Origin: Acidobacteriota bacterium
GTDB taxonomy: Bacteria; Acidobacteriota; Thermoanaerobaculia; Gp7-AA8
DNA length: 64,000 nt
Direction of reading: 5' to 3'
Assembly (NCBI GenBank): GCA_003223645.1
Contig: QHVT01000011.1
Coordinates: 124,001 to 188,000 of the forward strand
Shown: in pieces, positions 1-64,000 of the stretch
Position numbering within the stretch: position 1 is the stretch's first letter
How the letters are laid out: every line of letters begins with the position of its first letter
Translations under genes and position numbers: made by a program
Notes under the pieces: generated by a model
Told to the model about the DNA's origin: nothing
Database searches by the model: none
Seen by the model: the letters and a program-made list of their open reading frames with translations, nothing else

Positions 1-79
1 TGCCGAACAGCAGGAACTGATTCGCGGCCGTGGACGCGTAAAGAGAGATGAGCTTTTCAGCCCAGTTGGGGAGGCTCAT
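1..79 (-). CDS. N-terminus of an AAA+ ATPase-like protein (partial)
   Basis: A leftward reading frame begins with ATG at 79 and runs off the window, giving 26 residues that start MSLPNWAEKLISLYASTA and continue into a hydrophobic strand (NQFLLFG). This resembles the opening of AAA-family ATPases that sit next to PspA-like genes, but with only 26 residues the family is an inference. It lies downstream of the membrane coiled-coil gene and the PspA-like gene on the same strand, which suggests a three-gene membrane-stress operon. A GGCTCATA-type repeat separates it from the upstream gene and starts just before its start codon. Confidence 0.45.
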   Translation of the reverse strand, partial: MSLPNWAEKLISLYASTAANQFLLFG

Positions 80-241
80 GGGTGCAGGCTCACAGGCTCA
101 CAGGCTCATAGACTCATAGGCTCATAGGCGCACAGGCTCATAGGCGCACAGGCTCATAGGCGCACAGGCTCATAGGCTCACAGATCATATTGTGGTCGGT
201 GGCTCCTCTGGGCCCATGAGCCTCTGAGCCTCTGCGCCTGT
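69..241. repeat. Palindrome whose arms are tandem GGCTCATAGGC words
   Basis: Positions 69-184 contain about a dozen copies of the word GGCTCATAG/GGCTCACAG, some expanded to GGCTCATAGGCGCACA. Positions 203-241 carry the complementary words (CCCATGAGCCTCTGAGCC), so the two sides can pair. The right arm lies inside the 3' end of the 266-aa gene and encodes its last residues. The same family occurs at 7252-7372 and 20500-20584. Confidence 0.8.
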
Positions 242-985
242 CCCTGCTCCTTCCTCGATGTTCAACAAGCGCGACGTCAATTCGACGCCGATGGAAATTG
301 CAGCGGGGCGTCCGCGCAGCGTCGCCTCTTCCAGCGCGAGATCGAACTGCGTCTCGATGCGTGCGAGATCGGCTTCGATCTCGTCGAGCGACGTCGCGCG
401 ATCGTCGATGTTGTCGAGCCGTCCGCGCAGCAGATCGAGCGTCGCTTGCTTCGAGTCACGCGCCGCCGCGGAGAGTTGCGGCGCGGCGATCTCGCGCTGG
501 AGCGCGTCGATCTGTTTTTGCAGCTCGCGCTCGTCGGCGCTCGGCGCGATGATGAGATTGCGCTGCGCGACGAGGAGTCGCAGAAAGAGAAACGTCAGCT
601 TCTGCAGCGCCTCGCGATTGCTGTCGACGAAGAGATCCTCGTCCGGCGCGGTCTCGCGATACAGCGTCTCCAGTCGCTCGCGCTTGTCTTCGATCTTCTT
701 GTAGCGCTGCCGCGCCGCGCCGCCGACGTTCGACAGCAACCGGTCGCGCGATTCTTCCGTGTCGTCGCGCAACTGACTCACGCGCTGCTCGTCGATCCAC
801 TTCTGAAATCCGGGATTCGACGCCATCGTGAGGAGATAAAGGAACTCCCCCGCGGCAGTCACTCCCCAGATCGCGGGATCGAACCATCCCGCGACGAGGC
901 CCGCGACTACCGCGAGCGCGTTCCACGGAACGCGGAGCAGCGGAACGTCCGGTCTCGCGAAGAAGGCGTGCCAGAGATAGCGCAT
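185..985 (-). CDS. Membrane-anchored coiled-coil protein of unknown function
   Basis: The product is 266 aa. Residues about 17-55 hold two hydrophobic segments (ALAVVAGLVAGW and GVTAAGEFLYLLTMA), followed by a charged, largely helical region to about residue 240, so it is probably an inner-membrane anchor with a cytoplasmic coiled coil. No enzymatic motif is visible and I do not recognise a named family. It lies between a PspA-like gene and the start of an AAA-ATPase-like gene on the same strand, so a role in envelope maintenance is a reasonable inference. Its last residues (AEAQRLMGPEEP) are encoded by one arm of a GGCTCATA palindrome, so the native C-terminus was probably rewritten by the repeat. 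Confidence 0.75.
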   Translation of the reverse strand: MRYLWHAFFARPDVPLLRVPWNALAVVAGLVAGWFDPAIWGVTAAGEFLYLLTMASNPGFQKWIDEQRVSQLRDDTEESRDRLLSNVGGAARQRYKKIEDKRERLETLYRETAPDEDLFVDSNREALQKLTFLFLRLLVAQRNLIIAPSADERELQKQIDALQREIAAPQLSAAARDSKQATLDLLRGRLDNIDDRATSLDEIEADLARIETQFDLALEEATLRGRPAAISIGVELTSRLLNIEEGAGTGAEAQRLMGPEEPPTTI

Positions 986-999
986 GTCAGGCTACGCCC

Positions 1000-1160
1000 G
1001 ATGGCGGCTGCGCTGATGGCGGATGGCGGATGGCAGCTGCGCTGATGGCGGATGGCAGATGGCAGATGGCAGAGGTGATGAAGTGCTCATATTGATCTTT
1101 CCACTTTTGCCATCTGCCATCTGCCATCCGCCATCCGCCATCAGCGCAGCCGCCATCGGG
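1000..1160. repeat. Palindrome whose arms are tandem GATGGCGGATGGCAG words
   Basis: The left arm (about 1000-1073) repeats GATGGCGGATGGCAGATGGCAG. The right arm (about 1106-1160) repeats the complement (GCCATCTGCCATCCGCCATC) and ends with GCGCAGCCGCCATCGGGCG, which mirrors the left edge. About 30 nt of unrelated sequence forms the loop. It fills the junction between the PspA-like gene and the membrane coiled-coil gene. A shorter member is at 28033-28113. Confidence 0.8.
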
Positions 1161-1168
1161 CGAAGCCC

Positions 1169-1915
1169 TCACTCCGTCGCCGGCCCCATCGACTTCACCG
1201 GCTCGGCTGCCGGCGCGCTTACGTCCGCGGACGGTTCGATCGCGATTCCTTCTTTTGCCGCAAAGTCGGCGAGCGCCTGTTCGGCGAGCGCCTTCTGTTC
1301 TTCTTCCTTCTCCACGATCTCGGAGGTGTTCATCGAGTCGCGCGCGACGCGCGCGCGTCCGGCCGCTTTCTCGCGCTCTTCCTCGACCATCTTGTGCAGG
1401 CGGTCGAGTGTGTCGCCCGAGCCGCCGATCGAGGTGATCATTCCCGATGCCATCTCCGTCAGCTCGGCCGTCGCCTTCTTGATCTTCAGATCATCGAGGC
1501 TCGACTTCAGCTCCTGAATCTTCGCCTGCGCCGCCTTCACCGACACGTCGCGCGCTTTGATCAATTCTTTGTAGGTCGTCTCCGCCTGCTGCAGCTGCGT
1601 GCGGTTCTCCGTCAGCTCGCGCTGGCTGCTCTGCAAACGCAGCGCGTAGTTGCCCGCGGCTTCGCGATTTCCTGCGCGCAGGTTCGCGGCCGTCTTCGCG
1701 CGCAGTTCGCGCTCTTCCGTCTCCAGCCTGCGGATCTGCGTCATGAGGCGCTCGCAGAGTCCGGCGTGCGCGGCGAGTCCCTCGTTGTAATTCCCGATCT
1801 GCTTGCGGAGGTGTTCCTTCTCCACCTCGAGCAGCGCCTCGGGGTTCTGGCGCTCGAGTCCGGAAATGAAAAGCCCGAAGAAACCGCGGATCAGGTTGCC
1901 GAGTCGTTTGAACAT
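1169..1915 (-). CDS. PspA/IM30 (Vipp1)-like membrane-stress protein
   Basis: The product is 248 aa, close to the usual 220-260 aa of PspA/IM30 proteins. It opens with an amphipathic helix (MFKRLGNLIRGFFGLFISGL), as expected for a peripheral membrane binder, then has a long coiled coil (about 25-190) rich in E, K, Q and A with the layout of the ESCRT-III-like fold. The C-terminal tail is acidic and Ala/Pro-rich. The start is well supported: AAGGAG lies 6 nt upstream of ATG 1915. Family members polymerise on the inner membrane to counter stress. The downstream membrane coiled-coil gene and the partial AAA-ATPase-like gene look like operon partners, by analogy with the PspA-PspF AAA partnership (inference). 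Confidence 0.8.
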   Translation of the reverse strand: MFKRLGNLIRGFFGLFISGLERQNPEALLEVEKEHLRKQIGNYNEGLAAHAGLCERLMTQIRRLETEERELRAKTAANLRAGNREAAGNYALRLQSSQRELTENRTQLQQAETTYKELIKARDVSVKAAQAKIQELKSSLDDLKIKKATAELTEMASGMITSIGGSGDTLDRLHKMVEEEREKAAGRARVARDSMNTSEIVEKEEEQKALAEQALADFAAKEGIAIEPSADVSAPAAEPVKSMGPATE

Positions 1916-1968
1916 GAGCGCTCCTTGCGGACGAGAGTTTATACGTAGACTTGCAGGATGGAGTTCCG

Positions 1969-2877
1969 ATGAACGCAGCCCTGATCGCCGCCGTCTGGAT
2001 TTCCTTCGCGCCCGTGCTGACGCCGCGGCAGGAGGTCGCCGTGACGACCGCGCTCGGCAAGCTCTATCTCATTGGAGGTTTGCAGGGACGGACCGTGCTC
2101 GCGTCGGTCGAAGAGTACGACCCGCTTACGAATCGCTGGCGCTTCATCGCGCCGCTTCCTGCGCCGCGTCACCACGCCGCGGCCGCGGCGATCGGAAACT
2201 CGATCTACGTCATCGGCGGCTTCGCGACGATCCTGTTCGATGAAGTGAGGACAGTCTATCGATACGACATCGCCGACGATCGATGGACGCAAGTCGCCGA
2301 CCTGCCGGCTGCGCGCGGCGCACTGGCCGCGGTTGCGATCAATGGAAAGATCTACACCGTCGGCGGCGTCCCTGGCGGACAAGCGCTCACCGTCTACGAT
2401 CCCGCGACCAACAGCTGGCGCACGCTTCCCGACATGCCGACGCCGCGCGAACACCTCGCCGCCGCAACTGCTAATGGCATCCTCTTCGTCGCCGGCGGAC
2501 GCATGAGCGAAAACACGAACGCGTTCGAATGCTACGAGCCCGACCTCGATCGCTGGACCGTACTCCCGCCGATGCCAACCGCGCGCGGCGGCATCGCCGC
2601 GGCAACGCTGAAAAACCGCATCTACGTCTTCGGCGGCGAAGGCAACCCCGCCATCCCGGCCGGCGTCTTCGCAGAAACAGAATCCTTCGACCTCGCCACG
2701 TTCACCTGGCGCACCGAAGAGCCCATGCCCCACCCGAGACACGGCCTCGGAGCGGCAGCGATCGGCAACTTCATCTTCGTTCCAGCGGGTGCCTTGGTGC
2801 AGGGGTTTGGGACATCGAACGTGAATGACGCCATTACCGAGGAGTTGACTCCGCGGAGAAGGTCGGTGCGGCATTAA
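1969..2877 (+). CDS. Secreted Kelch-repeat beta-propeller protein
   Basis: The product is 302 aa. ATG 1969 is preferred over an in-frame start 18 nt upstream because GGAG lies 6 nt before it. A hydrophobic N-terminus (MNAALIAAVWISFAPV) may be a signal peptide. At least five Kelch units of about 48 residues follow, each with the hallmark double glycine (LYLIGG, IYVIGG, IYTVGG, LFVAGG, IYVFGG), a YDP-type turn and an NRW/DRW/NSW tryptophan, predicting a beta-propeller. No catalytic residues can be assigned; a binding role is likely. The C-terminus ends RRRSVRH, similar to the ends of two subtilases at 53.9-57.2 kb. The stop overlaps the stop of the convergent toxin remnant. Confidence 0.85.
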   Translation: MNAALIAAVWISFAPVLTPRQEVAVTTALGKLYLIGGLQGRTVLASVEEYDPLTNRWRFIAPLPAPRHHAAAAAIGNSIYVIGGFATILFDEVRTVYRYDIADDRWTQVADLPAARGALAAVAINGKIYTVGGVPGGQALTVYDPATNSWRTLPDMPTPREHLAAATANGILFVAGGRMSENTNAFECYEPDLDRWTVLPPMPTARGGIAAATLKNRIYVFGGEGNPAIPAGVFAETESFDLATFTWRTEEPMPHPRHGLGAAAIGNFIFVPAGALVQGFGTSNVNDAITEELTPRRRSVRH

Positions 2878-3171
2878 CGGAGTCGTTTTCGCCAGTAGCC
2901 GGGGCGCCGCTTCTCGTGGGCAACTGCGACGATTCTTATGACGTTGTCGTCAAGAAAGTACACGAGCGAGTACGGATAAGTGGGAAAAACGTAACGCCGT
3001 GTTCCCGCAAGATAGCTGGGCCATTGAGCGGGTGCCTCAATGACCTTCTCGATGGCATGATCGACTTCGCGTTAAGAATCCCGCTTCGGCCGATTCGCTC
3101 CGCTTGCGGTACCACGCACGATCTCTTTCGACTTCGGTAACGGCTTCCTCGAAGAACTCGATCTGCATCAT
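2874..3171 (-). pseudogene. ParE/RelE-type toxin, frameshifted
   Basis: ATG 3171 overlaps the antitoxin stop (ATGA), the usual translational coupling of such modules. The first frame gives MMQIEFFEEAVTEVERDRAW and continues for about 10 codons. Near 3085 one extra base breaks it. The +1 frame then reads on as HAIEKVIEAPAQWPSYLAG, a YVFPTYPYSLVYF strand and a VAVAHEKRRPGYW ending typical of ParE/RelE folds, stopping at 2874. The span of 298 nt is 3n+1, as expected for a single insertion in a toxin of about 98 residues. As read, no active toxin is made. Sequencing error cannot be excluded. Confidence 0.7.
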
Positions 3172-3407
3172 CTGCCCGGGCGATGCAAGTGTGCCCGGAC
3201 TTCAGACCATGGGATTGTCTTCACTGTACCGGCGCGATACTCCGCCATTCGACGCTCGATTTCCGCCGCCCAAGCTTCCTCGACTCCCTCGTCGGCCGGT
3301 TCCTCGATGCTTTCGAGCAACATTCCAGCGAGCTCCGCTCGGTCTTCAACCGGCAATCGTGCTGCCTCCTCGTAGAGTTGCTCCAAGGCTCGTGTCATAA
3401 CCCCCAT
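3168..3407 (-). CDS. Addiction-module antitoxin (RelB-like / unstable-antitoxin family)
   Basis: The product is a small acidic protein of 79 aa (76 aa if ATG 3398 is used). Its helical N-terminus (MTRALEQLYEEAARLPVEDR) and AELAGMLLESIEE core fit the short addiction-module family that pairs with ParE/RelE toxins, as does the C-terminal IPWSEVRAHL segment, which would wrap the toxin. It precedes the toxin remnant on the same strand with a 4-nt overlap. In intact modules the pair autorepresses its promoter. Here the toxin frame is broken, so the antitoxin may persist as an orphan. Family assignment is confident; target specificity is not. Confidence 0.8.
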   Translation of the reverse strand: MGVMTRALEQLYEEAARLPVEDRAELAGMLLESIEEPADEGVEEAWAAEIERRMAEYRAGTVKTIPWSEVRAHLHRPGR

Positions 3408-3567
3408 TCTAAGGAATTGCGGGCCTTGCCGGCAGACTGAAAAGCTATACCGGCGAAGAGAAAAGCTATGCCCGCGAAGTGAATTTCTCAGGATGTAAAA
3501 GCGAGCGAAACGAACTGATTCTGAAGTAGATGTGTCTCGTTAGAGGGGCGAAGGCCCTGGAATGCCC

Positions 3568-3596
3568 TTGACATGTGCGAAATCCCTCCCTAAACT
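3568..3596 (+). promoter_or_regulatory. Sigma-70-type promoter of the TonB-receptor gene
   Basis: A consensus -35 box TTGACA (3568-3573) is followed by a 17-nt spacer and TAAACT (3591-3596). Transcription would start near 3603, about 45 nt before ATG 3649. Confidence 0.7.
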
Positions 3597-3613
3597 CCGC
3601 CACATTCAACAAA

Positions 3614-3625
3614 CCGACCGGTCGG
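3614..3625. promoter_or_regulatory. Operator-like 12-bp palindrome (CCGACCGGTCGG)
   Basis: This perfect dyad CCGACCGGTCGG lies about 10 nt downstream of the predicted transcription start of the receptor gene, a position suited to repression. Its shape resembles TetR/AcrR operators, and a TetR gene sits at 10775-11389 in the same block of genes. The link is inference; no second copy was noticed upstream of that regulator. Confidence 0.35.
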
Positions 3626-3648
3626 CCGGTAAAACCGGAGGGAATCTG

Positions 3649-6417
3649 ATGATACGTCGCCTGCTCGCCTTGCTTCTCCTTACTTTTAGTGCCGCGGCCG
3701 CTTTCGCCCAGATCGACAAGGGGTCGATCGAGGCGGTGGCTCTCGATCAAAGCAAGTCCCCCCTTCCCGGCGTGACCGTCACGGTCGCGCGGCCGGAGAC
3801 GGGCTTTCAGACCGTCGTCGTAACGGATTCGTCCGGCACCGCGAGTTTCCCGACGTTGCAACCGGGCAATTACGAGGTCTCGTTCGCGCTCGAGGGTTTT
3901 GCGCCGGTGTCCGCGCAGAAGTTCGTGCTTCGCGTCGGTCAGGTGGCGAAAGTCGCGGTGACGATGCAGGCGGCGGCGAGTGAGACGATCACGGTCAGTG
4001 CGGACGCGCCGATCGTCGACGTGCACAAGACGGACTCGTCGACGAACATCGTTCCGGAGCAGATCGACGCACTGCCGGTCGCGGATCGCGATTTCCAGAA
4101 GCTCGCGTTCATCGCGCCGGGCGTGCAGCGCGAGCGCGGCGGTTTCCGCTTCATCAACGGCGGTCCGGTCGTCGGCGCCGGCGGCAACGCATCGCAGACG
4201 ACGATCTTCGTGAACGGCGTCGATCTCACCGATCAGGTCAACGGACTCGCGCGCGCGCGATTCAGCCAGGACGCGGTCCGCGAGTTTCGCGTGATCACGA
4301 ATCGCTTCGACCCGGAGATCGGCGGATCCGCGGGCGGCGCGCTGTCGATCGTCACCAAGACCGGCACGAACGACATGCACGGCAACGTGTTCGGATTCTT
4401 CCGCGACGCGTCCCTGCGCTCCGAGCGCGCGCTCGAGCTGAAAAAGTACGACGACTACAGCCGCCGGCAGTACGGCTTCACTCTCGGCGGTCCGGTCTCG
4501 CGCGACAAGCTGTTCTACTTCGCATCGCTCGAGCGCATCAGCGAGAACAACGTCACGTACTTCCGTCCGGCCGGGACGACGTTCGCGGGGCGCGCGGCCG
4601 ACGTGAAGCTGCCGACCGATGAGACGCTGCTGTTCGGCAGCACCGACACGAATTTCAATTCGCAGATGACCGGCGGCATCAAAGTCGTTTATCAGAAATT
4701 CAAACAGGAGAACTTCCGCGTCGGCAGCAACGCCGGCGACGTCACTGCCGATCCATCGTACGGCCAGACGCTCGATCGCAAGAACTGGAACGGCACCGCC
4801 GAATACAACTGGGCGGTGTCTCCCGCTTCGTCGAACGAGGCGCGGTTCCAGTACGGCAAGCGCCGCTTCTCCGAGCCGACGAATTCCGACGCGGTCGCCG
4901 AGTGGTACTCGAGCGGCAACACGCTGAAGACCGGCGGCAACATCCTCGGCGATCTTCTCGGCGACGGCTCGACGTGGGAGCTGCGCGACACGTTCCACCA
5001 CCACATCGCGGCCGGCCGCGGCTCGCACGACCTGAAAGCCGGCGCATCGCTGCAGCATGTGAAAGAGCGCTTCCGCCTCGACACGTACGAGCACGGCCTC
5101 TTCATCTACATCACCGACACGAAGGCGCTGCCGCTCGCGTACGCCTACGGCGTCGGCTCGTCCGACGTCGACAGCGACACCGACATCTACGGCGCGTTCC
5201 TCGAAGACGCATGGCGGCCGACCGCGCAGCTCACGCTGAACCTCGGCCTGCGCTACGACGTCGACACGAACGGCAACAACGAAGGCTTTACGCATCCGCT
5301 GATCCCGACGCCGCGCGATCGCGACACGAACAACTATCAGCCGCGAGTCGGATTCAGCTACGACCTGCGCGGCGACGGCACGAACATCCTGCGCGGCGGC
5401 GCCGGGAAATTCATTGGCCGCTATCTCCTCGTTCCCGCGCTCACCGAGCTGCAGCAGAACGGCGTCACCGGCCGCGTCACGTACACGCGCATCAACGGCG
5501 CGCTCCTCGGCTTCCCCACGCTCGCGCTCGATCCGAACAATCCGACGACGACCGGCATCCAGTCGAAGCCGGCGATCGCGCTGCTGGCGCCCGACTATCA
5601 CCAGCCCGAGGCGACGCAGGCGTCGGTCGGATACACGATGAAACTCGGCGCGTCGCGCATGTACTTCGACACCGAGGCGGTCTACGTGAAGGGCTCGGAC
5701 GAGATCGTGATCCGCGACGTGAACTGGAACGGCAACGCCGTCCGCACGCGTCCGTACACCGCGTACGACCAGGTCAACATGTACACGAACGACGGGCATT
5801 CGCAGTATCGCGCGCTCGTCCTCAGCCTCAACGGCAACATCCGCCGGAACGACCTCCTCACCGCGTCCGTCACGGTCGCGAGCAAGAAAAACATCTCCGA
5901 CGACTTCAGCCCCGACTTCCCGACCGGCTATCCGAATGATCCGCACAACATCGAGGCGGAGTACGGACGCGCGCGCGGTGACGAGCGGCTCCGCGTCGTC
6001 CTGAGCGGCGTGTTCCATCTGCCGTGGGGACTCGTGGCCGCGCCGATCTTCGAATACGGTTCCGGCCAGCCGTGGACGCACCGCCTCGGATACGACTTCA
6101 ACGGCGACGGCAAGAACTCCGATCGTCCGTCCGGCATCGGGCGCAACACCGAAGACGGACCTCCGTTCCGCCAGCTCTCTCTTCGTGTAACGAAGGGCTT
6201 CGACTTCGGCATGGGCAAAGTCGAGGCGATCGCCGAGGTGTTCAACCTGACGAACCTGACCAACTACGACGTGCAGTCGATCACCGCGGGCGAGTTCCTC
6301 AGCGGACCGACGGCCGCGAACCCCGCGCTGGCGGCGGTGAAGAACCCGAACTTCGGAAAATTCAATTCGGCCTTTCCGGCGCGCGAGTTCCAGTTGGGCG
6401 TGCGGTGGGTGTTCTGA
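3649..6417 (+). CDS. TonB-dependent outer-membrane receptor with N-terminal CarboxypepD_reg domain
   Basis: The product is 922 aa. ATG 3649 has GGAGGG 6 nt upstream and a signal peptide with a cleavage-like end (MIRRLLALLLLTFSAAAAFAQ). Residues about 25-115 form the CarboxypepD_reg Ig-like domain (SPLPGVTVTVARPETG). Residues about 120-250 form the plug, with the DAVREFRVITNRFDPEIGG motif common in acidobacterial receptors. The rest is a 22-strand-type barrel with NLGLRYDV, QPRVGFSYDL and a terminal aromatic FQLGVRWVF. It would import an unknown substrate across the outer membrane using TonB energy. It has its own promoter and a possible operator, and precedes a fatty-acyl gene block, so uptake of a lipid-related substrate is a guess. 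Confidence 0.9.
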   Translation: MIRRLLALLLLTFSAAAAFAQIDKGSIEAVALDQSKSPLPGVTVTVARPETGFQTVVVTDSSGTASFPTLQPGNYEVSFALEGFAPVSAQKFVLRVGQVAKVAVTMQAAASETITVSADAPIVDVHKTDSSTNIVPEQIDALPVADRDFQKLAFIAPGVQRERGGFRFINGGPVVGAGGNASQTTIFVNGVDLTDQVNGLARARFSQDAVREFRVITNRFDPEIGGSAGGALSIVTKTGTNDMHGNVFGFFRDASLRSERALELKKYDDYSRRQYGFTLGGPVSRDKLFYFASLERISENNVTYFRPAGTTFAGRAADVKLPTDETLLFGSTDTNFNSQMTGGIKVVYQKFKQENFRVGSNAGDVTADPSYGQTLDRKNWNGTAEYNWAVSPASSNEARFQYGKRRFSEPTNSDAVAEWYSSGNTLKTGGNILGDLLGDGSTWELRDTFHHHIAAGRGSHDLKAGASLQHVKERFRLDTYEHGLFIYITDTKALPLAYAYGVGSSDVDSDTDIYGAFLEDAWRPTAQLTLNLGLRYDVDTNGNNEGFTHPLIPTPRDRDTNNYQPRVGFSYDLRGDGTNILRGGAGKFIGRYLLVPALTELQQNGVTGRVTYTRINGALLGFPTLALDPNNPTTTGIQSKPAIALLAPDYHQPEATQASVGYTMKLGASRMYFDTEAVYVKGSDEIVIRDVNWNGNAVRTRPYTAYDQVNMYTNDGHSQYRALVLSLNGNIRRNDLLTASVTVASKKNISDDFSPDFPTGYPNDPHNIEAEYGRARGDERLRVVLSGVFHLPWGLVAAPIFEYGSGQPWTHRLGYDFNGDGKNSDRPSGIGRNTEDGPPFRQLSLRVTKGFDFGMGKVEAIAEVFNLTNLTNYDVQSITAGEFLSGPTAANPALAAVKNPNFGKFNSAFPAREFQLGVRWVF

Positions 6418-6419
6418 TC

Positions 6420-6525
6420 GTCATCCCGAGCGTGAGCGAGGGATCTGGGGCTCGGGTGGCGGTACGACGCACGTGCTTCGATGCCCCGCCCACCCAGGTT
6501 CCTCGCTGAACGCTCGGAATGACAG
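6420..6525. repeat. GTCATCCCGAGC/GCTCGGAATGAC palindromic element
   Basis: The left arm GTCATCCCGAGCGTGAGCGA is mirrored by the right arm TCGCTGAACGCTCGGAATGAC around a G/C-rich centre. It fills the gap between the receptor gene and the SDR gene. Relatives are at 8489-8581 (inside a gene), 15122-15215, 31515-31613 and 51026-51091. The family resembles REP-like palindromes seen in many environmental genomes. Confidence 0.8.
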
Positions 6526-6532
6526 GTGCACG

Positions 6533-7249
6533 ATGGACCTGAACCTCAAAGACAAGATCGTCGTCGTCACCGGAGGCGCGGCCGGAATCGGCCGCGCCAC
6601 GGTGGCGGCCTTCGAAGCCGAAGGCGCGAGGGTGATCGTGTGGGACATGCCGGACGTCGACGTTACCGACGTTAACGCTGTTAACGCAGCTGCCAACGAC
6701 GTCGCCGCGCAGTATGGACGCATCGACGTGCTCGTCAACAACGCCGGCATCGTGCGCGACGCGCAGCTGGTGAAGTGGAAAGACGGCGAGGTCGTGTCGA
6801 CGATGAGCGACGACGTGTTCGACGCGGTCATCAACGTCAACCTCAAAGGCGTCTTCAACTGCACGCGCGCCGTCGCGCCGCACATGATCAAAGGCGGCGG
6901 GGGAGTGATTCTCAACGCGTCGTCGATCGTCGGCCTGTACGGAAACTTCGGACAGACGAATTACGCGGCGACGAAAGCGGGCGTGATCAGTTTCACGAAG
7001 ACGTGGGCGCGCGAGCTCGGCCGGTTCAACATCCGCGTCAACTGCGTCGCGCCGGGATTCATCGCCACCGACATGGTGAAGTCGATGCCGCAGAGCATCC
7101 TCGACTCGATGGCCGGCAAGACGCCGATCGGAAAACTCGGCGAGCCGAAAGACATTGCCAACGCATACGTGTTTCTCGCCAGCGATGCCGCGAAGTTCGT
7201 GCACGGCACGGTGCTGAGCGTCGATGGCGGACTGGTGATGGGAACGTGA
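6533..7249 (+). CDS. Short-chain dehydrogenase/reductase, FabG-like 3-oxoacyl reductase
   Basis: The product is 238 aa, typical of classical SDRs. It has the cofactor motif TGGAAGIG (about 14-21), the NNAG motif (about 71), the catalytic Ser in ILNASSIVG, and Tyr-Lys in TNYAATKAG (YxxxK), plus the substrate-loop sequence VAPGFIATDM and the C-terminal DGGLVMG. It should reduce a 3-oxoacyl thioester or a related keto group with NAD(P)H in the cytoplasm. It stands first in a same-strand block with a ketoacyl-synthase-III-like enzyme, an alpha/beta hydrolase and an acyl-CoA ligase. A repeat separates it from the next gene. Acyl carrier (ACP or CoA) and chain length cannot be told from sequence. 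Confidence 0.85.
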   Translation: MDLNLKDKIVVVTGGAAGIGRATVAAFEAEGARVIVWDMPDVDVTDVNAVNAAANDVAAQYGRIDVLVNNAGIVRDAQLVKWKDGEVVSTMSDDVFDAVINVNLKGVFNCTRAVAPHMIKGGGGVILNASSIVGLYGNFGQTNYAATKAGVISFTKTWARELGRFNIRVNCVAPGFIATDMVKSMPQSILDSMAGKTPIGKLGEPKDIANAYVFLASDAAKFVHGTVLSVDGGLVMGT

Positions 7250-7251
7250 GA

Positions 7252-7372
7252 AGGCTCATGGGCACATGGGCTCAGAGGCTCATAGACGAGCTCCTGTGCG
7301 CCCATGAGCCCATGAGCCCATGAGCCACGAGCCCATGAGCCATGAGCCATGAGCCTATGAGCCTATGAGCCT
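7252..7372. repeat. GGCTCATG/CATGAGCC word palindrome
   Basis: The left arm (7252-7290) carries GGCTCATGGGCACATGGGCTC words. The right arm (7296-7372) carries about nine CCCATGAGC/CCTATGAGC words. It occupies the whole junction between the SDR and the ketoacyl-synthase gene and runs up to the start codon of the latter, where the ATGAGC words create extra possible start codons. Confidence 0.8.
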
Positions 7373-7376
7373 CGAT

Positions 7377-8393
7377 ATGTATGCAACGATAGTTTCCACC
7401 GGCGCCTATCTGCCGGAGATCGAGATCACGAACGACGCGTTGCGCGCGAGGTTCAACGGCAACGCGCCGGAGTTCGTCGACAAGATGGAAGCGTCGAGCG
7501 GCATCCGCTCGCGCTGGTACGCGCCGTCCGACTGGGCCGCGTCCGATCTCGCGCTGCGCGCTGCGCGGCAGGCCCTCGACCGCGCGCACAAGAAGCCGGA
7601 AGATCTCGATCTCATCATCCTCGGCACGGACTCGCCGGACTACATCACGCCCGCCACCTCGGTCGTGCTGCAAGGAAAGCTCGGCGCGAAAAACGCCGGC
7701 ACGTTCGACGTCGGCTGTGCCTGCGCTTCGTTTCCGACCGCGATCTCCAACGCGGCGGGACTGATGGCGACGAATCCGTCGCTGAAGACCGTGCTCGTCG
7801 TGTCCGTCTACCTGATGCACAAGCTCGCGAAGGAAGATGATCCGATGATCTTCTTCTACGGCGACGGCGCGGGCGCGGCGATCCTCGAGCGCAGCGAAGA
7901 GCCGGGATTCATCTCGTCGGCATTTCAGGCTGACGGCACGTACGCGAAAAACTGGCTGATCCCCGCGGGCGGCACGGTCGAGCCGGCGACGGAAGACGCG
8001 GCGCGCGAAGGGCGCACGATGGTGAAGATGTTCGAGCGTTATCCGCCCGAGATCAACAATGATGGATGGCCGCGCCTCGTGCGACGCGTTGCGTCGAACG
8101 GAAACTTCGACGTCAAAGAGATCGACTTCGCGATCTTCACCCAGGTGCGCAAGCCGACGATCGAGCTGGTGATGAATGATCTCGGCCTGCCGATGGAGAA
8201 GACGCACACGATCATGGAGCGCTGGGGCTACACCGGCTCCGCGTGCATTCCGATGGCGCTCGACGACGCGCTGCAGCAGAAGAAGATGAAGCCGGGAGAT
8301 CTGGTCGTGCTGGTCGGATCAGGAGTCGGCTACAACCAGGCCGCCGCCGCCTTCCGCCTTCCGACCGTCGAGAGGCGCCTCTTTGGAAATTAA
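7377..8393 (+). CDS. 3-oxoacyl-ACP synthase III-like (KAS III / thiolase-fold) enzyme
   Basis: The product is 338 aa from ATG 7377; an in-frame ATG at 7365 lies inside the repeat and would add four residues. The thiolase fold is clear: MYATIVSTGAYLPE at the start, the catalytic cysteine in the motif GCACASF (about Cys116), GDGAGAAILE, and VVLVGSGVGYNQAA near the end. The other two FabH catalytic positions look replaced: the usual HQAN-type motif reads FTQVRKPT, and the NTSAASIP-type motif reads GYTGSACIP, so the His and Asn are not obvious. This points to condensation or acyl transfer different from standard FabH. The neighbouring SDR, hydrolase and ligase suggest a dedicated acyl product, loosely recalling the OleABCD enzyme set. 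Confidence 0.8.
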   Translation: MYATIVSTGAYLPEIEITNDALRARFNGNAPEFVDKMEASSGIRSRWYAPSDWAASDLALRAARQALDRAHKKPEDLDLIILGTDSPDYITPATSVVLQGKLGAKNAGTFDVGCACASFPTAISNAAGLMATNPSLKTVLVVSVYLMHKLAKEDDPMIFFYGDGAGAAILERSEEPGFISSAFQADGTYAKNWLIPAGGTVEPATEDAAREGRTMVKMFERYPPEINNDGWPRLVRRVASNGNFDVKEIDFAIFTQVRKPTIELVMNDLGLPMEKTHTIMERWGYTGSACIPMALDDALQQKKMKPGDLVVLVGSGVGYNQAAAAFRLPTVERRLFGN

Positions 8394-9258
8394 CTCCGCC
8401 GCCGAATTCGTGCAGCTGACGCGCGGCGCGCTCGCCGCCGCCGGCTTCGCGCGCCGCGAGATCGACGGCACGGTGTACTTCGATACGGATGTCATCCCGA
8501 GCGTGAGCGAGGGACCTGGGTGGGTGGGGCAACGAAGCGCGCACCCACCCGCCCAGGTCCCTCGCTCCGCTCGGGATGACAAAACAATCGTGCTCGTGCA
8601 CGGAGTGAACGATCACGCTGGAACGTGGTTCGCGATCGCTCCAACGCTCGCAAAAACCCATCGCGTGATCCTTCCCGATCTCCCCGGCCACGGCGAGAGC
8701 GCGCCGAAAGACGGACCGCTCCCGATCTCGCTGATGGTCTCGCAACTCGATCGAGTGGTGCGCGCCTCCGGCGCGCCTTTGATCACGCTCCTCGGCAACT
8801 CGATGGGCGGCTGGATCGCCATGCTCTACACACTCGCGCATCCGACCCGAGTCGAACGATTGATCCTCGAATCCTCCGGCGGACTCGCACTCTCGCTCGC
8901 ATCGCCCGTCGTCGCAACCAATCGCGACGAAGCGATGGTCATCCTCCGCAACGTGCACGGCCCGCACTATCAACCGCAGGAGTGGGTGATCGACGCGCTG
9001 CTGCAGCGCGCGACTTCCTCTCCGATGCTGCGCGTCAGCGAAATGATCGAGCATCTCGTCGACGCGCGCCTCGGCGACATCACGGTGCCGACGACGATTC
9101 TCTGGGGCGCCGACGACGGCGTCGTCCCGCGCTCCTATGCCGAAGCGCTGCGCGATGGAATCGCGAATGCGAAGATGCACGTCATCGAAGGCGCCGCCCA
9201 CATCCCGCACCTGCAACAGCCGGAGCGATTCCTCCAATGTTTGACTTCGACCTGCTGA
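8383..9258 (+). CDS. Alpha/beta-hydrolase, with an in-frame palindromic repeat
   Basis: The product is 291 aa and its start overlaps the upstream gene by 11 nt. The core shows the oxyanion strand VLVHGVNDHAGTW, the nucleophile elbow GNSMGG (Ser about 144), the acid in WGADDGVVP, and the catalytic His in GAAHIPHLQQPERF. It is therefore a complete serine hydrolase, probably acting on a thioester or ester in the pathway of its neighbours. Residues about 36-66 (VIPSVSEGPGWVG and what follows) are translated from an inserted GTCATCCCGAGC palindrome. They sit before the first core strand, where extra residues might be tolerated. The gene overlaps the ligase gene by 22 nt, supporting an operon. Confidence 0.85.
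   Translation: MEINSAAEFVQLTRGALAAAGFARREIDGTVYFDTDVIPSVSEGPGWVGQRSAHPPAQVPRSARDDKTIVLVHGVNDHAGTWFAIAPTLAKTHRVILPDLPGHGESAPKDGPLPISLMVSQLDRVVRASGAPLITLLGNSMGGWIAMLYTLAHPTRVERLILESSGGLALSLASPVVATNRDEAMVILRNVHGPHYQPQEWVIDALLQRATSSPMLRVSEMIEHLVDARLGDITVPTTILWGADDGVVPRSYAEALRDGIANAKMHVIEGAAHIPHLQQPERFLQCLTSTC
8489..8581. repeat. GTCATCCCGAGC palindrome inside the hydrolase gene
   Basis: This is the same family as 6420-6525: left arm GTCATCCCGAGCGTGAGCGA, right arm TCGCTCCGCTCGGGATGAC. It keeps the hydrolase reading frame open. Confidence 0.85.
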
Positions 9259-10763
9259 GCGAACGCGCGCGCGTCACGCCCGATCGCCTCGCGCTCGTGT
9301 CGATCGAAACCGGCGAGCGCCTGACGTACGCGCAACTCGACGAGCGCACCGAGCGCGCAGCGCAAACGTTGCGTGCGATCCTGAAGCCGGGGGACCGCTT
9401 TGGCATCCTCGCGCACAACTGCATCGAATTCCTTGAGCTGTTCTTTGCAGCGGGAAGAGCCAACGCAATCGCGGTTCCGCTATCGACGCGCGCGACCGCG
9501 CACGAGTTGACGCACATCGCAACCGATTGCGAAATGCGCGCACTGTTCTACACGAACGAATTCGCCGATATTGCTCTCGCGCTACCCGTCCCCACGAAGC
9601 TCGCTTTTCCCGCGCCCGCGCCCGTGCCCGCTTCCGCGCCCGGGGCGGCGGTTTTAGTCGCTTCGCTCGCCCCCACCCCGGGCGCGGGAGCGGGCGCGGG
9701 CACGGGAAAAGACCGGGGCGCGGGCGCGGGTTCGGGCGCGGGTCCGGACGAACAAACTTACTGTCTGTTGTACACGAGCGGCACGACGGGAAAACCCAAG
9801 GGCGTCATGATCCCCAAACGCCAGCTCTACTGGAACGGCTACAACACGGCGCTCAATTGGGGCTTGAGAGAAGACGACGTCTCCCCGGTCTTCACTCCGC
9901 TCTACCACGCCGGCGGCATCGCCGCGTTTCTCATCCCCATCTTCTGCGCCGGCGGCACGATCGTCCTCCATAAATCTTTCCACGTCGCGCAGGTCTGGCG
10001 CACGATCGAACAGGAGCGCTGCACCGTCGTGTTGGGCGTGCCGACCATCTGGAAGTTGTTGATGGAGGCGTCGGAGTTCGCGACCGCGGACTTGAAATGC
10101 GTCCGCTGGTTCATCTCCGGCGGCGCGCCGCTCCCGCAGTACATCATCGACGCGTATCAACAGCGCGGCGTCGTCTTCAAACAGGGCTACGGCATGACCG
10201 AAGTCGGCGTGAACTGCTTCACGATGACGGTCGAGGATTCGTTCAGGAAACCAGGATCGATCGGCAAGCCGATGCTCTTCACCGAAGTGAAGCTCGAGAA
10301 CATGGACGGAAATGTCGGCGAGATGTACATCCGCGGACCGCACGTCTCCCTCGGCTACTGGAACAACGAAGAGGCGACGCGCGCGGCATACGGCGACGAC
10401 GGCTTCTTCCGCACCGGCGATCTCGCGCGACGCGACGAAGACGGCTTCTTCTACATCGCCGGACGCCGCAAGGAAATGTTCATCAGCGGCGGCGTGAACG
10501 TCTATCCCGCCGAGATCGAAGCGGAGCTGGTCGCGCATCCGTCCGTCTCCGACGCCGCCGTCATCGCCATCCCCGACGACACGTGGGGCGAAGCCGGCGT
10601 CGCCTTCATCGTCGGCAACATCACCTCCGACGATCTCACCGCCTACCTCGGCCTGCGCATCGCGAAATACAAGCTCCCGCGGCGCTTCGTCTTCGTAGAC
10701 GCATTGCCGCGTACACCGTATGGAAAAGTAGAGAAGGAGAAGTTACGGACGCTGCTGAGCTAG
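9237..10763 (+). CDS. AMP-forming acyl-CoA synthetase / ligase (ANL superfamily)
   Basis: The product is 508 aa, typical for class-I acyl-CoA synthetases. It shows the P-loop motif LLYTSGTTGKPKGVM, the A5 motif YGMTE, the A7 motif FRTGDLARRDEDGFFYIAGR, the hinge and A8 region FISGGVNVYPAEIE, and the terminal catalytic lysine context RTPYGKVEKEKL. It activates a carboxylic acid to acyl-AMP and then to acyl-CoA. Residues about 120-168 are a low-complexity insertion (PAPAPVPASAP and GAGAGAGTG) translated from a palindromic repeat. It lies just before the P-loop, in a surface linker. The gene follows the hydrolase and is followed by a TetR regulator 11 nt later. Substrate is unknown; a fatty or aryl acid is likely. 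Confidence 0.9.
   Translation: MFDFDLLSERARVTPDRLALVSIETGERLTYAQLDERTERAAQTLRAILKPGDRFGILAHNCIEFLELFFAAGRANAIAVPLSTRATAHELTHIATDCEMRALFYTNEFADIALALPVPTKLAFPAPAPVPASAPGAAVLVASLAPTPGAGAGAGTGKDRGAGAGSGAGPDEQTYCLLYTSGTTGKPKGVMIPKRQLYWNGYNTALNWGLREDDVSPVFTPLYHAGGIAAFLIPIFCAGGTIVLHKSFHVAQVWRTIEQERCTVVLGVPTIWKLLMEASEFATADLKCVRWFISGGAPLPQYIIDAYQQRGVVFKQGYGMTEVGVNCFTMTVEDSFRKPGSIGKPMLFTEVKLENMDGNVGEMYIRGPHVSLGYWNNEEATRAAYGDDGFFRTGDLARRDEDGFFYIAGRRKEMFISGGVNVYPAEIEAELVAHPSVSDAAVIAIPDDTWGEAGVAFIVGNITSDDLTAYLGLRIAKYKLPRRFVFVDALPRTPYGKVEKEKLRTLLS
9608..9749. repeat. CCCGCGCCCG/CGGGCGCGGG low-complexity palindrome inside the ligase gene
   Basis: The left arm (9608-9653) repeats CCCGCGCCCGTGCCC words and the right arm (9676-9749) repeats the complementary GGGCGCGGGCACGGG words. 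The ligase frame stays open and gains a Pro/Ala and then a Gly/Ala linker. Confidence 0.8.
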
Positions 10764-10774
10764 CATTGCCGCGG

Positions 10775-11389
10775 ATGACCCAGGAAGAGCGCTCCGAGAA
10801 ATCGAAGCAGCAGATCCTCGACGCCGCGCTGAAGCTGTTCTCGCACAAGGGATACGGCGCGACCAGCGTGCGCGACATCGCCGAGGAGGCGGAGCTATCG
10901 AAGGGAAACGTGTATCACCACTTTCCCGACAAAGAGGCGATCTTTCGCGGACTGCTCGACCGCTACTTCCAGGCGATGGGACAGCCCGACTTTCCGTTCA
11001 ACCGCGTCCTCCTCAACGGCACGTTTCCGGAGAACCTCGAGGACATGGGCAACGCCATCCGCGAGATCGTCCGCGACTATCGCGAATACGTCGCGCTGAT
11101 CTACGTCGACGTCGTCGAATTCGACGGCACCCACGTCCGCAAGTTCTACAGCGACATGGCCGAGCGCTTCGACGCGTTCATGAAAGCGCACGGCATGGAG
11201 AAAGAGCTCGAAGGAAAACTCGCGCCCGGACTCTCGCCCGTGTCCGCGGTCATGCTCGCCACGCGCATCTTCTACAACTACTTCACCGTCGAGATTCTGT
11301 TCGGAGTGAAAGACCACTTCGGAAAAGAGACCGATGCGGCGGTGCGGGAGATCTCGCGGATTTTGAGGCATGGGATGTTGAAGGGGTAG
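10775..11389 (+). CDS. TetR/AcrR-family transcriptional regulator
   Basis: The product is 204 aa. The N-terminal HTH is canonical: ILDAALKLFSHKGYGATSVR, DIAEEAELSKGNVYHHFPDKEAIF (about residues 12-55). The C-terminal ligand domain is helical, with no recognisable specificity. ATG 10775 lies 11 nt after the ligase stop, so it is probably cotranscribed with the acyl-CoA ligase and regulates the block in response to an acyl ligand, as many TetR proteins next to acyl-CoA synthetases do (inference). The palindrome at 3614-3625 is the only operator candidate seen. Confidence 0.88.
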   Translation: MTQEERSEKSKQQILDAALKLFSHKGYGATSVRDIAEEAELSKGNVYHHFPDKEAIFRGLLDRYFQAMGQPDFPFNRVLLNGTFPENLEDMGNAIREIVRDYREYVALIYVDVVEFDGTHVRKFYSDMAERFDAFMKAHGMEKELEGKLAPGLSPVSAVMLATRIFYNYFTVEILFGVKDHFGKETDAAVREISRILRHGMLKG

Positions 11390-11437
11390 GGACGAGCGCG
11401 TGCGCGGGTGATTGAAGCGATCTCGCTTGAACGTGCT

Positions 11438-11572
11438 TTTCGTGCACCGGCCGGGAACGCAGAACGCAGAGCGCAGAATGTAGAAGTGAGAAGCACATCC
11501 GCCCATCGATGCGTTTCGGGCGGCCTTCTTACTTTTACGTTCTGCGCTCTGCGTTCTGCGTTCCGGGCCGGT
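11438..11572. repeat. GAACGCAGAACGCAGAGCGCAGAA palindrome
   Basis: The left arm (about 11438-11493) reads CACCGGCCGGGAACGCAGAA followed by CGCAGAGCGCAG words. The right arm (about 11528-11572) reads TTCTGCGCTCTGCGTTCTGC followed by GTTCCGGGCCGGTG. The centre is unrelated sequence of about 35 nt. It lies between the TetR gene and the VWFA gene. Confidence 0.8.
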
Positions 11573-11611
11573 GCGCGCAAAGCACGCAACAGGCGTACGA
11601 TTCGCCCAATC

Positions 11612-13636
11612 ATGCGCAACCTGCTCTTCGTCTTCCTGCTCGCGGGCCCTGCCCTGCTCGCCCAAACTCCCTTCCAGGAAAAAGTCACCGTCACGTACGT
11701 CGAAGTTCCGGTCACGGTCCTCGGCCGCGACAACGCTCCCGTGCGAGGACTCACGAAGGCAAATTTCGAGCTGGTCGATGACGGGCAGAAGCGCACGATC
11801 GAATCGTTCGACGCGATCGACTTCGCCGCCGCGGAAACGCGGAAAGCGGTCTCGCCGCTGAACCCCGCGGCGCGCCGCAATTTCCTTTTGCTCTTTGACC
11901 TCTCGTACTCCGCGCCGAATTCGTATGCGCATGCGCAGGAGGCCGCGCGCAATTTCATCGCGCGCAGCGTCAACCGTCGCGATCTCGTCGCCGTCGCTTC
12001 CGCCGACGTCAATCGCGGCGTTCGTTTTCTCACGTCGTTCACGACCGATCGCGAGCTGCTGCTCGCCGCGATCAGGGACCCGTACAGCTTCCGCTCGTTC
12101 GATCCGCTGTCGATCGCCATCGCCGGCATCATCAACAACGAGGCGCCGGGCAGCGGTCCCGCGCCTTCGGGCATCGATCGCGCCGGAGCCGCGGAAGTGG
12201 CGATCGCCGATGTCGCGCGGCAGATCAACCGCGAAGAAGAAGGCTATCGCCGCATGCGCGTGAAGAAGCAGGTGGAGATGCTCGGCGCGGTCGCGCACTC
12301 GCTGCAGAAACTCGCCGGACGCAAACACATCGTGCTGCTCTCCGAGGGATTCGATCCGCGACTGATTCAGGGCCGGCTCGCCGGCGACTCGAAGGAGCAG
12401 AACGAAGAGAACACATTCTCGACGGCGGGCGAGGTGTGGAAAGTCGACACGGAAAAGCGATTCGGCAGCGCCGGGATGCAGAAAGACGTCGAGATGATGG
12501 CGGAAGAGTTTCGTCGCGCGGACGTCGTGTTGCACGCGGTGGACATCAAGGGACTGCGCGTGCAGAACGACGTGATGACCGGCGCGAACGCGAGCTCGAA
12601 CGAAGGTTTGTTCGTGCTCGCGAATTCGACGGGCGGCACCGTCTTCCGCAATTCCAACGACATCTCCTCCGAGTTCGATCGCCTCGCGAAGCAGCACGAA
12701 GTCGTCTACGTCCTCGGCTTCCAGTCGCCGGTCGGCAAGGCCGGCGACTTTCACGAACTGAAAGTGAAGCTCGTCAACGTGCCGGGCGCGCGCGTGCAGC
12801 ATCGCGGCGGCTACTACAGCGCGGGTCCGCTGTCGGCGCTCGAGCGAACGCTCTCGACCGCGGAAGTGATCATGAACGACATCCCGCAGAACGACATCGA
12901 CGTCGCGGCGATGGCCGCCGCGTTCCCGACGTCGAGCGAGAAGTCGCAGGTGCCGGTCATCCTCGAGATCAGCGGCGCGGATCTGTTGAAGAACGCGCGC
13001 AACGACAACGCCGGCGTGGAGATTTTCGTCTACGCGTTCGACGACGACGGACTCGTGCGCGACTCGGTCTTCCAGCGGATGCGCCTCGACATGAAGACCG
13101 TCGGCGACAAATTGAAAGAGAGCGGCGTCAAGTTCTACGCGACGCTCAGCCTGCCGCCGGGACACTACGCGATCAAGAGCCTCGTGCACGTCTCCGAGTC
13201 GGACAAGAACGGATATCAGCGCGTCGAGGTCGACGTTCCGGCGTCGAACGACGTCGCGGTGCTGCGTCCGATCTTCTTCGAAGACGGCGCGCAGTGGGTG
13301 ATGATCAAGGGCGACTCGAACGACAAGACCAACGCGCCGTATCCGTTCATCTACGACAACGGCTCGTTCATCCCCGCCGCGCGCGCGAGCCTGCGCAAAG
13401 GCGAGCCGCGTCTCTTCACGCTATGGGTCTTCAACGCGCAACGCGACGAGCTGACGTGGGAGATCGCGCCGGCGGCGCGGCTCGTCTCGGAGTCGAAGCC
13501 CGACGGCAGCGACATCACGAAATTGCTGTTCGCGCTCGAGCAGGTGCCGGCGGACGTGCGCGAGCTCGACGTCGTGATCCACAAGAAAGGCTCAACCGAC
13601 CAGCGCCGCGTCACCGTGCCGCTGTTCGTCCGCTGA
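11612..13636 (+). CDS. Secreted VWFA-domain protein of the acidobacterial type
   Basis: The product is 674 aa. It begins with a signal peptide (MRNLLFVFLLAGPALLAQ). The segment VPVTVLGRDNAPVRGLTKAN (about 30-50) is the hallmark lead-in of the VWFA-related acidobacterial family. The VWA domain follows, with a metal-site motif of DxSxS type in LLFDLSYS and a GRKHIVLLSEGFD strand (about 90-400). Residues about 410-674 form a second all-beta region. Such proteins are thought to bind extracellular ligands; no enzyme motif is present. ATG 11612 fits the signal peptide, although no strong ribosome-binding site is seen. Confidence 0.85.
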   Translation: MRNLLFVFLLAGPALLAQTPFQEKVTVTYVEVPVTVLGRDNAPVRGLTKANFELVDDGQKRTIESFDAIDFAAAETRKAVSPLNPAARRNFLLLFDLSYSAPNSYAHAQEAARNFIARSVNRRDLVAVASADVNRGVRFLTSFTTDRELLLAAIRDPYSFRSFDPLSIAIAGIINNEAPGSGPAPSGIDRAGAAEVAIADVARQINREEEGYRRMRVKKQVEMLGAVAHSLQKLAGRKHIVLLSEGFDPRLIQGRLAGDSKEQNEENTFSTAGEVWKVDTEKRFGSAGMQKDVEMMAEEFRRADVVLHAVDIKGLRVQNDVMTGANASSNEGLFVLANSTGGTVFRNSNDISSEFDRLAKQHEVVYVLGFQSPVGKAGDFHELKVKLVNVPGARVQHRGGYYSAGPLSALERTLSTAEVIMNDIPQNDIDVAAMAAAFPTSSEKSQVPVILEISGADLLKNARNDNAGVEIFVYAFDDDGLVRDSVFQRMRLDMKTVGDKLKESGVKFYATLSLPPGHYAIKSLVHVSESDKNGYQRVEVDVPASNDVAVLRPIFFEDGAQWVMIKGDSNDKTNAPYPFIYDNGSFIPAARASLRKGEPRLFTLWVFNAQRDELTWEIAPAARLVSESKPDGSDITKLLFALEQVPADVRELDVVIHKKGSTDQRRVTVPLFVR

Positions 13637-13644
13637 CCAATGTG

Positions 13645-13740
13645 GTGACCGCTGCCCTCAGCGGGTCACAGCGTCGCCGATGGCGGCGCCAGCGGCGCGT
13701 TTCGCGCCGCCGCGACCGCTGAGGGCAGCGGTCGCCACAA
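13645..13740. repeat. GTGGTGACCGCTGCCCTCAGCGG palindromic element
   Basis: Arms GTGGTGACCGCTGCCCTCAG and CTGAGGGCAGCGGTCGCCAC flank an inner hairpin (GATGGCGGCGCCAGCGGCGC). A second full copy in opposite orientation is at 36832-36926, and an arm fragment lies inside the MFS gene at 34928-34955. Confidence 0.85.
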
Positions 13741-13753
13741 AGCTTGGGTGTTT

Positions 13754-15046
13754 TCACTGCCTCTGACGGCGATAGACGATCACGTCGCGCGCACGCGGCG
13801 CGCGGAACACGGCTTCTTTTCGGAACGCGCCGAGCTTCGCCGTGATCGCGGGCGTGACGTCGCTCTCATAAAGAATCACCGCATCCGACTCGGCGAAGAT
13901 CTCGTCGACATGCTGCGGCGGAGTGCCCAACTCGATCGCCTTAGCCCCGCGCGTCAGATACAACTTGTCCCCGCACGCCCACGGCTGACTGCTCGCGACC
14001 ACGCGCGCATGCGGATCGCGGCCGACGAAGCGCGCGGCAGCGACCGCAGGACGCGACTCGTGCTCGAGAAAACGAATGCCCCACAGATTCCAGACCAACG
14101 AGATCGCGAGGAGCGCGATCGCGACATTGCGTTTCATTCCTGTGAACCCAATCGCTCCAAGAACCGCAAGGAAGGGAATCACGCCCTGCAAATAGCGCAC
14201 TTCCTTGTGCGCAATCAGCGACAGCAGCGCGAGCGGAATCAGCACGAACCACCACGTCTGTGAGCGCCGCGCCTTCCAGAAAAACGGCAGGAGCGTCAGC
14301 GCACACCACCGCGGCAGCATCTCCAGATACCAAAACAGCGACTGATGCTTCACGCGCGACGCGAAATCACGCTCGACGAGCGTGAGCTGCGCAAACTTCC
14401 GCAAGCTCGAAAACGGCGCGCCCCATCGAACCCAATCGAACACTCCGACAGTGATCGCAATCGAGCCGATCGCACCCGTCGCCACCTGCCACGCCCGCCG
14501 CCGCGCAATGATGAGCAGCGGAATCAGGTAAACGATCTCGCTGTAGCGGTCCGCAAACGCGACCCCGGTCAGCGCGCCTGCGACAAATGCATTGCGCTCG
14601 ACCATCAGCGCCGCTGCCGTGATGCAGCACGTCGCGATCACGCGAGGATAAGTCGTGCTGCCGAAGCCCAAAGGCAGCCAATGCAGTGCGAAGAGAAGCG
14701 TGGCAATGATCGGCGGCGCGTTCCAGCGCACCGCGAGCTTGTACACAAGCACGATCGTCAATGAAGACGCGATCGCGAACGGAATCGTCGCGATCACGAT
14801 CAGCGCGGACAGACTCGTAATACCGGCGTGCGTCGCAATCCAAATCAGCGGCGCCACGAACACGTCCGCCACAAACGTGTTCCGCACATCCCACGTGCCG
14901 TAATCGAAGCCGACGGCGAGTCGAAACGACTCGCCGAGGACTTCGACTTCATCGCCAGTGAGAAATCCGTAGAAATGATGCGCGAGCCACAGTTGCAGCG
15001 CAGCGTTGACGGCGGCAAGCGCGTACAGCGCGCGGCGGGGGATCAC
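13754..15046 (-). CDS. Polytopic glycosyltransferase, GT22 (PIG-B/ALG9)-like
   Basis: The product is 430 aa with about ten hydrophobic segments. The start is GTG 15046, because the nearby ATG frame stops after four codons. A first-loop acidic pair (GDEVEVLGE, about 31-39) and the motif HKEVRYL (about 276) match the D/E loop and HKE-R motif of GT22 mannosyltransferases, which use polyprenyl-phosphate sugars at the outer face of the membrane. The C-terminal 130 residues form a soluble domain. It would add a sugar to a lipid-linked or surface acceptor. Family placement rests on these two motifs; a general GT39/GT83-like transferase is the alternative. Confidence 0.7.
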   Translation of the reverse strand: MIPRRALYALAAVNAALQLWLAHHFYGFLTGDEVEVLGESFRLAVGFDYGTWDVRNTFVADVFVAPLIWIATHAGITSLSALIVIATIPFAIASSLTIVLVYKLAVRWNAPPIIATLLFALHWLPLGFGSTTYPRVIATCCITAAALMVERNAFVAGALTGVAFADRYSEIVYLIPLLIIARRRAWQVATGAIGSIAITVGVFDWVRWGAPFSSLRKFAQLTLVERDFASRVKHQSLFWYLEMLPRWCALTLLPFFWKARRSQTWWFVLIPLALLSLIAHKEVRYLQGVIPFLAVLGAIGFTGMKRNVAIALLAISLVWNLWGIRFLEHESRPAVAAARFVGRDPHARVVASSQPWACGDKLYLTRGAKAIELGTPPQHVDEIFAESDAVILYESDVTPAITAKLGAFRKEAVFRAPRARDVIVYRRQRQ

Positions 15047-15067
15047 GCCGCAATCATGACAGCCTTC

Positions 15068-15220
15068 TTTTTGGACTGCGGCAGCTACGCAGACCGTCTC
15101 AAAAACTAACTGCTCATGAAACCGTCATCCTGAGCTGCGTGAGACAGCGACGGATCTCTGAATACGCAAACTTTTCGCATTTAGAGATCCTTCGGCGTCT
15201 CCGCGCCTCAGGATGGCGGA
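15068..15220. repeat. Two adjacent intergenic repeats
   Basis: Positions 15068-15104 hold TTTGGACTGCGGCAGCTACG followed by CAGACCGTCTCAAAAA; the same string recurs at 26287-26321. Positions 15122-15215 hold a palindrome with arms GTCATCCTGAGCTGCG and GCGCCTCAGGATGGC around inner arms GGATCTCTGAATACG and CATTTAGAGATCC. Together with short flanks they fill the 200-nt gap between the glycosyltransferase and the CBM9 gene. Confidence 0.75.
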
Positions 15221-15248
15221 CCAGATGGCTTTGAGACGGATAGACGCC

Positions 15249-17465
15249 TCACATCGCCCACGCGTATCCCACCTTCACGAACAGCGTCCGATCCGCCACG
15301 GTCACGTCATACGTGTCGTTCGCGAGTCGCGTCGACGAGTAGCCGACGAAGAGCACGGTCTGTGGGTTCACTTTGTACGAGAAGAGGAACTGCGGGAAGA
15401 CGCGCTGTGAATGCGAGTCGACTGCGAACTTGTAGAGCGACGGGTCGCGGTCGATGTCGCTGTATTGGACGATCGCGCGGACGAACATCCGCACGTTGAA
15501 TTGGTAGACGGCGCGGAATTCGGCGACGTCGGCGGTGTAGAGGCGGCCGTCGTCGACGTAGAGGCGCTCGTTCGTGTCGCCCAGTGAGAGCTCGAGGTGG
15601 CGCGTGGCCTTGAAGCGGATGAAGGGGGAGAGGCGGACGCGCGTCGCGGGGCGCGTGTTGGCGAAGTCGATCTGACTTCCGGCATTGAGCTCGGCGCTGA
15701 CGTAGACGCGTTTGTGCGGCGTCACCTCGGCGTGCACGTTGAGGAACTTCTCATTGTTGAACGTGACGCCGTTGAAGAAGCGGTCGCGCGTGCCGAAGTC
15801 GATGTTGGCGAACGACTGCTTCGGTCCGCCGACGCCGAACCACATCTCCCACTCTTCTTCGAGTTGATTGCCCGTGCGCGTCTCGGTCGTGCGATCCCAA
15901 TCGCCGCCCCAATACATGCGCGACCACCACGTCTTCTTGTCCTTCGCCGGCCAGAACGTGCGCTCGAGTCCCGCGATCGCCTGTCCGTATCCGACTTGCG
16001 GGATGAACCCGGAGTCGGCGCGAAAATCGTCTCCGACGTATTCGTAGCTCGCGTTCCAGTACCACTTGCGCGAGCGGTGGTAATAGCGCCCGAACGCGGC
16101 CTGTCCGGACAGCGAGTCCGCCTGTTGAAAATCGGCCGCGATGTTTGCTGGATATTTCGTGTTCGACGTCATGACCTGCCCGCGCACCGTATCGGCATCG
16201 GTGACGCGGAAGTTCCAGTCGACGGCGCCGACGCGATTGGAGTAGTCGCCGCCGGACCGCGTCGTGAAGAGCGCGCCGACGTTGGAGCGCTTGCCGACGT
16301 CGTAGCGATAGCGCAACACCGCGGCGAGATTTTTCTCGTCGAGCGTCGTCAACGCTGAGCCCTGGCTGCCCGGAATCAACAGGTTTGTTTTCGCGTCCTG
16401 CGCGACGAAGACGCCGCCGCCGTTGTGTCCTTCTTTTCCGGTCAGCTTCACGCCGAAGTCGGGCGCCGCGATCGTGCGCGTGTACACGGCAGGGAACGGA
16501 GTCTCGAACAGATCCGCGCCTTCGAGGAAGAACGGGCGCTTCTCGTTGAAGAAGAGCGCGAACGTGTTGTTGATGTCGAGCTGCTGCGAGTCCGCTTCGA
16601 CTTGTGAGAAGTCGGGATTGATCGCCGCGTTGAACGTGAGGTTCGGAGTCACGCCCCACTTCGCGGTCAGACCCGGCTCGGTGTTGAACGAGCCGTTCGC
16701 GAGCGGGGAGCCGAGGTTCGGTCGGGCGTCGGTGCGCTGCGAGGTGACGGTCGGCGAGAGCTCGACGTTGCGTCCGGGCGTGATGCCGCGGAAGCCGGTC
16801 AGCTTCGACATCTGGCAGACGTAGCAGCTGCGATTGCGATTCTGCGGGTGCAGTCCCATGCGATAGCGCTGCTCGCGCGGATAGATGCGCAGGATGTCGA
16901 TGCCCCACGTCTGCACGTCGTCGTTGTGCTTGAAGCGGATCTGGCTGAACGGAATCGTCATCTCCGCTTCCCAGCGGTCCTCGTGAATTTTTCCGGCCGA
17001 CGCCCAGATCGCGTCCCAGCTGTCGTCCTCGTTGCCGTTGACGTCGTTGTTGGTGAGGTCCATCTGCACGCCGAGCGGATTGACGAAGAACTCGAACGCG
17101 CGGCGCTCGTCGTTGAAGGTGTCGATGGCGATGCCGGCGAAGTCGTCCTGATACCCGCGATCACGATCGCTGATTTGCGCGCGGATCGCGTGGACGTCGG
17201 GATCGAACGCGCGGATGCCGACGTAGAGGTTCTTGTCGTCGTACCCCAGGAAGACTTCGGTCTTCACGCGGGCCTTGATGTTGTCACCGGGGAACGTCTC
17301 GAACGGCAGCTCGATCGCCTTCGCGCCGGACCACTCGCCGTCGCTGATCGTGCCGTCGACGGTGATCGGCTTGTTGAGCCGCGAGATGTTGTAACCCGGC
17401 TTGTCGGTCGCGAAGAGCGGCGCGGCAAGACACACGACGAGCGTGAACGTGAGAATCGTTCGCAT
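15249..17465 (-). CDS. Secreted CBM9-like / outer-membrane barrel protein (DUF5916-type)
   Basis: The product is 738 aa, with a signal peptide (MRTILTFTLVVCLAAPLFA) and GGAG just before ATG 17465. Residues about 30-215 form a carbohydrate-binding family-9-like sandwich (ITVDGTISDGEWSGA, VFLGYDDKNLYVGIRAFD). The rest looks like a beta-barrel with alternating aromatic strands (AKWGVTPNLTFNAAINPDFS, FNEKRPFFLEGADLF), ending LFVKVGYAWAM. The architecture is common in Acidobacteriota and Bacteroidota outer membranes. Its role is unproven; glycan or metal-related binding at the surface is plausible. It is a single gene between repeats, convergent with nothing and leftward like the blaI-M56 pair upstream. 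Confidence 0.8.
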   Translation of the reverse strand: MRTILTFTLVVCLAAPLFATDKPGYNISRLNKPITVDGTISDGEWSGAKAIELPFETFPGDNIKARVKTEVFLGYDDKNLYVGIRAFDPDVHAIRAQISDRDRGYQDDFAGIAIDTFNDERRAFEFFVNPLGVQMDLTNNDVNGNEDDSWDAIWASAGKIHEDRWEAEMTIPFSQIRFKHNDDVQTWGIDILRIYPREQRYRMGLHPQNRNRSCYVCQMSKLTGFRGITPGRNVELSPTVTSQRTDARPNLGSPLANGSFNTEPGLTAKWGVTPNLTFNAAINPDFSQVEADSQQLDINNTFALFFNEKRPFFLEGADLFETPFPAVYTRTIAAPDFGVKLTGKEGHNGGGVFVAQDAKTNLLIPGSQGSALTTLDEKNLAAVLRYRYDVGKRSNVGALFTTRSGGDYSNRVGAVDWNFRVTDADTVRGQVMTSNTKYPANIAADFQQADSLSGQAAFGRYYHRSRKWYWNASYEYVGDDFRADSGFIPQVGYGQAIAGLERTFWPAKDKKTWWSRMYWGGDWDRTTETRTGNQLEEEWEMWFGVGGPKQSFANIDFGTRDRFFNGVTFNNEKFLNVHAEVTPHKRVYVSAELNAGSQIDFANTRPATRVRLSPFIRFKATRHLELSLGDTNERLYVDDGRLYTADVAEFRAVYQFNVRMFVRAIVQYSDIDRDPSLYKFAVDSHSQRVFPQFLFSYKVNPQTVLFVGYSSTRLANDTYDVTVADRTLFVKVGYAWAM

Positions 17466-17484
17466 GAGGGACTCCTTCTCTTTA

Positions 17485-17600
17485 TGGTGGGGCGCAGGCT
17501 TTCCAGCCTGCGACCCGAGGACAGGCAGGAATGCCTGTCCTACACGGGAGCGGTAGCTGACGGGTTGAGGACGCGGCGGCTAACGCCGCCGCGCCCTCAG
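17485..17600. repeat. Cluster of three short palindromes
   Basis: GCGCAGGCTTTCCAGCCTGCG (17492-17512), GGACAGGCAGGAATGCCTGTCC (17519-17540), and a GAGGACGCGGCGGCTAACGC / GCCGCCGCGCCCTC pair (17567-17599) that overlaps the 3' end of the M56 gene. The GGACAGGC family recurs in coding sequence at 25224-25289 and 41088-41112. Confidence 0.75.
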
Positions 17601-20006
17601 GTCATCCAGGAGAGCATCCCAGCGCGGATCGTCGTGAAGCGCGTCGAGATCGTCGTCGCCTTTCATGTGGCCGCGCAGATCGAAGCCGGCGTCGCGTGCT
17701 TTCTCGAGCCACGCGAACGCGGAGTCACGATCGCCCTTGAGCGCGTACCCACAGGCGATGTTGTAGGAAGAGGTGCCGATGCGGTGATTGAGCTGGATGG
17801 CGCGCTGGAACGCGTCGATGCCGGCGTTCAGCTCGCGTGCCTGCAGCGCTGCGAATCCGAGGTTGAACCAGGGGCGGCCCGAGGACGGATACTTCTGCGT
17901 CATCGCGCGGTGGTGCTCCATGACCTCGCGCCACTGGTCGCGATCGTTCTTGTCGGAGTCATTGTCGCAGCAGCCGCGCATCTCGAAGTCTTTCGCCTTC
18001 TGCCGCAGCTCATCGAACCCGCTCTGTTCGCGCAGGCGCGCGATGTCGGGATCGCTGTCGAATTTGTCCTCGCTGTCGAATCCGAGGTCGACGGCTTTCG
18101 CCAGCGAGGCCATGCCGTTCGCGACGTCGCCTTTCAGCGAGTACGCGCAGGCGATGTTGTACATCGACGTCGACTCCTTCTCGCCGGCGTCGATCGAGTG
18201 CTGGAACGCGTCGATCGCGTCATCGAGCTTGCGGAGGCGCAGCAGGTCGTATCCGGCCTGGAACCACTCGTTGGTGTTCTCTTTGACGTCGAAGCCGAAG
18301 TTGAACTTCTCGGTTTCCTTCTGCTTCGTTTCCGTCTTGCCGGAGCGCAGCTCTTCGTAGCGCTGCACCACTTCCTTCACGCGGCGCGTGGCGATCTCGC
18401 CGCCCTGCGCGCTCAGCGCGCGGACGAATTTCGGATCGCTGCGGATCGGATCGAAATCCGAGTCGTCGGCGATCTTGTCCATGTCATCCCATCCGGCATC
18501 GATCGCTTCCTTCAGCGCAAGAATCGCCGAGTCGGTGTTGCTCGCCAGCGCGTAGGAGCACGCCGCGTTGTAGAGCGACGTTGCCTTGCGGTAGTCGTCC
18601 TGCGCGGCGCGGCGGAACGCGACCGCGGCTTCGGGATAGCGATCGTTGTGATAGTAGTTGTAGGCGCGCTCGTACCACTCCTCGCCGTCGCGCGGCTCGC
18701 GCGCGAACTGATCGAGGCGCTTGTCGTACTTGCCGAGCTTCGCCAGCACGTAGTCCTCGAGCGCCTCGACGTCCGGCGTCACCGTGACCGTCGAGTTGCT
18801 CTTGATCTTCTCGTCGTCGTGCTTCTTCTCCGCGAGCAGCTCGTGTTTTTCCTTCGCCGGCTCGGCGATGAGACGGATCGCGGAGAGCGGGATGAGACAC
18901 GCGACGACGACCGCGCAGGCGACCGCGACGCGGCGTCCGCCGAACACGCGGCGCACGACATGCGGCTGCAGGATCGACAGGAGGCGTCCTTCGAGCTGCG
19001 ACTTGCGCGACATCGCCAGCGTGACGGAGCGGAACGGATCGAACGTCGGCATCGAGCGCGCGATTGCGAGGAGATGATCCGCGTAGTCGGACGGCTTGGT
19101 GCCGCTTGCGAGGACGAGATCGTCGCACGCGCGCTCGCAGTCGTTGCGGCCGGCGCGCTCGAGCGACCACGCCAGCGGGTGATACCAGAACACGCACGCG
19201 GCGATGCGCGTGAGGATGAGCGAGATGCCGTCGAAGCGCTTGAGATGCGCGAGCTCGTGCAGCAGCACGACGCGCAGGCGCTCGACCGGCCAGGTCACGA
19301 CGTCGGCCGGAAGCAGCAGCACCGGCTTGAAGAAGCCCCACAGCACCGGGACGCTGATGCGCGACGAGCGCAAGAGACGGACGTCGCGCTCGAGCGCGAG
19401 CTGATCGCGCGCGCGGTCGAGCTCGAGGAGCGCTTCGTCATGCGTCACTTCTTCGGCGCGCTTCGCGACGTACCAGGCACCGAGCATGCCGAGGATCATT
19501 TGGGCCAACATGAGCAGCGCGACGATGTCGAGCGAGACGACGATCAGTCCCTTCCACGTCGTCCGCGTGATGTTCATCATGCGCGCCATCGCGGTGAGGC
19601 GCTCTTCCTTCACCACGCCGCTGGCCTTGGCGATGTTGAGCGCGCCGTTGATGGTCGGCGATGGCGTCGCGGACTCTTCGTCGAGCGCGCCGACGAGGTT
19701 GCGATTGTTCTGTACCGGCTGTGGGGGAGTGGTGCGCGCCGCTGGCGCGCCTGCGGGCGGTGGCGTGGCTTGCGCCACCACCACGTTCCACGCGGGGATG
19801 ATCAGCGTGAGCACCGGCATCGCCGCGACGCCGACGAGGGCGGCGGTGGCGACGAGGTGCCGCGTCGCAGCCGACGCGCGCGGCGTCACCGCGAGCAGCA
19901 GGCGCGCGATGGCGAGAATGAGAGTGGCCTTGGCGAGGATGAGCAGGAGCCCTTCTCCTCCGCCTGCGGCCTGAATTCGTGCGGCAAGCTCGAACAGCGT
20001 AGCCAT
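17580..20006 (-). CDS. M56 (BlaR1-like) membrane metallopeptidase fused to TPR repeats
   Basis: The product is 808 aa. Several N-terminal membrane helices (residues about 1-135) carry the M56 domain, with the zinc motif HELAHLKRFDG and a downstream CERACDDLVL segment containing the third ligand region (about 230-310), then another membrane helix near 340-360. In place of a penicillin-binding sensor, residues about 400-800 are TPR-like repeats with recurring SYNIACGYALKGD / SMYNIACAYSLKGD words. By family, M56 proteins relay an outside signal by proteolysis, leading to loss of BlaI repression. The gene follows blaI with overlapping stop and start. A GTGGTGCGCGCCGCTGGCGC repeat (19730-19752) followed by GGTGGCGTGGC/GCCACCACC sits in-frame in a Pro/Ala linker. 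Confidence 0.88.
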   Translation of the reverse strand: MATLFELAARIQAAGGGEGLLLILAKATLILAIARLLLAVTPRASAATRHLVATAALVGVAAMPVLTLIIPAWNVVVAQATPPPAGAPAARTTPPQPVQNNRNLVGALDEESATPSPTINGALNIAKASGVVKEERLTAMARMMNITRTTWKGLIVVSLDIVALLMLAQMILGMLGAWYVAKRAEEVTHDEALLELDRARDQLALERDVRLLRSSRISVPVLWGFFKPVLLLPADVVTWPVERLRVVLLHELAHLKRFDGISLILTRIAACVFWYHPLAWSLERAGRNDCERACDDLVLASGTKPSDYADHLLAIARSMPTFDPFRSVTLAMSRKSQLEGRLLSILQPHVVRRVFGGRRVAVACAVVVACLIPLSAIRLIAEPAKEKHELLAEKKHDDEKIKSNSTVTVTPDVEALEDYVLAKLGKYDKRLDQFAREPRDGEEWYERAYNYYHNDRYPEAAVAFRRAAQDDYRKATSLYNAACSYALASNTDSAILALKEAIDAGWDDMDKIADDSDFDPIRSDPKFVRALSAQGGEIATRRVKEVVQRYEELRSGKTETKQKETEKFNFGFDVKENTNEWFQAGYDLLRLRKLDDAIDAFQHSIDAGEKESTSMYNIACAYSLKGDVANGMASLAKAVDLGFDSEDKFDSDPDIARLREQSGFDELRQKAKDFEMRGCCDNDSDKNDRDQWREVMEHHRAMTQKYPSSGRPWFNLGFAALQARELNAGIDAFQRAIQLNHRIGTSSYNIACGYALKGDRDSAFAWLEKARDAGFDLRGHMKGDDDLDALHDDPRWDALLDDLRARRR

Positions 20007-20389
20007 CAGCGTCCCTCCTTGCGCGCCTCGCCGATCAGCGTCGAGAGGCGGTCGAGCTCTTCATCCGTCATGTTCGCTTTCTGCCGCTCGATCAGCGTCG
20101 CCACAACATTCGCGGCCGAGCCGTCGAAGAACGTGGCCAGCAATTGATCGAGCGCCGAAAGACGCACGCGATCGCGATTCACGGTCGGGAGATAGACGTA
20201 CTTCGCGCCGTCGTGCTGGTGTTTCAGATGTCCCTTCTGCTCGAGCACGCGCAGCGTCGCGCGCACCGCCGAATACGTCGGAGGGTCATCCATCGCGTCC
20301 ATCACTTCCGTCGCTGTTGCGCGGCCGCGGGCAAAGATGATGTTCATCATCTCCCGTTCGCGCCTGCTCAAAGTATCGGTTTTCGGCAT
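20006..20389 (-). CDS. blaI: BlaI/MecI-family repressor
   Basis: The product is 127 aa. ATG 20389 is preferred because GGAG lies 7 nt upstream. The winged HTH shows LSRREREMMNIIFARGRATA, TEVMDAMDDPPTYSAVRATLRVLEQKGHL (about 6-50), and a C-terminal helical dimerisation and cleavage region (FFDGSAANVVATLIERQK). It should repress its own operon with the downstream M56-TPR gene, whose start overlaps its stop (TGATG). Signal-dependent proteolysis through the M56 protein would relieve repression. Target genes beyond the operon are unknown; no beta-lactamase is in the window. Confidence 0.9.
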   Translation of the reverse strand: MPKTDTLSRREREMMNIIFARGRATATEVMDAMDDPPTYSAVRATLRVLEQKGHLKHQHDGAKYVYLPTVNRDRVRLSALDQLLATFFDGSAANVVATLIERQKANMTDEELDRLSTLIGEARKEGR

Positions 20390-20413
20390 TTGCTGTCTCC
20401 GGTCATGGTGCTG

Positions 20414-20438
20414 GATTTCCAACACGGTGCTGGAAATC
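20414..20438. promoter_or_regulatory. BlaI operator candidate upstream of blaI
   Basis: A dyad with 8-bp perfect arms GATTTCCA and TGGAAATC separated by 9 nt lies 25 nt upstream of the blaI start. A direct repeat GGTGCTGGA (20407 and 20426) overlaps it. Position and symmetry fit an autoregulatory BlaI site; binding is inferred. Confidence 0.55.
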
Positions 20439-20499
20439 TAGCAGTGGTTACGGGATTTCGCAATCCGAGGTTGCGGTGGACACAGTTTGTTCACAACGA

Positions 20500-20584
20500 G
20501 GCTCAAAGGCTCAGAGGCTCACAGGCGCATGGGCTCATAGCGCTCTGAGCCTTTGAGCCCATGAGCCTCTGCGCCTACGATGGC
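20500..20584. repeat. GGCTCAAAGGCTCAGAGGCTC word palindrome
   Basis: The left arm GGCTCAAAGGCTCAGAGG and onwards (20500-20538) is mirrored by CTCTGAGCCTTTGAGCCCAT and following words (20542-20578). It separates the divergent blaI and GT39 genes and ends next to the GT39 start. Confidence 0.8.
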
Positions 20585-20586
20585 TC

Positions 20587-22074
20587 ATGCCGCAACGCGT
20601 CGCCTGGCGAATCGTGCTCACCTTCGCCGCAGTCAAGCTCGTCCTCGCGTTCTACGCCTCCGGCTACTACGACTACTTCCGCGACGAGCTCTACTTCATC
20701 GCCTGCGGGCGTCATCTTGACTGGGGCTACGTCGATCATCCGCCGCTCGTCGCGATTTACGCCTGGATCGGCGAGCACCTCGGCGGCGGCCTGCGCGGCT
20801 TTCGCCTCCTCTCGACGCTCGCCGGCACGCTGCGTCTCGTGCTGACCGGCGTGCTCACCGCGCGCCTTGGCGGCGGTCGCGTGGCGCAGGCACTCGCGTG
20901 CGTCGCGGTGCTGCTGACGCCGTGCTATCTCGCGGTCGACACGATCATGTCGATGAATGTATTCGAGCAGGTGATCTGGCTCGCGTGCGTGCTGATCGTC
21001 GTCGAGATCGCGAACGGCGCGAGCGAGAAGTGGTGGCTCGCGTTCGGTGCGGTGGCGGGCATCGGGTTGCAGAACAAGCACTCGATGGTTTTTTTCGGTG
21101 CGGCAATCTTCGCGTCACTGCTCCTCACGCCGATGCGCCGATCATTGATGCGACCATGGATCTGGCTCGGCGGCGCGATCGCGCTCGTGATCTTTCTGCC
21201 GAATCTCATCTGGGAAGTGCAGCACGACTTCGCGACGCTGGAGCTGCTGCGCAACGTGAAGGCGACGGGCAAGAACGTCGTCCTCGGACCGATCGCATTC
21301 GTCGTGCAGCAGGCGATGATGCTCAATCCGTTCTTCGCGCCGCTCTGGATCGCGGGCCTCATTTTTCTCTTCCTGCGGCCGCGTTACCGCGTGCTCGGAT
21401 GGACGTACCTCATCCTGCTGGTCATCATGATCAAGCTCGAGGCGAAGGACTACTACCTCGCGCCGATCTACACGATGTTGTACGCGGCCGGCGCGGTTTG
21501 GCTGTCGGCGCGGCGATGGGCGTGGATCGCGATGCTCGCGCTGATCGTCATCGGCGGACTGATCTCCGCGCCGCTCGTGCTGCCGCTTCTCCCGCCGGAG
21601 AAATACCTCGCATATCAGCGCGCCCTCGGCGTGAAGCAGCACAAGACCGAAGTGTCATTCAACTCGGAGATGCCGCAAATCTTCGCCGACCAGTTCGGAT
21701 GGCGCGAGATGGTCCGCGAAGTCGCGCGCATCTACGACGCGCTGCCGCCGGACGTGCGCGCGAAGACGGCGATCTATTGCAGCAACTACGGCGAAGCCGG
21801 CGCGATCGATTTCTACGGACCGCAATACGGCCTGCCGCGTGCGATCAGCGGACATCAGAACTATTTCTTCTGGGGACCCCGCGACTACAGCGGCGAGTCG
21901 ATGATCGTGATTGCCTCGGCCATCGTCCGCACGCGTCCGTTTTACTCACGCATCGACACCGTCGGACAACGCAACCATCCGTACGCGATGCCGGACGAGA
22001 ACGGACCGATCTTCTACTGCGTTACAAAGCGTCCGCTGCGCGAGATCTGGCCGAACTACAAGAACTGGCGGTGA
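20587..22074 (+). CDS. GT39/PMT_2-type membrane glycosyltransferase
   Basis: The product is 495 aa. It opens with a membrane helix and the acidic first loop DYFRDELYFIACG, then LDWGYVDHPPL, the classic D-E and DHPP signature of ArnT/PMT_2 proteins that take sugars from polyprenyl phosphate. About ten further hydrophobic segments follow to residue 345, then a soluble C-terminal domain of 150 residues. It should glycosylate a lipid or protein at the periplasmic side. The start codon directly abuts a word palindrome and no ribosome-binding site is evident. It is monocistronic as far as can be seen. Confidence 0.85.
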   Translation: MPQRVAWRIVLTFAAVKLVLAFYASGYYDYFRDELYFIACGRHLDWGYVDHPPLVAIYAWIGEHLGGGLRGFRLLSTLAGTLRLVLTGVLTARLGGGRVAQALACVAVLLTPCYLAVDTIMSMNVFEQVIWLACVLIVVEIANGASEKWWLAFGAVAGIGLQNKHSMVFFGAAIFASLLLTPMRRSLMRPWIWLGGAIALVIFLPNLIWEVQHDFATLELLRNVKATGKNVVLGPIAFVVQQAMMLNPFFAPLWIAGLIFLFLRPRYRVLGWTYLILLVIMIKLEAKDYYLAPIYTMLYAAGAVWLSARRWAWIAMLALIVIGGLISAPLVLPLLPPEKYLAYQRALGVKQHKTEVSFNSEMPQIFADQFGWREMVREVARIYDALPPDVRAKTAIYCSNYGEAGAIDFYGPQYGLPRAISGHQNYFFWGPRDYSGESMIVIASAIVRTRPFYSRIDTVGQRNHPYAMPDENGPIFYCVTKRPLREIWPNYKNWR

Positions 22075-22077
22075 TGA

Positions 22078-22170
22078 CCTCGGTTGCGCGGTTACTCGGT
22101 TGCGCAGTTGCGCGGCGGGCAGGCGCTACTTTGCCGCGCAACCGCGCGACCGCGTAACCGCGTAACCGCG
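22078..22170. repeat. GGTTGCGCGGTTAC word palindrome
   Basis: The left arm (22081-22119) repeats CGGTTGCGCGGTTACTCGG and the right arm (22132-22170) repeats the complement (CCGCGCAACCGCGCGACC). It fills most of the gap between the GT39 gene and the deoxyhypusine-synthase-like gene. Confidence 0.8.
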
Positions 22171-22189
22171 TGATATACGATTCGCCTCC

Positions 22190-23164
22190 ATGTCCGGACC
22201 GATTACAGAGTTCATCGACCATCACTACCGCCACTTCAACGCCGCCGCGTTGAAAGCCGCGGCGATCGACTACAACAAGCATCTCGAGAAGGGCGGGAAC
22301 ATGCTGGTCACGCTCGCCGGCGCGATGTCGACGGCGGAGCTCGGGCTGTCGCTCGCGGAGATGATCCGCCAGGGCAAAGTGCACGCGATCAGCTGCACCG
22401 GCGCGAACCTCGAGGAAGACATCTTCAACCTCGTCGCGCACGACTGCTACGAGCGGGTGCCGCACTATCGCTATCTCTCCGCGCTCGACGAGCAGGCGCT
22501 GCTCGACCGGCACATGAACCGCGTCACCGACACCTGCATCCCCGAGGGTGAGGCGATGCGCAGAATCGAATCGGCGGTGCTGAAACATTGGGTCGACAAA
22601 GATCGCGCGGGCAAGCGCCTCTTCCCGCACGAGTTCATGTACGAGATCCTCCGCGATGGCTCGATCGAGGAGTACTACCAGATCGATCCGAAGAGCTCCT
22701 GGATGGTCGCGGCCGCGGAAAAGAATCTGCCGATGTTCGTCCCCGGCTGGGAAGACGCGACCCTCGGCAACATGTACGCCGGCCACTGCATCTCCGGCGA
22801 CGTGAAGAACGTCCACACCGTGCGCACCGGCATCGAATACATGATGGAGCTCGCCGAGTACTACACGCGCATCTCCGTGGAGTCATCGATCGGCTTCTTC
22901 CAGATCGGCGGCGGCATTGCCGGCGACTTCCCGATCTGCGTCGTCCCGATGCTGCACCAGGACCTCCAGCGCACGAACGTCCCGCTGTGGGGCTACTTCT
23001 GCCAGATCAGCGACTCGACCACGAGCTACGGCTCCTACTCCGGCGCCGTGCCGAACGAGAAGATCACCTGGGGCAAGCTGGGCGTCGACACGCCGAGCCA
23101 CGTGATCGAGAGCGACGCGTCGATCGTGGCGCCGCTGGTTTTTGCGTATGTGCTGGGTTGGTGA
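22190..23164 (+). CDS. Deoxyhypusine-synthase-family protein (homospermidine-synthase-like)
   Basis: The product is 324 aa. The NAD-binding and spermidine-handling fold is recognisable: MLVTLAGAMSTAELGLSL near residue 37, ISCTGANLEED near 70, SSIGFFQIGGGIAGDF near 236, and the catalytic-lysine region ITWGKLGVDTPS followed by DASIVAPLVFAYV. The lysine of the WGK motif is the residue that forms the imine intermediate in the family. Bacteria lack eIF5A, so the enzyme more likely makes homospermidine or another butylamine adduct from spermidine or putrescine. It stands alone, without polyamine genes nearby. Substrate is an inference. Confidence 0.85.
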   Translation: MSGPITEFIDHHYRHFNAAALKAAAIDYNKHLEKGGNMLVTLAGAMSTAELGLSLAEMIRQGKVHAISCTGANLEEDIFNLVAHDCYERVPHYRYLSALDEQALLDRHMNRVTDTCIPEGEAMRRIESAVLKHWVDKDRAGKRLFPHEFMYEILRDGSIEEYYQIDPKSSWMVAAAEKNLPMFVPGWEDATLGNMYAGHCISGDVKNVHTVRTGIEYMMELAEYYTRISVESSIGFFQIGGGIAGDFPICVVPMLHQDLQRTNVPLWGYFCQISDSTTSYGSYSGAVPNEKITWGKLGVDTPSHVIESDASIVAPLVFAYVLGW

Positions 23165-23170
23165 GGCAGT

Positions 23171-23434
23171 TCAATCGCTGCTGATTGGACTGGCACGACG
23201 AAGCAATTCAGCCAGGTGCACGTGCGCCTCCAGATCGTTCGCTCTCTCTTCGGGATGCGGCCACGATGGAACGTACGCGAGCGCCTGTCGCCGCAATTCT
23301 TCGGCGATTCGAAACGCCTCCTGTGCGCCGAGCCGTCGGATTCGCTCACTCCAATATCGATCTTTGAGATCGCGCACGGCGTCCCAATCGCGTTCGACGA
23401 GCTCGCGAAGACCCTGCGTGATCATGAAAGTCAT
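23171..23434 (-). CDS. Small helical protein of unknown function
   Basis: The product is 87 aa (84 aa from the second ATG at 23425). It is predicted to be all-helical and charged, with segments WDAVRDLKDRYWSERIRRLG, EAFRIAEELRRQALAYVPSW and DLEAHVHLAELLRRA. The YWSERIRRLGAQEAFRIAEELR-like layout (shown here in pieces) resembles small proteins that accompany nucleotidyltransferase-type toxin modules, but no such partner is adjacent: its neighbours are the DHS-like gene and an M28 peptidase. It is convergent with the former and divergent from the latter. Function is unassigned. Confidence 0.6.
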   Translation of the reverse strand: MTFMITQGLRELVERDWDAVRDLKDRYWSERIRRLGAQEAFRIAEELRRQALAYVPSWPHPEERANDLEAHVHLAELLRRASPISSD

Positions 23435-23465
23435 TCTAGACGTTATCGGGTGCTAATCTGCGCTC

Positions 23466-26282
23466 GTGAATCGTCTTCCCTATGCGCTTCTTCTCACGCT
23501 AGCACTTCGCTCATTTGCCGCCACGCCGATCGAAACCCACATCCGCACGCTGGCCTCTGACGCGATGGAAGGCCGCGGTCTCGGCACTGCCGGACTCGCG
23601 AAATCCGCCGATTACATCGAGAAGCAGCTCCGCGACGCGAAGTTGCAGCCCGCATTCGGCAAGTCCTATCGCCAGAAGTTCCCCGTAAAAATGGGCGTGT
23701 CCCTCGGCGCGAAGAATCACATCGACGGTTTGTCGGACGACGACTGGACGCCGCTCGGGTTTTCATCGGCCGGCTCGTTTTCCGCGCCGATCGCGTTCGT
23801 CGGCTACGGCATCGACGCGCCGCCGTTGAACTATCGCGAGTACGAAGGCATCGATCTCAAGGGCAAGGTCGCGCTGATGCTGCGGTACGAGCCGCAGGAG
23901 CGCGACGACAAGTCGCCGTTCGACGGACGCAAGCCGAGCCGCTGGTCTGCTCTGCGCTACAAAGCACTTCAGGCGCGCGAGCGCGGCGCGGTCGCGGTGG
24001 TGTTCGTGACCGGGCCGCAGCAGGATGAAGCGAAGGACAAACTGCCCGCGCTCGCGAATGACGGGCCGGAGAGTCCGGCCGGACTGCCGGTGATTCAGGT
24101 GAAGGCGAGCGTCGCGCAGAAGTGGCTTGCAAAAGTATTGTCGCTTGCGCAATTTCAGAAAGACGTCGACGCCGATCTGAAGCCGCGCTCGCGCGTGCTC
24201 GACGCGACGCTCACTGGCAACGTCGACATCGCCGCGACGTACGCGGACGCGGAAAATGTCGCCGGGATTCTTCCCGGCCGCGGCAAGCTCGCGAACGAAG
24301 TCGTGGTCGTCGGCGCGCACTACGATCACCTCGGCTACGGCGGCAAGGGCTCGATGAAGCCGAACGAGCACGCGATCCACAACGGCGCGGACGACAACGC
24401 GTCGGGCACTGCCGCCGTGCTCGTCGCCGCAAAGCGCCTGACCGAGTTACTCAAAGACGCGACCGATCGCCGCACGATCGTCATCGCGCTTTTCTCGGCC
24501 GAAGAAGTCGGACTCGGCGGATCGTCGTATTTCGTCGCGCATCCGCCGCTGCCGCTCGCGAACGTGAAGGCGATGATCAACCTCGACATGGTCGGCGCGA
24601 TGCACGACGACAAGCTGATCGCCCTTGGCAGCGAGTCCGCGCCGGAATGGAAGTCGCTGCTCGATCGCGTCGGCGGCGAGTTGCATCTCAACGTCGCCGC
24701 GAGCGGCGACGGCTACGGCCCGTCCGATCAGACGAGCTTTTACGCGCATCAGATTCCCGTCATTCACTTCTTCACCGGCACGCACGAGCGCTATCACACG
24801 CCGGAAGACGACGCGGATGCGATCAACTTCGACGGCGCGCAGAAAGCGTCGGAGATGACGGCGCGCGTCGCGGCGTCGCTCGCGCGCGGCGATGTCACGC
24901 CGGCGTACGCGCGCGCAACGTCCGCTCCGGCGATGGAAGGCGACAGCCGCGGCTACGGCGCCTACCTCGGCACGATTCCCGACTACAGCGCGATGGAGTC
25001 GTCGACCGGCGGCGTGAAGCTCGCCGACGTGCGCAGCGGCGGACCGGCCGATCTCGCCGGGATCAAAGGCGGCGACACGCTCGTCGAAATGGCCGGCACG
25101 CGCATCCAGAACTTGTACGACATGACCTACGCGCTGCAGGACCACAAGCCCGGCGAAACGATTGACGTCGTCGTGCTGCGCAACGAACAGCGCGTCACGC
25201 TGCACGCGACGCTCGGCACGCGTGGTGGTGGAGGACAGGCGATCTCGCCTGTCCCGGCGCACGGACAGGCAGGATTGCCTGTCCTCCACATCGCAGCCGG
25301 CAAGCCGTTCGAGAAAACGTTCGACGGCGAGAAGCATCTGAAGGACATCCGACAGCTGACCTTCGGCGGCGAGAACGCCGAGGCGTACTTCAGTCCGGAC
25401 GGGAAAAAGCTCATTTACCAATACACGCCCGAGCGCGGCGGCTGCGATCAGCAGTACATCATGGATCTGACGACCGGCGAGTCGAAGCGCGTGTCGAGCG
25501 GCAACGGACGCACGACGTGCGGCTACTTCGCGTATCCGAACGGCGATCGCGTCATCTACGCGTCGACCGAGGCCGCGGGCGCGGAGTGCCCGCCTCCGCC
25601 GGACCGCAGCCGCGGATACATCTGGGGCGTGTTCCCGTCGTACGACATCTACGTCGCCAACGCCGACGGATCGAACAAGAAGCGCCTGACGACGACGAAC
25701 GGCTACGACGCCGAAGGCGTGTGGTGTCACAAAGGCGGCAGGATCCTCTTCACGTCCGTGCGCGACGGCGATCTCGATCTTTACACGATGGACGAGGACG
25801 GCGGGAACGTGAAGCGCCTCACCAACACCGTCGGCTACGACGGCGGCGCGTTCTTCAACGCCGACTGCACGGAGATCGTCTGGCGCGCGTCGCGATTCGA
25901 AGGCGCCGCGCTCGATGAATACAAAGCGCTTCTCTCGGAAGGATTCGTCAAACCCTCGAAGATGGAGCTCTACACCGCCAACGCCGACGGCACCAACGCA
26001 CGCCAGCTCACGAAAAACGGCGCCGCCAACTTCTGCCCCTACTTCACGTCCGACGGCAAACGCATCATCTACTCATCGAACATGCTCGATCCGCGCGGCC
26101 GCGAGTTCGACATCTTCATCATCAACAAAGACGGCACCGGCGACCCCGAGCGCATCACCACCGCGCCCGCCTTCGACGGCTTCCCGATGTTCAGTCCCGA
26201 CGGCAAGTTCCTCGTGTGGGCGTCGAACCGCGCGAACCCGGAGGGGAGGGACACGAATTTGTTCATTGCGCGGTGGGAGTAG
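23466..26282 (+). CDS. Secreted M28 aminopeptidase with PA, PDZ and TolB-like propeller domains
   Basis: The product is 938 aa with a GTG start and signal peptide (MNRLPYALLLTLALRSFA). Residues about 90-250 form a PA-like insert. Residues about 250-475 form the M28 zinc peptidase: GAHYDHLG (H and D ligands), NGADDNASG, SAEEVGLGG and INLDMVGAM. Residues about 490-590 form a PDZ domain (GGPADLAGIKGGDTLVEMAG). Residues about 620-938 form TolB/WD40-like repeats (YFSPDGKKLIY, IYVANADGSNKKRLT, ELYTANADGTNARQLT). It probably trims extracytoplasmic peptides, with the propeller and PDZ binding substrate. A GGACAGGC palindrome lies in-frame between the PDZ and propeller domains. Confidence 0.9.
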   Translation: MNRLPYALLLTLALRSFAATPIETHIRTLASDAMEGRGLGTAGLAKSADYIEKQLRDAKLQPAFGKSYRQKFPVKMGVSLGAKNHIDGLSDDDWTPLGFSSAGSFSAPIAFVGYGIDAPPLNYREYEGIDLKGKVALMLRYEPQERDDKSPFDGRKPSRWSALRYKALQARERGAVAVVFVTGPQQDEAKDKLPALANDGPESPAGLPVIQVKASVAQKWLAKVLSLAQFQKDVDADLKPRSRVLDATLTGNVDIAATYADAENVAGILPGRGKLANEVVVVGAHYDHLGYGGKGSMKPNEHAIHNGADDNASGTAAVLVAAKRLTELLKDATDRRTIVIALFSAEEVGLGGSSYFVAHPPLPLANVKAMINLDMVGAMHDDKLIALGSESAPEWKSLLDRVGGELHLNVAASGDGYGPSDQTSFYAHQIPVIHFFTGTHERYHTPEDDADAINFDGAQKASEMTARVAASLARGDVTPAYARATSAPAMEGDSRGYGAYLGTIPDYSAMESSTGGVKLADVRSGGPADLAGIKGGDTLVEMAGTRIQNLYDMTYALQDHKPGETIDVVVLRNEQRVTLHATLGTRGGGGQAISPVPAHGQAGLPVLHIAAGKPFEKTFDGEKHLKDIRQLTFGGENAEAYFSPDGKKLIYQYTPERGGCDQQYIMDLTTGESKRVSSGNGRTTCGYFAYPNGDRVIYASTEAAGAECPPPPDRSRGYIWGVFPSYDIYVANADGSNKKRLTTTNGYDAEGVWCHKGGRILFTSVRDGDLDLYTMDEDGGNVKRLTNTVGYDGGAFFNADCTEIVWRASRFEGAALDEYKALLSEGFVKPSKMELYTANADGTNARQLTKNGAANFCPYFTSDGKRIIYSSNMLDPRGREFDIFIINKDGTGDPERITTAPAFDGFPMFSPDGKFLVWASNRANPEGRDTNLFIARWE
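25224..25289. repeat. GGACAGGCGATCTCGCCTGTCC-type repeat inside the M28 gene
   Basis: Two palindromes, GACAGGCGATCTCGCCTGTC and GACAGGCAGGATTGCCTGTC, lie between GTGGTGGAG and CTCCAC ends. Translated, they give GGGGQAISPVPAHGQAGLP in the linker between PDZ and propeller domains. Confidence 0.8.
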
Positions 26283-26286
26283 CGCC

Positions 26287-26345
26287 TTTGGACTGCGGCA
26301 GCTACGCAGACCGTCTCAAAACTCGCGGCTCAGGATGACGGTGAG
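26287..26345. repeat. Repeat shared with 15068-15104
   Basis: TTTGGACTGCGGCAGCTACG followed by CAGACCGTCTCAAAA (26287-26321), then a half GTCATCCTGAGC element in reverse (CTCAGGATGACGG). The latter overlaps the 3' end of the receptor-like gene on the other strand. Confidence 0.7.
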
Positions 26346-28123
26346 AGGCGCAGCCGCACCCACCCGCGCGTGACGCGGCCTGATTGTGGGCCCGCTGCCT
26401 GAGGTGCAAAGACGAATTGGTCGAATACGTTCGCTGCGTCCGCGCCGATGGTGAGCGCGACGCGTTTGATCGGCACTGTGTAGCGTAGGGCTATGTCGAA
26501 TGCGTTTTCATCATCCGGTGCGAAAAACTGGAATGAGGACGTGAAGCGATAAGCGACCATGATGCCAAGGGCCTGCTCGCCGAGGGGTATGTCGGCGCTG
26601 AGCCAGGCATTTGCCGTATGCGCGGGCAGGTTGAAGTCCGAGCGCATGTACGTGTAATTGACTCCGGCTTCGAAGCGATCGAAGAGGCGGTAATTGCTGT
26701 CGAGCTGGATCAGCGTGCGTGATTGCTGCGAGACGTAGTCGTCGTGAATGACGTTGAGCCGCGCGCTGCCGGTCGACCCGAGCGCCATCACGTATCCGAC
26801 TGTGAATTCGTCGAGATGATTGGCGTAAAACGAATAACGAGTCGCGGACGCTGTAATGGCGTTTCTGCCGCGGCCGCGAAGGTCATAAGCAGCGGCGACT
26901 TGAGCACTGAGGCCGTCGTCGTCGGAAAAGCCACCGACGTTGTAGCCGATCCCGCTGATGCGGCCGTAGCGGATACCGGCATTGAAGAGCCAGCGATTGC
27001 GCCAAAGGCGGTCACTGATGAACAACCCGCGCTGGTCGACATTGCCGCTGGTGCTGTCGATGCCCGCGCTCAAAACGTGGTCGCCGGCCACGAAGGACGC
27101 TTTGGCCGAGACATTGTCCTGATCGAACCCTTGTAAGCGCAATGCGGAGACTTCGGTGAGGAAGCGCGGCGTCCATTGAGCGACGTGATCGACGACCGTC
27201 AGCCCGATGAAGTCGTCGGAGTGCGCGGCGGTCAGGTTCTGACGCGGGTCGAGTTGCGCCGTCAACTTGAGCTCGAAGCCGCGCTCGTGAAACGTAAAGC
27301 GGTCGGCGCGATCGCCGTCCCATCCGGCGGCGAAAAACCAGAGGCGACTCGGAATGATGCGGCCGCCGCTGGCAATTTCGCCGAAATGGCGGCCGCCTTT
27401 CGTGATCGTGTCGCGCAGGCTGAACGTGAAATCCTCGCCGCCGGTGCGCGTGCGCGTGACGATCGCGGTCGCCGCGCTCGTGGGGGCCAGCTCCAGCGGC
27501 GTCACCGCGCGAATGAACGTCATCTCGTCGATCGTCTCGCTTTGGATCCCTCCGCCGTCGGTCTCGATGAACGGCGCGTTCGGAAAGCGGTCCGGCGAAA
27601 GATAGAGCGCCGTCGTGTAGTCGATCGGCACCGGCAGTTGATCGAGCTGCTTCGCGTTGCGATGCAGCGACAGGGCGGTGTCGTGCACGACGCTGATCGT
27701 CGTCGCGGTCGACGTGACGCTGTCTTCGTCTTCGCTCGGCTCGAGCTGCGCGTCGGCGCGCGCGATGCGCGCGAGCTCGACGACCGCGCGGCGCGTGAGC
27801 GACTGCAATCCCACGTGCGCGAACGTCACATCGTATTGGCCGGGCGGCAGTGCACCGAGCCAGTACGTGCCGCTCGCGCCGGTCGTCGTCACGCGCGGTG
27901 CCTGCAACGCGGGCGACGTCGCCGTGACCGTCGCATTCGCGACCGGTTTGCCCGCGCTGGTGATGCGTCCTGTAAGCGCGCTCGTGCTCACGGCCGCGAA
28001 CATGTGCGGCGCGAAGAGCAGGAGGAGCGCCGAGAAGATCAGATGGCAGATGGCAGATGGCAGATGGCGGTAGGCCGCCCTGTCCGCCATCCGCCATCCG
28101 CCATCCGCCATCCTGAACATCAT
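26330..28123 (-). CDS. Outer-membrane receptor-like protein with CarboxypepD_reg domain
   Basis: The product is 597 aa. After an odd N-terminus, a hydrophobic signal core ([16 protein letters not shown]) leads into a CarboxypepD_reg domain (about 47-130: [39 protein letters not shown]). A plug-like segment (about 150-235, [20 protein letters not shown]) and a barrel of alternating strands follow, ending [12 protein letters not shown]. It is shorter than normal TonB receptors. The start ATG 28123 overlaps the ettA stop, implying translational coupling. The first 25 residues ([15 protein letters not shown], then [11 protein letters not shown]) are encoded by a GATGGCGG palindrome, so the native start was probably lost or extended by the repeat. 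Confidence 0.75.
28033..28113. repeat. GATGGCAG/GCCATCCGCCATC palindrome at the start of the receptor gene
   Basis: The left arm (28033-28069) repeats AGATGGCAG words, the loop is about 12 nt, and the right arm (28084-28113) repeats CCGCCAT words. It lies within the first codons of the leftward receptor-like gene. Confidence 0.8.
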
Positions 28124-29796
28124 CGACTCAATTGCCGGTAACGAATGCGATGCGGCTCGGTCGCGTCGGCGCCGAGGCGTTTGCGCTTGTCTTCCTCGTA
28201 CTCGCTGAAATTGCCGTCGAAGTAATACACGCGGCTGTCGCCTTCGAACGCGAGGATGTGCGTGGCGACGCGGTCGAGGAACCATCGGTCGTGGCTGATC
28301 ACGATCGCGCAGCCGGCGAAATTCTCCAGCGCTTCTTCGAGTGCGCGCATCGTGTTCACGTCGAGGTCGTTCGTCGGCTCGTCGAGGAGCAGCACGTTCG
28401 CTCCCTCCTTCAACATCTTCGCCAGATGCACGCGATTGCGCTCGCCGCCGGACAACGCGCCGACTTTTTTCTGCTGGTCCTGTCCCGAGAAATTGAAGCG
28501 GGCGACGTACGCGCGCGAGCTCATCTCGCGCGGCCCGAGCTGTACGACCTCGCCGCCGCCGGTGATCTCTTCGAAGATCGTCTTGTCGCCGTCGAGCGTG
28601 CGCGACTGATCGATGTAGGCGAGCTTCACCGTTTCGCCGACCCGGATCGTTCCGTCGTCGGGTTGCTCCTGCCCGACGATCATGCGAAAGAGCGTCGTCT
28701 TGCCCGCGCCGTTCGGACCGATCACGCCGACGATGCCGCCCGGCGGAAGCTTGAACGACATTCCGTCGATGAGCAGGTTCTCGCCGTACGCTTTCGCGAC
28801 GCCGTCGGCGTCGACGACGATGTTGCCGAGGCGCGGACCGGGCGGGATGTAGATCTCCAGCTCCTGGATTTTTTCCTTCGTCTCCTGCTGCAGAAGGTTC
28901 TCGTACGCGTTGATGCGCGCTTTTCCTTTCGCGTGCCGCGCTTTTGGCGACATGCGAATCCACTCCAGCTCGCGCTCGAGCGTTTTCTGGCGGCTCGACT
29001 CCGATTTTTCTTCCTGCTCGAGACGTCCCTTCTTCTGCTCGAGCCAGGACGAATAGTTGCCTTTCCACGGAATCCCTTCGCCGCGATCGAGCTCGAGAAT
29101 CCAGCCCGCGACGTTGTCGAGGAAGTAGCGGTCGTGGGTGACGGCGATGACGGTACCGGCGTATTTCTGCAGATGTTGTTCGAGCCACTGCACGCTTTCG
29201 GCGTCGAGATGGTTCGTCGGCTCGTCGAGGAGCAGGATGTCCGGTTCCTGCAGGAGCAACCGGCACAATGCAACGCGCCGTTTCTCTCCGCCGGAACACT
29301 TCGCGATCGGCGTGTCGCCGGGCGGGCAGCGCAGCGCGTCCATCGCCATCTCCAGCTTCGAGTCGAGGTCCCACGCGCCGGCGGCGTCGAGCTTGTCCTG
29401 CACTTTAGCCTGGCGATCCATCAGCTTGTCCATGTCGGCGTCGGGATCGGCGAAGGCGTTGTTGATGTCGTCGAATTCTTTGAGCAGATCGAGGACCGGT
29501 TGCACGCCTTGCTGCACGACTTCGAGGACGGCCTTCGTTTCGTCGAGCTTCGGCTCTTGTTCGAGGAGGCCGACGGTGTAGCCGGGCGACAGGACGGTCT
29601 CGCCGAGGTGGTCTTTGTCGATGCCGGCGAGAATGCGGAGCAGCGTCGACTTGCCTGATCCATTGAGACCGAGCACGCCGATTTTCGCGCCGTAGAAATA
29701 GGAGAGGTAGATGTCTTTCAGGACCTGTTTCTTCCCGTGAAACTTCGAGACACCGACCATCGAGTAGATGACTTTGTTCGGTTCGGGTTGTGCCAT
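28120..29796 (-). CDS. ettA: EttA, ABC-F translational throttle ATPase
   Basis: The product is 558 aa, matching the usual length of about 555. It has two ABC cassettes without membrane segments: Walker [10 protein letters not shown] (about 45) and GPNGAGKTT (about 355), signatures SGGEKRR and SGGERNR, Walker [12 protein letters not shown] and [11 protein letters not shown]. The linker between cassettes is charged and contains the EttA-specific [18 protein letters not shown] segment. EttA binds the ribosomal E site and gates the first elongation steps according to ATP/ADP ratio. ATG 29796 is well placed. It overlaps the downstream receptor-like gene by 4 nt, an unusual partner for a translation factor. 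Confidence 0.93.
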
Positions 29797-29809
29797 GGAG
29801 GGCGGATTG

Positions 29810-29876
29810 TAGTGGAGCGGCGTCTCTTAGCCCGCCGAAAAAAGAAACGGCGGGCTAAAGCCCGCCGCTCCACAGT
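29810..29876. repeat. TAGCCCGCCG hairpin between ettA and the 148-aa gene
   Basis: An outer pair GTGGAGCGGCG / CGCCGCTCCAC surrounds inner arms TAGCCCGCCG and CGGCGGGCTA with an A-rich loop. The stem could act as a terminator for the upstream leftward gene, but no clear T-run follows on that strand. Confidence 0.65.
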
Positions 29877-29895
29877 GCGTCGCGAGTGGGGGAGA

Positions 29896-30342
29896 TTACG
29901 GCGTGGCCGGCGGAACGAGTCCGCGCAGGACGCCGGCGAGGTCGTTTTCGCTGATGGCGTTCGCGGCATCGACGGACCAGTCGAAGAGCCCGCCGCCGAC
30001 GCCGGGGTCGACGATCATCTGGTCGAGCTGCTGGCCGCCCGCGCCGTAAAGCGTGACCACGACGGCGCAGTCGACAGGCGGGCTGATCGCCACGCGGCCG
30101 GCGATCTGGCTCGCAGCAGTCGCGATCGTGACGCCGGCGTTGATCGATCCGGCCGGCGCCTGAATCTGCAGCGTCTCGGGATAGACGTTCACCATCGTCG
30201 CGCTGTTGCCGGTGGGGATGATCGTGACGCCGCCCTGCGAAAACTGAATGCCGGACGTCGGCGTGACGGCGTAATACGCGGCAATGGTGCTGCTGCCGTT
30301 CGTGACGAGAGTCAGTGCGTAGTAGAGATAACGGTCAGGCAT
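29896..30342 (-). CDS. Uncharacterised beta-rich protein
   Basis: The product is 148 aa from ATG 30342, with GGGAG 6 nt upstream. It has no signal peptide: it opens MPDRYLYYALTLVTNGSSTI. The composition (G, T, A, V and few charges) and alternating pattern suggest beta-sandwich or phage-tail-like fold, with a C-terminal segment EDDLAGVLRGLVPPA-like in character (residues ISENDLAGVLRGL). No motif is recognised. The gene is alone between ettA and a low-GC patch. An intrinsic terminator-like hairpin lies just upstream at 30396-30427, oriented to stop leftward transcription before this gene. Confidence 0.6.
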   Translation of the reverse strand: MPDRYLYYALTLVTNGSSTIAAYYAVTPTSGIQFSQGGVTIIPTGNSATMVNVYPETLQIQAPAGSINAGVTIATAASQIAGRVAISPPVDCAVVVTLYGAGGQQLDQMIVDPGVGGGLFDWSVDAANAISENDLAGVLRGLVPPATP

Positions 30343-30395
30343 GGTTCGCTCCCTCTCTTTGTGGTGTTTGTAATGGACTCTATCACGCGACAACA

Positions 30396-30427
30396 AAAAG
30401 CCTCGATCCCGTGAGGGATCGAGGCTC
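30396..30427 (-). terminator. Intrinsic terminator-like hairpin
   Basis: A perfect 12-bp stem AGCCTCGATCCC / GGGATCGAGGCT has a GTGA loop (30400-30427). Read leftward it is followed by TTTTTGTTG, the pattern of a rho-independent terminator for the minus strand. No minus-strand gene ends here now, so it may have been orphaned by insertion of the neighbouring patch. The GTG in the loop is also a possible start for the toxin-like frame. Confidence 0.6.
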
Positions 30428-30660
30428 TGAAACGACGAAGCGGTTCGAGTACGAGTTCGACGAAGATGAACTGGCAGGTCACGGGGTAACCGTCGATGAA
30501 GCAGTCGAGGTCATCTGGGCGACTTCGAAGTGCGCCGAAACAAAGGTTACCATGGTGGCTACAGATGATCGGGCGCACAGACGGCGGCCGACTGTTGAAA
30601 CTTATCGTGTATGAGAAATCAAAAGGACTCATCCGAGTCATCACGGGATGGGATGTATGA
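30411..30660 (+). pseudogene. Small toxin-like gene, frameshifted
   Basis: From a possible GTG at 30411 the frame reads TTKRFEYEFDEDELAGHGVT, VDEAVEVIWATS and TKVTMVATDD, then loses sense. One base later the other frame reads MIGRTDGGRLLKLIVYEKSK and LIRVITGWDV, stopping at 30660. The combined product of about 82 aa resembles BrnT-like small ribonuclease toxins (D/E-rich start, GR...LLKLIVYE strand, RVITGW end). The span is 3n+1, so a single-base change near 30560-30575 explains it. The stop overlaps the next start (ATGA), as in toxin-antitoxin operons. Exact family is uncertain; sequencing error is possible. Confidence 0.6.
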
Positions 30661-31058
30661 CTACTCGCAAGAAACTCACGGACGACGATATTAAGCGCAA
30701 GCTAGTCAAAGATGCCGATAATCCCGACGCTTGGGAGTCGCCGGTATTTGTTTCGGCCAGTCGGAGGCCACGTCCGATCTGGTATGGCCGCTCTAAGCAT
30801 CTGGAGCTTGCAGCTAAGTTCTATGTTCTGTCCGTACTGCACAGTCTCGCGCGTAAGCGCCATTTTGTGGCGTTCGTTTGCTTCCAGCGCGAGCGCCCCG
30901 ACCCTCGTGTTGCGCCGGACGTATATATCTGGTCGTCCGAGCAGCTCAAGTCTTTCATTGCGCGTACGCGGGAAACATCAATCTCGCTTGAAGCGGTAGC
31001 GTTAAAGCTGGACGCAACGTCAGCATGGAATCAATTCGTTACGGACTCCGCGGCCTGA
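30657..31058 (+). CDS. Partner of the toxin-like gene (putative antitoxin), cassette-borne
   Basis: The product is 133 aa from ATG 30657, which overlaps the upstream stop by 4 nt. It starts MTTRKKLTDDDIKRKLVKDA, then has a conserved-looking stretch ASRRPRPIWYGRSKHLELAA followed by KFYVLSVLHSL. The C-terminal half (VYIWSSEQLKSFIARTRE) is helical. I do not recognise a named family. The position after a toxin-like frame suggests an antitoxin or accessory. GC content here is visibly lower than in surrounding genes. Its stop codon lies inside the first box of an attC-like site, as is normal for the last gene of an integron cassette. Confidence 0.6.
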   Translation: MTTRKKLTDDDIKRKLVKDADNPDAWESPVFVSASRRPRPIWYGRSKHLELAAKFYVLSVLHSLARKRHFVAFVCFQRERPDPRVAPDVYIWSSEQLKSFIARTRETSISLEAVALKLDATSAWNQFVTDSAA

Positions 31059-31157
31059 CTCGAGCCAGAAGCCGACACGGCCCGGCGCTGGCCCGCCGGC
31101 TCGCGCCGCTTCGGCCCGCAGCCCCTGCCCGTGCAGCTTAGGCCGAAGCTGTTAGGC
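31053..31157 (+). other. attC-like integron recombination site
   Basis: The site is bounded by GCCTGAC (31053-31059) and the canonical core GTTAGGC (31151-31157), which can pair with one G-T wobble. The 105-nt interior is imperfectly self-complementary: the left part GCCAGAAGCCGACACGG aligns with the reverse complement of the right part. Length and position directly after a small gene fit an environmental integron cassette. No integrase gene is in the window. Confidence 0.55.
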
Positions 31158-31189
31158 CGTCCGGAAAGCCAAACCTCACAACGCCGACG

Positions 31190-31315
31190 TCAATAGCCAG
31201 AATACGATTTTGGTTTTTCGACTTTCCTGCGTTGGTCGTCGGCAATCGCGTCACGAAGCACGAACACCACGAAAACAGTTGCGATGACAATGACGCCGAT
31301 GAGCCATGGAAGCAT
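31190..31315 (-). CDS. 41-aa single-pass membrane protein
   Basis: ATG 31315 has AAGGA 5 nt upstream. The product is one hydrophobic helix (MLPWLIGVIVIATVFVVFVL) followed by a charged tail (RDAIADDQRRKVEKPKSYS). An N-out/C-in or N-in/C-out small inner-membrane protein is likely. The lengths of helix and tail recall small membrane subunits or type-I-toxin-like peptides, but no family can be named. It lies 33 nt beyond the attC-like site, in the same low-GC patch and on the opposite strand to the cassette gene. Upstream of it (31316-31514) I see no other convincing gene. Confidence 0.55.
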   Translation of the reverse strand: MLPWLIGVIVIATVFVVFVLRDAIADDQRRKVEKPKSYSGY

Positions 31316-31514
31316 GACAGTCCTTCAATCTCGCCCTGCGAGACAGCAGCGCGCAGGACGCAGGTTCGATATGCGAATGGACTAAGAGGGAGGAGTCAGA
31401 GCGCGCGACTTAGCTCGAGCATCCGACGCATCGGTGAGGATTCGCTGATGTAACGCAAGCATACTTCATTCGCGAAGGGATCCAACGAATATGTCTCCAT
31501 CGGTGTTTCAGTCG

Positions 31515-31613
31515 TGTCATTCCGAGCCGCGAAGACGGCGAGGAATCCCCCGCCGAAGCACGACCAACGCTCCGTCGGCGGGAGATCCTTCGCCGTCTTC
31601 GCGGCTTCTAATG
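31515..31613. repeat. GTCATTCCGAGCCGCGAAGAC palindrome
   Basis: The left arm GTCATTCCGAGCCGCGAAGA (with CGGCGAGGAATCCC) is mirrored by GGGAGATCCTTCGCCGTCTT (with CGCGGCTTCTAATGAC). It is a member of the GTCATCCCGAGC family. Confidence 0.8.
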
Positions 31614-31618
31614 ACAGC

Positions 31619-31752
31619 CCCTCATCCGCCCTTCGGGCACCTTCTCCCCGCATGCGGGGAGAAGGTCAACAAATCTCGATGCTCGTACATGTTGCCCCTC
31701 GCCCCGCATGCGGGGCGAGGGTGGCGCGAAGCGCCGGGTGAGGGGCGGTCAT
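31619..31752. repeat. CCCTCATCCGCCCTTCGGGC / GGGTGAGGGG composite palindrome
   Basis: It starts CCCCTCATCCGCCCTTCGGG, contains two dyads (TCTCCCCGCATGCGGGGAGA and GCCCCGCATGCGGGGC) and ends CGCGAAGCGCCGGGTGAGGG. Short spacers separate the blocks. It differs from the neighbouring GTCATTCC family and lies downstream of the leftward PP2C gene. Confidence 0.75.
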
Positions 31753-31815
31753 TACGATCGAGGTCTGCGCATCGGGCGGTGGGCCGGCTCAGGATGACGC
31801 TTGTGCAGAGGTTCT

Positions 31816-34278
31816 TTAGTGCACGGTCTCGCCGGCGGCGGAAACGGCCAGTGCGGACTCGTGCGGCAAATAGTCGGCGGCCGGCTCTTCGAACGCGACG
31901 ACGACCAGCGTTTGGTCGTCTTCCGGCGGGCGGTTGCGCGTGAATTTGCGGATTGCAGTGAGTAGCGTTCGTTTGATCTCGTCCGCGGTCTGGCGTCCGC
32001 TGGAGAGAATCGTTTTCTCGAATCGCTCGAAGCCGAAGGGCTCGCCGTCATCGTCGACCGCTTCGATCAATCCGTCGCTGTAGAGAATGAGGCGATCGCC
32101 CGGGTCGAACGAGACGATGTGCTCGCGGAAGTCTTCGCGCCGCCGGATTCCGAGGGGGAAGCCCCACGACGACAGCGCTTCGAGTCCGCCCCGCGACGCG
32201 CGATAGACGTACGGATCGAGATGGCCGGCCGATGAGAAGCGCAGCGTCTGTGAGCGCGGATCGAGCAGGCCGAAGAAGAACGTCATCATCATCCGCTTAG
32301 GCGCGGTCTTCATCACGATGCCGTTGAGCACTTCGAGCACCGCGCGCGGCGCAGGATCGTTGTCGACCTGCACCAGCAGTGCGGACTTCGCCATCGCCAT
32401 CACGATCCCGCTGGTCAGGCCGTGTCCGGCGACGTCGCCGAAGGCGATGCCGATCTCGCCGGTCGGGAGTCGCAGGAAATCGAAATAGTCGCCGCCGATC
32501 TCCGTCGCCGCGCGATAGTGCGACGCGACGGTCGCGCCGATGAGGCTCGGTGCCTCGAGCGGCAACAGTGCGGCCTGAATGCGATTCGCCGCATCGATCT
32601 CCGCCTTCACGCGCTCGCGCTCGACGATGCGCTTCACGTGCGGCGCGAGGTCTTCGTACGTGTAGACGACTTCGCGCCGCGTCATCAGCGCGCCGATGGC
32701 GAATGCGCCGAGGAGCACGAACGGAATTGCGAGTGCGACCGCGATGTCCTGCGCGAGCTGTCCGCGCGCCACCGAAAGCAGCGGCGCGTTCAGCACGATC
32801 ATGCTTCCGCCAAAGAGCGCGATCGTTGACGTCAGGAGATCGAACTGCAGGAAGATCGCGATCGCCGCGGCCATGCCGCCGAATCCGAACGCGAATCGCA
32901 TCCAGATCGGATCGATCGGCACCGGAACGATCAACAGCAGCGTGCCGAAGAGAGTCGCCGCGACGATGCCGAGGCCGAGCGCGCGCCGCCGATGCGTCCA
33001 GGCGAGGAGAAACAGCACGCCGATGATCGACGCGCAGAGCGCGTTGCCGATGGAGGAGAGGATCGTGTAGAACGGACCGCCGTCGCGGAGGATCACATTC
33101 GTTCCGCCGCTGTCGGACGGCCATCCCAAGCCGGTGACGATCGCGATCGCGCCGATGCCCAGCGCCGCTGCCGCGATCGCGGGCGCCATCAGGAGTCCGC
33201 GCAGGAGCGAGCGTCCGACGGTCGCGTTGAGCGCGTCGCGCCGCAGGATCGCCTCGAATGCCGCGAGGCGCTCGCCCCACCGCTCGCGCGCGAAGCTCTC
33301 GCCGACCGCCCACGCGAAGAACATGATCGCGGCGATTGGGACGTCGCCGAAGACGAGTTTGAATCCGAGCAGCGCCCACGACGTTTGCGGCGCGGAGATG
33401 CCCATTCCCAATCCCTCGGATGCCGACGCGCGGACGAGCAGTCCGCCGGCAATCGCGAGTACGACCATCACGATGAAGAGTGCCGAGGCCGCGCCGACTC
33501 CGACTTCGCCGGCGTGGTATTTCCGCAGGAAGATCACGAGCAGCACGAGCAACAGAGTGCCGAGCAGGGTGAACACGATGAACGTGCCGACGACTTCACC
33601 GCCGTTGCCGCCGCTGAACTGGCTGCCGTCCGCGAACTCCTGCGCGAGCTGCCAGCCGGCGAGATGGTCGCCGGCGAAGTGCACGTACAGGTACGGCACG
33701 ACGTTCTTCAGCGGGAAACGCGACGGCACGCGATAGCGGTACATCCAATCGGTGCGTGCGCGTTGCACGGTGGGACGCGCGGACTCGAACTGCAGCGACG
33801 GCGCGCCGGGAAACACGCGCGAGCGTACGAACGCGTCCGCGCGCGGCCGCAGCTGCGCCTCGGTTGCATTCGCACCTTTCTCTTCCTGCGGCGGGAAGGC
33901 GATCTGCGCCGTGACGTCGCCGTTGCGCGCGTCGACCCACACGATTCCGCGCGGCGGAAATTTCGGTTTGATCTTGTCGTAGTACGTGATGCGGTAGTTG
34001 CTGAGACGCGCGCCAAGGACGGGATCGTTCCAGGCTTGCGCGCGCTGCGGATGACGTCGCAACTCCTCGTCGAAGATTCCGGGCGAGACCCAGATCAGCG
34101 TCGACCACGACTTGTCGAGATCGATGCCGACCTCGCGCGCGGCGCGATCGGCGATCTTCTGCGCCTCGGGGCGCGTGATGCGCGTCCCGATCGGCTGCCC
34201 GGGCCGGTACAGCGGCAGCACGAGCAGGACGACGATCACGCCTGCTGCCGCGATCAGCCAGGGAAGGAACCGTTTCAT
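31816..34278 (-). CDS. Multi-pass membrane PP2C (SpoIIE/RsbU-type) serine phosphatase
   Basis: The product is 820 aa from ATG 34278; TTG 34284 would add two residues. One N-terminal helix (FLPWLIAAAGVIVVLLVLPL) is followed by an extracytoplasmic region (about 30-205). About ten membrane helices cover residues 210-520, then a short linker coiled coil (RIVERERVKAEIDAANRIQA) and the SpoIIE domain (about 570-800): GGDYFDF, GDVAGHGLTSGIV, SSAGHLDPYVYR, LILYSDGLIEA, and DDQTLVVV. Such proteins dephosphorylate anti-sigma-antagonist proteins in response to signals. No RsbV/RsbW partner is adjacent. It is divergent from the MFS gene. Confidence 0.88.
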   Translation of the reverse strand: MKRFLPWLIAAAGVIVVLLVLPLYRPGQPIGTRITRPEAQKIADRAAREVGIDLDKSWSTLIWVSPGIFDEELRRHPQRAQAWNDPVLGARLSNYRITYYDKIKPKFPPRGIVWVDARNGDVTAQIAFPPQEEKGANATEAQLRPRADAFVRSRVFPGAPSLQFESARPTVQRARTDWMYRYRVPSRFPLKNVVPYLYVHFAGDHLAGWQLAQEFADGSQFSGGNGGEVVGTFIVFTLLGTLLLVLLVIFLRKYHAGEVGVGAASALFIVMVVLAIAGGLLVRASASEGLGMGISAPQTSWALLGFKLVFGDVPIAAIMFFAWAVGESFARERWGERLAAFEAILRRDALNATVGRSLLRGLLMAPAIAAAALGIGAIAIVTGLGWPSDSGGTNVILRDGGPFYTILSSIGNALCASIIGVLFLLAWTHRRRALGLGIVAATLFGTLLLIVPVPIDPIWMRFAFGFGGMAAAIAIFLQFDLLTSTIALFGGSMIVLNAPLLSVARGQLAQDIAVALAIPFVLLGAFAIGALMTRREVVYTYEDLAPHVKRIVERERVKAEIDAANRIQAALLPLEAPSLIGATVASHYRAATEIGGDYFDFLRLPTGEIGIAFGDVAGHGLTSGIVMAMAKSALLVQVDNDPAPRAVLEVLNGIVMKTAPKRMMMTFFFGLLDPRSQTLRFSSAGHLDPYVYRASRGGLEALSSWGFPLGIRRREDFREHIVSFDPGDRLILYSDGLIEAVDDDGEPFGFERFEKTILSSGRQTADEIKRTLLTAIRKFTRNRPPEDDQTLVVVAFEEPAADYLPHESALAVSAAGETVH

Positions 34279-34347
34279 GGACAAGTCATTCTACCCGTGC
34301 GGATATACGCTTCCGTCACGGCGCGGTTTCGTTACACTCCGTGACGC

Positions 34348-35577
34348 ATGACCGACCGCCGGGCGAATTACGCCCTCGCCGTCCTCACGTTCATCAATCT
34401 CTTCAATTACGTCGACCGCTGGGTCGTGGCGACGCTGCTCGAGCCGATCAAGCAGGAGCTCGGGCTGACCGACACGCAACTCGGCCTGATCGCGTCCGGC
34501 TTCATCGTCGTGTACGCGCTCACGTCTCCGATTTTCGGCACGCTCGGCGACAAGAAGAAACGTCCGCCTCTGATCGCGATCGGCGTCGGTGTGTGGAGTC
34601 TCGCGACCGGACTCGCGGGATTCGCGCGCGGGTTCGTCTCGCTCTTCATCGCGCGATCGACCGTCGGAGTCGGCGAGGCGGCGTACGGCACGATTGCGCC
34701 GGCGCTGTTGGCCGATCAGTTTCCCTACGAGAAGCGCGGACGGGTGATGTCGATTTTCTTCGCCGCGATTCCGATCGGCTCGGCGCTCGCGTATGTTTTC
34801 GGCGGACTCGCGGAGAAGCACTTCGGATGGCGCGCCGCGTTCTGGATGGTCGGATTTCCCGGCCTGGTGCTGTCGCTGCTGATTCTTTTCGTGATGGACC
34901 CTCCGCGCGGTCAAAACGATGCGCCTGCGACCGCTGAGGGCAGGGGTCGCCACAAGTCCGGCAACGCGTATCGCGATCTCTTCCGCAACGCGCCGTATCT
35001 GCTGATCGTGGCCGGCTATGCCGCGTACACGTTTGCTCTCGGCGGACTCGGATATTGGATGCCGGCGTTTCTGGAGCGCTCGCGCGGAATGCCGCGATCG
35101 GAAGCGACGATCACGTTCGGCACCATCGTCGTCGCGACCGGTTTCGTCGGCACGTTTCTCGGCGGCTGGCTCGGCGACCATTTCCTGCCGCGCACGAAGC
35201 AGGCGTATATCTGGGTGTCGGGCATCGCGACGCTGGCCGCCGCGCCGCTCACGTTCATCGCGCTGACGGCCCACGTGAAGTGGGTCTTCGTGACGACGAT
35301 CGTGCTCGCCGAAGTGCTCATCTTCATGTGCACCGGTCCGGTGAACTCGGCGATCGTGAACGCGGTCTCGCCGCTGGAGCGTGCGACGGCCCTCGGCTTG
35401 TCCGTGCTTCTCATGCACGCGTTCGGCGACATTCCCTCGCCGCCGCTGATCGGCGCGCTGTCCGACAGCAGCTCGCTCGAGCGCGCGTTCCTCGTCGTGC
35501 CGGTTGCGGTGCTCCTGTCCGGATTGATCTGGACGTACGCGGCGTGGCGCGGCGAGCGCACGCCGGACGCGGTATGA
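34348..35577 (+). CDS. MFS transporter, Spinster-like
   Basis: The product is 409 aa with 12 predicted membrane helices. The opening ALAVLTFINLFNYVDRWVVA and the loop-2 motif GTLGDKKKRPPLI fit the Spinster-type branch of the major facilitator superfamily. The IARSTVGVGEAAYGTIAPAL segment carries the motif-C-like glycines. The central cytoplasmic loop contains APATAEGRGRHKSG, part of which is translated from an arm of the GACCGCTGAGGGCAG repeat (34928-34955). The gene overlaps the downstream acyltransferase by ATGA, so the pair may transport and acylate a lipid such as a lysophospholipid (inference from family and coupling). Confidence 0.87.
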   Translation: MTDRRANYALAVLTFINLFNYVDRWVVATLLEPIKQELGLTDTQLGLIASGFIVVYALTSPIFGTLGDKKKRPPLIAIGVGVWSLATGLAGFARGFVSLFIARSTVGVGEAAYGTIAPALLADQFPYEKRGRVMSIFFAAIPIGSALAYVFGGLAEKHFGWRAAFWMVGFPGLVLSLLILFVMDPPRGQNDAPATAEGRGRHKSGNAYRDLFRNAPYLLIVAGYAAYTFALGGLGYWMPAFLERSRGMPRSEATITFGTIVVATGFVGTFLGGWLGDHFLPRTKQAYIWVSGIATLAAAPLTFIALTAHVKWVFVTTIVLAEVLIFMCTGPVNSAIVNAVSPLERATALGLSVLLMHAFGDIPSPPLIGALSDSSSLERAFLVVPVAVLLSGLIWTYAAWRGERTPDAV

Positions 35578-36827
35578 CGCGGCGCATCGTCACCGCGTTC
35601 CTGCGCTTCTGCCTGCGCATTTTCTACAAACACATCGAGCGCGTCGGACTCGAGCGAGTTCCGAACGCGCCGGTGATCTTCGCGATCAATCATCCGAACA
35701 GCCTCCTCGATCCGCTGTTCGTGCTCTCGTTCGCACCGCGGCGCATTTCCTTTCTCGGAAAGGCACCGCTGTTTCACTGGCCCGTCATCGGCTGGTTCGC
35801 GCGCGCGATCGATGCGATTCCCGTGTATCGCAAGCAGGACGAGACGCCGGGTACGAACCTGGAGACGTTCCGCCGTTCGCGCGAGATCCTGCGCGGCGGC
35901 GGCAGTATCGCGATTTTCCCCGAGGGGACGACACACAGCGATCCGCAACTGCGCGAATTGAAGACCGGCGCCGCGCGCATCGCACTCGGCGCGCGGCTCG
36001 AGGAGCTGTACGTCGTGCCGACCGGCATCTACTACACCGCGAAACACGTGTTCCGCAGCGAAGCGCTGGTCGTGTTCGGCGAAGCGATTCGCGTCCCGCC
36101 CGCGGATGAGGATGTTCGAGAGGAAGTCGAAGCGCTGACCGCGGCGATCGACGAGGGACTCGACGCCGTGACGCTGCAGGCGGACTCGCACGCGGCGCTC
36201 GATCTGATCGCGCGCGCGGAGGACATTTTCACGGCGGATGAAAAACAACCGCTCGCTGAAGAGTTGGAGCTGCGACGGCGATTCGTCGATGGATATCGCT
36301 ATCTTCGAACGAACGATCCTGTGCGTCTCGAGAAACTCGCGTCCGCGATCACGCAGCTCGCGGCGGAACTGCGCCGCGCGGGACTCGATCCGCACGAACT
36401 GAAGCCGCGGATCGAAGGCGCGCGCGTCATTCGGATCGTGATCCTGCTTCCGCTCGCGACGATCGGCACGATCATCAACTATCCGGCCTATCGCCTCGCC
36501 GGCTTCCTCGCGAAGCGGATCTCGCGAGGCGAAGACGAACTGATCGCGACGATCAAGGTCCTCTCGTCGTTCGCGCTCTTTCCGCTGACGTGGATCGCTC
36601 TGACGATCTACATCGGCTGGCGTTTCGGACTCGCGATCGCGATCGCTTCGCTCATCGCGATGCCGGTCCTTGCGTACAGTGCGCTGCGCGTGTCCGAGGA
36701 TCTCGATGACGTGATCGGAGACCTGCGCGGACTCTTCGCTTCGCGCGACGCGCTCGTGCGTCAGCGCGAGGCGATTCGCGCGGAGATTTTTGCGATCGCG
36801 GCGGAGCTGCCTGCCGCGCCGTCATGA
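35574..36827 (+). CDS. PlsC-type 1-acylglycerol-3-phosphate / lysophospholipid acyltransferase
   Basis: The product is 417 aa. The acyltransferase box NHPNSLLDPLF (an H-x4-D form) at about 41, the glycerophosphate site FPEGTTHSDPQL at about 121, and the block VVPTGIYY at about 150 define the PlsC domain. Residues about 180-290 are helical. Residues about 300-370 carry two to three membrane helices (VIRIVILLPLATIGTII, LTWIALTIYIGWRF), which is longer than classical PlsC of about 245 aa. It acylates a lysophospholipid at the inner membrane. Coupled to the MFS gene by a 4-nt overlap. No regulator is adjacent. Confidence 0.88.
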   Translation: MTRRIVTAFLRFCLRIFYKHIERVGLERVPNAPVIFAINHPNSLLDPLFVLSFAPRRISFLGKAPLFHWPVIGWFARAIDAIPVYRKQDETPGTNLETFRRSREILRGGGSIAIFPEGTTHSDPQLRELKTGAARIALGARLEELYVVPTGIYYTAKHVFRSEALVVFGEAIRVPPADEDVREEVEALTAAIDEGLDAVTLQADSHAALDLIARAEDIFTADEKQPLAEELELRRRFVDGYRYLRTNDPVRLEKLASAITQLAAELRRAGLDPHELKPRIEGARVIRIVILLPLATIGTIINYPAYRLAGFLAKRISRGEDELIATIKVLSSFALFPLTWIALTIYIGWRFGLAIAIASLIAMPVLAYSALRVSEDLDDVIGDLRGLFASRDALVRQREAIRAEIFAIAAELPAAPS

Positions 36828-36831
36828 TTGT

Positions 36832-36926
36832 GGCGACCGCTGCCCTCAGCGGTCGCGGCGGCGCGAAGCGCCGCTGGCGCCGCCATCGGCGGCGCTGTGA
36901 CCGCTGAGGGCAGCGGTCACCACAAA
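36832..36926. repeat. GTGGCGACCGCTGCCCTCAGCGG palindrome, second copy
   Basis: This is the same element as 13645-13740 in opposite orientation, including the inner GGCGCGAAGCGCCGCTGGCG block. It fills the gap between two convergent genes. Confidence 0.85.
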
Positions 36927-36932
36927 CTCTTG

Positions 36933-38441
36933 TCAGTCCGGTACCGCGGCCTTGATGAACGCGCTCACGTCGTCGTGCAGCTTTTCGCGTGAGCTCTTCT
37001 CGATGTACATCATGTGGCCGGCGGGGTAGAAGCCCATCGTCACGTGGCCGCGCAGCGACGGGTCGAGTTGCATGCGCGAGAAGGTGTAGCGCGTCGCGGC
37101 GAACGGGGTCGCGAGATCGTAGTAGCCGTTGGCGACGAAGACGCGCAGATATTGGTTCTGCGTCATCGCGTCGCGCAGCGTTTCGGCGACGTCGAGGTAG
37201 CGGTTCTGCTGGCGGTCGAAGCTCCACGGCCGCACTTTGTCGGTGAGGATCTCGTACGGCAGATCGCTCTCGAATTTCAGCACGCGGCGCGCGTAGTCGT
37301 TGAACGTGGCGGTGTACTCGCCGAAGATCGCGGCGTACGACGGATCGAAGTCCGGTTCTTCGCCGGCGGCGTCGCGGTTGACGCCGATGAAGCGCGCGTC
37401 GAGGCGTCCGACGGTGCGGCGTTGGTCGCGCATCAGTTCTTTGTCGAAGCGATCGATGTCGATGCGGAGGTTCGTCTGTTCGAGATACTTCGGCGCGAGT
37501 CCGCTGAAGCGCGCGAGCTTCGCGATCACCGACTGCTTTTCGGCGTCGGTGAGATTGTCGCCTTTCATCAGTGCCGCCGTGTATTCGCCGAGGGCGAACT
37601 GTTCGGCTTGCGCGGCGACTTCGGAGACGGGGAGCGCCTGCAGATCGGCGGAAAGGCGCTTGTGATACCACGCCGTCGCGCTGTACGTCGGCAGGAAGAC
37701 GATGTACGGAAGATCGTTGCCGGTGTCGAATCGCGCGGTGCCGAAGTTGAGGATCGACGAGATCAGCACGATTCCGTTGAGATAGAAGCCCTGATCGTGC
37801 AGCCAGCCGGAGAGGCCGGCCGCGCGCGTCGTGCCGTAGCTCTCGCCTGCGAGAAACTTCGGCGAGCTCCAGCGCGCATAGCGCGTGGTGATGAGGCGGA
37901 TTACGCTGCCCACCGACTCGATGTCCGCTTCGAAGCCGTGGAACTTCTTCGCGTCGTTGAACGGAATGGCGCGGCTGAATCCCGTCGTCACGGGATCGAT
38001 GAACACGAGATCGCTGACATCGAGCAGCGTCGCCTCGTTGTCGACGAGCTTGTACGGCGGCGCGGCGGCGTGTCCTTCATCGTCCGCGTACGCCACGCGC
38101 TTCGGACCGAACGCGCCCATGTGCAGCCACACCGACGACGAGCCCGGCCCGCCGTTGAACGTGAACGTGATCGGCCGCTTCGCCGGATCGGCGCCGTCCT
38201 TCGAGTAATAGACGAAGAAGAAGCTCGCGCGCGGATCGCCGTCGTCGGTTTTCAGCACGATCGTACCGGCGCGCGCGGTGTAGTTGATGCCGCGCACGGT
38301 GCCGGTGCTGGTGACGATCTGGTCCTTCGGCGGCTCTTTGTCCTTGTCCGATTTCTTCTCGCTCTTCTCCTGCCCAAACGCGGCGGTGGCGAACACGAAA
38401 AGCAGCAGACAGAACAGTCTCTTCGTCCAATCTTTTGCCAT
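36933..38441 (-). CDS. Secreted S10-family serine carboxypeptidase-like protein
   Basis: The product is 502 aa with a signal peptide (KRLFCLLLFVFATAAFGQ) followed by a Lys/Glu-rich linker. The catalytic pattern of S10 is complete: the oxyanion motif FNGGPGSSSVWLH, the nucleophile in GESYGTTR (about Ser197), the acid in ANGYYDLATPF (about Asp445) and the His in YPAGHMMY (about His475). It should release C-terminal residues from peptides in the periplasm or outside. Bacterial S10 enzymes of this size are common in Acidobacteriota. It is divergent from the M1 peptidase gene, with 73 nt between starts. Confidence 0.9.
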   Translation of the reverse strand: MAKDWTKRLFCLLLFVFATAAFGQEKSEKKSDKDKEPPKDQIVTSTGTVRGINYTARAGTIVLKTDDGDPRASFFFVYYSKDGADPAKRPITFTFNGGPGSSSVWLHMGAFGPKRVAYADDEGHAAAPPYKLVDNEATLLDVSDLVFIDPVTTGFSRAIPFNDAKKFHGFEADIESVGSVIRLITTRYARWSSPKFLAGESYGTTRAAGLSGWLHDQGFYLNGIVLISSILNFGTARFDTGNDLPYIVFLPTYSATAWYHKRLSADLQALPVSEVAAQAEQFALGEYTAALMKGDNLTDAEKQSVIAKLARFSGLAPKYLEQTNLRIDIDRFDKELMRDQRRTVGRLDARFIGVNRDAAGEEPDFDPSYAAIFGEYTATFNDYARRVLKFESDLPYEILTDKVRPWSFDRQQNRYLDVAETLRDAMTQNQYLRVFVANGYYDLATPFAATRYTFSRMQLDPSLRGHVTMGFYPAGHMMYIEKSSREKLHDDVSAFIKAAVPD

Positions 38442-38514
38442 AGGCGCCAGACGCTAACACAAGACTCGATCTGCTATCCTTCGCGCCTAACAATCACCAG
38501 GAAGGACTGCCCTC

Positions 38515-40884
38515 ATGAACCGAGTCGTACGCTCGTTGTTTGTCTTTTTGTTTCTGTTCTCCGCTCTTTCGTCGTTCGCCGCGACCGATCCGGTCTACAC
38601 CGCGCTGCGCGCTGCGCGTCCCGGCGCGAAGAGCCTCACGCTGAACAATTTCACGTTCGACCGCGACGTGTTTCACGTCACGCTGAACGGCACGCTCGTT
38701 CCGCTGCAGCAGGTCGAAGGGAAAACTCCCGGCGCGGTCTTCATCGGCACCGGCTCGTATGAGCTGAAGCCCGCGACCGCCGCGGAGCGCAAGCAGCTCT
38801 CGCTCTATGCAGGCGACGACAAGCTGACGACGCTCAGCGACACGTTCGACTCCGCGATCTTCCTCGGCACCTCGCTCATCGCCGCCGCGGAAAAATCAGG
38901 CGCGCCTGCCGGCGCCGCCGCTGCCGGCGCGAACGACAAGTGGGACGACTATCTGAAGAAACAGAAGAAGACGTTCCGCGACAACATGCAGCTGCGCGTG
39001 CTGCAGGAGATTCTGAACGCCGAAGCCGAGCCGCTGTTTTTCGCCTGGGTGAACGGCAAGAAATATCCGCCCGCGATTCTGAAAGTCGACCCGCGCGACA
39101 AAGAGCCGGCGACGATGCTCGTGTGGCACGACCAGAAGGGCGGTCTCTGGTACTCGAGCGGACTCAAGACCGCGGCGCCGATGCGCAAGCCGCTCGTGGA
39201 TCCCGACAACTACGTGATCGACTCGACGATCAAGGGCGCGGAGATCTCCGCGACGTCGACCATCACCTTCACTGCCATCGCGCCCGTGCGCGTGCTGCCG
39301 CTGAATCTCTTCGGCAATCTGCGGGTCTCCGATGCGTCATGGTCGCCGGCCGGCGACGCGCCGTCGTGGGAGCCGGTCGCGTACATCCAGGAGGACAAGG
39401 ACGAAGACTACGACGCGGCCGTCGTGTTCCCGAAGCCGCTCGAAGCGGGCAAGCAGTACTTGTTGAAGATGACGTACGCCGGCAAGGAAGTGCTCACGAA
39501 CGCCGGCGACGGCAACTACTCGGTCGGCGCGCGTCTGAGCTGGTATCCGAACGTCGCGGTCTTCGACGACCTCGCGAATTACGAGCTGCACTTCCGCGTG
39601 CCGCAGAAGATGCAGGTCGTCGCGATCGGAAATCAGGTCGAGGACAAGGTCGAAGGCGATCAGCGCGTGTCGGTGTGGAAGTCGGAGACGCCGGTGCGCG
39701 TGGCCGGATTCAACTACGGCAAGTTCAAGAAGCTGACCCAGGTCGACAAGGACAGCGGGATGTCGATCGAGGTGTACACGAATCCGGGCACGCCCGACGT
39801 CGTCCGGCTGATCAATCAATACCTCGAGGCGAATTCCGAAGAGGAAGGCGGCCCGAGCTTCATCAACGTCGACACGAGCCGGCTCTCACAATCCGCGCTC
39901 GCCGACGGCATCAACACCGCGCGCACCGGCAATCACTATTTCGGCCCGCTTGCGCACAAGCACGTCTCCATCACGCAGCAGTCGGAGTGGAACTTCGGGC
40001 AGTCGTGGCCGTCGCTGATTTACATCCCGTATCTCGCCTTCCTCACCGGCACGCAGCGCATGACCCTCGGCCTCACCGGCGCGAAGGACTTCGTCGACAA
40101 CGTCGGCGCGCACGAGTTCGGACATCAATGGTGGGGACATCAGATCGGCTTCGCGACGTATCGCGATCAGTGGCTGTCCGAGGGCTTCGCCGAATTCACG
40201 GCGTCCCTCGTGGCGCAGCAGACCGGCGGATGGGGGAGCTACAACAAGTTCTGGGAGAACGCGCGCAAGGCGATCCTCAACAAGGGCCGCGGCGCGACGA
40301 TGAGCAACGATCAGGCGGGACCGATCACGCAGGGGTTCCGTCTCGCGACGTGGCAGACGCCGGAGGCGTACGACGCGATCGTGTACTCGAAAGGCGCGTA
40401 CGTGCTGCACATGCTGCGCATGGCGATGTGGGAACCGAAAAACGCGGACGCCGCGTTCGTGGAGATGATGAAGGACTTCGCCGCGACGTACGCCGGCAAG
40501 AATCCGACGACCGCCGATTTTCAACGCATGGCTGAAAAGCACGCCACGAAGAGCCTGCAGCTGACGGCCGACGGAAAGCTCGACTGGTTCTTCGGCCAGT
40601 GGGTGTACGGCACGGCGATTCCGAAGTACGAATCGAAGATCGACTTTCAGGACGCCGGCGGCGGCAAGTACAAATTGACCGGCAGCGTCACGCAGTCCGG
40701 CGTGCCCGACAACTTCGCGACGATCGTTCCGATCTACGTCTACTTCGACAAGACCAACTACGTGCGGCTCGGCACGAGCGTCATCGTCGGCAATTCGACG
40801 AAGGCGATTGAAGGGGAGATTCCTCTGCCGAAGAAGCCGGTGAAGTTCGCGATCAACGTGAACCACGACGTCCTCGCGCGTTAG
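38515..40884 (+). CDS. Secreted M1-family (gluzincin) metallopeptidase
   Basis: The product is 789 aa with a signal peptide (MNRVVRSLFVFLFLFSALSSFA). The N-terminal 430 residues are mostly beta and unlike standard aminopeptidase N. The catalytic domain follows with HEFGHQWWGH (zinc ligands and Glu, about 537) and, 18 residues on, the third ligand in LSEGFAEFTASL. The exopeptidase GAMEN motif is not obvious, so specificity may differ from classical aminopeptidases. A C-terminal beta domain (GGGKYKLTGSVTQSGVPDNF) ends the protein. It probably works in extracellular peptide degradation together with the divergent S10 enzyme. Confidence 0.88.
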   Translation: MNRVVRSLFVFLFLFSALSSFAATDPVYTALRAARPGAKSLTLNNFTFDRDVFHVTLNGTLVPLQQVEGKTPGAVFIGTGSYELKPATAAERKQLSLYAGDDKLTTLSDTFDSAIFLGTSLIAAAEKSGAPAGAAAAGANDKWDDYLKKQKKTFRDNMQLRVLQEILNAEAEPLFFAWVNGKKYPPAILKVDPRDKEPATMLVWHDQKGGLWYSSGLKTAAPMRKPLVDPDNYVIDSTIKGAEISATSTITFTAIAPVRVLPLNLFGNLRVSDASWSPAGDAPSWEPVAYIQEDKDEDYDAAVVFPKPLEAGKQYLLKMTYAGKEVLTNAGDGNYSVGARLSWYPNVAVFDDLANYELHFRVPQKMQVVAIGNQVEDKVEGDQRVSVWKSETPVRVAGFNYGKFKKLTQVDKDSGMSIEVYTNPGTPDVVRLINQYLEANSEEEGGPSFINVDTSRLSQSALADGINTARTGNHYFGPLAHKHVSITQQSEWNFGQSWPSLIYIPYLAFLTGTQRMTLGLTGAKDFVDNVGAHEFGHQWWGHQIGFATYRDQWLSEGFAEFTASLVAQQTGGWGSYNKFWENARKAILNKGRGATMSNDQAGPITQGFRLATWQTPEAYDAIVYSKGAYVLHMLRMAMWEPKNADAAFVEMMKDFAATYAGKNPTTADFQRMAEKHATKSLQLTADGKLDWFFGQWVYGTAIPKYESKIDFQDAGGGKYKLTGSVTQSGVPDNFATIVPIYVYFDKTNYVRLGTSVIVGNSTKAIEGEIPLPKKPVKFAINVNHDVLAR

Positions 40885-41018
40885 CCGGCACGGCCGGCGG
40901 CGTGGATTGCTCCGCCTCGCGGCATGCTTGTCGTCACGTCACGACCTGCGGCTTCGGGCGGCGCAACGCGCCTGAGATCGTCGTTTCTGCCGCACGTGCT
41001 GCGCGATACACTTTTGAT

Positions 41019-41684
41019 GTGACGTATCGCGAGATCGCACCCACGGCCGCGCTGCGGCCGTGGGTCGAATGCTTCTGGACGCGCAGTGGAGGACAGGCAA
41101 TCCTGCCTGTCCGCGTCCTTCCCGACGGCTGCGCCGATCTCGTGTTCGATCTCACAGCCGGCGACGGGATGGCGGTCGGCACGATGACGAAGCCGCTCGT
41201 GCTTCCGCCGCATGCGTCGCGCGATTTCTTCGGCGTCCGCTTCCGACCCGGACGCGCGGCCGCGTTTCTGCGCATCCCGCTCGCCGAGATCACCGACGCG
41301 CGCGTGCCGCTGCGCGACATCTGGAGATCATGGAGCGGCGAGCTGTCGCTCGACGCGCTCGAGCTTGAATTGATCCGCCGCCTGCGTCCCGATCGCGACG
41401 CGCGCGTCGATGCCGCGATCGTGCGCATCGCAACAGGAACAGGCCGGATCGAGAACATCGCGCGCGACATCGGCATCTCGCGCCAACACCTCGCGCGCCA
41501 GTTCCTGCATCACGTCGGCGTCTCGCCGAAGACGTTCGCGCGCGTGATGCGCTTCCGCCGCGTGCTCGCCGACCGTCGCGGCGACTGGTCGGACGTGGCG
41601 GCGCGCCACGGCTACTACGATCAGTCGCACCTCATCGCCGACTTTCGCGAGCTCGCCGGCACCACGCCGAACGCGTTCCGTTAA
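41019..41684 (+). CDS. AraC-family regulator with DUF6597-like N-terminus
   Basis: The product is 221 aa from GTG 41019; longer in-frame starts exist as far as 40902 but give an unlikely N-terminus. The opening YREIAPTAALRPWVECFWTR and the later FFGVRFRPGRAAAFL match the sensor domain placed before AraC HTHs in this family. The HTH pair is at the end: IENIARDIGISRQHLARQFL and WSDVAARHGYYDQSHLIADF with FRELAG. A GGACAGGCAATCCTGCCTGTCC palindrome is translated in-frame as GGQAILPVRV between the first two sensor strands. Regulated genes are unknown; the VOC gene lies downstream on the same strand. Confidence 0.82.
   Translation: MTYREIAPTAALRPWVECFWTRSGGQAILPVRVLPDGCADLVFDLTAGDGMAVGTMTKPLVLPPHASRDFFGVRFRPGRAAAFLRIPLAEITDARVPLRDIWRSWSGELSLDALELELIRRLRPDRDARVDAAIVRIATGTGRIENIARDIGISRQHLARQFLHHVGVSPKTFARVMRFRRVLADRRGDWSDVAARHGYYDQSHLIADFRELAGTTPNAFR
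41088..41112. repeat. GGACAGGCAATCCTGCCTGTCC palindrome inside the AraC gene
   Basis: This is the same family as 17519-17540 and 25224-25289. The frame remains open across it. Confidence 0.8.
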
Positions 41685-41693
41685 GCGTGCAGC

Positions 41694-41751
41694 GGAGTGG
41701 TGCGCGCCTCCGGCGCGCCTTTGGGGGACGGCAGGCGCGCACCACTCCCGT
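41694..41751. repeat. GTGGTGCGCGCCTCCGGCGCGCC palindromic element
   Basis: The left block GAGTGGTGCGCGCCTCCGGC is mirrored by GGCAGGCGCGCACCACTCCC. Related left blocks lie inside the hydrolase gene (8756-8781) and the M56 gene (19730-19752). Confidence 0.75.
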
Positions 41752-41797
41752 TCCATTTTTCCAATCCGTGAGCGCGGCGCGCGCTTACATTGCGCGC

Positions 41798-42169
41798 ATG
41801 AAGATCACACCAGTTCTCATCGTTCCCTCCATCGAGCCGGTGCTGCCGCTGTGGGAGGCGCTCGGCTTCACACGCACCGCCGAGGTCCCGCACGGCGACC
41901 GCCTCGGCTTCGTCATCCTCGCCGGCAACGGCGTGGAAGTGATGTACCAGTCCGTCGACAGCGTGAAAGGCGACGAGCCGAAGGCGCTCGAAGGCCATGG
42001 CGCATCGGCGCTGTTCATCGAAGTCGACGACCTCGATGCCGTCGTGGCGAAGCTGCCGAAGGACACGAACGTGTTCGTCTCGCGTCGCACCACGCCTTAC
42101 GGCGCGACGGAGACGTTCATTCGCGATGCGGCGGGGAACACGATCGTGTTCGCACAGTTCGCGAAATGA
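41798..42169 (+). CDS. VOC-superfamily (glyoxalase/bleomycin-resistance-like) protein
   Basis: The product is 123 aa, one VOC module. ATG 41798 opens MKITPVLIVPSIEPVLPLWE, the standard beta-alpha lead-in of the fold, with EALGFTRTAEVP, LFIEVDDLDAVVAKL and a C-terminal ETFIRDAAGNTIVFAQF strand carrying the usual Glu and the D-x-x-GN turn. Metal ligands cannot be firmly assigned because the second His/Glu is unclear. It may bind a small hydrophobic ligand or act as a lyase or dioxygenase-like enzyme. It follows the AraC gene after a palindromic repeat. The next 170 nt contain no convincing gene. Confidence 0.8.
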   Translation: MKITPVLIVPSIEPVLPLWEALGFTRTAEVPHGDRLGFVILAGNGVEVMYQSVDSVKGDEPKALEGHGASALFIEVDDLDAVVAKLPKDTNVFVSRRTTPYGATETFIRDAAGNTIVFAQFAK

Positions 42170-42338
42170 AAACGGCGAGTCTCGCGACCCGCCATGATCT
42201 CGGAGACGAGCGCTTCGTTCGGGATTCGCTCGAACTGCTTCGCGCGACGGATCGGGGCATCGGCAGCATCGAGCTCGAACAGCACGTCGCCGCGTCCACC
42301 TGCGCCTCGTTCATCCGCGCGAAGTTGTACAAGTCGCC

Positions 42339-42806
42339 CTACTCCGCCGTTTCCTTCCCTCCCCGTGCCGTCTTCCGCCGCTTCGCGGTCTCCTGCCGGC
42401 TCAGCTTCGCGAAGTTCTTCAGGATCTCCGTTGCCAGGGTCGTGGTCCGCTTCGTGAGCACCTCCGGGTCGACGCCCTTCGCCGGCGGATTATCGAGCCA
42501 CTCCCTGACCGCGGTTTTCACCCCGTCCAGCGTCTCGTGCAGTGTTTGCATGTTGGCGTAGAACAGCTGCCACTCGAACGGCGGGAGGTCGATGTAGATC
42601 GGCTTCATCCGGACCTGTTCGAAGGTGAAGTCCTCCAGGTTCGGCAGGAACCCGATCACCTTCCGAAGGGTGTTCAGCGTGACGTTCCCGCCCCGCTCCA
42701 GGGTCGATAGCTGCCGGCGCTGCACCCCGCAGAGAGCCGAAAGTTGCGCCTGAGAAAGCCCAAGATCCTTACGTGCACGTCGGATTTCATCGTGTAATTC
42801 CAGCAT
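42339..42806 (-). CDS. XRE-family helix-turn-helix regulator
   Basis: The product is 155 aa from ATG 42806. The HTH is at residues about 5-55 (RRARKDLGLSQAQLSALCGV, QRRQLSTLERG). The remainder is helical and basic at the end (KLSRQETAKRRKTARGG). A minus-strand promoter with extended -10 places transcription start only a few bases before the ATG, so translation may be leaderless. It is divergent from a gene set containing the heptad-repeat protein and the TPR-kinase, separated by only 83 nt. It is the obvious candidate regulator of that island, in the manner of phage or antitoxin-like repressors (inference). Confidence 0.82.
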   Translation of the reverse strand: MLELHDEIRRARKDLGLSQAQLSALCGVQRRQLSTLERGGNVTLNTLRKVIGFLPNLEDFTFEQVRMKPIYIDLPPFEWQLFYANMQTLHETLDGVKTAVREWLDNPPAKGVDPEVLTKRTTTLATEILKNFAKLSRQETAKRRKTARGGKETAE

Positions 42807-42815
42807 GATGCGCCA

Positions 42816-42845
42816 AAAATAGCACAATTGTCGTTATCAGCGCAA
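42816..42845 (-). promoter_or_regulatory. Promoter of the XRE gene
   Basis: On the minus strand, TTGCGC (42845-42840), an 18-nt spacer and extended TGC-TATTTT (-10 at 42821-42816). The predicted start lies about 3 nt before ATG 42806. Confidence 0.5.
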
Positions 42846-42852
42846 ATTTTGC

Positions 42853-42881
42853 TTGACGCGCAAAGAGCGCGAACGTATTTT
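42853..42881 (+). promoter_or_regulatory. Promoter of the heptad-repeat gene
   Basis: TTGACG (42853-42858), a 17-nt spacer and TATTTT (42876-42881). The predicted start is next to ATG 42889, so the transcript is probably leaderless. GCGCAAA occurs twice here (42840 and 42861), possibly as operator half-sites for the divergent XRE protein. Confidence 0.6.
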
Positions 42882-42888
42882 AGTGCTT

Positions 42889-43252
42889 ATGAGCCAGTTG
42901 AGCACATCAGCGGCCGGTATTCGGTCGCATCAATGCGTCCATCGGTGTCATCGACGACACGATCGGTGTCATCGACGACACGATCGGTGTCATCGACGGG
43001 ACCATCGGTGTCATCGACGACACGATCGGTGTCATCGACGAGACGATCGGTGTCATCGATGGGACGATCGGTGTCATCGACGAGACGATCGGTGTCATCG
43101 ATGCGACGATCGGTGTCATCGATGGGTCGATCGATGCCGTCAACACCTTCATCGATCGCGTCGATGCGACCGGAATCCGGGTGCTCGTGGCCGCGCGCCG
43201 CCAGGGCCGCACAGTCCGCCCAACTCGTCCGAAGCATCAATCAAACCTTTGA
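42889..43252 (+). CDS. Heptad-repeat (putative coiled-coil) protein, needs one frameshift
   Basis: ATG 42889 sits at the predicted transcription start and gives MSQLSTSAA. The informative frame begins one base later and reads FGRINASIGVIDDT, then nine seven-residue units of the pattern I-G-V-I-D-x-T, then SIDAVNTFIDRVDATG and a basic tail (RRQGRTVRPTRPKHQSNL). The stop is at 43252. Loss of one G in GCGGCCGGTATT (about 42910-42919) would join the two. Differences between repeat units in this frame include silent changes (GAC/GAT, ACG/ACC), which supports it as the coding frame. Without the correction there is no in-frame ATG, GTG or TTG. About 120 aa; no family recognised. It is followed 12 nt later by the 173-aa gene. 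Confidence 0.5.
42941..43129. repeat. Nine tandem copies of a 21-bp unit
   Basis: The unit is ATCGGTGTCATCGACGACACG with variation at the sixth and seventh codons (GAC, GAG, GGG or GCG, then ACG, ACC or TCG). All three forward frames and one reverse frame stay open across it. Copy number could vary by slippage without changing the frame. Confidence 0.9.
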
Positions 43253-43264
43253 AAGGAAAGGACC

Positions 43265-43786
43265 ATGAAAGAGAAACAGTCATTGGAAGTCACCCCGTCT
43301 CCCCATACCGCGGAAGCGAAAGCGTTCATCGAGCAGATCCGTACCCTGCGCGCTGCGATCCCCCGGCTCAAGCCGGAGGGGCCGCGCGACGCGAAGGCCA
43401 TGGCCCCCCGTGCATCAGTCGACCAGGAATTCGTCGAAGCGGCCGGCGCCGCCATGCAGGCGTCCGAGCTGCTCGACGGCTCCTCGCCGACGACCGCGGA
43501 TGCCCTGCGCGACGCAACGGCATTCGCCCTGGCCTACCAAGCCGCGCTGACCGAGGGCAAAGCCTTCGTGCGCGCGCTGACCCACACGCTCCGCGCCGCC
43601 AAGGCCACGGCCGGAGGACATGCGCTCAACATCTACGCGTTGGCGCAGCGTCTGGTGAAAGAGGAGAACGGCGCCGAGCTTGTGCCGCACGTCGAAAACA
43701 TGCGGCGCAAGCTCAAGAACGGACGTCGGAAGGCGATTTCGGAACCCGCTCCCGACCCGTCCACCAAGACGGCGCCGAAACAGTAG
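43265..43786 (+). CDS. 173-aa helical protein of unknown function
   Basis: ATG 43265 is preceded by GAAAGGAAAG. The product starts MKEKQSLEVTPSPHTAEAKA, is strongly helical (VDQEFVEAAGAAMQASELLD, ALAYQAALTEGKAFVRALTH) and ends in a basic then Pro/Thr-rich tail (NMRRKLKNGRRKA, PAPDPSTKTAPKQ). There is no signal peptide, membrane segment or catalytic motif. It is presumably cotranscribed with the heptad protein 12 nt upstream. Its stop lies 139 nt before the TPR-kinase start, with a possible terminator hairpin between. It may be a structural or adaptor component of the island; no homologue comes to mind. Confidence 0.7.
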   Translation: MKEKQSLEVTPSPHTAEAKAFIEQIRTLRAAIPRLKPEGPRDAKAMAPRASVDQEFVEAAGAAMQASELLDGSSPTTADALRDATAFALAYQAALTEGKAFVRALTHTLRAAKATAGGHALNIYALAQRLVKEENGAELVPHVENMRRKLKNGRRKAISEPAPDPSTKTAPKQ

Positions 43787-43806
43787 TTTAGCAGGATAGA
43801 AGGAAA

Positions 43807-43831
43807 GGCGGGGAGTCCAATCCTCCCCGCC
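43807..43831 (+). terminator. Terminator- or attenuator-like hairpin
   Basis: A 9-bp stem GGCGGGGAG / CTCCCCGCC with a 7-nt loop follows the 173-aa gene. No T-run follows, so termination would be weak or factor-dependent. Confidence 0.4.
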
Positions 43832-43924
43832 GATTCGGGGCGTCGTGTGTCGCGCGGCTACCATGCGACATCGGCGCGTCACACCTCGGCGAGAACTAAG
43901 GGCCGAGTGTACTCTATCGTCGTG

Positions 43925-46900
43925 ATGCGAGTCGGGCAACCTCAGATTAGGACGTTTGTGGATGCGATACACCACTTGCGAAGACTCGACGTGTCGGTTC
44001 CGCCGGATCTGGAGCGTCGGGTTAGCGCGCTCCTCCGGCGACCAACGCTTGATGACTTCAGCGCAACAACAGGTCGCGAACTTGCGCAGATGTGGCTGAC
44101 GCTCTTGAATGCTCGCGGCGATGATGTACTTGCGTGGATCGTCGCGCTGCTATTATTCGAGACTTGCTTCGCCCCGACCGATCCCCGCTCGCGAGAAATT
44201 GACGCAGCACTTCAGGAGCAGACGACCCTTGGTGGGCGCGCGATGCGTGCCATAGGGACTCATTTCGAGATCAAGCGACGGCTGGCTGGGCGTTTGTACG
44301 ATTTCGGCAGGCGCGGGAAAATATCGGCGGCGAACCGAAGCATCCTGCAGACGGCCGTCGATCTGTTCGATGACCTCCTGGCAACGGATTACAACGCGGG
44401 CCGTCCGAATGTTCGCGTCAAATACGTCGGTATGCGCGGGGTCGCTCATTTGCTTCTCGCGCGCGGCGATGAAGACTCCACTCCGCGATACATGCTTGCC
44501 TGCGCTGACCTAGAGGAATCGCGCCACCTAGGCGATACGTCCGCGGAGCACGACCAATATCTGCTCGAGGCCTATTTGAAGAGGCTTGATGCAACCGGCG
44601 ACGTATCGATCCTTGATCGGGCCAATGAGATCGTACGTGACGCGCGCGCACGACACGCGACAGCGCGCGGCCTGCTTACACAGGAGGGTGAACTCCTGCT
44701 CCGCCGCGCGCTTCTGTTGCCGAAGGGCCCGGAAACCGCCGAAGAGCAACTGCGAGTGTTCGAAAGTGCGCTGCATTCGTTCGAAGCCGCGTTGGCGGCC
44801 CCGCCACATCAATCGTTCGCGGACGACTACATTCGCACGAAATGCGGAATGTCCCGTTTTCGCATCTACGTCGCCCGCGCAAAGTTGGGAAACCCAGATC
44901 CAGTTCTGCTCGACGAGGCAATCACCGACCTCGATCGATCTGGTGAAGATGGACTCGGCGACGGCGGACTCTCGCTGCCCTGGGCGCTCACTATACGGGC
45001 GCAGGTTCACGTCGCGGAGTCGAGATTCGACGCTGCCGTCGGCGATCTCGAGCGCGCCGCAGTGATGGCAAATGACCTCCCAGAAACTCCTGCGGTCAAA
45101 GCCCTCCGCAGCGTCGTGCGAACGCGAGTCGCAATTTCTCGCTTAGACAAGGCGGCCGCTGAAGGTGACGTTGATCGCATCATTGCGGCCGTCGATGAAA
45201 CTCTTGACTCAGTCACTCCTGATTTGAATGTTGTTGGTTCTGTCGCACACGCTGGACGCGCGCTGCTGAAGCTGGGGAGAGACGATACGCAGCTGATTTT
45301 GCGCATAGTCGAATTTGCAGATGCAGCAAGGCACCAGACATCAGCTGGCGCGATCCCCGTCGCGTATGCCTGTGCCAATGCCGCCGGCCTTCTTAACATT
45401 ATTGCGAAGGAACGCAGTGGCGACGAGTACCTCGTCCGTGCTCATACCCTCTTCTCAGAGGCGCTCACAATCGCACATCAGGCTCCGACGGAATGGTGGA
45501 TATTCGCCGGCGATGTAGCACTTAAGCTCGCGAAGAAGAAGCTTGCCGCGGACAATGATGGCGAGGCTATGCACTATTTCGAAGATGCAGCGCGTTGGCT
45601 CTCAGCCGCGATCGACTCAGCGACTCGAGAAGAAGACGAGAACTCGCCGTTCCGCTATCGCGAGGCATACAGCAAGCTCGGTGAAGCGTACGGGAGGCTC
45701 CACTCCATTACGTTTGACGACGAGTACGCCGAAGATGCGATCTCCGCAATGACCGAGTCCATCAGACTTGGCAACAATACCCCTCAAATCTATGGATTGC
45801 TAGCCGACGTGCACTACAGGAGAGGCCGGTCGCGAAGCGGCGTTGGCGATCTTCGAGAGGCGCTGCGTCTCAAATCATTGGCGAGGGAAGTTCCTACCGA
45901 TACCCCGGTTGTGAGCGGCAGCTGGCGAGAGAATTTGAGTCTTTCCGCTGGCATCGCGCTGCGCATTTTCAGAATCACGAGCGTAGCTGAGGATCTCGCC
46001 GCGGCAGTTTTGCTGGCGTGCAACGCGGCACGCGAGGATCCAACATGGCCGTGGCCGATCTTCCAGCTAGCAGATATGGCAACCGCAGCCAGAGGCACTA
46101 CGCTCCGGCACGCCCTTCAAGAAGGGGCAAATGATGAGTTCGCGCAGCTGGTTCTGGATGGTGCCGCCGATGAATTGGATCGACGCGCCTGCCGCTTGGC
46201 CATTCGCAATCCTTCCAATTTGGAACAGAAGATTCTCGGCGGCAGGCAGAAAGTGTATGTCCTTCGAGACTCGCATCGTCTCCTCAGTGAGTCATTCGTC
46301 TTCAAGCCAACGACTCAAGAGTCCGCGGAGCGCGAACTCGCCTCCGTCGCGGAGTTTCGTGAGTTCCTCGCGCAACGAGGTGCGCCCCGGACGTTTCGTC
46401 TCCCTACGCCGATCACGACGATTCCAAGCGACAGAGCGGGTACCGTCACATATGTCATGCGACGCAGCGAGGGTGTGCAACTCGGGACCTATGTCCTTCG
46501 CAGCATGAGATTAACCAATACTGCGCCAGCGGACGTCGTCGACGGTGCTGTCGCATTTCTGGCTCATTATCATGCGTGGAAGCTGCTGCGTTCGGCTCGG
46601 CGAGCCGGTCAGGGGGTCGACCGAGTTCTAGCGAGTATAGGACGCCTTTGGCGCTCGACATTCGATCCTGATACCGCGCGCATCACTGTTTCGCAACTGC
46701 GGGGATTGTTGCCGAGCGGCTTGCCATTGCTCGCGAAGAAAGATGCGCATCCAGAGAACTGGCTTGTAACGTCGCGTCGCGAAATCGTGATGCTCGACTT
46801 GGAAGCGACAGCACAATTGCCGCTACTGTTTGAGGTTGCTCAGTTTCTCGAGGATTATCCCTTCTTCGATTGCTCGGTCGGTGGTTGGAGTGCCCGATTA

Positions 46901-47263
46901 CGCGTCGTCGATCACTACCTCTCGGCTCTTTCTCGTCTAGCGCCGGGATTCGCGCTTCCAGCATTGTCTGTCTGCCGTGCGGCATACGAGAAGTACGCGC
47001 TCGTTCGGGCTGCGATTGGCATTGGTGAAACACGATCATCCGCGCCGCAGGCATCATCCGTCTCTTCCGTTCTGCGGGCCGTCACAGCGCGGCGCGATCA
47101 TTACCGAGCGCTTGCTCAGTATCTTGCCGTGGACGGCACCGATGCGTCGACGCGCGTCGTTGCAGCGTCCCTTTGCGAAGCGGTGACGAAGCGGGCCCAT
47201 ACCACATCGCCGGCGGTGCAAACGACAGCGCCGGCGGTGCCCGGTGATGATTGGCTCTGGTAG
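43925..47263 (+). CDS. Large TPR protein with C-terminal kinase-like (APH/choline-kinase-fold) domain
   Basis: The product is 1112 aa from ATG 43925; a GTG at 43847 could add 26. Residues about 1-760 are TPR-like helical repeats (VAHLLLARGDEDS, LSLPWALTIRAQVHVAESRF, RYREAYSKLGEAYGRL, IYGLLADVHYRRGRS). Residues about 765-1000 resemble a protein-kinase-like phosphotransferase: a VFK lysine (about 794) with ERELASVAEF as alpha-C, a hinge YVMRRSEGVQLG, a catalytic loop KKDAHPENWLV (Asp about 940, Asn about 945) and IVMLDLEAT as the metal-binding strand. The usual His of the HxD motif is Lys. Base composition is lower in GC than the neighbours, suggesting transfer. It converges on the SIR2-TPR gene with 56 nt between stops. 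Substrate is unknown. Confidence 0.7.
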   Translation: MRVGQPQIRTFVDAIHHLRRLDVSVPPDLERRVSALLRRPTLDDFSATTGRELAQMWLTLLNARGDDVLAWIVALLLFETCFAPTDPRSREIDAALQEQTTLGGRAMRAIGTHFEIKRRLAGRLYDFGRRGKISAANRSILQTAVDLFDDLLATDYNAGRPNVRVKYVGMRGVAHLLLARGDEDSTPRYMLACADLEESRHLGDTSAEHDQYLLEAYLKRLDATGDVSILDRANEIVRDARARHATARGLLTQEGELLLRRALLLPKGPETAEEQLRVFESALHSFEAALAAPPHQSFADDYIRTKCGMSRFRIYVARAKLGNPDPVLLDEAITDLDRSGEDGLGDGGLSLPWALTIRAQVHVAESRFDAAVGDLERAAVMANDLPETPAVKALRSVVRTRVAISRLDKAAAEGDVDRIIAAVDETLDSVTPDLNVVGSVAHAGRALLKLGRDDTQLILRIVEFADAARHQTSAGAIPVAYACANAAGLLNIIAKERSGDEYLVRAHTLFSEALTIAHQAPTEWWIFAGDVALKLAKKKLAADNDGEAMHYFEDAARWLSAAIDSATREEDENSPFRYREAYSKLGEAYGRLHSITFDDEYAEDAISAMTESIRLGNNTPQIYGLLADVHYRRGRSRSGVGDLREALRLKSLAREVPTDTPVVSGSWRENLSLSAGIALRIFRITSVAEDLAAAVLLACNAAREDPTWPWPIFQLADMATAARGTTLRHALQEGANDEFAQLVLDGAADELDRRACRLAIRNPSNLEQKILGGRQKVYVLRDSHRLLSESFVFKPTTQESAERELASVAEFREFLAQRGAPRTFRLPTPITTIPSDRAGTVTYVMRRSEGVQLGTYVLRSMRLTNTAPADVVDGAVAFLAHYHAWKLLRSARRAGQGVDRVLASIGRLWRSTFDPDTARITVSQLRGLLPSGLPLLAKKDAHPENWLVTSRREIVMLDLEATAQLPLLFEVAQFLEDYPFFDCSVGGWSARLRVVDHYLSALSRLAPGFALPALSVCRAAYEKYALVRAAIGIGETRSSAPQASSVSSVLRAVTARRDHYRALAQYLAVDGTDASTRVVAASLCEAVTKRAHTTSPAVQTTAPAVPGDDWLW

Positions 47264-47319
47264 TTCGTGAGAGCGTACCGCTTGAGCAGGCAACGATACC
47301 GACATCCAAAGCAATTCGT

Positions 47320-49098
47320 TCATGGTCGCAGCTCCAACGCCCTAAGCAGCCCTCTCGCCTGCGTGACCCCGCGCTGGTCGCCACACGCGACATGAGCCTC
47401 CAGCGCGCGCGTCGCATACTGCTCCGCATCCTCGAACTTTCCCGCCTTCAGCGCTACGTAGGCGAGGGCGACGTAGGACTGGGCGGCGCCGTGGTCGTCG
47501 CGGCCGCGGCCGAGGCGGAGCCGGAGGCTTTCCATGAACGCGCTCTCGGCGGAGGGGTAGTCCTCGCGCAGGAAGTGGAGCTTGCCGAGGTTGTGTAGCG
47601 ACTGGGCGATGCCGCGGGGGTCGCCGAGGTCGCGTTTGAGGGCGCAACTCTGTTCGAGTGCGGCGATGGCCGGCTTCCACTGTCTTTGGTTCATGTGGAC
47701 GATGCCGATGTTGTTGAGGCTCTTGGCGTAGCCGCGCAGATCGCCGGTGCGCTGTTCGTACTTCGCGACGCGGCGGTGTTCGCGCAGCGCGTCGGCACGG
47801 CGGTCGAGGTACTCGAGCGCGACGGCGCGATGACTGCGGATCTGCATGAGCAGCCATTCCGGGGAGTTGGACGGCTTGGCGGTTTTCAGGGCTTGGTCGT
47901 AAAAGCGGAGGGCGAGGCGATGCAGGCCACGGCGCCGGGCGATGACGCCGCTCTGGTCGAGCGCCAGCGCGCGGATGTCCGCCGATTCGTTTTTCGAGAT
48001 TGTTCTGGCCTTCCGGGCGACGGCAGCGGCGGCGCGGAGGTCGGTCCCGTATTTCTCGAGCACGACCGCGCGCGCGATGAGGATGCGCGACGATGGCCGT
48101 GATTTCGTGGCCTGGCGGAAGACCTGCGTCGCGAGCTCGAACGCACGCGCTTCCACGAGGGCGTACAGAAGCGCAACCGCCGCGGCTTCGCGGTCCGGAA
48201 GCCAGGGCTCGACGACTGATGCTGCGTCCGGAGACGCACGTCGCAGGCGGCCGAAGCTGCGCCGTGGGCGAAGAACGTCCTGCATGTCGCTCGTCTCGCC
48301 GATGAGGAGGTCGAGCGATCCAGGCCACGCACGAGCGCATTGGATCGCGGGTCGTGCATCGGATCGGCGACGCGCCGGGCCGGCGACGGGTCGAACGGCC
48401 GTACCCCGCTCGTGCACGACCCAGAGGCCGGGTGCCGTGCGCTGCAGGTTCAGCAGCGCCGGCAGGATGTCGAAGTCATCGCGGCCGGAGTAGCCGAGAA
48501 CCAGCAGCGGCCGGTTTTCGACGAGCGCCTGCAGAAGGCGTGTCTGCGTGATCGACAATCCGTGCCCGACCTGCCGGACCGCAAGGGCGACGGACTCGAG
48601 AGCGCCGCCGCCGATCGATCCGTGAATCTTGAGGAGAGTCGACTTCGCCGCGACTCCGTCCTCGACTGCCGTTCCCACGACGGTTCGATACCGCATGCCA
48701 AGGGCATCGCATGCTTGTTCGATGAGCGTGTCGAAGTTCGTCGTAATGACGCAGCAACCGGCGCCGAGGGCGGCGGCCAGAAGGCCGTGCCAGGCGTTCG
48801 GGCGGCCGCGGAGCACGTGTGGCAGCGGCCGGGCCGCGTCGATTCCGAGGTGCTCGAGAAGAACATCCGTGATGACCTCGGGGCGAAGGGACACGAGAGC
48901 TCTCCCGATGTTGCGCGCCAGTTTTGCGGGCAGCGCCAACGGCTCCAGAACCGGAGCGATCAAGCTGGCGACCAGTCCCGCGGCCAGAGGAAGACTGGAG
49001 GGCGGCGGCGCGGAGACTCCTGCGCCGACGAAGAATGTCGCCTCGCCGCGGCGGATGACGCCGCGCCAGTACGCCTCATCGATGGCGGTGGCGCGCAT
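47320..49098 (-). CDS. SIR2-domain protein fused to TPR repeats
   Basis: The product is 592 aa from ATG 49098; upstream in-frame sequence to 49398 lacks family character. Residues about 10-275 form a SIR2-like domain: GEATFFVGAGVSAP (NAD-binding GAGxS), VITTNFDTLIEQA (TNxD), LLKIHGSIGG (the catalytic-type His) and LLVLGYSGRDDFD. Residues about 300-592 are TPRs (SLNNIGIVHMNQRQWKPAIA, SLHNLGKLHFLREDYPSAES, YVALAYVALKAGKFEDAEQY). Many stand-alone bacterial SIR2-like proteins with repeat sensors are NAD-depleting effectors of anti-phage systems. Here such a role is an inference supported by the neighbouring TPR-kinase. Codon usage is close to that of the host, unlike the kinase gene. Confidence 0.82.
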   Translation of the reverse strand: MRATAIDEAYWRGVIRRGEATFFVGAGVSAPPPSSLPLAAGLVASLIAPVLEPLALPAKLARNIGRALVSLRPEVITDVLLEHLGIDAARPLPHVLRGRPNAWHGLLAAALGAGCCVITTNFDTLIEQACDALGMRYRTVVGTAVEDGVAAKSTLLKIHGSIGGGALESVALAVRQVGHGLSITQTRLLQALVENRPLLVLGYSGRDDFDILPALLNLQRTAPGLWVVHERGTAVRPVAGPARRRSDARPAIQCARAWPGSLDLLIGETSDMQDVLRPRRSFGRLRRASPDAASVVEPWLPDREAAAVALLYALVEARAFELATQVFRQATKSRPSSRILIARAVVLEKYGTDLRAAAAVARKARTISKNESADIRALALDQSGVIARRRGLHRLALRFYDQALKTAKPSNSPEWLLMQIRSHRAVALEYLDRRADALREHRRVAKYEQRTGDLRGYAKSLNNIGIVHMNQRQWKPAIAALEQSCALKRDLGDPRGIAQSLHNLGKLHFLREDYPSAESAFMESLRLRLGRGRDDHGAAQSYVALAYVALKAGKFEDAEQYATRALEAHVACGDQRGVTQARGLLRALELRP

Positions 49099-49296
49099 GA
49101 CGCGACGAATGATAGCGGCGGCGGATCTTGAAACGTCGGCCTCCCGGAGGCCGTGTCGCGCGCCAAGGTCGTGCCGAGGGCAGAGAACATCCAGGCGCGA
49201 AAGACGTCTCTGGACGCTGTTCTGGCTCGGTGCGCCGCTGCCGTTGCTCTTCAATGCGCCGTTCCTGCGCGGCATCGTCTGGCCGCTCGCGGGCCT

Positions 49297-49330
49297 GAAA
49301 TGAAAAGGGCGAGTCGCGAGACTCGCCCTT
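49297..49330 (-). terminator. Terminator of groEL
   Basis: An 11-bp perfect stem AAGGGCGAGTC / GACTCGCCCTT with a 4-nt loop (49305-49330). Read leftward it is followed by TTTCATTTC. It lies 22 nt after the groEL stop. Confidence 0.7.
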
Positions 49331-49351
49331 TCGAACTGCAACAACGAAGGG

Positions 49352-51091
<1,740 letters not shown>

Positions 51092-51099
51092 CGCCTGAA

Positions 51100-51411
51100 T
51101 CAACCTTCAACGATGGCGAGGACTTCGTCTTCGCGCAGGATCGTGTACTCGACGTCTTCGATCTTGATCTCGGTTCCGGAGTACTTGCCGATCAGAACGG
51201 TGTTGCCCTTCTTGACGTCGAGCGGAATGCGCTTGCCCTCGTCGTTGAACTTCCCTTCGCCGACGGCGATGACCTCCGCCTCCTGCGGTTTTTCCTTGGC
51301 GGTGTCGGGGATGATGATGCCGCCGCGGACTTGCTCTTTCGCTTCCTTGCGCCGTACGACGATGCGGTCGTACAGCGGCCGGAGCTTGATCTCAGTCGCT
51401 ACTGCTGCCAT
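51100..51411 (-). CDS. groES: Co-chaperonin GroES (10 kDa)
   Basis: The product is 103 aa, slightly longer than the usual 95-97 because of an N-terminal MAAVATE extension. Conserved features are [12 protein letters not shown], the mobile loop [29 protein letters not shown], and [20 protein letters not shown] followed by VLAIVE. It caps GroEL. ATG 51411 has AAAGGAG 10 nt upstream. Its promoter carries a CIRCE element. Confidence 0.96.
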
Positions 51412-51498
51412 GCGTGCTACTCCTTTCGTTACAGTAAGTTAAAAGACTTGCGCGATAGGACATCGCGAAGAATTTCAGTCTAACCGAGACTTGAGCAC

Positions 51499-51525
51499 TT
51501 AGCACTCACGTGTCGGGACTGCTAA
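51499..51525. promoter_or_regulatory. CIRCE element (HrcA operator)
   Basis: TTAGCACTC, 9 nt, GACTGCTAA. This is the CIRCE consensus with one mismatch in the second arm (GACTGC for GAGTGC). It lies directly downstream of the groES -10 box, so HrcA should repress groESL until heat stress. Confidence 0.9.
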
Positions 51526-51553
51526 CATTATGACGTCGGGAAAGTTCTGTCAA
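51525..51553 (-). promoter_or_regulatory. groESL promoter
   Basis: On the minus strand, TTGACA (51553-51548), a 17-nt spacer and TAATGT (51530-51525). The -10 box touches the CIRCE element. Confidence 0.85.
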
Positions 51554-51567
51554 GCGGAGCGGCGGCG

Positions 51568-52569
51568 TCAGTGATCGTGGCCGCGCTTGCGCGGACGCGC
51601 GATCCAGCCTTTTCGCCAGAAGTACACGAGCATCAGGCCGGCGATCGAGATCATGAGGCCGAGGGCGAAGGGGTAGCCGTGGAGCCAGTGCAGTTCGGGA
51701 ATGTGCTCGAAATTCATGCCGTAGATGCCGGCGATGAGCGTGAGCGGGAGCATGACCGCGGAGAAGATGGTCAGCACCTTCATGATCTCGTTGGTGCGGT
51801 TGGCGACGACGGAGAGGTACGCCTCCATCGTGCCGGTCATCTGATCGCGGTCGACGTCGATGGTCTCGCTGATGCGGAACATGTGGTCGTAGATGTCGCG
51901 GAAGTAGATGAGGTGCTCGCGCTGCACGAGCTTCGCGTCGCCGCGCGAGATCTGATTGAGCAGTTCGCGCTGCGGGAGTGAGCTGCGGCGCAGGACGTTG
52001 ATGTCGCGTTTGAGATGCAGCAGCTCATCGAGCTGCATCGGATCGGCGTTCTCGAAAATGGTGTCCTGCAGGTCGTCGACGCATTCTTCGATCTGCTCGA
52101 GCACCGGAAAGTACGCGTCGACCATCATGTCGACGATCGAGTAGAGAAGAAAGTCGTTGCCGCGCGCGAGGATGCGTCTGTCGCCGGGCAGGCGATCCCA
52201 CACGTTGTTCGCCGCCTCGAGCGGACGTCGATGTACGGTGAAGAGAAAGTTGCGGCCGAGGAACGCGGCGATCTTGTACGTCTCGGAGATGTGCTCGGTG
52301 ACGTTGATCGCGACGGTGCGGAAGATGAAGAAGTCGTAGTTCGGGAACGAGTCGTACTTCGGGAGCGTGTTCGGCGAGAGCGTGTCTTCAGCCGCGAGCT
52401 CGTGAAAGCCGAAGCGCTGTTCGAGCAGCGGCTCGATCGTCTCCTGCGTCGGCTCCTGAACGTCGACCCACAGACGATCGTCGGAGTCGGCGCGCCATTC
52501 ATCGATGAGCGACTCGTCGCCTCGGCGAAGCTCGTTGTTTACGAGGAGTGCCACGCGGAAAGTCGTCAT
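51568..52569 (-). CDS. corA: CorA-family Mg2+/Co2+ channel
   Basis: The product is 333 aa, the normal CorA length. The cytoplasmic N-terminal domain (about 1-270) includes WVDVQEPTQETIEPLLE and LFTVHRRPL. Two C-terminal membrane helices follow, the first ending in the selectivity motif YGMNFEHIPEL (about 287). The tail is basic (RKGWIARPRKRGHDH). It forms a pentameric inner-membrane channel gated by intracellular Mg2+. It lies just upstream of the groES promoter on the same strand, in its own unit, after a palindromic element. Confidence 0.93.
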   Translation of the reverse strand: MTTFRVALLVNNELRRGDESLIDEWRADSDDRLWVDVQEPTQETIEPLLEQRFGFHELAAEDTLSPNTLPKYDSFPNYDFFIFRTVAINVTEHISETYKIAAFLGRNFLFTVHRRPLEAANNVWDRLPGDRRILARGNDFLLYSIVDMMVDAYFPVLEQIEECVDDLQDTIFENADPMQLDELLHLKRDINVLRRSSLPQRELLNQISRGDAKLVQREHLIYFRDIYDHMFRISETIDVDRDQMTGTMEAYLSVVANRTNEIMKVLTIFSAVMLPLTLIAGIYGMNFEHIPELHWLHGYPFALGLMISIAGLMLVYFWRKGWIARPRKRGHDH

Positions 52570-52592
52570 GTTCCGTTTTCTTAGTTTTCAGT

Positions 52593-52717
52593 TTATCCCG
52601 CGCGCAGACGCGGGATCTCCCGGTGATACGCGCGATGCAGCTGCCCATGTAGCGTTGTGTAGGCAGCCGCATCGCGAGTATCACGAGGAGATCCCGCGTC
52701 TGCGCGCGGGATAAACT
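52593..52717. repeat. TATCCCGCGCGCAGACGCGGG palindrome
   Basis: Outer arms TATCCCGCGCGCAGACGCGG (with GATCTCC) and the exact complement (52689-52717) enclose inner arms GATACGCGCGATGCAGCTGC and GCAGCCGCATCGCGAGTATC. The stem is nearly 60 bp long, one of the longest here, and lies between corA and ald. Confidence 0.85.
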
Positions 52718-52726
52718 ACAAAAAAA

Positions 52727-53842
<1,116 letters not shown>

Positions 53843-53908
53843 GGATGCAATCTCCTCGGCTGATGAGGTTCGCGCGGAGGGCGCGTCAGCGAGGGCGTAT
53901 TGTACACA

Positions 53909-55549
53909 TCAGTGGCGCGTGGAGCGCCGCTTCGGCACGGGGGGAGGCTGTTGTCCGCCGCCGCTTCCTCCGCCGGCCGCGCTGAACGCGCCGGGCGCGA
54001 TCATCTTCGCCGCGGCGAGCGCGTCGATCACGCCCCACGAGCTCTTTTCGTCCCACCCCTTCACGTCGATGTCCTGCGCCGTCTGCTGGATCGTCGACTC
54101 GATCTGCGCGAAGCTCGAGTTCGGCGCGAGCGCGAGCAGGAGCGCGGCGACGCCCGCCACGTGCGGCGTCGCCATCGATGTTCCGGTCATCGAGCCATAA
54201 ACGCGATATCGATACGACTCCGTGGCGGCGCCGCGGTCGCCGTTCAGCAGCTTCTGCGCGTTGGCAAACGTCATCGCGATCGTCAGCGGAAAGTCATACT
54301 CGCCGTCCGTGACGAGCCCCAGGAGCGCGATGTCGTTACGCCTGTCGTCGTTGTTGTAGATGATGACCGCGACCGCGCCCGCTTCTTTCGCGTTGCGAGC
54401 TTTTTCACCGGGCGGGACCACACCGCGCTCGATGACGCAGATTTTTCCACTCGCGTCGCTCGGGATGTCCTGGATCTGTCCGAAGCCGCAGTTGATGTAC
54501 GGCGCGACCACGGTCGCCATCGGCGAGCCGGCAATGGGGAAGGCGGAGAAGAGCTGCGCCGGCGACTCGACTTCGGCGACCGGAAACTTGTCGCGCAGGT
54601 AGGTCGATGGAACGTCGACGCCCGGCGCGACGATGCTCAACGCGTTGCTGTAGGAGGACAAACTCCACACTTTGAGCTGCGAGTCGACCGCGCCGACGGA
54701 GATCACGCCGTCGTACAGGGCGGGATACAGGAGCCGCTCTTTCCCGCTGTTGCCGGCGGCGGCGACGAGGATGATGCCCGCCTCGGCGGCGCGCTGCACC
54801 GCATACGCGAGCGCGTCGGTGCCGCCCTCCGCGCCAAGGGACATGTTGGCGACCCACCGGCCGCCGATCTCGCGCTTCTTGCCAATGACCCAATCGAGCG
54901 CCGCGACGAGATTCTCATCCTTGCCTTGTCCATCCGAGGTGAGCATTTTCACCGCCCACAACTTCACGCCCGGCGCGACGCCGACCGTTCCGAAGGCGTT
55001 GTCCGCGGCGGCGATGATGCCGGCGACGTGCGTGCCGTGTCCGAAGTCGTCGATCGGCTGCTGCGTCGAATCGAACGTGTTGTATCCGCCGGCGTATGCA
55101 CTCGCGAGATCGGGATGATGGATGTCGATGCCGCTGTCGATGACGGCGACGTTCACTCCCGCGCCGCGCGTCACCGGCCACACGGAGTCCGCGTGCACCG
55201 CGCGCACACCCCAGGGAATCTCCTGCTGCACGAATGCGAGGGTCGGCTGCGCGGGCGCGTCGTCGCTCTGCGCGTAGAGATCGATCACCGGCTGGACGGA
55301 CGCGACGTCACCCGAGCGCCGCAATTCCGCGGCTTCGGCGTCGCTCAGATCCATCGCCATCGATCCGGCGTTCTCGAACCGGCGCACGCGATGTTTCGCG
55401 GCATCGGCCGAGTTGGCGACGAGGCGCGGCGACGTGCCGGACGCCGCGCGACGCATGACGACCATGTAGCGATTCGACTCCGCAAAAAGAGAAGTCGAGA
55501 TCGCGAGCGTCAGAACAACAAGGATCAGCTTTCGGGGGGAGCGGTCCAT
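53909..55549 (-). CDS. Secreted S8 subtilisin-like protease with PA insert (copy 2)
   Basis: The product is 546 aa. It has a signal peptide (KLILVVLTLAISTSLFA), a propeptide (about 25-105), then the catalytic triad: Asp in VAVIDSGID, His in GHGTHVAGIIAA, Ser in GTSMATPHVAGVAAL. A PA domain is inserted before the Ser (about 340-430: CVIERGVVPPGEKARNAKEA). The C-terminus is Gly/Pro-rich and ends PKRRSTRH. It is a close paralogue of the gene immediately upstream; the start lies 1 nt after that gene's stop, so this is a tandem duplication within an operon. Substrate unknown; extracellular protein degradation is likely. Confidence 0.9.
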   Translation of the reverse strand: MDRSPRKLILVVLTLAISTSLFAESNRYMVVMRRAASGTSPRLVANSADAAKHRVRRFENAGSMAMDLSDAEAAELRRSGDVASVQPVIDLYAQSDDAPAQPTLAFVQQEIPWGVRAVHADSVWPVTRGAGVNVAVIDSGIDIHHPDLASAYAGGYNTFDSTQQPIDDFGHGTHVAGIIAAADNAFGTVGVAPGVKLWAVKMLTSDGQGKDENLVAALDWVIGKKREIGGRWVANMSLGAEGGTDALAYAVQRAAEAGIILVAAAGNSGKERLLYPALYDGVISVGAVDSQLKVWSLSSYSNALSIVAPGVDVPSTYLRDKFPVAEVESPAQLFSAFPIAGSPMATVVAPYINCGFGQIQDIPSDASGKICVIERGVVPPGEKARNAKEAGAVAVIIYNNDDRRNDIALLGLVTDGEYDFPLTIAMTFANAQKLLNGDRGAATESYRYRVYGSMTGTSMATPHVAGVAALLLALAPNSSFAQIESTIQQTAQDIDVKGWDEKSSWGVIDALAAAKMIAPGAFSAAGGGSGGGQQPPPVPKRRSTRH

Positions 55550-55550
55550 A

Positions 55551-57215
55551 TCAATGGCGCGAGGAGCGCCGCTTCGTCGTGGGCGGCGGCTGTTGTCCGG
55601 CTCCGCCTCCGCCTCCTGTGCCGCCGCCGGCCGCTGCGAACGAGCCTGGCGCGATCATCTTCGCCGCGGCGAGCGCGTCGATCACGCCCCACGAGCTCTT
55701 GTAGTCCCACCCTTTTACGTCGATGTCCTGCGCCGTCCGCTGAATCGCCGATTCGATCTGCGCGAAGTTCGCGTTCGGTGCGAGCGCGAGCAGGAGTGCC
55801 GCGACACCGGTCACGTGCGGCGTCGCCATCGACGTGCCGGTCATCGGACCATACTCGCGATAGCGATACGACTCGGTGATGAGGCCGGGGATGCCGTTCA
55901 GCAGTTTTTGTCCGCTGGCGAACGTCATCGCGATCGTGAGCGGGAACACGTAGGTTTCGTCGTCGTCGACGAGCGCCCAGCGCGTGTAGTCCGCGCGCGC
56001 GACATCGTCGTCGTTGTAGAGGATGACGCCGGCCGCGCCGGCTTCCTTCGCGTTGCGCGCCTTCGTGCCGAACGGAATCGCGTCTTCGCCCGCGGGGCTG
56101 CGCTCGATGACGCAGATTTTTCCGGCGGTGTCGCTCGGAATGTCCTGAGTCCGCCCGAAGCCGCAGTTGAGGTATCCCCCGAGCACGTTCGCCATCGGCG
56201 AGCCGGTGACGGGGAATCCGGCGAGAAGCTGCAGCGGCGCCTCGACTTCGGCGATCGTGGTCTTGTCGCGAAGCATCGTCGACGGAACGTCGACGCCCGG
56301 CGCGACGATGCTCAGGCTGTTGCTGTACGCGGAGAGACTCCAGATTTTGAGCTGCGCGTCGACGGCGCCGACGGAGATCACGCCGTCGTAGACCGCCGGA
56401 AACATCAGCCGCTCGCGTCCCGTATTGCCCGCCGCGGCGACGAGGATGATGCGCGCGTCGACGGCGCGCTGCACCGCCTGCGCGAGCGCGTCCGTGCCGC
56501 CTTGCGCGCCGAGGGACATGTTCGCGACCCACTGACCGCCGACTTCTTTCTTCTTGCCGATCGCCCAGTCGAGCGCCGCGACGAGGTTCTCATCCTTGCC
56601 CGATCCATCCGCGGCCAGCACTTTCACCGCCCACAACTTCACCGCCGGCGCGACGCCGATCGTTCCGAAGGCATTGTCCGCGGCGGCGATGATGCCGGCG
56701 ACGTGCGTGCCGTGTCCGTGATCGTCGATCGGCTGCTTCGTCGAATCGAACGTGTTGTATCCGCCGGCGTAATTCGGTGCGAGATCGGGATGTTGCAGGT
56801 CGATGCCGCTGTCGATGACGACGACGTTCACTCCCGAGCCGCGCGTCACGGACCACACCGAATTCGCGTGCACCGCGCGTACGCCCCACGGGATCTCCTG
56901 CTGCACGAAACTGAGCGTCGGCTGCACCGGCGCGTCGTCGCTCTGCGCGTAGATGTCGATGACCGGCTCGACGGACGCAACGTCCCCCGATCGCCGCAGC
57001 TCCGCGGCTTCGGCTTCCGTCAAATCCATCGCCATCGATCCGGCGTTCTCGAAGCGACGCACGCGATGTTCCGCGGCGTCGACAGAGTTGGAGACGAGGC
57101 GCGGCGAGGTGCCGGACGCCGTCCGCTTCATGACGACCATGTAGCGATTCGTGTCCGCAAAAAGCGAAGTCGAGATCGCGAGCGCGAGAACTGCGAGCGT
57201 GAGTCGTCTGATCAT
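55551..57215 (-). CDS. Secreted S8 subtilisin-like protease with PA insert (copy 1)
   Basis: The product is 554 aa from ATG 57215, which overlaps the upstream stop (ATGA) and begins a signal peptide (MIRRLTLAVLALAISTSLFA). Domain order matches its paralogue: propeptide, Asp in VVVIDSGID, His in GHGTHVAGIIAA, a PA insert (CVIERSPAGEDAIPFGTKAR, EAGAAGVILYNDDD), Ser in GTSMATPHVTGVAAL, then a Gly-rich linker and the end TKRRSSRH. The PA loop is longer than in copy 2. It is the third gene of the four-gene exported-peptidase operon. Confidence 0.9.
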   Translation of the reverse strand: MIRRLTLAVLALAISTSLFADTNRYMVVMKRTASGTSPRLVSNSVDAAEHRVRRFENAGSMAMDLTEAEAAELRRSGDVASVEPVIDIYAQSDDAPVQPTLSFVQQEIPWGVRAVHANSVWSVTRGSGVNVVVIDSGIDLQHPDLAPNYAGGYNTFDSTKQPIDDHGHGTHVAGIIAAADNAFGTIGVAPAVKLWAVKVLAADGSGKDENLVAALDWAIGKKKEVGGQWVANMSLGAQGGTDALAQAVQRAVDARIILVAAAGNTGRERLMFPAVYDGVISVGAVDAQLKIWSLSAYSNSLSIVAPGVDVPSTMLRDKTTIAEVEAPLQLLAGFPVTGSPMANVLGGYLNCGFGRTQDIPSDTAGKICVIERSPAGEDAIPFGTKARNAKEAGAAGVILYNDDDVARADYTRWALVDDDETYVFPLTIAMTFASGQKLLNGIPGLITESYRYREYGPMTGTSMATPHVTGVAALLLALAPNANFAQIESAIQRTAQDIDVKGWDYKSSWGVIDALAAAKMIAPGSFAAAGGGTGGGGGAGQQPPPTTKRRSSRH

Positions 57216-58639
57216 TTCTTGAGGATCCGGCGTCCGCTGCGCGGAGGCTGGGTCCATCCCATGTCGATGAGCTGATAAATCGTGAGATCGAGTCCGTGCA
57301 GAAGGTCAGAGCCGATGAACGGCTCCATCAGAAGATTCGGCGTCGCCGTCGTGTCCCAGTGATGAACCGACGATCCCGGCTCGACGACGCACGGCGCATA
57401 CAGCCGCAGGTATCCCTGCTTCGTCGTGCCGGCGAGCTGGCTCGGGTCGAGATGCAGCGACGCATCGACGGTCGTGTTGGAGGTGAGCTGCGCCTTCAGC
57501 GCGGTGCCGTCGGTCTGCGTGATGCTGATGACCGGAATCGTGATGTCGGTGGCGGTGCCGCCGAGCGACGGCGCGGAGCATGCCGACGCGTTGTCGACGA
57601 CGATCACGCCGATCGCGCCGGCGTTCTGCGCGTTCCGCGTTTTCGTGACGAAGGTGCAGACGCCGCGATCGATGAGCGCGATGCGTCCCGCGACCGCGCT
57701 CGCGTTCGTGAACGTCGAGCAGCCATCGGTCGTCGTCGGGCCGTCGGTGTTCGCTTCATCCTGCGCGATGACGATGCGACCGCTGGCCGGTGTCTTGTCG
57801 ATCGTCGGACCGAATGCTGCGAGTCCGACGTCGTAGTTTTTCGCGATCGCCGCCGGCGCGCTGATCGTCAGCGTCGACATCGGACTCAGAAACTGTCCGG
57901 TCTGACTGCGGACCACTGCGCCGTCCCACACAAGATTGCCGGTGTTGGTCAGCGACGTGTTGCGCTGCGCGGTGGTCATCTGGTCCCAGCGCTGGCCGGC
58001 CGATACGTCGAACGTGTGGACGTCGGAGATCGCCGGAATGCCTTCGCTGAACGCCGGCGCGTTCGCTTTGCCGGAGATTCCGAAGCCGTGTCCGAGCTCA
58101 TGCAACACGACGTTGTAGAGATCGATATCGGTGCCGTGTTTGTTGTCGAGTCCGTAGTAGAAACTCGTCGCGCCGAGGCAGGTGGCCGTGTCGACGTCGG
58201 AGTTGAAGCGGACGTTGATGTCGTCGACGCCGGCCGAGAGATCCGTGTTCGCGAATTTGTTCGCGAGGGCGATCGGATACCAGACGTTCGCCATCGGCAC
58301 GCCCTGGGTGTCATGCCGCCAATCCATTGGCGATGCCTGCCCAAGGATTCCCTCGGTGTCGGTGCAGGCCGGGTTGCCGATGATCGGCGCGAAGCTCGCG
58401 CGTACGCGAACGTCGACGTTCGTGTCGAGATTGTTCTGCCACGTCTGCGCGGCGGCGAGAAAAACGTTGAGGCGCTGCTGGCCGCGCGTCGTGCCGGCGT
58501 TGCCGCCGACCGGAGTCGCGGGCGTCGGGTCATTGAAGCCGGTGCCGGCGCCGTCGATGTTGATGATCAACACCTTGCCGGTTCCGGCGAAGAGCGGCAT
58601 CGCCGCAAGGAGAAGGGAAACGAAGAGAGTCCGACGCAT
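57212..58639 (-). CDS. Secreted zinc metallopeptidase with PA domain
   Basis: The product is 475 aa. Signal peptide MRRTLFVSLLLAAMPLFA. The zinc-binding motif HELGHGFGISG (about 190) is of the metzincin-like HExxHxxGxxH type, although the third position reads S-G rather than a clear His, so the third ligand is uncertain. A PA domain follows (about 310-400: VAGRIALIDRGVCTFVTKTR, AQNAGAIGVIVVDN). The C-terminus ends GWTQPPRSGRRILKK. It starts directly after the 100-aa gene's stop (TAAATG) and overlaps the subtilase downstream, so the four genes are cotranscribed. Confidence 0.8.
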   Translation of the reverse strand: MRRTLFVSLLLAAMPLFAGTGKVLIINIDGAGTGFNDPTPATPVGGNAGTTRGQQRLNVFLAAAQTWQNNLDTNVDVRVRASFAPIIGNPACTDTEGILGQASPMDWRHDTQGVPMANVWYPIALANKFANTDLSAGVDDINVRFNSDVDTATCLGATSFYYGLDNKHGTDIDLYNVVLHELGHGFGISGKANAPAFSEGIPAISDVHTFDVSAGQRWDQMTTAQRNTSLTNTGNLVWDGAVVRSQTGQFLSPMSTLTISAPAAIAKNYDVGLAAFGPTIDKTPASGRIVIAQDEANTDGPTTTDGCSTFTNASAVAGRIALIDRGVCTFVTKTRNAQNAGAIGVIVVDNASACSAPSLGGTATDITIPVISITQTDGTALKAQLTSNTTVDASLHLDPSQLAGTTKQGYLRLYAPCVVEPGSSVHHWDTTATPNLLMEPFIGSDLLHGLDLTIYQLIDMGWTQPPRSGRRILKK

Positions 58640-58942
58640 TTACTTTTCTGCTTTCGCGCGTCCGACTTTTTCGATCGGGGCTTCGAGGAATTTCTTCGCC
58701 GCTTCGGCGCTATCGACGCAGGCCAGTACGGCCTTGCCGTCCGGCGTGATGCGCGCGACGAGCACTTCGCCGCCGTCATTGTTTTCCGCGAACAAGTCGC
58801 TGATGTCGATGTGCTGCTTCGTCGCCTGCGCATCGATCGGTTTCAACATCTCGCGCGTGCACGCTTCATCATTCGCCGCGAATGCAGCGGGCGCGACGAT
58901 GGAAGCAAGCGCAAGCGCCAAGGGGAAAAGACGTTTCAACAT
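58640..58942 (-). CDS. Small exported protein of unknown function
   Basis: The product is 100 aa with strong GGAGG before ATG 58942 and a signal peptide (MLKRLFPLALALASIVAPAAFA). The mature part of about 78 residues contains two cysteines (DEACTREML and AVLACVDSAE), suggesting a disulfide, and ends KVGRAKAEK. It is the first gene of the operon leading into the metallopeptidase and the two subtilases, so it may be an inhibitor, chaperone or accessory of these enzymes (inference from position only). Confidence 0.7.
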   Translation of the reverse strand: MLKRLFPLALALASIVAPAAFAANDEACTREMLKPIDAQATKQHIDISDLFAENNDGGEVLVARITPDGKAVLACVDSAEAAKKFLEAPIEKVGRAKAEK

Positions 58943-59043
58943 CGGGCCTCCTGGACCTTAAGAGAAGTTATTTTACACAACCAGGACGATCTGTCCATGG
59001 AAATGCAGCGGTTTTTGTGAACGTCTGCTAACGTACGCGCCCC

Positions 59044-59481
59044 ATGACCGACTGGAAAGAGAATTTGATCACCGATTCGCGCGAAATCGCGGAGCTGCTC
59101 CGCCAGACGAAAACGATCGCGGTCCTCGGCATCAAACCGGAGTCGCATTCCTCGCAGGCCGCCTTCTACGTCCCCGCGCACATGCAGGCTGCCGGCTACG
59201 ACATCATCCCGGTGCCTGTCTATTTCCCCGAAGCGACGGAGATCCTCGGCAAACCCGTCTTCCGCACCCTGGCGTCGATCGGCCGCCCGATCGACATGGT
59301 CAACGTCTTCCGCCGCCCGACCGACATCCCCCCGCACGTCGACGACATCCTGGCCGCGAAGCCGAAGAGCGTCTGGTTCCAGCTCGGCATCCGCAACGAC
59401 GAAGCCACGCAGCGGCTGGCGGAGGCCGGGATCAAGGTCGTGCAGGACCGCTGTTTGATGGTGGAGCAGGGGCGGATGTAG
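59044..59481 (+). CDS. CoA-binding (YccU-like Rossmann) protein
   Basis: The product is 145 aa, the usual size. A Rossmann-type fold opens with KTIAVLGIKPESHSSQAAFY and continues with GYDIIPVPVYFPEATEILG, FRTLASIGRPIDMVNVFRRP and SVWFQLGIRNDEATQ, ending in VVQDRCLMVEQGR. These match the family that resembles the succinyl-CoA synthetase CoA-binding domain. Its biological role is not settled. It is monocistronic, divergent from the peptidase operon, and is followed 8 nt later by the stop of the convergent toxin gene. Confidence 0.87.
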   Translation: MTDWKENLITDSREIAELLRQTKTIAVLGIKPESHSSQAAFYVPAHMQAAGYDIIPVPVYFPEATEILGKPVFRTLASIGRPIDMVNVFRRPTDIPPHVDDILAAKPKSVWFQLGIRNDEATQRLAEAGIKVVQDRCLMVEQGRM

Positions 59482-59489
59482 AGGAAGCG

Positions 59490-59783
59490 TTACAAGCGGG
59501 GTGGGCGGCGCGAGGCGTGCCAGACGGAGAGCACCGCGATGTCGTCGTTGGTATTGACGCGGTAGTAGATGTAATAACGAGTGTGTTCCATCAGTACACG
59601 CCGATTTCCGCTGCGCCGCGTCTGAACTCGCTGGCCGACTCCGGGCGCATCGAGGATCAGCCTGCACGTCTGATCGAACTCCTCGCCGAATAGGTGCGGC
59701 GCTTTGTCCCGATTCCGGGACCACCAACGCAGCTCACGCTCGTACTGCCGCCGCGCACGCGGCGTGATGATGAGCGCGCGCAT
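59490..59783 (-). CDS. ParE/RelE-type toxin
   Basis: The product is 97 aa, intact. The RelE/ParE fold is indicated by IITPRARRQYERELRWW (long helix pair), LILDAPGVGQRVQTRR, the strand RVLMEHTRYYIYYRV and the terminal VLSVWHASRRPPRL with the conserved His/Arg end. Its start overlaps the antitoxin stop by one base (TAATG). It should inhibit gyrase or cut ribosome-bound mRNA; sequence alone does not decide between these. It is the only one of the three toxin-like genes of the window with an unbroken frame. Confidence 0.85.
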   Translation of the reverse strand: MRALIITPRARRQYERELRWWSRNRDKAPHLFGEEFDQTCRLILDAPGVGQRVQTRRSGNRRVLMEHTRYYIYYRVNTNDDIAVLSVWHASRRPPRL

Positions 59784-60019
59784 TATTCGCGCGCAAGTTT
59801 TCGTTCGAGCTCGATCATCTCGCGACGGAACTCTTCGTAGGGGATGCCTTCGCCGCGATCCGCTTCATCCATCGCGGCTTCGAGCTCGGCTTCCTCTTCT
59901 GGAGTCGGGATGTACTCGTCGTCGCTTCTCAGAAAAACCGAAACCTCGGCTCCTTCAGGCAACTCGCCGTCTTCCACCTCGACGCGCCCGTTCACGACTC
60001 GTCCCGGATAGATCGTCAT
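59783..60019 (-). CDS. Antitoxin partner of the ParE/RelE toxin
   Basis: The product is 78 aa from ATG 60019. A short N-terminal beta motif (MTIYPGRVVNGRVEVEDGEL, PEGAEVSVFLRSD) resembles AbrB-like or similar small antitoxin folds, followed by an acidic helix (PEEEAELEAAMDEAD) and a helical tail (EEFRREMIELERKLARE) that would bind the toxin. It is encoded just before the toxin with overlapping stop and start. The complex probably autoregulates. Confidence 0.8.
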   Translation of the reverse strand: MTIYPGRVVNGRVEVEDGELPEGAEVSVFLRSDDEYIPTPEEEAELEAAMDEADRGEGIPYEEFRREMIELERKLARE

Positions 60020-60043
60020 CCGTCCCATCCTACCTCGGAACAC

Positions 60044-63000
60044 TTACTCCGGCACGTGCACTTCCGCCGTCGTGGTTTGTCCTTCTCCGATCGCCACCGG
60101 GTATCCCGTTTTGATCCTTCCCTGCGCGTCGAGCACTTGCATGGTGTAGCGGCCGGGGGCGACGTGGTCGATGGTGGTGGTGGTTCCGGTCAGGCGGATT
60201 TCGGCGATGCCGTTGCACTGGCAGCGGACGTATTCTTCGCCGCTCGGCATGACGAGTTTCACGAGATCGTTCGACGGTTTGTCGGTGTGGACGATGAGGT
60301 TGCCGCCGGGGGTGAGGGCGAGGCGGAGCTCGCCGTTGGACGGAACGGTCGCGCGGATGGACTGTGAGGCGTAGCCGTTCGCGGAGACGGACACGCGATA
60401 CGCGCCGGCCGCGAGCGGGACGTTGAACGATCCGTCTTTCTGCTGCTCGTTCGCGCGGGCGGCGACGAGGCCGGCATCGTTGGTGGCGACGACGTAGCCG
60501 TCGAGTGTTTTCCCGTCGCGCGCGTCGGTGAGGCGCACGTTCAAGCCGCCGCTGCGCACGAGCGTGAACACGACCGGCGTGCGCGCGTCGCTGACTTTCT
60601 GTACCGCGGTCGCGAACCCTTTCTTCGTCGCGGTGACGACGTACGCGTCCGCTTCGTTGATGCTGATCGTGAACGCGCCGTTGGCGTCAGTGGCGATGGA
60701 ATGCTCGCTCACTTCAACCTGGGTTCCGGGCTGCGGCGCTCCTGTTTCGTCGACGACGCGGCCGTGGATCTGCGCGAATGAGATCGCGATGTCGAACGTC
60801 GCGGATCCGCTGAGCTGGTACTGCGTGTTGTACGTCTGCCGCTGCGACGTCTCGACGTCGACGCGATAGAGGCCCGGCTCGAGTCCGGTGATCTCGTAGG
60901 CGCCGCTTTCGTTCGTCTTCGTGCGCCGCATGCCTTGCTCGCCCGAGAATCCGACGGCGCGGAAGGCGGACGGCTGTCCGCCTTCCGTCACCGTTCCGCG
61001 CAATACGATGTCGGTGCCGAAGGCGAGGTTCACTTCGATGTCCTGATTCGCAACGACGGTCGCCTTCACGGGAGCGGTGGTGACCTGGTCGCGTTGGGTC
61101 ATCGCGAACGCGCGCAGCTCGACGTCGCCGGCGCGTACGTTCTCCAGCTTGTACGTGCCGTCGCGGCGGATGAATTCCTGCGAGCCCGCACCCGCGACGA
61201 CGCTGCCGAACGTCCATCCGTGCTCGGTGAAGCCTTTGACCGCGCCGTGGATCGTTCCCGTTCCGGTGCTGGGAGGAAACGCGATCACGACCGAAGTCGC
61301 AGCGGGATCGACGTCTTCGAGCTCCGCTTCACCGAGGTCGCTGCGCGTCGCGCGGAAGGACAGCCGTCCGTCCGGCAGGCCTTCCAGCGTGAATGTGCCG
61401 TCGGCCGATGACTTCGCGAACTGCATGCCGTCGCCCGACGTCGCGTTTCCGAACACTTGCGCGCCCTCGACCGGCTCGCCGGTTGCGGTGACGACACGGC
61501 CCGCCACTTTGCGTCCGGCCGAAAGCACGACGTCGACGCGGCGATCGGCGTCGCCTTCGACGTCCACGCTTTTTGCGATGAATCCCTGTGCCTGGACGTC
61601 GAGCTTCACCGGCTCGCGTGGCACGCCCGCGATTTCGAACTCGCCGTCGTCAGCCGTCTGCGCGCCTTCGATGCTCTGCTCCGAAACGGAGATGTCCGCC
61701 TTGGCGATCGGCAGTCCATGTTCGTTGACGACGCGGCCGGTGATCGTGCGGCCGTGCGTGAGCGCGAACGTCACCGTCGCCGGCTTCTCTTCGCCGACCG
61801 TGACCTCCTGCGTGTCGGACACGTAGCCGGGCGCAGTGGCCGTGACGCTGACACTGCCGGCGCGTACCGCCAACATGAAGGTTTCTGTTCCTTCGAACTC
61901 ACCGTTGTTGAAGGAAGATGCAGCTTCGTTCGTCGCGCTGATGTTGAATCCCGGCAGCGCCCCGTTCGTCGCCTTGTCCACCACCCTTCCTCGGATTTCG
62001 CCCACCGCGTTCAACTCGAGGACGACGTCCGTCGCCGGCGCTTTTACGACTTTCTCCGCCGACAGCCGGCTGAGTGTCGACGTGTATTGCAGTTTGTACG
62101 TGCCGGGCCTGAGGGAGCGGACGGCGAACGTGCCGTCCGATGCGACGGCGGTGGTGCCCTGCGCCATCCCTTCCGCGGATTCGACAGCGACGAGTCCTTC
62201 GAGCTCGATGCCGCTCTTTTTCGCCGCGACGCGTCCGCGAATCTCCACGCCGGGCTGCAATACGATCTCGATCGGCTTCTGTCCCTTGACCGGCGTGATG
62301 CCGCCGAGGCGGAAACCGGCGAATCCCTCTTTCCATACGCCGAGATCGTGCAGCGTTTCGTTGAGGTGCACGGTGAACGTTCCGGCGCCGTCGGATTCGA
62401 TGAATGCCTCGCTGTGTCCGCCCGCGAGCACCATCTCGAGCGGCACCGCGACCGCGCCGAATGGATCCTGCAGCAGGATCACGGCCGCGCCGGCGACCGG
62501 ATTGCCGTCTTTGTCCTTCACGTTGCCGCGCACTTCGATGCCGTCGTGCAGCGTGATCGCAACCGGCTTCGCGCTGTCTTTGAGGTCGGCGACTCCGATT
62601 GCGTAGCGCGGATGAGTCGCCTGCAGGCGCAGCTGCGTGGTGTCGCCGAACTCCTGGTACTGCTTCGTCATCGCGATTCGGAATCGTCCGTCCGGTCCGC
62701 TCCTCGCGGAGGGCATGCCTTCTTCTCCCTGGAGTAGGGCATAGATGAGCGGCATCTGCGCGATCGTCATCATCACGTGCGCACCGGCGATCGGATGCTT
62801 TCGATCGTCGATGACGGTGCCGGTGAGAAATGCGGATGCCTGCGCGGTGAAGTCGGCGCGCGCGGTGCGGCTGTTGCGAAGGCTGGCGCTGCCTTCTTCG
62901 AACGAGAGATCGGGCGCGTCGGCGAACACGCGATACGATTTCGCGCCGCACGACTCGATGCGGTAGTTGCCTTTGTCGTCGCTGATTGCCGCCCGCATGT

Positions 63001-63880
63001 CGCTCAGTGACGGTTGCTGCGTCGGCCATGCCTTCACGCTCGCGCCTTGCAGCGGGCGTTCTTTCGCATCGCGTACGACGCCGCTGATCGAGTGCGACGT
63101 CTCGAGCTTGATCTCCATTTCGGCGGCGCGTTTTGCGCTGCCGAATTCGGACGGCGTGTACGCTTCGATCGACTTGATGTCTTCGTCGAGGTGGGCGATG
63201 ACGAACGTGCCGTCGTCGCGCGTCGTCCCGGCGGGCCAGTTGCCGGCGAACAGTTTTGCTTTTGCGACCGGAGCGCGATCGCTGCCGAGGACGCGTCCGC
63301 GCACGCTTGCGCCAGGGACCAGCCTGATGTCGAGCGACGCATTGGTCGTCGCGTCGACGAGAAGCGGTGCGTAATCGGAATGGACAACGTGCAGCGCGCT
63401 TGTCCAGCGCTTCGGATCAGGGACCGTGAACGATCCTTTCTCATCGGTGCGCGTTGACCACGCCACGCCTTCGCTCGTTTCCGCGATCACGATCGCGTTG
63501 GCGACCGGCTTTCCTCCCGCGGTGACACGTCCGCTGCGCGTCGCGGCGGCATCGAGATCGATCGCCAGCTCGCTGTCGTCGACGAGCACCTGCTGCATCT
63601 TCGGCGCATAGCCGTCGCGCGACACGATGACGTCGACGACGCCCTGCACTTTCGTGTCGATCGAGAACATTCCTTCCGCATTCGTCGTCGCGCTGCCGAT
63701 CGCCTCGCGCTCGCGTCCGGCGACGACCCGCTCGCGCCAATCGATCATCGTCTCGCGGCGGTAGGCGGCGACGCGCGCTTTGTCGACGGGCGTGCCGTCG
63801 CTCGAAAACACCGCGCCGCGAATCGCGGCGTGCAGAGGCGCAGAAAGAGCGAGAAGAGCGACGAATGCGAACCGGCGCAT
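60044..63880 (-). CDS. Giant secreted protein made of repeated CarboxypepD_reg domains
   Basis: The product is 1278 aa with a signal peptide (MRRFAFVALLALSAPLHA). It is built almost entirely of about a dozen Ig-like carboxypeptidase-regulatory domains of 80-95 residues. Each begins with a G-R-V/I strand (SGRVTAGGKPVANAIVIAET, RGRVLGSDRAPVAKAKLFAG, SGVVRDAKERPLQGASVKAW, RGRVVDKATNGALPGFNISA) and ends with a D-G-x-F/Y...L.PG motif (SDGTFAVRSLRPGTYKLQYT). No barrel, peptidase or anchor is visible, so it is likely a periplasmic or surface scaffold. It lies downstream of a gene that only just enters the window and may be in its operon. Confidence 0.85.
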   Translation of the reverse strand: MRRFAFVALLALSAPLHAAIRGAVFSSDGTPVDKARVAAYRRETMIDWRERVVAGREREAIGSATTNAEGMFSIDTKVQGVVDVIVSRDGYAPKMQQVLVDDSELAIDLDAAATRSGRVTAGGKPVANAIVIAETSEGVAWSTRTDEKGSFTVPDPKRWTSALHVVHSDYAPLLVDATTNASLDIRLVPGASVRGRVLGSDRAPVAKAKLFAGNWPAGTTRDDGTFVIAHLDEDIKSIEAYTPSEFGSAKRAAEMEIKLETSHSISGVVRDAKERPLQGASVKAWPTQQPSLSDMRAAISDDKGNYRIESCGAKSYRVFADAPDLSFEEGSASLRNSRTARADFTAQASAFLTGTVIDDRKHPIAGAHVMMTIAQMPLIYALLQGEEGMPSARSGPDGRFRIAMTKQYQEFGDTTQLRLQATHPRYAIGVADLKDSAKPVAITLHDGIEVRGNVKDKDGNPVAGAAVILLQDPFGAVAVPLEMVLAGGHSEAFIESDGAGTFTVHLNETLHDLGVWKEGFAGFRLGGITPVKGQKPIEIVLQPGVEIRGRVAAKKSGIELEGLVAVESAEGMAQGTTAVASDGTFAVRSLRPGTYKLQYTSTLSRLSAEKVVKAPATDVVLELNAVGEIRGRVVDKATNGALPGFNISATNEAASSFNNGEFEGTETFMLAVRAGSVSVTATAPGYVSDTQEVTVGEEKPATVTFALTHGRTITGRVVNEHGLPIAKADISVSEQSIEGAQTADDGEFEIAGVPREPVKLDVQAQGFIAKSVDVEGDADRRVDVVLSAGRKVAGRVVTATGEPVEGAQVFGNATSGDGMQFAKSSADGTFTLEGLPDGRLSFRATRSDLGEAELEDVDPAATSVVIAFPPSTGTGTIHGAVKGFTEHGWTFGSVVAGAGSQEFIRRDGTYKLENVRAGDVELRAFAMTQRDQVTTAPVKATVVANQDIEVNLAFGTDIVLRGTVTEGGQPSAFRAVGFSGEQGMRRTKTNESGAYEITGLEPGLYRVDVETSQRQTYNTQYQLSGSATFDIAISFAQIHGRVVDETGAPQPGTQVEVSEHSIATDANGAFTISINEADAYVVTATKKGFATAVQKVSDARTPVVFTLVRSGGLNVRLTDARDGKTLDGYVVATNDAGLVAARANEQQKDGSFNVPLAAGAYRVSVSANGYASQSIRATVPSNGELRLALTPGGNLIVHTDKPSNDLVKLVMPSGEEYVRCQCNGIAEIRLTGTTTTIDHVAPGRYTMQVLDAQGRIKTGYPVAIGEGQTTTAEVHVPE

Positions 63881-63889
63881 TCGGAGAGT

Positions 63890-64000
63890 CTACGCCGTGT
63901 TAGACACCGGCTCGTGCGCGAGGACGCGCGTGAGCCAGAGGTTGGAAAGCTTCTCCAGCACGGTGTTCTGGCGCAGGCGCGCGCGGAGGTTCGTGAAGTC
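63890..64000 (-). CDS. C-terminal end of an unidentified protein (partial)
   Basis: The last 36 residues of a leftward frame enter from the right edge: DFTNLRARLRQNTVLEKLSN followed by LWLTRVLAHEPVSNTA and a TAG stop. The segment is helical and amphipathic. No family can be assigned. The stop lies only 9 nt before the start of the giant CarboxypepD_reg gene, so the two are probably cotranscribed. Confidence 0.55.
   Translation of the reverse strand, partial: DFTNLRARLRQNTVLEKLSNLWLTRVLAHEPVSNTA

Follow-up and report, generated by a model that had tools for sequence, protein, structure and literature searches.

Heptamer arrays in Xanthomonas, cyanobacteria and Beggiatoaceae have been discussed case by case, in terms of G-quadruplexes, translation control or polymerase slippage. 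The arm of a REP element is a single non-repetitive stem, and DNA uptake sequences consist of one species-wide word whose enrichment is driven by competence. Rehm et al. (2015; PMC4692102) describe GGGAATC and GGGGA(C/T)T heptamer repeats in Xanthomonas and Nostoc, including two close arrays in convergent orientation (70 cases in Xcc and 75 in Xac) and a preference for four units. Kaasalainen et al. (2015; PMC4476775) report that the P6b stem of the Nostoc trnL intron is built on a heptad motif (TDNGATT or NNTGAGT), and MacGregor (2015; PMC4679880) reports TAACTGA heptamers as direct repeats in Beggiatoaceae, Cyanobacteria and Bacteroidetes. REPs lie next to 3' ends, provide TAG stops from element ends and have copies in DnaE2 genes (PMC3733652). 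Perfect inverted repeats enriched after stop codons across bacterial phyla were ascribed to termination in 2026 (PMC13155455), in a text that holds no word beginning Acidobacteri. For Acidobacteriota, a literature search in which subscription journals were sparsely covered returned no account of hairpins such as those described here.

The window analyzed is a stretch of 64,000 nucleotides (G000:C8:124001-188000, G000 being the own genome) from an Acidobacteriota genome of 6.38 Mb (51 contigs, GC ~63.6%). The GroEL of this genome shares 88% identity with that of a MAG named Thermoanaerobaculia, against 76% for the next of 16 named genomes compared, which places it in the Acidobacteriota and probably in that class; deoxyhypusine synthase, with hits over many phyla, gave no taxonomic information. 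A first-pass annotation had reported from the window seven palindromes whose arms are runs of tandem short words; at all seven, mirrored tandem-word arms are present where it had placed them, with words of 7-9 nt (Table 1), and these are exactly the hairpins that our catalogue of 7-9-mers, described below, contains within the window.

Table 1. Mirrored word arrays in the window (positions counted from its first nucleotide).
Feature	Coordinates	Strand	Remarks
Word hairpin GGCKCANR (8-mers)	69..241	.	Left arm 85-183 long, right arm 205-239 short
Word hairpin GATGGCR (7-mers)	990..1167	.	Plus outer non-word palindrome
Word hairpin GGCKCANR	7252..7372	.	FabH junction
Word hairpin GAANGCA (7-mers)	11432..11586	.	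With outer palindromic extension (...GCGCACCGGCCCGG)
Word hairpin GGCKCANR	20498..20577	.	Divergent junction, just upstream of PMT_2 gene 20587-22074
Word hairpin RGTYRCKC (8-mers)	22078..22171	.	Between PMT_2 and deoxyhypusine-synthase-like gene 22190-23164
Word hairpin GATGGCR	28036..28114	.	Directly after stop of ABC-F-like ATPase gene (28120-29796, minus)
Mirrored hexamer array (CCCGCG / CGGGCG)	9584..9747 (about)	.	Inside AMP-binding-enzyme gene

In the first hairpin the long left arm repeats with a period of 16 nt, or two words, and the minus-strand ORF 185-985 has its called 3' end within the hairpin; the second sits between this ORF and a PspA-like gene (1169-1915, minus strand) and carries in its left arm an extra 29-bp unit, with a 29-nt duplication at 1000-1065. 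The FabH-junction hairpin is flanked by a short-chain dehydrogenase gene, which ends at 7249, and by the 3-oxoacyl-ACP synthase III gene, which starts at 7365, and the RGTYRCKC hairpin starts ~4-7 nt past the PMT_2 stop codon. By eye, about seven more hairpins of the GAANGCA family have an outer extension like that of 11432..11586. The hexamer array has the architecture of the word hairpins with another word length, and stands outside the catalogue. The six window sites other than 69-241, folded as RNA (the first GATGGCR site as 990-1135), gave z values between -6.3 and -14.2, and at each of them none of 200 dinucleotide shuffles was as stable. Rfam and tRNA scans of the window gave no match.

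Own-genome counts come from 1.264 Mb (C21:1-700000, C4:1-380000, C8:1-120000 and the window), a non-random sample of ~20% of the genome on three large contigs. Lag-based detection found 273 arrays of period 7-11 there, 90 of the pairs they form being mirrored and 11 direct; three first-order Markov draws yielded 4, 6 and 8 arrays, none of them in a mirrored or direct pair. The single architecture that the first-pass annotation had seen at its sites was borne out by a catalogue of word patterns over the same sample, in which it recurs across 144 hairpins of eight families, mostly ~50-150 bp long (extremes 22 and 262); the patterns favor intact cores, and 134 of the hairpins lie outside called genes and 10 inside. 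A second, fold-based set comprises 155 stems of at least 18 bp around array clusters outside genes. It is looser (107 of the 155 overlap the catalogue, the remainder being other words or non-word stems), and occupancy and T-tract counts were therefore repeated on the 134 catalogued hairpins outside genes. Extrapolation to the whole genome gives about 680 (catalogue) or 780 (fold-based) hairpins, which bears on how bacteria tolerate roughly 700-800 such structures in closely packed operons. Over the whole genome, patterns were counted 569 times for GATGGCR x3 (control 0), 398 times for RGTYRCKC x2.75 (control 0), 197 times for GGCTCATNGGCTCAT (reversed-pattern control 0) and 148 times for GCCTCCNR x3 (control 3). 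No clustering of families along contigs was found (18 adjacent same-family pairs, null 20.4).

About nine word families account for most arrays, with 7-mer (GATGGCR, GAANKCA, GTGCYGR, GRATTGD, GATGAAN) and 8- and 9-mer (GGCKCANR, RGTYRCKC, GCCTCCNR, TAGGACNDA) consensus words. That words differ between sites, as had been noted earlier, is true insofar as several families exist, but each of them recurs at many sites. Arrays found by self-similarity, each assigned to whichever of nine preset words came closest, give a strict degenerate consensus, in which minor letters make up a few per cent, with GTGCYGR and GAANKCA having more of them; for GCCTCCNR, the counts are T38 C34 G30 A26 at N and A75 G51 C1 T1 at R. 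Conservation is located in the word core. Each hairpin consists of about four head-to-tail degenerate words (six in GAANGCA), a loop that is mostly unique, and a second arm made of reverse words. Neighboring arrays within 400 bp follow the order word...reverse-word in 158 cases versus 2 of the opposite, and no correct-polarity pair of neighboring arrays was found 400-6,400 bp apart. Composite transposons with word ends were considered and rejected, as no cargo-bearing element lies between neighboring arms up to 6.4 kb. Four words per arm are commonest in GATGGC (33 of 56 arms), GGCTCA (26 of 38), GGTTGCGC (28 of 44) and GCCTCC (12 of 16); GAANGCA arms peak at six (32 of 60), and the distribution is broader in GTGCTGG, ATAGGAC and GAATTG. 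Arms of equal length are slightly commoner than expected (62 versus 52.5, P=0.016).

Loops are mostly unique, with 8 similar pairs among the 144 hairpins, two of them near neighbors. The hairpins at C8 101031-101110 and 101819-101912 (own genome, contig coordinates) share an identical 35-nt loop region while their arm words differ; they occupy adjacent junctions, both of which are without hairpin in the same-genus relative introduced below, and the shared loop likely goes back to a local copying event. Among the matches listed no conserved end sequence was found, a subset of GAANGCA excepted, a family that has sub-families, some with an outer palindrome. Ten long-spacer hairpins (nine of 147-372 bp and one GAANGCA site) were printed and folded, and by reading 7 of the 10 hold a further palindrome or array in the loop and 3 none; the contents are CGTCATCCTGAGC-type or TGTGGAGCGGCGGCC-type palindromes, GC-rich hexamers and, in one GATGGCR hairpin, an RGTYRCKC hairpin. 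Such nesting is consistent with elements inserting into one another.

Like the heptamers of Xanthomonas and Nostoc (PMC4692102), these are degenerate tandem words, dispersed, near stop codons and in convergent pairs, with a preference for four units; heptamers of this kind are found here together with 8- and 9-mers. Those systems differ in having one G-rich word family per organism and in being discussed with G-quadruplexes (PMC4692102); here, by inspection, no GGG lies within GATGGCR, GAANKCA, GRATTGD, GGCKCANR, RGTYRCKC or TAGGACNDA, and GGG can arise across word joins (e.g., GGGGCTC). The Nostoc P6b stem likewise has degenerate heptads that pair across the stem, in a word class repeatedly replaced in place, but it is described as one stem of one intron and not as a set of many gene-boundary insertions (PMC4476775). 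The TAACTGA repeats also form dispersed intergenic heptamer arrays close to genes, yet they are direct and lie mostly upstream of start codons, with one indirect repeat in the Maribeggiatoa genome (PMC4679880). Where DNA uptake sequences have one word, the word hairpins have about nine. The present case generalizes the heptamer reports: this genome shows a more general form, with many words in one architecture, occupancy tied to gene boundaries, sites that are hairpin-free in a relative, and evidence against slippage as the origin.

Of 59 relatives drawn, one (G001) is of the same genus; G009, G011, G005, G012 and G004 are of the same family and G018 of the same order. Among 78 junctions syntenic with G001, 21 carry an own hairpin, and the hairpins are mostly absent from the same junctions of this relative: the gap has a median of 105 bp here versus 9 bp in G001, where 15 of the 21 gaps are at most 20 bp (two own junctions map to one G001 junction). 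If four junctions with less than 45% identity in a flank are omitted, such short gaps number 11 of 17; the class holds 1,501 of the 55,170 intergenic bp in a 791-kb sample of G001. The 57 hairpin-free junctions have median gaps of 39 bp here versus 9 bp in G001, with 32 of the 57 G001 gaps also at most 20 bp, so that short gaps are not specially chosen and occupancy simply ignores length. At C4:17557 a GAACGCA hairpin is common to the orthologous G001 junction, with the same words in the same order; at C21:613999, G001 has a hairpin of different words. An assembly artefact is an unlikely source to judge from the sequences, as a genome assembled separately has a same-word hairpin at its orthologous junction, and further genomes carry words of their own. 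In seven of ten relatives (G001, G002, G003, G004, G010, G011, G012) the FabH junction is free of a hairpin; in G009 it holds one of AGTGCTG/AGTACTG, in G005 a different sequence of ~50 bp, and that of G023 could not be compared. The GATGGCR hairpin at the ABC-F stop is absent from G001, and among the 13 relatives printed there G005 and G012 carry word-like arrays of other words.

In G009, G011, G005, G012, G004 and G018 (20-140 kb each), word arrays occur at 133-350 per Mb and use largely different words; the stretches were chosen around word-pattern hits (several of G009) or FabH and ABC-F hits (most others), so that these densities are not those of random samples. In G001, 391 kb hold 7 arrays, with 3 mirrored pairs, and the 20 kb sampled of G022 hold none. 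Strict detection gave 11 mirrored pairs in G009, 5 each in G011 and G012, 1 in G005 and none in the G004 and G018 stretches. With looser detection and a few more loci, G004 has 3 mirrored pairs, G009 has 13 of one polarity and 0 of the other, and each G012 and G004 word cluster is of single polarity, the GACGGATGG cluster of G011 showing 2 and 1. The RGTYRCKC pattern occurs in 4 of 297 genomes of the phylum (own 398, G009 102, G011 4, and G217 3 with 2 control hits), GCCTCCNR x3 in 2 of 297 (own 148, G267 5) and GATGGCR x3 in 3 of 60 (own, G009 with 3, G013 with 1). In viral contigs, GATGGCR x4 was found in 9 stretches, whose arrays look single-armed in the sequence around one match in each. 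Two viral contig stretches (L285, L292) each carry several different short-word direct arrays (e.g., AATAGCC, GAGGGGC, ATCTCAA).

Junction occupancy is 12-16% and alike for all gene orientations: 102/652 co-directional, 25/156 convergent and 25/156 divergent junctions hold a fold-based hairpin, and 89/652, 19/156 and 21/156, respectively, a catalogued one. It is tied to the gene boundary and does not scale with intergenic length. By hairpin-free gap, the pooled catalogue occupies 51/362 junctions at up to 20 bp, 40/239 at 20-100 bp and 38/360 above 100 bp; in seven bins from <5 to >400 bp, the fold-based counts are 48/287, 16/88, 29/114, 20/131, 19/151, 11/96 and 9/94, and the catalogue, for which only words enter the hairpin length, gives 21/260, 30/102, 24/107, 16/132, 23/166, 8/99 and 7/95. 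Stop codons lie a median of 5 nt from the catalogued hairpin edge (91/132 within 10 nt) and starts a median of 32 nt (30/134 within 10 nt), start distances being approximate as genes were called with a home-made dicodon caller. Of 28 fold-based hairpins in wide co-directional gaps, 10 overlap a stop or are at most 10 nt from it, where 1.4 would be expected, against 3 for starts. TAGGAC hairpins provide the TAG stop whenever they contain a called stop (12 of 12 cases). The catalogued hairpins outside genes thus hug 3' ends, yet divergent junctions are equally occupied.

Such a position after stop codons, with stable stems, recalls intrinsic transcription terminators with repetitive stems, and at word-defined edges there is a slight excess of T-tracts (6/133 ends, background 1.6%). 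At fold-defined edges, however, the count of 3/155 is near background, nearly all ends being without T-tract either way, and the occupancy of divergent junctions also speaks against terminators, which we consider extremely improbable. Alternatively, the hairpins could be RNA or DNA elements selected by the host at boundaries and kept per site, for mRNA end protection or for coupling or uncoupling neighbors. Occupancy that follows the junction rather than length, the strong RNA folds and the GAACGCA hairpin conserved with its word order in G001 would agree with this; against it stand the few arrays of G001, the turnover of words between genera and the behavior of free letters in paired words, for which five of eight families show no pairing excess and two a marginal one (see below). 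We regard such host selection as unlikely, though not negligible.

The earlier suggestion that the palindromes were made by slippage across a hairpin or by templated repair makes two predictions, as slippage should leave neighboring words alike at free letters and hairpin-templated repair should leave mirrored words alike. Long arms (more than 6 words) do show similarity of the first kind: in GGCTCA it is 0.65-0.74 at lags 1-3 versus 0.49 for words of other hairpins, in GTGCTGG 0.56-0.66 versus 0.52 and in GAANGCA 0.71-0.83 versus 0.59, with duplication-like similarity in GCCTCC too, on few words. Multi-word duplications are also visible at two window sites (the 16-nt unit at 85-183 and the 29-nt unit at 1000-1065), and a slippage hypothesis for heptamers is quoted in PMC4692102. 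In ordinary arms of up to 6 words, by contrast, lag-1 neighbors in five of eight families resemble each other at free letters about as much as, or less than, they resemble words from other hairpins (GGCTCA 0.455 versus 0.493; GGTTGCGC 0.534 versus 0.652; GCCTCC 0.276 versus 0.379; ATAGGAC 0.424 versus 0.426; GAATTG 0.606 versus 0.591), with an excess in GAANGCA, in GATGGC (0.551 versus 0.453) and slightly in GTGCTGG. When mirrored words are set against permuted ones at free letters, five of eight families have no pairing excess in either alignment, with GATGGC below permuted; GGCTCA (P 0.04) and ATAGGAC (P 0.012) each have a marginal excess in one alignment, and GAANGCA, the family with similarity of both kinds, has a clear one. 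In most families free letters are thus largely independent between neighbors and between arms. The suggestion therefore stands for some long arms, which slippage lengthens, but neither slippage nor templating accounts for the hairpins, as the same words occur at many unrelated sites and the junctions are empty in relatives; that replication slippage with hairpin-templated repair expanded small palindromes in place is, as their origin, very unlikely.

Independent letters could also result from a two-ended templated synthesis, in which an enzyme would add templated word copies to both 3' ends at breaks near gene ends before these are joined, the arms then being independent products of one template and the loop the join. 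This would cover the fixed polarity, the largely independent free letters, the strict degenerate consensus, the unique loops, the mostly unconserved flanks and the characteristic word number per arm. On the other side, arms are equal slightly too often, and two-letter positions such as K are hard to obtain from one template base. We know of no enzyme doing this in bacteria. Candidates for the generator were a telomerase-like reverse transcriptase, rejected as RVT_1 (PF00078) is missing from array-rich G004, G012 and G018, and Ku end-joining, rejected as Ku is present in array-poor G001 and absent from array-rich G004; neither a standard reverse transcriptase nor Ku is thus required, and we find two-ended synthesis distinctly unlikely.

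The hairpins resemble REP, BIME and REPIN elements (PMC3733652, PMC3116915) as dispersed palindromes in species-specific families that hug 3' ends, provide TAG stops and have occasional copies in DnaE2 genes; they differ by their arms of tandem words instead of one stem, by the lack of a GTAG/CGTC tag and of a directly linked RAYT, and by divergent junctions being equally occupied, whereas REPs are extragenic and mainly found between unidirectional and convergent genes. Nor are they short (20-40 bp) palindromes of the REP kind, as their arms usually have 4-6 words of 7-9 nt. The tags were found at 10/310 and 9/310 fold-based hairpin edges, with a background of 15/691 and 30/691. MITEs have terminal inverted repeats, a target-site duplication and a cognate autonomous transposon; of these features, inverted arms are present here, and target-site duplications were looked for by eye only, at 21 junctions. 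Were the hairpins canonical REP/REPIN elements, they would be mobilized by RAYT (Y1) transposases, and Y1_Tnp indeed has matches in array-rich G004, G005, G009, G011, G012 and G018 and none in G001, and two of the three loci read in relatives (L266, L267) have word arrays no more than ~1 kb from the Y1 gene, in addition to the REP-like genomic habits. Yet the own genome has a single weak Y1 match for about nine word families, G022 has six matches and no arrays in its 20 kb, and the own match and the three relatives' loci are, by eye, directly flanked by palindromes of the ordinary kind and not by word hairpins, on which ground RAYT mobilization was rejected; together with the missing tag, this makes it highly improbable. 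In L267 (2197-3342, G009), a PHP-domain gene that reads as DnaE2-like and lies downstream of the Y1 transposase gene contains a GGTTRCGC word hairpin in frame, and in L266 (1933-2769, G004) AGTCCTN-type word arrays extend into an IMS-domain (ImuB/DinB-like) gene.

The position pattern, the recognition-like consensus and the REP-like habits, here the TAG stops from TAGGAC hairpins and the in-frame copy in the G009 PHP-domain gene, lead us to interpret the hairpins as palindromic insertion elements read through their words. It is very probable that the hairpins were gained as palindromic insertions and that these are tied to gene boundaries. The whole statement, by which they are small REP/REPIN-like palindromic insertion elements with the word as recognition unit of a mobilizing factor, we favor tentatively, as a plausible reading that is far from assured. 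The word would be read by a candidate sequence-specific factor that copies or places the element, and the mirrored arms would let the element take hairpin form at the ends of genes, where an insert that folds on itself may be least harmful, since stop and next start would stay close in the folded mRNA. What counts against insertion elements is that no transposase is linked, that few recent whole-element copies are visible (the 8 loop pairs in 144 hairpins), that there is mostly no conserved end and that divergent junctions are as occupied as others, unlike with REPs. The near-independent free letters, unique loops and fixed polarity leave de novo writing as an alternative, in which an undescribed activity of this family would start on both sides of a gene boundary and write tandem copies of a degenerate word toward its middle, so that mirrored arrays form de novo, with word sets differing between genera through changed specificity. 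Xanthomonas heptamers and Nostoc P6b stems would then be like products and share this kind of activity; we hold this to be improbable. With insertion elements read through words as the preferred interpretation, the word letters behave like a recognition consensus, and the origin of bacterial heptamer repeats thereby becomes testable via a word-reading factor.

The window also holds ordinary palindromes whose arms are not word arrays (13641-13739, 25228-25289, 31515-31616, 31638-31723, 36828-36925, 52576-52731), a second palindrome class beside the word hairpins, with a TGTGGTGACCGCTGCCCTCAGCGG-type sequence at two places among them. A 21/63-bp tandem repeat (ATCGGTGTCATCGACGAGACG) at 42921-43170 has a period that is a multiple of three and possibly encodes a 7-residue protein repeat, and a 1278-aa protein encoded at 60044-63880 contains 11 matched CarboxypepD_reg stretches. 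Finally, the best relatives of the deoxyhypusine-synthase-like gene (22190-23164) are spread over many phyla (Verrucomicrobia, Nannocystis, Hymenobacter, Opitutae), which suggests horizontal transfer.
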